Shown here: in pieces, positions 1-32,737 of the stretch
Numbering within the stretch: position 1 is the stretch's first letter
How the letters are laid out: every line of letters begins with the position of its first letter
Origin: Gammaproteobacteria bacterium
GTDB taxonomy: Bacteria; Pseudomonadota; Gammaproteobacteria; Pseudomonadales; Azotimanducaceae
Reading direction: 5' to 3'
NCBI GenBank assembly: GCA_002715785.1
Contig: PBAA01000018.1
Location: 4,128-36,864, forward strand
DNA: 32,737 nucleotides
Position numbers and translations under genes: made by a program
The notes under the pieces: model-generated
The model's database searches: none
Told to the model about the DNA's origin: nothing
The model's input: only the letters and a program-made list of their open reading frames with translations

Positions 1-749
1 TACTGGCCTTAAGCGCCGATGAAATTCGACAAATCCGCGGCGATCGCATTGCAATGATTTTTCAAGAACCGATGTCGTCGTTGAATCCAGTCCTGACCAT
101 TGGGAAGCAAGTGGCGGAACCCATTTGCTTACACCGTGACAAGGATTGGAGCGAGGCTATGGAGATGGCCGGTAGTTTGCTCGCCAAGGTAGCGATTCCT
201 GATGCAACGGAGCGACTTGGCGACTATCCCCACCAATTCTCTGGCGGAATGCGTCAGCGTGTCATGATTGCTATGGCGTTAGCGTGCCAGCCCAGATTGA
301 TCATCGCTGACGAACCAACAACAGCGCTCGATGTCACGGTTCAAGCGCAAATTCTTGCGTTGCTCAAAGAACTGACGGAACAGTCTCAGGCTGCATTGAT
401 ACTCATTACCCATGATCTGGGCGTCGTCGCCCGCTATGCAGATCGCGTTGCAGTGATGTATGGCGGAAGGATTGTGGAAACGGCGGATGCGAAAGAGCTC
501 TACGCGAATCCAGCGCATCCATATACCGTCGGTTTGATGGCGTCCATCCCGGGTATCGAAGGCGACGCCGGCACGCGACTGATCACCATTGACGGACAAC
601 CACCGGATCTGGCGTATCTTCCGCCGGGATGCGCGTTTGCGCCGCGATGTCAGCATGCGCACGAGGCCTGTGGGAGCGGGATCCCAACCTTAGAATCGGT
701 GCTCCAAAACCCAAGTCATCGCCGCGCCTGTTTTGGATACCCGTCATGA
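1..749 (+). CDS. Peptide/nickel-type ABC transporter ATP-binding protein (DppD/OppD-like), 5' truncated by window edge
   Basis: The frame is open from base 3 ([29 protein letters not shown]...). Q-loop [10 protein letters not shown], signature FSGGMRQRV, Walker [13 protein letters not shown], and C-terminal oligopeptide-transporter motif [15 protein letters not shown]. Confidence 0.93.
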
Positions 750-1765
750 ATCTGGCGATGAACGAAAAGCCTCTGCTCAAAGTCAATGACCTCAAAGTTC
801 ATTTCTCTCTCACGGAGGGCTTCCTGGAGAAGGAGGTTGGAAGTGTAAAAGCGGTGGACGGCGTATCTTTTGAGCTGCGGCGCGGTGAGACTTTTGGTCT
901 GGTGGGCGAAAGTGGGTGCGGTAAATCGACCACGGCACTTGCTGTGTTGCGAATGCAACCCCTGACCGGCGGCTTAATCGAGTTCGAGGGGAACGACATC
1001 ACGCGACTCGAACCACACCAAATGCGCCCGGTAAGGCGCCGGATGCAGATGGTGTATCAGGATCCTTTCGGTTCGCTGAATCCGCGGATGCAAATTCGCG
1101 ACATTATTGGTGAGCCCCTGCTAGTCCATGGTCTTGCAACTAACCGACGGTTGTTTCGGGAGAGGATTGACGAACTTATGGACATGGTGGGACTACTACC
1201 AGACATGTCGGATCGCTATCCGCATGAGTTTAGTGGAGGTCAACGTCAACGTATCGGCATCGCGCGTGCGCTGGCATTGGAACCAAGTCTTATTATTTGC
1301 GATGAACCTGTGTCAGCGTTGGATGTCTCGATTCAGGCGCAGGTTTTGAACCTGCTGATGGACTTGCAGAGGGAACTTGGTCTTACGTACCTGTTTATTG
1401 CACACGACCTTTCTGTAGTTCGCCATATCAGTGACCGTATCGGCGTGATGTATCTAGGGCGCATCGTGGAAATCGCAGGACGTGACGAACTATTTGCTCA
1501 TCCGAGGCATCCTTATACCCAAGCACTGCTGGCTTCGGTTCCGCTTCCCGACCCGGCTTTGGAAGCAACGCGTTCTCAGCAGCTGATCGTTGGCGAAGTA
1601 CCGAGCCCCAAAACCCCCCCTCCGGGGTGCCACTTTCATCCTCGCTGCCCAAAGGTTATGGGCGTTTGCCGGGAGGAGTCGCCAATCTTAGAGTCGAATC
1701 GGGGCGCATTATTGTCAAATCATCAGGACGAATCCCGGGTCGCTTGCCATCTATATGACGCCTAG
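746..1765 (+). CDS. Peptide ABC transporter ATP-binding protein (DppF/OppF-like)
   Basis: ATG at 746 overlaps the preceding TGA (ATGA). Walker [22 protein letters not shown], signature [15 protein letters not shown], Walker [14 protein letters not shown]-terminal GCHFHPRCP. Confidence 0.93.
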
Positions 1766-1806
1766 TTCTTCGTGTGTGACATCGAGGAAACGGGGGTTTC
1801 CACCAA

Positions 1807-2940
1807 ATGAGTTACGCTACCTCCGTGTCGGATCGTGAGGTGGGCATGAACGATCGTTATTTTGTTGAAGGTCAAAATCGAGCGGGTACGCTCGATAACC
1901 GTGGCACGTTGATTTTTGACGACGACGACCGTTTGGATAAACAAATCCTAGAGACATACTGGCGATGTGGCTTTTACGTCTTTGAGCGAGCGCTTTCCTC
2001 GACTGAGCGCGACGAATTGGTCTCAGATTTTGAGGCGTTACTTGATCGCCTGCCTAGTGATCGCGAGTCGAAGGTCGATCATCAAGGTCGGCCAGCCGCA
2101 GGTTTGGGCTTTACGAGGCCGAGCTTTCGTTTTGCAAAACCTCTGTCCGATCCGCATGGCGGTAGTGCGCTGAGTGGAGGCCGTTACGAGTCGAAGATGA
2201 CGGAGCCGAAGCCGCCAGATGACGCTCCCGACGAAGTGTTGTTGAATATTTCGGGGTGCCTGCAACTGATGGACGCGTGCCTTCGTCTGTATGGGCACCC
2301 ACAATTACTTCGAGTAGCGGAAACAATTAATGGCCCAGATTTCACGCCTTTTACCGACACTATTTGGGTGAAGCAAGCTGGTCTTGGTCCTTCTGTCGCC
2401 TGGCATCAAGACGGCACCACGCATTGGGATAAACCGGACCTCGATCGCGGGACGCACGGATTTAATTTCATGGTGCAGCTATACGATACGACCCCCGAAA
2501 ACGCGCTATGGGTGGTGCCTGGCAGCCATGACCGGGGAAAAATTGATATCAAAAAAAGAGTCGAAGAGAACGGTTCGGACCAGTTGCCAGACGCAGTTCC
2601 GATGCTTATGAAAGCCGGCGACGTAGCAATTTGTAATCGTCAGGTTCTGCATGGGTCCTTCGCCAATACGTCTGCTGCCAAACGGGCCACGTTTGTGTTT
2701 GGGTTTCATCGAAGGTCGTCGGTATTAGGCGTACAGGGATGGGCAAAAAATCCATACGACGAAGACTACGTGACCACACGTTCCCGAATCATTCCCATTG
2801 CCGTTGACGCGCGTTCTCAACACTTTGATGATGAAGATCCCTATGTTTATGTCCCGTTACGCGACGAAAGTCACCGGTATTCAAAAGAGACCCGGAAAGA
2901 CGCGATCGCGAACTACAATTTAAACGACATTGGTCTCTGA
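1807..2940 (+). CDS. Phytanoyl-CoA dioxygenase (PhyH) family Fe(II)/2-oxoglutarate-dependent oxygenase
   Basis: 377 aa. HxD motif in VAWHQDGTTHW; distal His and Arg in VLHGSFANTSAAKRATFVFGFHRR; typical PhyH N-terminus (YWRCGFYVFERALSSTERDELVSDFE). Confidence 0.88.
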   Translation: MSYATSVSDREVGMNDRYFVEGQNRAGTLDNRGTLIFDDDDRLDKQILETYWRCGFYVFERALSSTERDELVSDFEALLDRLPSDRESKVDHQGRPAAGLGFTRPSFRFAKPLSDPHGGSALSGGRYESKMTEPKPPDDAPDEVLLNISGCLQLMDACLRLYGHPQLLRVAETINGPDFTPFTDTIWVKQAGLGPSVAWHQDGTTHWDKPDLDRGTHGFNFMVQLYDTTPENALWVVPGSHDRGKIDIKKRVEENGSDQLPDAVPMLMKAGDVAICNRQVLHGSFANTSAAKRATFVFGFHRRSSVLGVQGWAKNPYDEDYVTTRSRIIPIAVDARSQHFDDEDPYVYVPLRDESHRYSKETRKDAIANYNLNDIGL

Positions 2941-3080
2941 CCGGCGGCTCGGCATTCGATACATCGAACATTTGGGATTAACCGCGTTACTTGCATACGA
3001 CAATGTAGCGGTATGCCAGTCTCGCAGTTCGACTAAAACCAGACTCGTCGGTATTCCGCGAACTGAGCGGCGTCACCTGG

Positions 3081-5342
3081 TTATTGATGCTTGTGGAAAC
3101 GAATCAACGGCCCCCCATTTTTTTCCGGTACAACCGGTAATTCGATAAATGAAGGTGTCGAAACGTCTTGGTGGATTTTCTGCAGCGCCGCGACCGGACG
3201 TGTTTCGTAAGCGATTCGCGTTCCGGTGTTTGGATTACGGTCGAATAGAGGGAAGTTGCTACTAGAAACATCTAATCGAATCTGGTGGCCTTTCTTGAAT
3301 ACGTTACTCGTGGCACCTAATTGGATGGTGATGGATACCGGTTGATCGTTGGTGTCATAGGTGCGTCTGAGAATGCCGTCGGCAATATTGTAGGCTGATC
3401 CGTCAGGATAGACGTCGACAAGTTTTGCAGTGAAGTCTGTGGATGGGGCATCGGTTGAAACGACGAGAGTCGCGCGAACATAGCCCGTGACTTCGACATC
3501 TTCGGCCAAAGGACTTGATGTGTAGGAGAGTACATCGGGACGGGATTCGATCGAGTTTTGCGGTTTAATCGCTGTCCCCGGGCCCATAAAAGCGCCGCCG
3601 CGAGTGGGGACCGGATTTAGAGGATTGTAGGTAAATACGTCGGCTGGGAGAGCGTCAAAGAGCGCCTCAAGTGCAAGTTGGCCGTCACCGCGTGGTTCGT
3701 GGGCATTTCCGCCGCTTTGGAGAAACAACTTGGTATCGACGGCTCTTGGCAGCGGCCATGTTTGTTCGTCGCGCCAACGGTTGTCGCCCATGACGAATAT
3801 TCTCACTGGCGCAGTTTTAGGTGCGTCGCGATCGTTTAGGTGATAGTCAAACCAGTCAAAACTGTTAGCAATCGAGACGAAGCGAAAATTCATCGTCGTA
3901 CTACCATCCGGGAGGACTACATTCTTGGCGTGGCCCCAAGGTCCGATAACAAGCCGCGACTTCATGGATACCGCTGCGTCGGGATGACCAAGTAGGGCCT
4001 TGAAGTCGTCTAGCTGGGTCTGAAGGAACGGGTCGTACCAACCTGCTAGCAGCAAAACGGGTGCCTTGGTGGTGCTTGCACGCCGGGTACCGTCCACCTG
4101 GTACCAAAAGGCGTCGCGTTGACGGTGGCTCGCCCAGTCGTTGTAAAAATCCACGTCGGCAATGGACCGATCGTCGGCTTCAATCACAGGGAAGCCATTC
4201 GCGCCCCGCTCAACGAGCTCGGGGGTGACGTTTTCGAAGGATTCAAAGTGCACGGTGTTGGCCCACCACAAAGCCGACTGAAGCGCAAAAGCGCCACCCC
4301 GGTATAACGTGCGAAAAAAATCTGTACTCGATTCGTAAATGTACATGGCGGATAGTGAAGGCGACTCATTGTCCGCGATTGCCCATTGCGTATAACCGAA
4401 GTAAGAACCTCCCCAGGTCCCGACCTTCCCGTTAAACCAGCGTTGTTGAGAGAGCCAACGTAACGTTGCCTGACCGTCGTGACGTTCGTGGAGGAACGGG
4501 ACGTATTCGCCGCCGGACTCATACCGACCGCGCGTCCCTTGTAGGACGACGGTGAATCCTTGTTCTGCCCAACCTCGTCCGATCAGGCGTGCGAACAGCG
4601 TCTGTTTGAGGGTGTTCGTATAGTTCAGCCGCACTAGGATGGTCGGCTGTTTTATGCCTGCACGAATTGGGTGATACACGTCTGCAACCAGTCGTACGCC
4701 ATCCACCGTCTCGAAAGATTGGCCGGTTTGGACACGAACTGCGTGTAACGGAGCTCGCCCTGCGATCTTCCAGACGAAAAATGCAGGTGCCGCAAGATAG
4801 CTCACCCAAACAAAGTAGCCGCCGATAGCAACCAGCGAAATAGTGGCCCCAACGATTCGGCGAAGTCGCCGTGGTCGGGAAATAGACGGTGGGTTAGGTT
4901 GACTCCCTTGAAGCGAAATGGTTCGAAAACCCCAAGTAATACAATAACTTGCTAATACCCAATGGAAGAAGATAGGGATAGAGCCGCCGGTCCAACGTTC
5001 CAAAGGATAGAGCCCCATTCGAACCGCATAGCGAGTCATCATCACCAATAGGTAGATTACCCCGAAGACGATTAACGCCTTGCCGAACCGTCGACCACGC
5101 CGAATAAAAAAACCGGACTCTTGAGTGAAATTTACGTTGACCCACGTTTGTAGTCCGAGAATCGTCAATTGAAAGAAAAGAAGCGGGGGATAATCGACAA
5201 CACCTGAATACCATTCCGACGACGGTGGTAGAAAGTCCACGCCCCCGAACTGAACGAGCATCTGTCCGATGACACGCCCGAGAAAGAGCAACTGCAAGAA
5301 CCAAAGTAATCGGACTATCAGTCGTTCGTTGAGGCGCGGCAT
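3081..5342 (-). CDS. CocE/NonD (X-Pro dipeptidyl-peptidase-like) family hydrolase with an N-terminal multi-span membrane domain
   Basis: 753 aa. Nucleophile motif GTWGGSYFGYTQWAIA, Asp region LLLAGWYDPFLQTQLDDF, His region LVIGPWGHAKNV, then a C-terminal jelly-roll-like region. About 200 N-terminal residues are rich in hydrophobic helices. Confidence 0.87.
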   Translation of the reverse strand: MPRLNERLIVRLLWFLQLLFLGRVIGQMLVQFGGVDFLPPSSEWYSGVVDYPPLLFFQLTILGLQTWVNVNFTQESGFFIRRGRRFGKALIVFGVIYLLVMMTRYAVRMGLYPLERWTGGSIPIFFHWVLASYCITWGFRTISLQGSQPNPPSISRPRRLRRIVGATISLVAIGGYFVWVSYLAAPAFFVWKIAGRAPLHAVRVQTGQSFETVDGVRLVADVYHPIRAGIKQPTILVRLNYTNTLKQTLFARLIGRGWAEQGFTVVLQGTRGRYESGGEYVPFLHERHDGQATLRWLSQQRWFNGKVGTWGGSYFGYTQWAIADNESPSLSAMYIYESSTDFFRTLYRGGAFALQSALWWANTVHFESFENVTPELVERGANGFPVIEADDRSIADVDFYNDWASHRQRDAFWYQVDGTRRASTTKAPVLLLAGWYDPFLQTQLDDFKALLGHPDAAVSMKSRLVIGPWGHAKNVVLPDGSTTMNFRFVSIANSFDWFDYHLNDRDAPKTAPVRIFVMGDNRWRDEQTWPLPRAVDTKLFLQSGGNAHEPRGDGQLALEALFDALPADVFTYNPLNPVPTRGGAFMGPGTAIKPQNSIESRPDVLSYTSSPLAEDVEVTGYVRATLVVSTDAPSTDFTAKLVDVYPDGSAYNIADGILRRTYDTNDQPVSITIQLGATSNVFKKGHQIRLDVSSSNFPLFDRNPNTGTRIAYETRPVAALQKIHQDVSTPSFIELPVVPEKNGGPLIRFHKHQ

Positions 5343-5374
5343 GGCTGGTGACAGGAACGTCCTACCTATGAGAC

Positions 5375-6499
5375 CTAGACATTAGTGCCGAACAAGTCGG
5401 ATTTATAGCGAATTTCGAATCCGTTGGCGGCGACGTCGATAGCCGCACCGGGACACACAAGCCGACCGTTGGACCCGAACATCAGGGATTCGTCAGTGAT
5501 GTCTGTCTCAAGCAACAGCGTTCCAAAAGCGCCTTCCTGAGCGATCACACCGTCGTCAAATTCGTTCGCGAGACAAAGAGCGGCGCGGGTCAGAAGGCTC
5601 GTTTCGCCCACTTGCGCGCCGATAATGATCGGAATGTGCGCGTCAGAAAGAAGGCGGGCAATGGCACGTGATCGAATTAACCCGCCCATCTTGGAAACTC
5701 TGACGTTAACGAAGACGTTGTCGTTGGTTGTGTCGATGGGTTCGAAATGGCCTTTGTTCAAAAATGATTCGTCGAGAATAATCGGAACAGGCGTTTTTGC
5801 GAGCAAACGGTTGAGTTCACCAAAGGCGCGAGGTTGGAGCGGTTCTTCGAGGGCGTAAGGCGTACACGAGAGTTCACTAAGGTAGGCTAATACCTCCCCC
5901 GCGGTTTCCCAAATATTGTTGGCGTCGAGTCGTATACGGGCTTCAGGTGCGGCGTTTAGAACCAGCGAAAGCTTTTCGCTGTCGTTCTTTTCCTCTCCCG
6001 TGATTTTCACCTTGAAGTCGTCGAAGCCGAGCGCGACGTAGCGTGTAACAAGCTCAGCGAACGCTGTCTGGGAGTTATCTCCAAGGACCGCCGTATACTG
6101 AAAGGTGCCGGAAAGTGGCCGTGTACCGAGCGTCGCTTCGATACTCTGACCAAGATCTTTCGACATGGCGTCAAGTAGCGATAGCTCGATCGCACACCAT
6201 GCGGCTGGGTTGGTATCAATCTGATGCTCGTGCTGATCAATCCACGTGGCGAGGTCGCTCACGGAGTGGATATTGTCGGTGAGGTCGGTAGTGTGTTGTT
6301 CAAGAAACGCAAGGCAGCCAGAGAGGGTCTCGCTTGTCACATACTCTCGAGGGCATCCTTCACCGAAACCAACGTGCTCGTTCAGTGTACGGGTTCTTAC
6401 CAGTATCGTTTGGGTACGAGATCGATCAGCGCTGTGATGTTTGAAATTGAGACGAAAGGGAATCTCGAGCGTTCGTGCTTGTATGTCGCGGATATTCAT
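5375..6499 (-). CDS. Enolase-superfamily enzyme (mandelate racemase/muconate lactonizing subgroup; dipeptide-epimerase or N-acylamino-acid-racemase-like)
   Basis: 374 aa. KxK motif FKVKITG, metal ligands RLDANNIW / ALEEPLQP / ILDESFL, distal Lys motif VNVRVSKMGG, C-terminal IIIGAQVGETSLLTRAA. Confidence 0.85.
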   Translation of the reverse strand: MNIRDIQARTLEIPFRLNFKHHSADRSRTQTILVRTRTLNEHVGFGEGCPREYVTSETLSGCLAFLEQHTTDLTDNIHSVSDLATWIDQHEHQIDTNPAAWCAIELSLLDAMSKDLGQSIEATLGTRPLSGTFQYTAVLGDNSQTAFAELVTRYVALGFDDFKVKITGEEKNDSEKLSLVLNAAPEARIRLDANNIWETAGEVLAYLSELSCTPYALEEPLQPRAFGELNRLLAKTPVPIILDESFLNKGHFEPIDTTNDNVFVNVRVSKMGGLIRSRAIARLLSDAHIPIIIGAQVGETSLLTRAALCLANEFDDGVIAQEGAFGTLLLETDITDESLMFGSNGRLVCPGAAIDVAANGFEIRYKSDLFGTNV

Positions 6500-8181
6500 G
6501 GCACACGGTACGCCGATATATCGAACGAAAAATCCTTTTGATATTGCAAGATTAATGGTTTGAACTGGCTTTCTCTTTGACCTGCGGCCAGATAATGTAA
6601 TTTATACGCCTCGCTGGTCCCTGGTTTGAGCTGGACCACTTCTAGTTCGTTGAGGCGGCCACTCAATCGTTTGGTTTGGTATTCCATATTCATGTCCTGA
6701 AATTGGCCGTCGACGTACTCTGCGAACTCCTTCGTGTTGATATGCAGGCCGCTAACCAACTCGACGTAGATGAGGTATTTCATCTCGATCTCGTTGGCTA
6801 GCGCTTGATAGAAGCGCACGTCGACATCGAAGTGAGACTTGGCTGCATTAATCGCATCAATTAGTTGGCTTTCATAAAGCTTTTCGCCGGTAATGTTGGT
6901 GATGCCTTTACCCTTTTGGGAAAACTGAAGTGTGGGTGTCGACAGGAACACGCTGCCGACTGTGACGATGTCATTCATGTTGTAACGATAGAGCCCGGCA
7001 GGCGTAGTCACAAAAACGTAATACGACTCGCCGCTCTCAAGCTCGTGTAGGGCCAGGAACTTGGGTCGGCCCTGCTCCCACTCGTTTTTTTGCGCGAACT
7101 CAAAAAAATTCTCGCTAATCGTTGGGATGCCTTCGTTGGTCTGCGTGTCTAGCGTGATGGTTCCTCGACATTCGCTAGATAGGTACCCAAGGTCCGCAAC
7201 GCGGATCTTGGCGGGTAAATCCGGTCGAAGAGAATCCAATGAGATCCCGCAACTGCCTCCGGTCCAGGTGGTGACGAGTTTTAAAAAGGGCCACACATCT
7301 GCAAACGAAATACGATGGTTTTTCGCGGCGATGGCAGCGAGCTCTTTAGCACGCGTTGGATTTCGGTGCAGTCGACGTTGAATTGTTGTTCTAGTTTTTG
7401 CGTCGACTTCTTCCAAGAAGCGGCATGACCCTGTCGCAATATCGGCAATGAGCGCATCTAGGTTGTCGTTCGCGAGTTCGAGCAGTTTGTGGAACGTCGA
7501 CGGATTGGGGCTTGCCAGTAACGTGATGTCTTTGTGTGCAAGAGCCAAACGGCAGATGACGAGGTATTTGATCTCATAATCTTGGATAGAGAAAACGATG
7601 TTGGGTACGACAAACTTTCTTTGCGCTAGCCGGGGCATGGATTTATATACGTGTCCGGATGCGCTCCCGATGGGCGTGCCAGATTCTAAATAATCCTCGA
7701 TATCGGGACTTGCCATCCCGAGAATTCGACCTGCATATGCTTCCGGACAAGATTGGTATTGAAGAAACGTGAAAAGATTTTGCGAATCTTTCATTGAATC
7801 CAGCGTTTCCTGCAGTACGGGGATGTATTTGGGCCGGCCAGTGGTGCCGCTGGTTTGGTTGTACATAACGAAGGGCTTTGCGGTGAGGACGGCGGCCCGA
7901 GTTTTCTCTTGTTTTTCGATTAGCGGTCGCAGATCTTCGTACTCGTGTACGGGCACAATGTCCGCATAGTCCTTATGACTTTTGATCGAATCGAACTGGT
8001 GTCGACGACCAAATTCCGTGTCCGCATTGTCATTGAGTATTCTTTGGAGGGTTGTTAACTGAGTTTTTTGCGAGTTTTTGGCGTCGGTGACGAGGGGCTG
8101 ATAAAGCTTGCGACGAAGGACCCGCATTCTCAGGTCAAATAGGATATTGATGACGGAATCTGTGATCGAATGGAGCGTCAC
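6496..8181 (-). CDS. GH3 auxin-responsive promoter family protein (acyl-adenylating acyl-acid-amido synthetase)
   Basis: 561 aa. Adenylation motif MYNQTSGTTGRPKYIPV, YLSSECRGTI (GH3 motif II-like), LYRYNMNDIVTVG (motif III-like), and TNITGEKLYESQL, characteristic of GH3. Confidence 0.88.
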   Translation of the reverse strand: MTLHSITDSVINILFDLRMRVLRRKLYQPLVTDAKNSQKTQLTTLQRILNDNADTEFGRRHQFDSIKSHKDYADIVPVHEYEDLRPLIEKQEKTRAAVLTAKPFVMYNQTSGTTGRPKYIPVLQETLDSMKDSQNLFTFLQYQSCPEAYAGRILGMASPDIEDYLESGTPIGSASGHVYKSMPRLAQRKFVVPNIVFSIQDYEIKYLVICRLALAHKDITLLASPNPSTFHKLLELANDNLDALIADIATGSCRFLEEVDAKTRTTIQRRLHRNPTRAKELAAIAAKNHRISFADVWPFLKLVTTWTGGSCGISLDSLRPDLPAKIRVADLGYLSSECRGTITLDTQTNEGIPTISENFFEFAQKNEWEQGRPKFLALHELESGESYYVFVTTPAGLYRYNMNDIVTVGSVFLSTPTLQFSQKGKGITNITGEKLYESQLIDAINAAKSHFDVDVRFYQALANEIEMKYLIYVELVSGLHINTKEFAEYVDGQFQDMNMEYQTKRLSGRLNELEVVQLKPGTSEAYKLHYLAAGQRESQFKPLILQYQKDFSFDISAYRVP

Positions 8182-9071
8182 GGTGTTTGATCAATATCGC
8201 CTGAAAATGGCGTTTGCATTTGTGATACGAAGTCGAGCGGATAGCTTCGATTAAGCAATCCGAGTTCCTCGACGTGCCTTGATTTTGGAAGGAAATAGGT
8301 TCCGAAGAGGAGATCCCAAACAATAATATTGTTGCCGTAATTGGAGTTGGCTTCGTCCGATATGCGCGAATGGTGCCATCGATGCAGTTGAGGCCCACTA
8401 ATCAAGTAATTCAAAGGGCCTAATTGAAGCTCAATGTTGCAGTGTTGAAAAAATCCGTTGATGGAATAGAAAACAAAATAGAGTGCAAGTACGTCCTCGC
8501 GTACACCCAGGATGATGAAGGGCAAGGCGTCGAACAAAAATTGGAGTGTTTTATCGATGGGATGAAATCGCCCTACGTTTAACCAATAGAGCTTTTTCGG
8601 TGAATGATGAACAGCGTGAAATTTCCATAACCGACGCGTTTCGTGCATCCAACGATGCAGCCAATAGCGAAAGAAATCGGCGAATAGCACCATCAGACCG
8701 ACTTGCAGACCAATGTTCCACGCGTCTGGCCATAGGCCCAAGGTCCAGCTAGACGACTCTAGTGACGTAAGAACGTAATACGCCACCACAAACGATAATC
8801 CGCGGGGTAACAAGACCTGTACCACCAGCATAAAGAGAGCGTCGGCTGTAACGTCTGACGTTTTTGGTTTCCAATCGATCTTGTGCGGCGTCAGAAATTC
8901 GAACGCGATGACTGAGAAAGCGCCTAGGAAGACGGGCATGTACGTGCTGACATAGATCCCGGCACTGAGATTTAACAGGGTGAAAAAAATCCCGATACAA
9001 CCCACGATCACAATGGGATAGATCGAGTAAGACAGGTAGTGCGTTGCGGATTCCCTGAAACTCAAATACAC
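8178..9071 (-). CDS. Sterol desaturase / fatty acid hydroxylase superfamily membrane di-iron protein
   Basis: 297 aa, GTG start. Three His boxes HRWMH, HAVHH and HRWHH, with hydrophobic N-terminal segments. Confidence 0.9.
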   Translation of the reverse strand: MYLSFRESATHYLSYSIYPIVIVGCIGIFFTLLNLSAGIYVSTYMPVFLGAFSVIAFEFLTPHKIDWKPKTSDVTADALFMLVVQVLLPRGLSFVVAYYVLTSLESSSWTLGLWPDAWNIGLQVGLMVLFADFFRYWLHRWMHETRRLWKFHAVHHSPKKLYWLNVGRFHPIDKTLQFLFDALPFIILGVREDVLALYFVFYSINGFFQHCNIELQLGPLNYLISGPQLHRWHHSRISDEANSNYGNNIIVWDLLFGTYFLPKSRHVEELGLLNRSYPLDFVSQMQTPFSGDIDQTP

Positions 9072-9185
9072 GTCCTCACACGATGTCGTTGTCGACGCTC
9101 CGTCCTAGAATAAGACGGCCGGGGACGGAAACCTAATCTCTTAGGGTCAGTGTTCTCGCGGTGAAGAAGCCACCGAACGAGACGA

Positions 9186-10052
9186 TCAGTCGCGCCACCA
9201 GGCCACCTTTGCGCTTGGATTAATCACATCCCCGTCCTTGAGTACGTCGATGGGATCGCGACCGTCCACTCCTATACCAAATCGGTGGTAGCCGAGTAAT
9301 CGTTGGAGCATCTTGGGCAGCTCCGCCGCCACCTCACGCGGTACTGATAACAACTGGATTTCCTGCGGTCGTAAGTACGCAACGTTATGGCTCATAAAAA
9401 ACCCGAGGCGTTCTCGATCTTGCGAGGTGTTGGCACCGCCGCCATGCCATAAACCGCCTTCCCACATCAACATTGTTCCAGCGCGCATAGTGACTTGTAA
9501 CGTGTCTATTGATTGATCAACGGGTCGATCGTGCCAATTGTGACTGTAGGGAACAATGTGTGTGGCCCCGTTTTCGACGTCGAAATCGTCGAGCGCAATC
9601 AACGCATTGCAAACGAAGTGAGGATGCGGCCTCTTGATGGGCCAAAGCCCGTCGTCCTGATGCAGGAATTGTTTGGTTTCGCCCGGAAGTAAGTTGAACA
9701 ACGTCGTCACGTTAATTTGAACCCGAGGCCCGAGCACACCTTCGATGAGAGCTCGGATACGGCGATCAAGAAAGAGGTAGTCGACGGCACGGGTTTTCGC
9801 CAGCAAGTTATGTGCCCTCAAGGTCTTGCCGGTGTCTGTACCGATCGCTCGCATTTCGGTGATGCGAACTTCGGTATCAAATGCGTGACGGATCCGAGCG
9901 ATTTCTTCGTCTTGGATAAAATCGGGGATGATGGTGTAGCCCTGGTCCTCAATTTCGGCAACGCGTTGGGTAACGTTGACCCCCTCGACGACGATCGCTT
10001 CGGCTTCAGCCGTTGTCACGAACAGTCCCCTGCAGACCGGTGAGCGATGCAT
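9186..10052 (-). CDS. Phytanoyl-CoA dioxygenase (PhyH) family protein
   Basis: 288 aa. FLHQDDGLWPIKR (HxD) and LWHGGGANTSQDRERLGFF (distal His and Arg). Confidence 0.88.
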   Translation of the reverse strand: MHRSPVCRGLFVTTAEAEAIVVEGVNVTQRVAEIEDQGYTIIPDFIQDEEIARIRHAFDTEVRITEMRAIGTDTGKTLRAHNLLAKTRAVDYLFLDRRIRALIEGVLGPRVQINVTTLFNLLPGETKQFLHQDDGLWPIKRPHPHFVCNALIALDDFDVENGATHIVPYSHNWHDRPVDQSIDTLQVTMRAGTMLMWEGGLWHGGGANTSQDRERLGFFMSHNVAYLRPQEIQLLSVPREVAAELPKMLQRLLGYHRFGIGVDGRDPIDVLKDGDVINPSAKVAWWRD

Positions 10053-10204
10053 TGATGTCGGATCCTTAATCCTCCTCGTGGTACCAGCCTCAAAATGGTG
10101 ATTGAGAGGCGTGTGCGAGCAAGCGTTCCATTTTATGGTAGCTGGCGCAAAAGTGAAAAGACGCTCTGTTTTGCCGATCTGGGTTTTCGTGGGATAGTTG
10201 AAGC

Positions 10205-10930
10205 ATGTTTATGAGTTCTCGAGCTTCCCGCTTCGTCTTCGCGGGCGCGTGCGTCGCGGTCCTTATGCTGTTGGTGGGAGCGCTCGGTAGTCGATATGGG
10301 CTTTGGCCGTTTCTCGTTGGGTTTTACTTTCTATTCGCTGGGATTTTAGTGGCACTGATTTGCGCGATTTGGGGTATCGCCGCGTTGGTGTTTTTGCGTG
10401 GGAAGGGCCGTATTGAAGCTCGTGCGCCTTTTGTCTATGGAACGATCCTCAGCGCGCTGGTGTTAGCCATCATGTTTGTGCAGTTCCTTGACGCGAGCCG
10501 TTTGCCTGCAATCCACGATATCTCCACCGATTCAGTCGATCCTCCTGAATTCGACCGTTTGATTGCCGTGCGTGGGACGACCAGTAACGATCTGACATAC
10601 ACCGATGCGGAAAGACAACAACAAGCGATGGCCTATCCGGAGATCAAAACAATGCGTACCCGACGCGATCTAAGCGAAAGTTTTGATCGCGTCTTAGTTG
10701 TGGCCAAAACACTGGGCTGGGAAATCGTTAATAGTGATCGCCGGTCAGGGATTGTCGAATCCACGGCGACGACGTTCTGGTTTGGATTTAAAGACGATGT
10801 CGTGATTCGCATTCGGGAAGAAAACGGAGGGACACTGATTGATTTGCGATCGGTGTCTCGAGTGGGCATGAGTGATTTGGGCGCAAACGCAGAGCGAATT
10901 GCTCGGTTCCTAGCTGAATTTGGCCGTTAA
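10205..10930 (+). CDS. DUF1499 domain protein with N-terminal transmembrane helices
   Basis: 241 aa. About 3 hydrophobic helices, then ...RVLVVAKTLGWEIVNSDRRSGIVESTATTFWFGFKDDVVIRI...VDLRS-type DUF1499 signature. Confidence 0.75.
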   Translation: MFMSSRASRFVFAGACVAVLMLLVGALGSRYGLWPFLVGFYFLFAGILVALICAIWGIAALVFLRGKGRIEARAPFVYGTILSALVLAIMFVQFLDASRLPAIHDISTDSVDPPEFDRLIAVRGTTSNDLTYTDAERQQQAMAYPEIKTMRTRRDLSESFDRVLVVAKTLGWEIVNSDRRSGIVESTATTFWFGFKDDVVIRIREENGGTLIDLRSVSRVGMSDLGANAERIARFLAEFGR

Positions 10931-11412
10931 AAACGAATTATTTTTGCTTCCAAGGAATCAAGTTCAACGATTCCGATGGCATTCAACCCTTGAATATGTC
11001 CCGCGCATTCTCCGGGATTAAATATCAATTGCGATGAACGATTTTCGATGCGTTGTAAGTGCGTATGGCCATGTAGAGCAAGGTCATGATCTGTCGTCAG
11101 TACGCCATCCAAATCGGCTGGATCGTGCACGATGATGACGCTACGAGATGCCCAGATCACTTCGTAGGGGGGATCTTGGAAGTGAAAACCATGTGCGGCG
11201 ATCGCCGAGTCGAGTGACGCACGCTCCTGGTCGTTATTGCCGAACACCCCGACCAGAGGCGACTTGAGGTCGGCCATCACGTCGAGCGTTTTAGCTTGCG
11301 TGATATCGCCAGTGTGGGCGACTACATCAACGTTCGCGTCGTTGAATAACTCAACAATCCGCGCGACATTCTTGAGGTTATTATGCGTATCGCTAACTAC
11401 CCCTATGCGCAT
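10927..11412 (-). CDS. YfcE/MJ0936-family metallophosphoesterase
   Basis: 161 aa. VVSDTHNN, VAHTGDI, VFGNND, VHDPAD, LHGHTHLQ metal-binding motifs. Confidence 0.88.
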   Translation of the reverse strand: MRIGVVSDTHNNLKNVARIVELFNDANVDVVAHTGDITQAKTLDVMADLKSPLVGVFGNNDQERASLDSAIAAHGFHFQDPPYEVIWASRSVIIVHDPADLDGVLTTDHDLALHGHTHLQRIENRSSQLIFNPGECAGHIQGLNAIGIVELDSLEAKIIRF

Positions 11413-11486
11413 GATGTACCGCCGTAAGACAGCGAACGAGGACCGCCAGCATAAGGGCTGGAAGTCCCCGATTCATTGCTCGTGAA

Positions 11487-12632
11487 TTACGACGCTTTTT
11501 CGAGGATGTGGATCCCGCACGCACTGCCTAACCCGATAACATGAGTTAGCCCAATGCGAGCGCCCTCGACTTGGCGTTGACCTGCTTCACCACGCAGATG
11601 CGTTGATACCTCGTAGATGTTTGCGATGCCTGTCGCTCCGAGCGGATGACCCTTGGAGAGCAAACCACCGGACACGTTTACGGGAACCTTCCCACCTAGT
11701 GCGACTTCTCCTTCGTCAATCATCCGGCCGGCTTCGCCGTCTTCGCAAAGTCCGAGGTTTTCATAATGGAGAATTTCTGCTGTCGCAAAACAGTCGTGTA
11801 ATTCCACCAGGTCGATGTCCTCGGCGCCAAGCCCTGCCATTTCGTAGGCGGCCGCGGCAGCTTTGCGCGTACATGTATTGACGTCGGGCATAACCAGATC
11901 ACGTTCCTGCCATGGATCCGAAGTCAGGACGGAAGCACGTACCTTGATCGCCCGGCTCATTAGGCCGAGTTCCTTAGCTTTCTTTTCGGAGGCGATGATT
12001 GCAGCAGCTGAACCGTCAACGTTGACCGAGCACATGAGTTTTGTATTTGGATACGAAATCATTTCGGCGTTCATCACCGTATCGAGTGGTGTTTCGATCT
12101 GGTACATCGCTTTGGGATTCATCGTCGAGTGGTGATGGTTCTTAACAGAAACTTTCGCGAACTGTTCGAACGTTGTGCCGTAATTTCGAGCATGCTCCAT
12201 ACCCGCCTCAGCGAATACCGACGGCATTGTTCCTGAACCTAGAAGGCCTTCTTTTGAGATACCTTTAGAACCTCCGGCACCGCCTAAAAGACCCTTTCCC
12301 ATCTGCTCGACGCCGACCGCGATCACTAAATCGTAAAGACCTGCCTTGACCGATGCCCACGCCTCCCGGAACGCGGTAGCTCCAGTGGCACACGCATTCG
12401 ATACGTTGACCACGGGAATTCCCGTTTGGCCAATTTCTTGGAGAATGCGCTGACCGACCATGCCGCTGGCTTGGCCCAGATTTCCGCAATAAAGAGCCTC
12501 CATGTCTTGAATGGTTAGGCCGCTGTCGTCGAGGGCTAGGTGGGCGGCTTCAGCGCCGATCTGTGGGACGGTTCTGTCGGGAAATCGCCCGAATTTGATC
12601 ATATCCACACCAACTACATATGCGTCTGTCAT
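11487..12632 (-). CDS. Thiolase-family protein (SCP2-thiolase / acetyl-CoA acetyltransferase-like)
   Basis: 381 aa. VSNACATGATAF (nucleophilic Cys), VELHDCFA, GGLLSKGHPLGATG, GLGSACGIHIL. Confidence 0.88.
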   Translation of the reverse strand: MTDAYVVGVDMIKFGRFPDRTVPQIGAEAAHLALDDSGLTIQDMEALYCGNLGQASGMVGQRILQEIGQTGIPVVNVSNACATGATAFREAWASVKAGLYDLVIAVGVEQMGKGLLGGAGGSKGISKEGLLGSGTMPSVFAEAGMEHARNYGTTFEQFAKVSVKNHHHSTMNPKAMYQIETPLDTVMNAEMISYPNTKLMCSVNVDGSAAAIIASEKKAKELGLMSRAIKVRASVLTSDPWQERDLVMPDVNTCTRKAAAAAYEMAGLGAEDIDLVELHDCFATAEILHYENLGLCEDGEAGRMIDEGEVALGGKVPVNVSGGLLSKGHPLGATGIANIYEVSTHLRGEAGQRQVEGARIGLTHVIGLGSACGIHILEKAS

Positions 12633-12643
12633 TTGATGATTCC

Positions 12644-13069
12644 TCAGCTGGCTGCGTTGCTTGGTTGAAAGAAGTAGGAAAGATACGAATTACCTTCCCC
12701 GTCTTTGCGGCCTAGCGCGTCGTCGTACACCACGTCGACGGGCATGCCGAATTCGATTTTTTCCGGTTCGGGATCAACATTGATCAGGTTTCCTTTGATG
12801 GTGCCGCCTCCTTCCAAATCGACAATCGCCGAAATGTAGGGAACGTCAATACCTGGAAAAGATCGATGCACGATGGAATAAGCATATAGGGTACCGCTAT
12901 TGGCCAACGTCACGGTTTCCATTTGATCGCGCTCACCACACTTCGAACAGTTGGCGCGTTCTCCCAAGAAAATCGCTTCACAAGACGAACACTTGTATCC
13001 CTCAAGGTACGGATCGCCATCTTCCGGAATCTTCAGATAGTCAACCGCGGGTAAAGGGTTGTCGGACAT
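12644..13069 (-). CDS. Zn-ribbon/OB-fold (DUF35) protein, acyl-CoA-binding partner of the thiolase
   Basis: Zn ribbon CSSCEAIFLGERANCSKCG followed by an OB-fold-like region (LYAYSIVHRSFPGIDVPYISAIVDLEGGGTIKGNLI). Start set at ATG 13069, which has a purine-rich gggggaga Shine-Dalgarno; the track start of 13093 lies further upstream. Confidence 0.85.
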   Translation of the reverse strand: MSDNPLPAVDYLKIPEDGDPYLEGYKCSSCEAIFLGERANCSKCGERDQMETVTLANSGTLYAYSIVHRSFPGIDVPYISAIVDLEGGGTIKGNLINVDPEPEKIEFGMPVDVVYDDALGRKDGEGNSYLSYFFQPSNAAS

Positions 13070-13120
13070 AGTCTCCCCCGTGTCCAAATCCATTAACTGT
13101 TAGAGAATACGGTATGGTTG

Positions 13121-13139
13121 CAGCCGATACTAGCGGCTG
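13121..13139. promoter_or_regulatory. Candidate operator palindrome CAGCCG-atactag-CGGCTG
   Basis: Perfect 6-bp inverted arms around a partly symmetric 7-nt spacer, in the divergent intergenic region 13070-13259. Confidence 0.4.
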
Positions 13140-13259
13140 AGTTGGTCGGTTTTGAGTCTGATCGTACGTAGGGTTAGAGCGGACGAAAGCCACTTCATCG
13201 ACTACGTCACTGAGAAATTGCATTTTGGTGTAGGTATCAAACCCACTTAACATGCGCGG

Positions 13260-14516
13260 ATGAATCTATCCTCCATATCGGAAGCCTGTCACGTCATCGG
13301 GATTTGCGGAGGGGCGGTTGGTGGTTCGGAGGCTGCCGCACTTATTGCGAAATCCGGATCGATCGCAGTCGTCTTTGAACAAAATATGCGGCCTTACGGG
13401 AAGATCGAGGATGGTCTTCCGCGGTGGCACTCCAAGCTGCGTAACAAAGAGTACGCCAAGATTGACGAGAACCTTTCGACCCCAGGGGTGGTTTTTGTTC
13501 CGGGCACGCGACTGGGTGAAGATCTCTCGTTTTCTTCTCTCTCGAATGATGTCGGTCTAAGCGCTTTAATCCTCGCTCATGGCGCGTGGCGCGACCGCCC
13601 TCTGCCAATCGAGGGTGTTGATCGCTTTATCGGAAATGGGCTGAGCTATCAGAACCCCTTCGTTTATTGGTTCAATCACTACGAGGAAATTGGATTTTCT
13701 GGTGAAAACTTTCCTATCCACGACGACGCCATGGTCATCGGAGGAGGTTTGGCTTCGATCGATGTCTGCAAGATCTTAAACCTTGAGCTATACGCTCGAG
13801 CCTTGGGGGACCGCGGGATTAAAGTTGATATCGAAGAGATGGAAGTGCGGGGAATCCCAAGAACGCTGGAGACGCACGGGCTCGCGGTAGACGACCTCAA
13901 CATTCAAGGCTGCACGCTTTTTTATCGACGAGATAAAGAAGATATGCCTCTTGAGAACGTAAGAAATCCAAGCGCTCAGCGCCTGGAGAAACTCAAAGGC
14001 ACTCGAGCAAAAATCATGGACAAAGTGATTCGGAAGTACTTAGTGCGGTTTTACCCGAATGCTATTCCCGTCGAGGCCGTCGAAAAAGACGGGAGGTTAG
14101 ATGGCTTCATCTTTCAACGGACAAAAATAGTTGATGGGCGAGTTTTAAGAATAGAGAACACTGAGTTCACAACACGTTCAAAACAGATAATTAGCTCGAT
14201 AGGGAGCACGCCCGTACCAATTGATGGCGTACCGATGGAGGGTGAGTTGTACCAGTGGCAAAACAGGGAAGAGGGGCGCCTTGTGGATGGGGTATACGGG
14301 CTCGGCAACGTCCTCACCGGTAAGGGTAATATCGTGGAGAGTCGCCGCAACTCAAAAGAAATCACCCCAAAGGTCGTTGATCAAGCGCTTGCCAGTCCGA
14401 AAATTCCCGCGGACGGGGTTTCGGAGATCATGAGTTTAATTCGAACCCGCTGGGATACCGTCGGATATCCAGGTGAGTACGAAGATTGGATTGCTTCGAA
14501 GCCGCCGGCCGCCTAG
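13260..14516 (+). CDS. FAD/NAD(P)-dependent oxidoreductase (ferredoxin-NADP+/adrenodoxin-reductase-like)
   Basis: 418 aa. N-terminal nucleotide-binding VIGICGGAVGGSEAAALIAKSG, AMVIGGGLASIDVCKIL, and GVYGLGNVLTGKGNIVESRRNSKE resembling the FAD-contacting end of this family. Confidence 0.72.
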   Translation: MNLSSISEACHVIGICGGAVGGSEAAALIAKSGSIAVVFEQNMRPYGKIEDGLPRWHSKLRNKEYAKIDENLSTPGVVFVPGTRLGEDLSFSSLSNDVGLSALILAHGAWRDRPLPIEGVDRFIGNGLSYQNPFVYWFNHYEEIGFSGENFPIHDDAMVIGGGLASIDVCKILNLELYARALGDRGIKVDIEEMEVRGIPRTLETHGLAVDDLNIQGCTLFYRRDKEDMPLENVRNPSAQRLEKLKGTRAKIMDKVIRKYLVRFYPNAIPVEAVEKDGRLDGFIFQRTKIVDGRVLRIENTEFTTRSKQIISSIGSTPVPIDGVPMEGELYQWQNREEGRLVDGVYGLGNVLTGKGNIVESRRNSKEITPKVVDQALASPKIPADGVSEIMSLIRTRWDTVGYPGEYEDWIASKPPAA

Positions 14517-14552
14517 GTCTTTATAAGAAAATGGGGCTGTGCCCGGAGCGCC

Positions 14553-16004
14553 TCATGGGGTTGGGGGTAAAACGCTAAGTTCACGACGAAGAATCTCATT
14601 AACTTGTTTGGGATTGGCTTGACCGTTTGTTGCTTTCATAACTTGGCCGACGAAAAAACCGAGTATTTTCTCTTTGCCATCGCGAAACTGTCCGACCTGG
14701 CCGGGGTGGTCGCTGATTATTTGGGATACCACGTTTTCTAATTCGCTAGTGTCGTTTAGTTGTCGCAAACCTTGATTTTCGATGGTTCCGTCCACACTCC
14801 CACCTTCAGCCCATAATGTTTCGAAAACCGACTTCGCAATCTTTCCGGTGATGGTCTCATCTTGGATGCGTTGGATTAGTGTTCCAAGTTCATCGGGTGC
14901 GATTGGGACGTTGGCAAAACTGATTTCGTCGCGGTTGAGCGCGGCGGCGACATCACCGAGGATCCAGTTCGCGGCGAGTTTTACGTCGATCCCACGTTCC
15001 GCTACCGCGTCGAAGTATCTCGCCGCGTTAAGGTCTTCGATGAGGCGACCCTCTTCATAATCGGTAAGACCAAGTTCAAGTACGTATCGGTTTCGTTTTG
15101 CTGTCGGGAGTTCAGGTACCGTCACCCGTACCGATTCAATCATCTCGTCGGTTATGTCGACAGGCAAGAGGTCGGGATCTGGGAAATAACGATAATCGTC
15201 CGATGACTCCTTTGAACGCATGGATCGGGTTTCATCTCGCTCGGAATCATAAAGTCTTGTTTCAAGAACGACTTCGCCACCGGCGTCGAGGACGGCAATT
15301 TGGCGATCTATTTCGTACTCAAGCGCTTTTTCGACGAACCGAAACGAATTGACGTTCTTGATTTCCGTGCGTTCGCCGAGGGTCTCGACCCCCTTGGGCC
15401 GTATGGAAATATTTGCGTCACAGCGCATGGAGCCTTCGTTAAGATTGCCGTCACAGATTTCGAGAGTAGTGACGAGGCCATGTAGCTCTCGAAAATACGC
15501 AGCGGCCTCTGCTGCTGAGTACAATTCGGGCTCAGAGACTATTTCAAGCAAGGGCGTTCCCGCTCGGTTTAGATCAATTCCGGTAAAACCATCGTAAGCG
15601 GTGTGAATGGATTTACCGGCGTCTTCTTCGAGGTGAGCCCGCGTGATGCCAATCTCGCGAATCGATCCGTCGCTGAGGAAAATTGGTAAAGCACCTCGCC
15701 CCACAATGGGTTGGTCGAGTTGACTTATTTGGTAGCCCTTTGGCAAGTCAGGGTAAAAGTAGTTCTTACGATCAAAACGGCACGATGAAGCGATCTCAGC
15801 ATCAATGGCGAGACCGAACTTGATCGCCATACGTATTGGCTCTTCATTTAATACTGGGAGCACACCTGGTAACGCGATGTCGACGGCGTTTGCATTACTG
15901 TTCGGATATTCACCGAAAGAGGTAGCGGCGCGCGAAAATATCTTTGAACGTGTCGCAAGCTGAACATGAACTTCCAATCCAATCACGGCTTCCCATTCAG
16001 TCAT
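14553..16004 (-). CDS. gatB: Aspartyl/glutamyl-tRNA amidotransferase subunit B
   Basis: [24 protein letters not shown]..., [30 protein letters not shown]-terminal [13 protein letters not shown]. Start at ATG 16004 rather than the longer track ORF start 16112. Confidence 0.97.
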
Positions 16005-17439
16005 GTTCGTACGCCGGATGAAGTGCGTGCCAGTCGGTTTCATTTTGATATTGGCATCCGAGCGAGAGGATCGATGATTCGCCAAAATGCGGGCCAATGA
16101 GTTGCATCCCAACGGGCATTTGTTCTCTCATTCCGCATGGCAGTGAGAGGGCGGGAAGCCCCGCGAGACTGGCCGGGGTCGTGTAGATATCTTGTTGGTA
16201 CATCCCGACTGGATCTTCGATCAATGCTTCGCGTTCGAAGGCGGTTGACGGCGAGACAGGCGTGAGGAGGACGTCAACTTCCATGAAGGCGTCTAAGAAA
16301 TCCTGACGAATAAGACGGCGGATTTGTTGGGCTTTCAAGTAGTAAGCGTCGTAGTAACCCACTGATAGCGCATAAGTACCTGTCAAGATGCGTCGTTTAA
16401 CTTCGCTGCCGAAGCCCTCGGTACGGGAAAATTGATAAAGATCGTCTAGATTCTCGGGCGACGTAGTTCGATGCCCGTAACGAACACCGTCATAACGCGA
16501 CAGATTAGTCGAGGCCTCCGCTCCAGCGATCACATAATAAACTGCGATCGCCGCTTCGGTGTGCGGTAACTCCACTGGAACGCAGTCATGACCCAACGAT
16601 TCAAGTGTGTGACGAGCTGCTTCAAGAACCTTGGCCATCGAGGAATCGAGGTCGTTCCAGTATTGGGACGGGATGCCTATCTTCAGGGGGCGACGCGAGC
16701 TATCGATATCTGTCGCTTCGGCGATCGCGCTGGTTGAATCATTCGGATCGTGTCCTTCCATTGCGTTAAGTAAGGTCCCAGCATCTGAGGCCGTACATGC
16801 AATAGGCCCGCCTTGATCCAAACTTGAGGCAAACGCAATCATGCCGTAACGAGAAACTCTCCCGTAAGTCGGTTTTAAGCCGGTAACACCACAAAAACTC
16901 GCGGGCTGCCGGATTGAACCTCCGGTATCGCTACCGGTGCAAGCGGCGGCCAGGCCCGCTGCGACTGCCGCGGCTGAACCGCCAGAGGACCCGCCGGGAA
17001 CGCAAGCTTGATTCCATGGATTCTTTACCGGTCCGTAGAAGCTGGTTTCATTACTCGAACCCATCGCGAATTCGTCCATATTGGTTTTACCAAGAGTTAT
17101 GGCACCAGCCTTACGTAGCCGGTCGACAACCGTGGCGTCGTATGGGGCGACAAAATTGTGGAGCATGCGGGATGCGCAGCTCGTTAATAATCCCTCGGTG
17201 CAGAAAAGATCCTTATGGGCGATAGGAATTCCTGTTAGCGGGCCGGTACGCTTATCAGCGATGGCTTTATCGGCGCTTTTGGCAGCAGCGAGAGCGCGGT
17301 CGGAGTCAACAGTTATAAAGCAGTTAAGATCCGCTGCGGCATTGATTCGACCGAGATAAAAATGCACAAGTTCCTCGGCACTGAAGTCGCCGTTGTCAAG
17401 GCCAGAACGCAGCTGAGCCATATTCGCGTATGGGTTCAT
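15997..17439 (-). CDS. gatA: Aspartyl/glutamyl-tRNA amidotransferase subunit A
   Basis: 480 aa. Amidase signature [36 protein letters not shown]; overlaps gatB and gatC. Confidence 0.97.
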
Positions 17440-17717
17440 TCCACGACCCTTGGAACCAAATAGAGGCCATCACGCGTTTGTGGAGCTATCGCCTGATACC
17501 GTTCTTGTTCGAACGAGGTGTCAGGCTCATCGGGTCTAAATCGTTGGTTGACCTCGAGAGGATGTGCTAGCGGCTTAACCCCATCGGTATCGATGGATTG
17601 CATGAAATCGACCAATTCAACGATGGAAGATAAGTCCCGTAACAGCTTTTCGCGATCGTCTGGTTGCAACGAGAGTTGGCATAGCGATAGCAGTTTGTCG
17701 ATCGTTTGTTGGTCCAC
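17436..17717 (-). CDS. gatC: Aspartyl/glutamyl-tRNA amidotransferase subunit C
   Basis: 93 aa. Typical GatC length and pattern (LCQLSL...LSSIVELVDFMQSIDTDGVKPLAHPLE...R.D); gatCAB order. Confidence 0.93.
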   Translation of the reverse strand: MDQQTIDKLLSLCQLSLQPDDREKLLRDLSSIVELVDFMQSIDTDGVKPLAHPLEVNQRFRPDEPDTSFEQERYQAIAPQTRDGLYLVPRVVE

Positions 17718-17834
17718 TTTCAGGCCATTTCAGCGTGTCAGAGGCCGCATAATCTAAAACAGGTTCGGCGAATTGGCCAAGGTCTTTTATATGAGGACCG
17801 AAGCGCCAGCATACAACAAACAGAATCGCGATAA

Positions 17835-18947
<1,113 letters not shown>

Positions 18948-19045
18948 GCCGCCGTAAAGGGACGCCGAAACGCTATAGCGGCCCGAGGTTTGTTGTTGCC
19001 CTACTGTACAATTATTTTTCTGTACGAATGACCGGGTGAACGACA

Positions 19046-19876
19046 ATTAGGCGACTGTTTACCACTGAATCGAGTTCAAAGTACGTTCTATTTGCTCTGT
19101 CGTTAATTTCAGCTTGCTTGCTATTGGTGGAGTCCTATAACGAGACGTTACTCGACCCGCTAAAGCAAGGGGTTGCCATAGTCGCAAGGCCAATCCAATC
19201 GATTGCTGAAGCCCCTTATTTTCTGACGGACGCGTCGATCGATTTTTTCTCTTCTCGAAATAACTTGCAGAAAGAGAACTCTATTCTGGAAAACCGGATA
19301 CGCGAACTTTCCTATGGTTCGCAGCGACTGGCCGCGGTCGAATCTGAAAATACTCGCTTGAGAGAGCTGCTTGGAAGTCGCAAGCGCTTGTCCGGAGATG
19401 TTTTGGTTGCAGAAATTGTGGGAATCGATCCCAACATACAGAGGCGCGAGGTAGTTATTGACAAAGGGACGGTTGACGGCGTGCGGGTCCGTCAGGCGGT
19501 GATCGAAGCTGAAGGCTTGTTCGGCCAGGTCATTGCGACCACCCGGTCCAGCGCTCGGGTTTTAATGGTGTCAGATCCGAGGCATGCAATTCCAGTAGAG
19601 GTTGTTCGGTCCGGATTTCGTTCAATTGCGGTGGGAATGGGTCTTAGCGATCGTCTTTATCTTGAAAACGTGTCTACCACAGCGGATCTCATAATAGGCG
19701 ATGTGCTGGTTAGTTCCGGATTGGGTGAGAGGTTTCCCAGGGGGTATCCAGTCGGCGAAGTACGATCGGTTGACATCGACCCAGCGAGGAACTACGCGGA
19801 CGTTTACACGAGTATTCAGGCTCGGCTAGATACGAGTCGTCATGTACTTATCTTGTTTGACGGGATGGCCCCATGA
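19046..19876 (+). CDS. mreC: Rod shape-determining protein MreC; probable non-AUG (ATT) start
   Basis: ...RNNLQKENSILENRIREL coiled coil, VAEIVGIDPNIQRREVVIDKGTVDGVRVRQAVI, GLFGQVI. The ORF track begins at TTG 19118. Extending to ATT 19046 restores the cytoplasmic stretch and TM helix (xRRLFTTESSSKYVLFALSLISACLLLVES). Confidence 0.85.
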   Translation: MRRLFTTESSSKYVLFALSLISACLLLVESYNETLLDPLKQGVAIVARPIQSIAEAPYFLTDASIDFFSSRNNLQKENSILENRIRELSYGSQRLAAVESENTRLRELLGSRKRLSGDVLVAEIVGIDPNIQRREVVIDKGTVDGVRVRQAVIEAEGLFGQVIATTRSSARVLMVSDPRHAIPVEVVRSGFRSIAVGMGLSDRLYLENVSTTADLIIGDVLVSSGLGERFPRGYPVGEVRSVDIDPARNYADVYTSIQARLDTSRHVLILFDGMAP

Positions 19877-20367
19877 ACACGCCGGTTCGTGGAATCGTCG
19901 TTCTACTCATTCTTCTGATCGGACTACTTTTGACCGTTGGCCATTTACCCCGAGTGCTTCCGGACTGGATCGGGTGGTTGCGCCCAGAATGGATGGTGTT
20001 GATTTGTTTTTTTTGGGCAATCGAATTACCAGAGCGAATAGGCTTGGTAAGTGTTTGGGCGTGTGGATCAGTTATGGATGTCATGGTTGGCGATGCAATC
20101 GGTACAAACGGCGCCTGTTTAGCTTTAGTCTCGTTTGTTGGTTGGAAGCTGCAGTCCCGAGTAAGTCTCTATTCACCTTTCCAACAAATTGCGCTGATGT
20201 TTGTGATCTCTCTGGGCGTTCTTTGGATCAAGGCCGTTATTGACAATCTCTTCAATGGCGTTGCGTTTACAACACATATTCTAGTGAACGCGGCCTGCAC
20301 CAGCTTGTGGTGGATCCTAATATCTAGGGTGCTTGGCCGCGTCAAAACGCGGTTCGATATTCGGTGA
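19873..20367 (+). CDS. mreD: Rod shape-determining protein MreD
   Basis: 164 aa, hydrophobic, overlaps mreC by ATGA, in mreBCD order (RPEWMVLICFFWAIELPERIGL...). Confidence 0.92.
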   Translation: MNTPVRGIVVLLILLIGLLLTVGHLPRVLPDWIGWLRPEWMVLICFFWAIELPERIGLVSVWACGSVMDVMVGDAIGTNGACLALVSFVGWKLQSRVSLYSPFQQIALMFVISLGVLWIKAVIDNLFNGVAFTTHILVNAACTSLWWILISRVLGRVKTRFDIR

Positions 20368-20942
20368 GCGAAGCTCAGTTTATTTTAGCTTCGAAATCGC
20401 CGCGGCGGGCTGATCTTCTCCGGAGCGTAGGATTCAAATTCTTGATTGAGCCTGCCGACATCGACGAGTCATTAAAAGTGGGGGAGGGTCCACGAGATTA
20501 CGTCCGGCGTATGGCGCGATCGAAGGCGAGACATATCCGCGCGGACCTCGCCGTGCTGGGTGCGGATACGATTGTGCATGTCGACGGTGAAGTTTTAGGA
20601 AAGCCAGCAGATCGAGGTCAGGCTATTTCTTTTCTTGACAGGCTTTCGGGGCGCGAACACGAGGTCATGACTGCGGTCGCAATTTCTTTACGTGACCGAA
20701 TCGAAATCGTTGACGTAGTAACGAAGGTACATTTTCGCGATCTGAAGTCCGGTGAGGCAGCACGATACTGGGCAACGGGTGAGCCGCTCGATAAGGCGGG
20801 CGGTTATGGGCTACAGGGTGTGGGCGCAGTATTTGTGGATCAAGTAATCGGGAGTTACAGTGCGGTGATTGGGCTGCCGCTAGTGGAAACCGAACGCCTT
20901 TTGAGTTCGTTTGGTGTTGATACGTGGCGAAACCGTGCTTGA
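20364..20942 (+). CDS. maf: Maf-family nucleotide pyrophosphatase
   Basis: 192 aa. LASKSPRRADLLRSVGF, VLGADTIVHVDGEVLGKPAD, GEPLDKAGGYGLQGVGAVFV. Confidence 0.95.
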   Translation: MSEAQFILASKSPRRADLLRSVGFKFLIEPADIDESLKVGEGPRDYVRRMARSKARHIRADLAVLGADTIVHVDGEVLGKPADRGQAISFLDRLSGREHEVMTAVAISLRDRIEIVDVVTKVHFRDLKSGEAARYWATGEPLDKAGGYGLQGVGAVFVDQVIGSYSAVIGLPLVETERLLSSFGVDTWRNRA

Positions 20943-20951
20943 TTAGGTCAG

Positions 20952-22484
20952 ATGCGCCAAGATTTATTCATTGATGTGAACGAGTACGAGACGCGTGTTG
21001 CGCTTTATCGGGATGAAATCTTGCAGGAAGTGCATATCGAACGCGATGGTCGATACAGCTTAACGGGCAATATCTATCGGGGTCGTGTCAATCGAGTTGT
21101 TCCTGGCATTCAGGCCGCCTTTGTCGATTTTGGAGGCGATCGTTCAGGCTTTTTACACGTACGAGATGTAGTGCCCGGTGGCGTGGGCGGCGTCGATTCC
21201 GATAAAAAGGACGCAGAAGAAAACAGCCGAGACCAATTCGAAGACGCATTAGATATACGAAGTGCTCTGCACGAAGGCCAGTCATTGCTGGTACAGGTAA
21301 ATAAGGACCCTATCGCTGGGAAAGGCGCTCGATTGACCACCAAATTGACGCTGGCTGGACGGTATTTGGTGCTCATGCCATATAACAGCCGCATAGGTGT
21401 GTCGCAGCGTATTCGGGAGGAAACTGAACGAGAAAGATTACGTAATTTGATGGACGATTTTAGGCATGAAATGTCGAGTCCCCATGGATACATCGTTCGA
21501 ACGGTGGCTGAAGGAGTACCGATCGAGGATCTTGAAGATGATGTCGAATTTCTTGAGCGCTTATGGCGGCAGGTCACTGAAAAGGCGAAAGCTGCAGCAA
21601 ATGGCGAAGCTGTGTACCAAGAACTTCCTCTGCATACGCGTGCACTCCGAGACCTCGTTAATGCTCAGGTACAGTCGATCGCGGTGAACGACGAAGACAC
21701 GATAGAGCAAGTAAAAGATTTCGTGGCGAGTTACATGCCGGAATACATCCCGGGGTTAATGTTAGCGGCCGATAGCGAATATCAAAAAGACAAGCTGGAT
21801 GAGGAGCTAGCCAAGGCGCTGATGCGGGAAGTGACGTTACCGTCCGGTGGATATTTGATCGTTGAGAATACCGAGTCGATGTGTACGGTCGACGTAAACA
21901 CTGGCCGTTTCGTTGGCTCTAAGAACCTGGAAGACACTGCATTTAAGACGAACATGGAGGCGGCTCGAGTGATTGCCCGAGAGTTGCGAGTTAGGAATAT
22001 TGGCGGACTTGTCGTGGTGGATTTTATCGACATGGACGACGCGGTGCATCGTTGCGACGTTATGGAGACCTTCGAGAAATCATTTGAAGGCGATCCAAAT
22101 CGCGTCCAAATCGGAGACTTTTCGGAGTTTGGACTGGTTGAGCTGAGCCGAAAACGTACTCGTAAAACTCTAGCGGAACAGCTGGGGGAACCCTGTTTGA
22201 GATGCAGTGGTGAAGGGATTGTTAAGAGCGTTGAAACCACTTGTTTTGATCTGTTTCGTGCGCTGCACGCTGATGCCAAGGCGCGTGTCGAAGGCGCAGG
22301 GCTCGGACTGGTGTATCTAGTCAGGACACGTCAAGAGGTTGTGGATCGAATGGTTGGTCAAGAGTCAGGCCGGCTAGAGCAATTGAGTTCTAAGTTGGAG
22401 TGCGAAATTCGCTTTGAAGTTGAGCACGACGGGGGACTTGGCGAATATACGTTGGTTCGACTCTCTGACCCACAAAGCGGTTAA
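20952..22484 (+). CDS. rng: Ribonuclease G
   Basis: 510 aa. S1 domain NIYRGRVNRVVPGIQAAFVDFG, CTVDVNTGRFVGSKNLEDTAFKTNMEAA, EPCLRCSGEG. Confidence 0.95.
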   Translation: MRQDLFIDVNEYETRVALYRDEILQEVHIERDGRYSLTGNIYRGRVNRVVPGIQAAFVDFGGDRSGFLHVRDVVPGGVGGVDSDKKDAEENSRDQFEDALDIRSALHEGQSLLVQVNKDPIAGKGARLTTKLTLAGRYLVLMPYNSRIGVSQRIREETERERLRNLMDDFRHEMSSPHGYIVRTVAEGVPIEDLEDDVEFLERLWRQVTEKAKAAANGEAVYQELPLHTRALRDLVNAQVQSIAVNDEDTIEQVKDFVASYMPEYIPGLMLAADSEYQKDKLDEELAKALMREVTLPSGGYLIVENTESMCTVDVNTGRFVGSKNLEDTAFKTNMEAARVIARELRVRNIGGLVVVDFIDMDDAVHRCDVMETFEKSFEGDPNRVQIGDFSEFGLVELSRKRTRKTLAEQLGEPCLRCSGEGIVKSVETTCFDLFRALHADAKARVEGAGLGLVYLVRTRQEVVDRMVGQESGRLEQLSSKLECEIRFEVEHDGGLGEYTLVRLSDPQSG

Positions 22485-22617
22485 CTAAGTCGGACAACTA
22501 CGGGACGTGAAAGCCACAAAACGAGATCACTTGGCCACGATCGTTATTGAAAAATCGGACTCTGAGAGTTGATGTGGCTGACTTTGAGCGCGCCGAAGCA
22601 AGGGTAGGGAGGGGACG

Positions 22618-25600
22618 TTGAATCGTTCGCTAAAATACTTACTACTCTTCGTAATTGCAGTGCTAGCGTTCTTTGCCGGGGTTCAGCTCATCGGGAGAAT
22701 TTTTTCCGCAAATCTCACCGACTTGGAACCCACGATCAACGAATTATTGGCCCCTTACGATGTAACTTTGGAAGGAGCTAAGGGTGGTTGGAGTTACGTC
22801 AATCCGATATTTACCGCGCGTCGTATTACTTTCTCGGGCGGTCAGCTAGACGAGGTCCTATTCGAAATCAACCTTCTCAAGAGCCTTCTAAACAACCGCA
22901 TTGTCGCAAACAGGTTGATAGTCGGTTCGGCGCACGTTGGTGTCGAGTACGTAGATTCTGGATGGCGCCTAAGAGGCTCGGGGGGAACGGGCATGCCGGC
23001 GCCCGACATCCTTAGTTTTCTGGTCGATAGCCAAGACCTGCTTTTTTCAGCGGAGCTACAAGCTTTTCGTTACGGTAAGTCGGCATCTTGGGTAATCGGA
23101 GCTAGGAGCTTCAACCGCGACGGGCACCACCGTATTTCACTTACCCTCGCTCCAGACAAGAACTGCGTGAGCTGTAAAGGTCGTTTGGAGCTCGATTTTC
23201 GTGATTCGGTTTGGGGACGTAATGACGGTAACGGGCTAGGATTCGTGGATCTAACGGACGTGACTTTTGACGATGAAGTAGCTGAGATCCTTGGTCTTCC
23301 GGTCGGCAAATGGAATATGACGGGAGGCTGGAAAAAAAATGCAAGAGAGGAACTTTTTTCGGTCGAGATACTGTTTGAACGCGGACAGAACGACGACTCT
23401 AGATTTGTCGCGTCTGCGAATCTCAGCGGCAGCCTCCAAGGCGATCGATACCGCGGATCCATCAACATTGTCGGACTCGATCCGGTGGCAGGCCGTATAG
23501 AACTTTCGCCTCTCAGCGTACATACAGATGCTCGCGATCTACTGGAACTATTTAGTCCGGCAATTGAGTTGCGTACCTTATCGACGTTGGCGACTGGTCT
23601 CTACGGTCTTGACCACCCTGTTGGGCGTCGGATTAAAGAACTGGGTGCATCTGGCCGTTTGCAAGGAGCAGTTTTTCTTGTAGACCAACAGGGCACCGCA
23701 TTTGCCGCAGAAGCCGACCTGTTGTCTCTCAAGAACCATCGAGGAGGACCAGCTTCAGAGTCTGTTTCTGGATCAATACGCGGACATGGAAGGGTGATCA
23801 AACTAGATCTGGCTTCCAAGTCGGGGACAATCGCATTGCCTAAGGTGTTTGAGGACCCCCTACTCTTTGACGAGGCGGTGGGCCCGATCGTCTTTTGGAT
23901 CGGACGAGATTACGTTGGTATTCGCGGAGAAAACCTCAGCTTTACTACCGACGAAAGCATCATTACGGGCGGCTTCGGACTTTCGATGCCAAAAATAGAC
24001 GGACGCGAGCATCAAACCACCTTGGTTGCGAATGTGGAAAAAATGGGTGTTCGAAGAGCGAAGAAGTATGTCCCTATCGGCCTACCTCAAGGACTGAAAT
24101 CTTGGTTGAAGACTAGTTTGCGAAATGTCGGTTCCTTTTCGGCCGTTCAATTGGTTTACCACGGTCGCAATGTTATCTATCCAGGATTGCCATTGAGGCG
24201 AGCTGAACTTCTGGCGGACTTTGAGTCGCTGTCGATTGATTTCCATGAAGACTGGCCGCTGGTTTCTGCCGCTGACGGGCGACTTGAGGTCAGGGCTCGA
24301 GAAAGTCGAGTCGAGTTGCAGGAAGCAACGAGCTTTGAGGCGAAAGTTACTAACGCCGTCGTTTCGATACCGTCAAATGGTTCCTTTATCGACGCGAAAT
24401 TGGACGTCGTAGTACCCGTCCCTCGCGCGTTGTTATTTGCTCAGGAAAGATCGATGGAGCTCTTAGCTCCCGTAATTGGTGGTGGTTTGGTTGGTGAGGG
24501 TTCCCTCGGTATTGATGCCAGTTTTAGAGTACCGCTGACGGATCGCATGGGGGAGCCCGGAGACTTCCAGTTGAAGTTTGAATTCAATAATGTCGCGGTC
24601 TCACTTGATGATCCGAGCATGCGTTTGGACGCTTTAAATGGGGCGGTCGAGTATCGTTCGCCATACTCGATCGTAAAGAGCGATCTGTCCGCAAATCTAT
24701 TCGGCACGCCAATTGACATTGAAATCATCTCAGGGAGTAACGCAGACGAAGAATTCATGGGAGTAGCACTGACTGGGCAGTTAAAGGTGGCTGATTTGCT
24801 CGCTCTACTTGAAGTAAACAACCCGAATATTGCGACCGGAAACATGGAGTATTTGGCGAATTTATCGATCTTTGTGGATTCGGCACGACCGTCTGAACTG
24901 GGCTTCACATCCGATCTGGTTGGCGTCGGCCTAACACTGCCGGACGAGTGGGCGAAACCACCTTCGGTAGCACGACCTTTGGACGTCAATATTCAATTCT
25001 TGGATTCGTATACATCTGTAGCGTTCCGTCACGGCACGACTGCAGGATGGATTCACCTTTCTAACAATCGGATAAGTCGCGGATCGGTTGGAGTCGGAGC
25101 ACCGGCGATCGTCGTATCAGAAAACGAAGAACGTTTGGTTGTTTCCGGCGGTTTGGATTCTCTAGAAATCGACACGAAACTTGCTAATTCAAACGACCTA
25201 ATCGACTGGCGATTGAACAATTTTCGAATAGATGCGCTGCGGGCAGGCGCCGTGGAGTTCACAAATGCGATCGTTTCGGGCCAATCGGTTGGCGACGCTG
25301 TAGAAGTCCAACTGTCTTCAGACCAGATTGATGCGACGTTTGTTCGGAAATTCGACGATCCGTGGAAAGTCGACGTAGATGAAATTCGAATCGCAAATTT
25401 CAATCCAGTTGGGAATGCGGGAACGTCCGACCCATTGTCATTCGATATATCAGGGAAGATTGTGCCCGCGGACATTACGGTTCGTAGCGTGTTGGTGACC
25501 GATATCGATGGGTCCATCAACGATTTTGGCCGCTGGCGTTTTCGCCTCCGCCCGCACCCCGACGGGTTGCGAGTGCATGGGCTGGAAGGTGCAATACGCG

Positions 25601-26346
25601 GTATCGAGATTAGTAGCGATCAGGAGATGTTTTGGGCTCGTTCCACTAATCGGACGCACTTTGTCGGCAGTATTCAGGGCGTTGCGCTTGGATCGGTGCT
25701 GTCTCAATGGGGTTTCGACCTCAGTATCGAAGGCGAATCATTCAGCGGAGAGGGTGACCTTACTTGGCCCGGATCTCCGCTTGCATTTGCAATCAAGGAC
25801 ATTGAGGGATCCTTCGTCTCCGAGGTCAAAAATGGTCGATTTGTGGACCTAGAGCAGGGTGGCGGAGTCGCTCGTATTTTAGGATTGCTGAATTACTCAA
25901 CCATCGCCCAAAGGCTAACTGGGAATTTCTCTGACGTGGTATCTAAGGGCATCAGCTTTAATCGAATACACGCTCCGGTGAATTTCCAATCCGGCGTATT
26001 GGGGTTTACAGAGCCAATGTTTGTAGAAGGGAATGGGTTGCTTTTTCGGGTCAACGGTACGGTTGATTTATCCGACGGACGGCTTGAAAACGAGCTCGTT
26101 ATAACGCTCCCGGTTTCGGACAGCCTACCGTGGTATGCCGCATACATCGCGATTGCCAATCCGGTGGCAGGCGTCGGCGTGTTGCTTGGTCGGCGTATTT
26201 TTGGTGCCCAGATCGAAAATCTTTCGAGTGGAAAGTATCGGCTTAGCGGGACTTTGGATGAGCCCCGTGTGGAATTCGTCAGCATTTTCACTACTGATAT
26301 GGAAGATTCAAGTACTTCTCAAACTCAGGTTGAAAAAGCACCATGA
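22618..26346 (+). CDS. yhdP: YhdP family (AsmA-like / DUF3971, TIGR02099-type) envelope protein
   Basis: 1242 aa directly downstream of rng. N-terminal TM helix, long beta-rich body, and C-terminal VARILGLLNYSTIAQRLTGNFSDVVSKGISFNRIHA...AAYIAIANPVAGVGVLLGRRIF, typical of YhdP. Confidence 0.9.
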   Translation: MNRSLKYLLLFVIAVLAFFAGVQLIGRIFSANLTDLEPTINELLAPYDVTLEGAKGGWSYVNPIFTARRITFSGGQLDEVLFEINLLKSLLNNRIVANRLIVGSAHVGVEYVDSGWRLRGSGGTGMPAPDILSFLVDSQDLLFSAELQAFRYGKSASWVIGARSFNRDGHHRISLTLAPDKNCVSCKGRLELDFRDSVWGRNDGNGLGFVDLTDVTFDDEVAEILGLPVGKWNMTGGWKKNAREELFSVEILFERGQNDDSRFVASANLSGSLQGDRYRGSINIVGLDPVAGRIELSPLSVHTDARDLLELFSPAIELRTLSTLATGLYGLDHPVGRRIKELGASGRLQGAVFLVDQQGTAFAAEADLLSLKNHRGGPASESVSGSIRGHGRVIKLDLASKSGTIALPKVFEDPLLFDEAVGPIVFWIGRDYVGIRGENLSFTTDESIITGGFGLSMPKIDGREHQTTLVANVEKMGVRRAKKYVPIGLPQGLKSWLKTSLRNVGSFSAVQLVYHGRNVIYPGLPLRRAELLADFESLSIDFHEDWPLVSAADGRLEVRARESRVELQEATSFEAKVTNAVVSIPSNGSFIDAKLDVVVPVPRALLFAQERSMELLAPVIGGGLVGEGSLGIDASFRVPLTDRMGEPGDFQLKFEFNNVAVSLDDPSMRLDALNGAVEYRSPYSIVKSDLSANLFGTPIDIEIISGSNADEEFMGVALTGQLKVADLLALLEVNNPNIATGNMEYLANLSIFVDSARPSELGFTSDLVGVGLTLPDEWAKPPSVARPLDVNIQFLDSYTSVAFRHGTTAGWIHLSNNRISRGSVGVGAPAIVVSENEERLVVSGGLDSLEIDTKLANSNDLIDWRLNNFRIDALRAGAVEFTNAIVSGQSVGDAVEVQLSSDQIDATFVRKFDDPWKVDVDEIRIANFNPVGNAGTSDPLSFDISGKIVPADITVRSVLVTDIDGSINDFGRWRFRLRPHPDGLRVHGLEGAIRGIEISSDQEMFWARSTNRTHFVGSIQGVALGSVLSQWGFDLSIEGESFSGEGDLTWPGSPLAFAIKDIEGSFVSEVKNGRFVDLEQGGGVARILGLLNYSTIAQRLTGNFSDVVSKGISFNRIHAPVNFQSGVLGFTEPMFVEGNGLLFRVNGTVDLSDGRLENELVITLPVSDSLPWYAAYIAIANPVAGVGVLLGRRIFGAQIENLSSGKYRLSGTLDEPRVEFVSIFTTDMEDSSTSQTQVEKAP

Positions 26347-26619
26347 ATGATCATCACAATCAAGATCGTTTGCACGAAGCCGCCATACCACTTCGGTTGG
26401 ATTGCGTTGATTCTTCATGGTCACTCACCATACGTTGACCGAAGATCTATTGTTATTTGTAGGTCAGAGCGTAAATCTGGTAACGGGCGATAGTCAGATG
26501 GTCGTTGGTGAAATTTGGGTCGATTGGCCTAAGAGGTTTGTCGCGTCGTACAGAACCCCGCCGTGGCGCATATACAGAAGAACTCCGAAGAGATGACCGG
26601 TTCGGGGGCTGCTACTGGG

Positions 26620-26892
26620 TTATTCAGCTTCTCCAAAACGATCAGCAACCATTGATATTAAGGCTTCAATTGCGTCGTCCTCGTCTTCCCCATTTACTTT
26701 CAATGAAAGGACAGTGCCCTTGTCAGCCGCTAGAGTTAATACATTCAATATGCTTTTTGCATCGACTAATTCGCCATCTTGAATTCCAATTTCAATGTTG
26801 CATCGAAATTGGCGTGCGACCCGGATGAATTTTGACGACGCTCGAGCGTGCAACCCAAGCTTGTTGACGATGGGGAGATTAACGTGTCGCAC
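26620..26892 (-). CDS. ptsO: HPr family phosphocarrier protein (NPr)
   Basis: 90 aa. NKLGLHARASSKFIRVA (active His), SILNVLTLAADKGTVLSL; in rapZ-npr context. Confidence 0.92.
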   Translation of the reverse strand: MRHVNLPIVNKLGLHARASSKFIRVARQFRCNIEIGIQDGELVDAKSILNVLTLAADKGTVLSLKVNGEDEDDAIEALISMVADRFGEAE

Positions 26893-27751
26893 CGACCAGG
26901 TTATTGGCTTCCTGATGCCGTACCAAGACGTCAGAGTAATTTTGTGAAAAATGTGTTGATAATCTTTCCACTATATAGACCGATCTGTGATGGCCTCCCG
27001 TGCAACCTATAGCCACCGTCATATATGCGCGATCGGTTTTTTCGAATTCGAATAACCAAGTTTCAAGAAAATTAGAGATGTCATTGACCAAACGGGTGGT
27101 TATTGGTTGTGATTCAAGAAAATCGCGGATTGGTTGATCAAATCCGGATAGAGATCGTAGTTCTTTTTGCCAATAGGGATTGGGTAAACAACGGACGTCA
27201 AAAACGAAATCTGAGTCGATGGGAACACCAGTCTTAAAGGCGAAAGACCGGAAAAGAAGCGAGATGCTCTTAGCAGATTTGTTGATCACGCGGGTTTTGA
27301 TCATCACTACGAGTTCTGCGGCAGTCAAAGTTGTTGTATCTATCTGCAGGTCGGCCAATTCAGAAACGACAGCAAGGACTTCTCGTTCCGCGTCAATAGC
27401 TTCGCGCAAATCTTGGGTGACGTGAGTGAGGGGGTGCCGACGACGGGTCTCGCTAAAGCGTTGAATTAAAATGTCGCCTAGTGCATCGAGAAAAATGATC
27501 TGAACATCTAGACCGATTTGATCGAGCGCAGATAGCCGTTCAGGCAATTGTTCGAGATCCTTTGGTACATTCCGCGCGTCGATACAAACGGCGAGATCTT
27601 GGACGATTTCTGCCTCAGAACTAGATTGGATGAGTGGTTCAAGGAGGCCGGCTGGAAAATTGTCAATACAGCTGAATCCTTCATCTTCGAGAGCGTGAAG
27701 GGCAGTGCTTTTCCCGGAACCTGATCGTCCGCTGATGACAATCAATTTCAT
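26879..27751 (-). CDS. rapZ: RNase adapter protein RapZ
   Basis: 290 aa. Walker A ISGRSGSGKSTALHALED, SFAFKTGVPIDSDFVFDVRCLPNPYW, TVAIGCTGGHHRSVYIVE. Confidence 0.96.
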   Translation of the reverse strand: MKLIVISGRSGSGKSTALHALEDEGFSCIDNFPAGLLEPLIQSSSEAEIVQDLAVCIDARNVPKDLEQLPERLSALDQIGLDVQIIFLDALGDILIQRFSETRRRHPLTHVTQDLREAIDAEREVLAVVSELADLQIDTTTLTAAELVVMIKTRVINKSAKSISLLFRSFAFKTGVPIDSDFVFDVRCLPNPYWQKELRSLSGFDQPIRDFLESQPITTRLVNDISNFLETWLFEFEKTDRAYMTVAIGCTGGHHRSVYIVERLSTHFSQNYSDVLVRHQEANNLVGATR

Positions 27752-28212
27752 TCTGCTAACGCCTCGGCAACCTGGCGTTGAAAAACTTCGTACAGCTCTC
27801 GATCGTCTTGTGCTTTTCGCAGATCCTGGGCATTAGGTTGAAGGTCGAAGACCCTTGCTAGAATAGCCAAGAGATCGAGATGCAGTCTGGTCTCGCGTTC
27901 CGGTACGACGAGAATGAATAGAAGGTCGACGTCTTGATCGTCAAAACTAATAGGGTTCGTCAAGTACAAAAGTGACGCGACTGGATGTCGACAATCCGGA
28001 TGTCGACAGTGTGGTATCGCGATACCTTCTCCAAGGTTCGTACTACCAAGCTTTTCTCGTGCCATCAGTGCCTCAAGAAGGTGTCGTGCGCCGATATCAC
28101 CTTGAGTCTTCGCGATCAGCTCAGACGCCACCTCAATAGAAGCCTTTTTGGACGCGGCGTCTACGTCTCGCCGGACACAGTTGATGGGTAAAATCGATAT
28201 GAAATCAATCAT
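27748..28212 (-). CDS. ptsN: PTS IIA-like nitrogen regulatory protein (EIIA-Ntr)
   Basis: 154 aa. LMAREKLGSTNLGEGIAIPHCRH (active His), FILVVPE; adjacent to rpoN and rapZ. Confidence 0.93.
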   Translation of the reverse strand: MIDFISILPINCVRRDVDAASKKASIEVASELIAKTQGDIGARHLLEALMAREKLGSTNLGEGIAIPHCRHPDCRHPVASLLYLTNPISFDDQDVDLLFILVVPERETRLHLDLLAILARVFDLQPNAQDLRKAQDDRELYEVFQRQVAEALAE

Positions 28213-28242
28213 GAACGGTTAGTAATATCTGAAACAGCTATC

Positions 28243-29736
28243 TTATTCCGCTGCGCTTGAATCCCCAAAGCTCCAATAGTGCCTTTTTCGTCTAGTAGAC
28301 GTCGGAATAGCCATGATTTCCCGATATTTCGTAACGGTTCGTCGGGCGATTTGAATCCCATCAGATTCAAGTAGCTTCGCAATTAAGTCGTCGGATAGCG
28401 GTTCTCGTTTTTCTTCGTTTTTTATCAGGTTCCGTATCAAATCCCGGACAGCGATACTTGCTACTGGTATTCCATTGGTTGTGGGAATGGTTTTGGAAAA
28501 AAAATACTTTAGAGGAAATAACCCTTGGGGGGTCATAAGGTACTTGCTGGTCGTGATTCGCGAAACGGTAGATATATGTATGCCCAATTTAGACGCGATA
28601 TCGGAAAGCGTCAGGGGCTTCATTGCAGCCAACCCCTTCGTAAGAAATCCTTGTTGGTGTTCAACGATGCAACTAGAAACATTTGCCAAGGTTGAATTTC
28701 GATACTCCAGACCTTGAAGAAATAGCCTTGCATTTCGGAAGTTTTCGCGAACGTAATCATTGGACCGAAATTTATTCGTCATATTTGAAAGTTCAGTGTA
28801 CAGGGGGTTAATTCTTATTCGCGGCGTAATTTCGGGATTTAGTTCGACGAGCCATCGGTCTTTTTCCCAGCGAACAAATGCGTCCGGTTTCAGGTATTCA
28901 GTGTGTACGGAACCAAACATCGAGCCAGGTCGAGGGTTTAGCGATTGAACTAATTCAATTGCCTCGCGCAATTCCTTGACGGAGACGTCCAAAATGTTGG
29001 AAAGCCTTTCGAAATCTTGAGATACAAGAACTTCAAAATGATCGGTTATCATTTGTATTGCGACTCTTTTTGCGACGGTGGCTCGAGGAAGAAGCCGCAG
29101 TTGTATCAGCAGGCATTCCTGGAGATCTCTGGAGCCCACGCCAGGCGGATCTAATTCTTGAACAATGGTCAAGACCCTCTCGATTTCAATCAAAGTCGCA
29201 CTTACTTCTGGTTGAAGGGTTGACGATATTTCATCCAAACCCGTCTGCAACATGCCATCACCGTTTATGCCGTGGATAATTGCGTTGGCTATTGCGTCTT
29301 GTTTAGCCGTGAGCGATGCGAAATTTATTTGCCAGATCAGGTGATCTGATAACGACGTTGATTGATTAGCAACTTCGTGGGCGTCGATGCTAAATGCGGC
29401 GTTATCAGACCGTTGGTGGGCGAGTAACAGATTTCTGTCAATGCCTGAATCTTCGTCATTGGATAGATCGCCCGGGCCTTCAATACGACTTAAATTTGGC
29501 CAATCTGAATCTTCGTTGATCGATTCGCCATATGTCCGGGTGCTCGCATCTGTGGCGTCATTGACAATTTGTTCGGGCATATCGTTTTCGATTTCGAGCA
29601 GTGCGTTTGCTTCGATGACTAGCTGAATTTCTGCTTGGAGTTCACTACTGGAGAGTTGCAATAATCCGATCGCGTTTTGCAGCTGTGGCGTGGCCTTAAA
29701 CCGTTGGCGGGTCTTAGTTGACGGAATTTGTTTCAT
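28243..29736 (-). CDS. rpoN: RNA polymerase sigma-54 factor
   Basis: 497 aa. Region I ATPQLQNAIGLLQLSSSELQAEIQ, LGIHISTVSRITTSKYL (HTH), RpoN box ARRTVTKYRE. Confidence 0.95.
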   Translation of the reverse strand: MKQIPSTKTRQRFKATPQLQNAIGLLQLSSSELQAEIQLVIEANALLEIENDMPEQIVNDATDASTRTYGESINEDSDWPNLSRIEGPGDLSNDEDSGIDRNLLLAHQRSDNAAFSIDAHEVANQSTSLSDHLIWQINFASLTAKQDAIANAIIHGINGDGMLQTGLDEISSTLQPEVSATLIEIERVLTIVQELDPPGVGSRDLQECLLIQLRLLPRATVAKRVAIQMITDHFEVLVSQDFERLSNILDVSVKELREAIELVQSLNPRPGSMFGSVHTEYLKPDAFVRWEKDRWLVELNPEITPRIRINPLYTELSNMTNKFRSNDYVRENFRNARLFLQGLEYRNSTLANVSSCIVEHQQGFLTKGLAAMKPLTLSDIASKLGIHISTVSRITTSKYLMTPQGLFPLKYFFSKTIPTTNGIPVASIAVRDLIRNLIKNEEKREPLSDDLIAKLLESDGIQIARRTVTKYREIMAIPTSTRRKRHYWSFGDSSAAE

Positions 29737-29782
29737 ATGCCGACCGGCTTGATGGTCACTATTGACTATTCATAATCGGAGG

Positions 29783-30508
29783 CTAAGTAGAGAAGTTCTG
29801 GCCTAGATACACTTGTTGGACCATCGGATCTGATAGTACGTCTTGTGCCGTTCCATCGGCAATGAGGTGGCCCTCATTTACGATATATGCTCGATCGCAG
29901 ATGTCTAAGGTTTCTCGAACGTTGTGATCAGTAATGAGTACGCCGATTTGTCTGGTCGCAAGTTTGCGAATTTCAATCTTAATGTCGTCGACAGAAATTG
30001 GGTCAACGCCAGCAAACGGTTCGTCCAGTAACAAAAAGCGGGGCTCGTTTGCAAGCGCTCGAGCAATCTCCAATCGACGCCTTTCCCCGCCAGAAAGTCG
30101 TTCGCTGACAACTTCGCGAATATCACGAAGATGGAACTCTGCTAGAAGCTGTTCTACCAGCTCTCTTTTCTGTGGCTTATCGAGATCACTCCTCAATTCG
30201 ATTATGGCGTTCAAATTGTTTTCGACGGAGAGCTTTCGAAAAACGCTTGGTTCCTGAGGTAAATAACCTAACCCTTTCTGTGCGCGTTGGTGCATGGGTG
30301 CGTTAGAAACGACATGTTCGTCGATGGACACAGTCCCACTGTCGAGCCTCACTAGCCCGACGATCATGTGAAAACTGATGGTTTTTCCGGCACCGTTGGG
30401 CCCGAGAAGCCCAACGATTTCGCCGCTTGAAACGTGGAGAGATAAATCGTTAACAACGAGTTTACCGCGGTAACTTTTATGAAGATTGTCTGCTCGTAGA
30501 ATAGACAC
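29783..30508 (-). CDS. lptB: LPS export ABC transporter ATP-binding protein LptB
   Basis: 241 aa. Walker [62 protein letters not shown]. Confidence 0.96.
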
Positions 30509-30515
30509 TGAGAAC

Positions 30516-31010
30516 TTATTGTCGCGGTTGCCAGATTAATTCAACTCCTCCTGATGCTGAGGAATCAGCCGTTACTGTGCCGGCAGCGATGCCGTAAAGA
30601 ATTATTTCGCCACGAAATAGGTTTCCGCCTTGCCTCAGAAGTGCGGTCCCTTGGAGTTCGATTTGATTGAGCTCACGGTCATAGATAATGCTGCGCGCGT
30701 GCGCGTCTATCGCCGATTTTCCCTCAGTAATACTGCGGGTAAAACGAGCCGGAGCCCCGTTTGCTGTAATTTTTTGCACCTCGTCTTTTGACCAATCGAT
30801 CGTCATCGACTCTGCCTCGACATGAATATTTCCTTGATCCAATGTCACCGAGCCGCTGATGACCGTACGGGTCGTCATGTCTCCGCGTAAAGCGTCGCCA
30901 CGAATATGTATGGGCATTTCCTTATCATCGGAGGAGATGGGGGCGGGAAACGACGCTAAACACCAACAAACAGCAGCAACTTCAAATCCGCGTTTTCGGA
31001 AGAATGACAA
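30516..31010 (-). CDS. lptA: Lipopolysaccharide transport periplasmic protein LptA
   Basis: OstA-like repeats ([39 protein letters not shown]...). TTG start at 31010 gives a signal-peptide-like N-terminus overlapping the lptC end. The track ORF start 31124 is too far upstream. Confidence 0.86.
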
Positions 31011-31599
31011 CGTGAACGCGCTGCTCGTTTGAGGATCGAAGTTGTAAATAGTTTTGTTCAAGGTCGTATTCAAAGCTCGCGGCGCGAGCATTGACTGAAG
31101 ATGTTTCAATAATAACAGGCCCATTCGATTCGACGCGCTTTAGTTGTGGAAACATCCACAATGATCCGGCCCGAACCTTTATCAAATCTTGATTGTTACT
31201 GTCTCTTGAAAGCTGTACTTGATCTGTGAAGTGAATCGATTGTTCCGGACCGCTACCGCTGTTGGGAGCCATATTCTCGGTGCCTAAATTACTTTCGATC
31301 ACTGCAAGCTGTGAGTGAATATGGTAGGAGGATTCACCTGGTTGACGGAAGGTCAAGGAAGGTTGGAGCAGCGTCGATTGCCCGGTCGCAGCATGCTGGC
31401 TGATGGCGTCTGACGATAGTGTGTATTGGTTTAGACCAAGCGAATCAAACTGACTCATTCTTGCGTTTTCAAGATAAAGATTAGGCCGATCCGACAATTC
31501 CGGTGGTAAAGCAATTTGCGATATATCTTCCGTCTCCAACGCCGGGAGCTCGAAGAACACGGCGACTATCAGGCCGGAGATCAGGCCCCAGCGCATCAT
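30982..31599 (-). CDS. lptC: LPS export system protein LptC
   Basis: Single N-terminal TM (MMRWGLISGLIVAVFFE), PNLYLENARMSQFDSLGLNQYTLSSDAISQH. Position between kdsC and lptA; ATG overlaps the kdsC stop. Confidence 0.85.
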   Translation of the reverse strand: MMRWGLISGLIVAVFFELPALETEDISQIALPPELSDRPNLYLENARMSQFDSLGLNQYTLSSDAISQHAATGQSTLLQPSLTFRQPGESSYHIHSQLAVIESNLGTENMAPNSGSGPEQSIHFTDQVQLSRDSNNQDLIKVRAGSLWMFPQLKRVESNGPVIIETSSVNARAASFEYDLEQNYLQLRSSNEQRVHVVILPKTRI

Positions 31600-32102
31600 T
31601 CCTGTTGCTCGAGACGTGACGCTAGCAAGAGTTCGCACACCTCTCGGACAGCGCCCTCCCCCCCTTTTGCTTTCGTGATGAAATCAGCGCTTTTTCGCAC
31701 TTCTAAGCGCGCGTCAGCTACGGCAATTCCCAGGCCTACGTGTTGAAAGAGAGCCAAGTCCGGTAGGTCATCTCCTACATGCACCATGTGTTGCGGGTCA
31801 ATGCCGCTCTCTTTAGATAGTTCCTCGAGGACTTTGTTTTTCTGAGCGACGTTTTGGTAAAGGAAACGGATACCTAATTCGTGAGCTCTTTTTTCAACAA
31901 TATCGGACGTGCGTCCAGAAACGATAGCAATTGAAATGCCTTGTTGTTGGAGGGTCTTGATTCCATAGCCGTCATGAGCATTGAAAGCTTTCATTTCAAT
32001 CCCCCCGGATCCGTAGAAAAGTCGCCCGTCGGTCAAGACTCCGTCCACGTCGAGAATGAGCATTTCAGTGCTAGCTAGCTTTGAACGAAGATCTTTGTTC
32101 AC
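31596..32102 (-). CDS. kdsC: 3-deoxy-D-manno-octulosonate 8-phosphate phosphatase (HAD)
   Basis: 168 aa. HAD motif LILDVDGVLTDGRLFYG, AIVSGRTSDIVEKRAHELGI, MVHVGDDLPDLALFQHVGLGIAVADA. Confidence 0.95.
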   Translation of the reverse strand: MNKDLRSKLASTEMLILDVDGVLTDGRLFYGSGGIEMKAFNAHDGYGIKTLQQQGISIAIVSGRTSDIVEKRAHELGIRFLYQNVAQKNKVLEELSKESGIDPQHMVHVGDDLPDLALFQHVGLGIAVADARLEVRKSADFITKAKGGEGAVREVCELLLASRLEQQE

Positions 32103-32737
32103 CCAGATGCCTGCATGTAGAGGATCAAGTTATAGCCTAACCAGATAGTGAGCATTAAAGCTCCCTCGAGTCGCGAAATGGATTCGCGACAAAGAGCAAA
32201 AACGATGAGGGCAAGGGTCAATGCGATCATCACGCCGTAATCTCGCCATAAAACAACGGAGTCAATTCCGATCGGGTGCATTAGTGCGGGTATGGAGAGA
32301 ACAGCTAGAACGTTGAGAATATTTGACCCGATAATATTGCCGATGGCTATGTCAGAGTGTCCTTTAACAGCGGCACTAACGCTTGCGGCGAGTTCCGGCA
32401 AGCTGGTTCCGATAGCAACGATCGTTAGACCGATAATGAGCTCGTCAATACCTAGTAGTTGGGCTATTTTTACAGCCTCTTGTGTCACAACTTCCGCTGA
32501 TAAAAGTAAGAGTAACAAGCCGAAAATGAGCCAAAGCACCCCTTTATGCATGGGCATAGCAGGTATTTGATCCAGGTCATTGTTCACAACGCCGTGCGAT
32601 TGTGGCTGCAAACGTTGTTTGGCGAACATCAGATAGAGAATTAGGCTAAGTCCTGCCAACAACAGGAGCCCGTCCAATGATCCCAGGAACAGATTAGCGA
32701 GACAAAATAGTCCGAGCAAAGTCGCCCCGATAAGCCA
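32099..32737 (-). CDS. yrbG: Calcium/sodium:proton antiporter family protein (YrbG-like), N-terminus truncated by window edge
   Basis: The open frame continues to the window end (WLIGATLLGLF...). Second alpha-repeat GLTIVAIGTSLPELAASVSAAVKGHSDIAIGNIIGSNILNVL. Confidence 0.92.
   Translation of the reverse strand, partial: WLIGATLLGLFCLANLFLGSLDGLLLLAGLSLILYLMFAKQRLQPQSHGVVNNDLDQIPAMPMHKGVLWLIFGLLLLLLSAEVVTQEAVKIAQLLGIDELIIGLTIVAIGTSLPELAASVSAAVKGHSDIAIGNIIGSNILNVLAVLSIPALMHPIGIDSVVLWRDYGVMIALTLALIVFALCRESISRLEGALMLTIWLGYNLILYMQASG

Follow-up and report, generated by a model that had tools for sequence, protein, structure and literature searches.

The GH3 proteins of bacteria number thousands of homologues, of which one pathway has been solved, and most of the other clades are expected to use other amino acids (PMC12493201). 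The solved case is OlsH, a planctomycete GH3 enzyme from Singulisphaera acidiphila that was described in 2025; it uses ATP to join a free fatty acid to ornithine, which yields N-acyl-ornithine, and it was active only in extracts (PMC12493201). In the searched literature we found a proven role for no other bacterial GH3, and the solution of OlsH makes partly outdated the remark, in a first-pass annotation of the DNA analysed here, that bacterial GH3 functions are largely undefined.

The locus reported here is similar to the OlsH-OlsI system in that a bacterial GH3 synthetase, with its nucleotide motifs kept, lies in an operon together with an alpha/beta-hydrolase and a headgroup modifier. The modifier, however, is an OlsE-like hydroxylase that is usually fused to GH3 in relatives, whereas OlsH-OlsI has the methyltransferase OlsG; in addition, the GH3 protein scores far under the OlsH cut-off, the core contains a racemase-type gene, and the hydrolase is of the CocE type. 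The main text of PMC12493201 makes no mention of a fusion, hydroxylase, racemase or epimerase.

Four further systems offer precedents for single proteins. OlsE acts at C4 of ornithine, as stated in the title of a paper cited in PMC12493201 (Holzl et al. 2018), and is a membrane protein that our hydroxylase matches over its full length and with the same His motifs, but at 30-35% identity (rhizobial OlsE) and under the equivalog cut-off. The plant GH3 auxin/jasmonate amido synthetases (4b2g, 5kod, 5ech) agree with our GH3 in domain layout and in the three nucleotide motifs; ours, however, is a bacterial protein whose operon partners include a hydroxylase and a racemase-type gene. The N-succinyl Arg/Lys racemase of Bacillus cereus (2p88) and the dipeptide epimerases of the muconate lactonizing enzyme (MLE) subgroup share fold, catalytic lysines and metal ligands with our enolase-superfamily protein, which differs in having no DxD motif and in having invariants of its own (H21, R26, R51, N265xR267xS269K270 and GxxVGE). 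Finally, CocE (3ida) and the alpha-amino-acid ester hydrolases (1mpx) share the catalytic and C-terminal domains and the Ser-Asp-His triad with our CocE protein, which differs in being tethered to the membrane by a four-helix domain. Searches of the open-access literature returned no paper on a module of GH3 with an enolase-superfamily protein, epimerase or N-acylamino-acid racemase; an earlier description elsewhere is possible. The module is thus apparently undescribed, while belonging to a kind already known, GH3-dependent amino-lipid synthesis.

Organization of the operon

The window, i.e., the whole stretch of DNA that was analysed (32,737 nucleotides, G000:C18:4128-36864), comes from a marine bacterium and lies inside an assembly of 2.18 Mb with 82% completeness. 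The features of the operon are as follows.

3081..5342, minus strand: membrane-anchored CocE/NonD serine hydrolase (CocE), 753 aa, ATG start
3126..4709, minus strand: CocE catalytic domain, aa 212-739, with Ser (GGSYFG), Asp (GWYD) and His (GPWGH)
4893..5342, minus strand: N-terminal four-helix membrane domain, aa 1-150 of the CocE protein, no Pfam family
5375..6499, minus strand: enolase-superfamily (MR/MLE) protein (MLE), probable N-acyl-amino-acid racemase from its catalytic residues and fold match, 374 aa, ATG start
6496..8181, minus strand: GH3 acyl-acid amido synthetase, probable ATP-dependent N-acyl amino acid synthetase from its Pfam domains and motifs, 561 aa, GTG start
8178..8181, minus strand: GTGA stop/start overlap; the relatives L002 and L003 have one extra base and read through as a fused ORF
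8178..9071, minus strand: OlsE-like membrane di-iron hydroxylase (FA_hydroxylase), the N-terminal half of a GH3-fused protein in most relatives, 297 aa, GTG start

The four minus-strand ORFs, the adenylation motifs, the 4-nt overlaps of hydroxylase with GH3 (8178-8181) and of GH3 with MLE (6496-6499), and the 32-nt gap between MLE and CocE (5343-5374) were all re-found as the first-pass annotation gave them. All four proteins score over the Pfam gathering thresholds. Against L002, the nearest relative (Pseudomonadales, ALOHA), dN/dS is 0.15 for the hydroxylase, 0.13 for GH3, 0.14 for MLE and 0.11 for CocE, so that all four genes are under purifying selection. A promoter and terminator scan yielded nothing above chance level. 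The operon is genuine, conserved and internally coherent, and the proposal that its genes form one functional unit is borne out by co-location, gene fusion, co-varying distances and loss as a block, each of which is described below.

The hydroxylase and the GH3 synthetase

The hydroxylase belongs to the membrane di-iron superfamily of PF04116 (FA_hydroxylase), with a score of 110.7 bits against a cut-off of 31 and with conserved His clusters. Its sole NCBIfam match is OlsE (NF052566), at 195.7 bits; this misses the equivalog cut-off of 475, which rhizobial OlsE passes with 544.5. The plasmid region around the rhizobial gene is unannotated. Residues H139, H143, H152, H155, H156, H170, H210, H230, H233 and H234 are conserved in common with OlsE. 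A terpenoid chain had been suggested as one possible substrate and finds no support here, the protein being OlsE-like and OlsE being a hydroxylase of an amino-lipid headgroup.

The GH3 protein has the full domain set of its family (PF03321/PF23571/PF23572), with all three domains over cut-off: the GH3 domain scores 204 against 23.6, and GH3_M and GH3_C are matched too. The three nucleotide-binding motifs, TSGTTGRPK (aa 110-118), YLSSE (333-337) and GLYRYNMND (396-404), fall in conserved columns, and the plant GH3 structure 4b2g is matched with an E value of 2.5e-25. The best named family is OlsH (NF052613), at 77.8 bits against an equivalog cut-off of 620, and fused relatives score similarly on this model (74.9 and 73.1 bits). 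Although the window protein is not filed as OlsH, it likely carries out the same chemistry, and the domain set, the motifs and the OlsH precedent together favor the earlier view of it as an amide-forming enzyme.

In 23 of 28 hydroxylase-bearing loci, the hydroxylase and GH3 form a single fused ORF of ~820-890 aa. Among these are the window's closest relatives, L002 and L003, and likewise L092 from the same genus. Alignment of the junction with L002 and L003 indicates that the window is one base shorter, which turns the linker into the GTGA stop/start. The 4-nt overlap would therefore be a split of the fused gene; the overlapping pair may be either a secondary split or an assembly error. The split may be real, because in L087 (a single-contig genome) and L089 the two genes are separate and touching; L011 is another locus where they are naturally separate. 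Both 4-nt overlaps had been taken as a sign of a tight operon. The overlaps themselves stand, but the one between hydroxylase and GH3 loses that meaning if it arose by splitting a fusion. The fusion is itself strong evidence that both domains serve one pathway, probably in sequence.

The enolase-superfamily protein

The MLE protein scores 84.5 bits on Pfam MR_MLE_C (cut-off 29.4) and has the residues that define the MLE subgroup: none of the 30 homologues departs from K163xK165, K270 or the metal ligands D192, E218 and D243, and H21, R26, R51, R267 and E322 are likewise invariant. Its AlphaFold2 model (pLDDT 89.9) has 2p88 as the best PDB fold match (TM 0.82), and 2p88 is also the top sequence match, at ~22% identity.

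Dipeptide epimerases bind the amine of the dipeptide through a DxD motif. This motif is absent from all 30 MLE homologues, and the region reads instead E322-G-[AGS]-[FY]. Of the two activities that had been put forward for this protein, dipeptide epimerase is therefore weakened, whereas an N-acylamino-acid-racemase-type role is supported by the modelled fold and the intact catalytic residues; the protein is probably more like the latter class. At the positions of R26 and R51, 2p88 has Tyr (Y26) and Asp (D51). The loops that hold these residues set specificity, and the change of charge suggests that the amino acid side chain of the substrate is not basic; from R26 and R51, a polar or anionic side chain would be predicted instead of that of Lys, Arg or ornithine. 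MLE-subgroup enzymes with the same lysines also carry out lactonisation and o-succinylbenzoate synthesis.

The CocE protein

The CocE protein scores 393.5 bits on the CocE/NonD family (TIGR00976, cut-off 66.3), with Peptidase_S15 at 172.1 (cut-off 23) and PepX_C at 141.2 (cut-off 22.5), and its Ser-Asp-His triad is kept in 6 homologues. OlsI is not named among its NCBIfam matches. The protein is a fusion of the CocE hydrolase with the four-helix membrane domain; the two are separate genes in L096, where the order is membrane protein, CocE, hydroxylase-GH3 fusion and MLE. The four-helix domain is encoded as its own gene in L008, L011, L088, L089 and L096, and has no Pfam match and no credible fold match in the PDB (best E 1.4).

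A further hydrophobic segment (aa 163-181) precedes the catalytic domain, and the CocE protein of L096 starts with a signal-peptide-like stretch; from these two features the catalytic domain is probably periplasmic. Together with the four-helix domain, they agree with the earlier placement of CocE at or beyond the membrane, as predicted from sequence. CocE is the variable part of the module, being present in a minority of the loci.

Distribution and evolutionary history

When GTDB species genomes were scanned with GH3, 74 loci were retrieved. The nearest have hydroxylase, GH3 and MLE side by side, and the remainder, mostly from Bacteroidales and Treponema, have GH3 without partners. After further genomes were added, the tally was 92 GH3 loci, with the window excluded. 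An adjacent MLE gene on the same strand is found at 34 of these and a hydroxylase at 28, of which 27 also have MLE; the lone exception, L092, ends at a contig edge. The conserved core of the module is thus GH3 adjoining MLE, and co-location of the homologues in other genomes, by which the first-pass annotation had proposed to check the operon, is confirmed.

The modules come from at least five phyla, namely Pseudomonadota, Bacteroidota, Verrucomicrobiota (the record's own label), Bdellovibrionota and Latescibacterota; L008 is recorded as Gemmatimonadetes, but the phylum searches around it and around L005 returned an identical genome set. The sampled frequency was 3/369 and 3/399 (window genome counted) and 2/398 (centre genome counted), and these distribution counts are samples with unequal thresholds rather than prevalences. 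Such a sparse distribution suits an accessory product.

In a tree of 35 GH3 proteins, from which the Bdellovibrionota and Latescibacterota loci (L134-L145) were left out, all 22 hydroxylase-type rows fall in one clade with support of 100/98; this count includes L010, whose contig begins inside GH3. Two GH3-MLE pairs without hydroxylase, L018 and L066, branch just outside. The simplest history suggested by these sequences would be that the GH3-MLE pairing came first and that the hydroxylase joined later. Pairwise distances of hydroxylase, GH3 and MLE across 17 loci are correlated (r 0.80-0.86, Mantel p<=0.0002), with a contribution from shared species history.

In a sister species of the same genus (G005), the four genes are missing and the flanks are intact, on both the thiolase-to-PhyH side and the PhyH/ABC side. 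The first 97 codons of the hydroxylase are the only remnant, and the operon was lost as a block. The flanking PhyH genes were considered as operon members and rejected, since they stay when the operon is lost and are absent from the other loci; the PhyH gene at 9186-10052, which is kept in G005, is therefore outside the operon.

Accessory genes vary among the other lineages. Bacteroidota loci have a P450 and a CAT-like acyltransferase upstream, and no locus examined has both a CAT-like acyltransferase and CocE. Carboxyl-methyltransferases of the LCM type are found in L007 and L015, and among the Bdellovibrionota an ICMT-type methyltransferase is found in L136, with homologues in L137 and L138, and one MMPL exporter in L137. 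S33 hydrolases, with N-termini that resemble signal peptides, accompany the hydroxylase-free pairs L018, L066, L139 and L140. Two unrelated families of carboxyl-methyltransferase beside the core would be expected of a product whose carboxylate is free, which is the case for an N-acyl amino acid, and the accessory enzymes as a group fit an N-acyl amino acid that has both this carboxylate and a hydroxyl.

Proposed pathway and alternatives

We consider it probable, at roughly 60%, that the operon makes, hydroxylates and racemises an N-acyl amino acid, and that CocE finishes the product, an amino lipid or lipid-like small molecule. The scheme below is what we infer for each reaction and its place in the sequence, for both substrates (acid and amino acid) and for the end product. 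GH3 would activate a carboxylic acid, probably a fatty acid, to the acyl-AMP and couple the acyl group to an amino acid through its amine. The OlsE-like hydroxylase would then hydroxylate either the headgroup or the acyl chain at the membrane. MLE would racemise the alpha carbon by 1,1-proton transfer with K165 and K270, the free carboxylate being held on Mg2+; a metal-bound carboxylate and an amide carbonyl are features of N-acyl amino acid racemases (PMC8142540). Because racemisation needs the free carboxylate, methylation in the lineages with methyltransferases would come after MLE. Finally, the CocE domain, facing the periplasm and tethered by its four-helix domain, could hydrolyse or transfer an ester of the product. 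The scheme first drawn for this locus survives in outline, with corrections to the type of hydroxylase, its fusion, the class of MLE and the role of CocE, which is now a variable finishing enzyme. The OlsH and OlsE precedents may not be transferable, given scores far under the cut-offs.

A more general formulation would have a fused membrane protein build and hydroxylate the N-acyl amino acid, a racemase subfamily convert it to the D form, and lineage-specific methylation, acylation, export or periplasmic hydrolysis follow, in a rare lipid or signal pathway spread over at least five phyla that would be the first to combine GH3 with a racemase. To this we give somewhat less than even odds. Its interest is that the module can be tested as a defined set, in which a hydroxylase-synthetase fusion has a racemase-type protein as its constant partner. 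If correct, it would imply that marine, freshwater and Bdellovibrio-group bacteria make amino lipids of D configuration or signals of the N-acyl amino acid type, and it would reveal a new racemase subfamily, with specificity residues that are invariant, as well as a new membrane-protein family.

A first alternative keeps the chemistry of the preferred reading and changes the destination: the product would be a secreted small molecule, such as a signal, antibiotic or surfactant (e.g., an N-acyl amino acid methyl ester), rather than a structural lipid. The sparse, accessory distribution, the loss of the operon in a congener, and the carboxyl-methyltransferases, P450, MMPL exporter and periplasmic hydrolases of other lineages all fit such a role. 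The window version, however, is without a methyltransferase, exporter or regulator, and minor membrane lipids are also rare. We regard a secreted product as rather unlikely.

A second alternative is an ornithine-lipid pathway, in which GH3 would be a divergent OlsH that makes lyso-ornithine lipid, the hydroxylase a divergent OlsE, and CocE an OlsI-like O-acyltransferase. The top NCBIfam matches of GH3 and the hydroxylase are indeed OlsH and OlsE, OlsI is an alpha/beta hydrolase that works as an acyltransferase and has the same fold class as CocE, and no N-acyltransferase of the OlsB or OlsF type was found in the window genome, which at 82% completeness counts for little. Yet both matches lie far below their cut-offs, the known pathways need no racemase, and the Asp of the basic-amino-acid racemase is replaced by Arg in MLE. 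Moreover, 6 of 14 searched module-bearing genomes encode PF13444 N-acyltransferases, some of them of OlsF size (623 aa), which would make a second route redundant; the module is thus no simple replacement of classical ornithine-lipid synthesis. We consider this second alternative improbable.

Least probable of all is a catabolic operon for the detoxification or breakdown of a hydrophobic acid or ester, with CocE as first esterase, GH3 as an acyl-adenylating enzyme and MLE as a cycloisomerase: the CocE and MLE families do have xenobiotic-degrading members, and the neighbourhood (PhyH dioxygenases, a thiolase and an OB-fold protein) has a catabolic look, but these flanking genes do not travel with the operon and remain when it is lost, the full GH3 domain set is retained and characterised GH3 enzymes form amides, and a hydroxylase-GH3 fusion is better suited to sequential biosynthetic steps.

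Loss of the operon in a sister species

At the empty site of G005, a sister species in the same genus, the first 97 hydroxylase codons remain (L110:8493-8783; 66% identity), and this remnant is the deletion scar of the operon. The PhyH-type dioxygenase genes on either side of the operon in the window (1807-2940 and 9186-10052) are both retained where it is lost. By Pfam content, window positions 14553-32719 hold largely common housekeeping genes (GatB, amidase (GatA), MreBCD, Maf, RNase E/G, YhdP, RapZ, PTS IIA, sigma-54, ABC ATPase, LptC, HAD hydrolase and Na/Ca exchanger).

A family of four-helix membrane proteins

The amino-terminal domain of the window's CocE protein and separate genes at five loci in other genomes form a family of four-helix membrane proteins of ~145 aa, with 20 invariant residues; neither a Pfam family nor a fold in the PDB matched it.

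window 4893-5342, domain of CocE
L008:3935-4366, separate gene
L011:2041-2478, separate gene
L088:11407-11853, separate gene
L089:394-822, separate gene
L096:12905-13375, separate gene

L008 (NZPK01000031.1) is labelled Gemmatimonadetes in its record title, but its phylum search returned the same genomes as that for the Latescibacterota locus L005.

Neighboring genes in other phyla

In two Bdellovibrionota loci with a GH3-MLE pair, a divergent FAA_hydrolase-like gene lies directly before GH3 on the opposite strand (L018:5234-6544; L066:6834-7949). In two further Bdellovibrionota loci, the fused hydroxylase-GH3 gene is directly preceded upstream by a large protein of no confident Pfam family (L136:4381-7428; L137:10692-11975). 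Two loci of Latescibacterota-group genomes carry a P450 gene convergent with GH3-MLE (L144:6778-8139; L145:10421-11782), which recalls the P450 genes of Bacteroidota loci.
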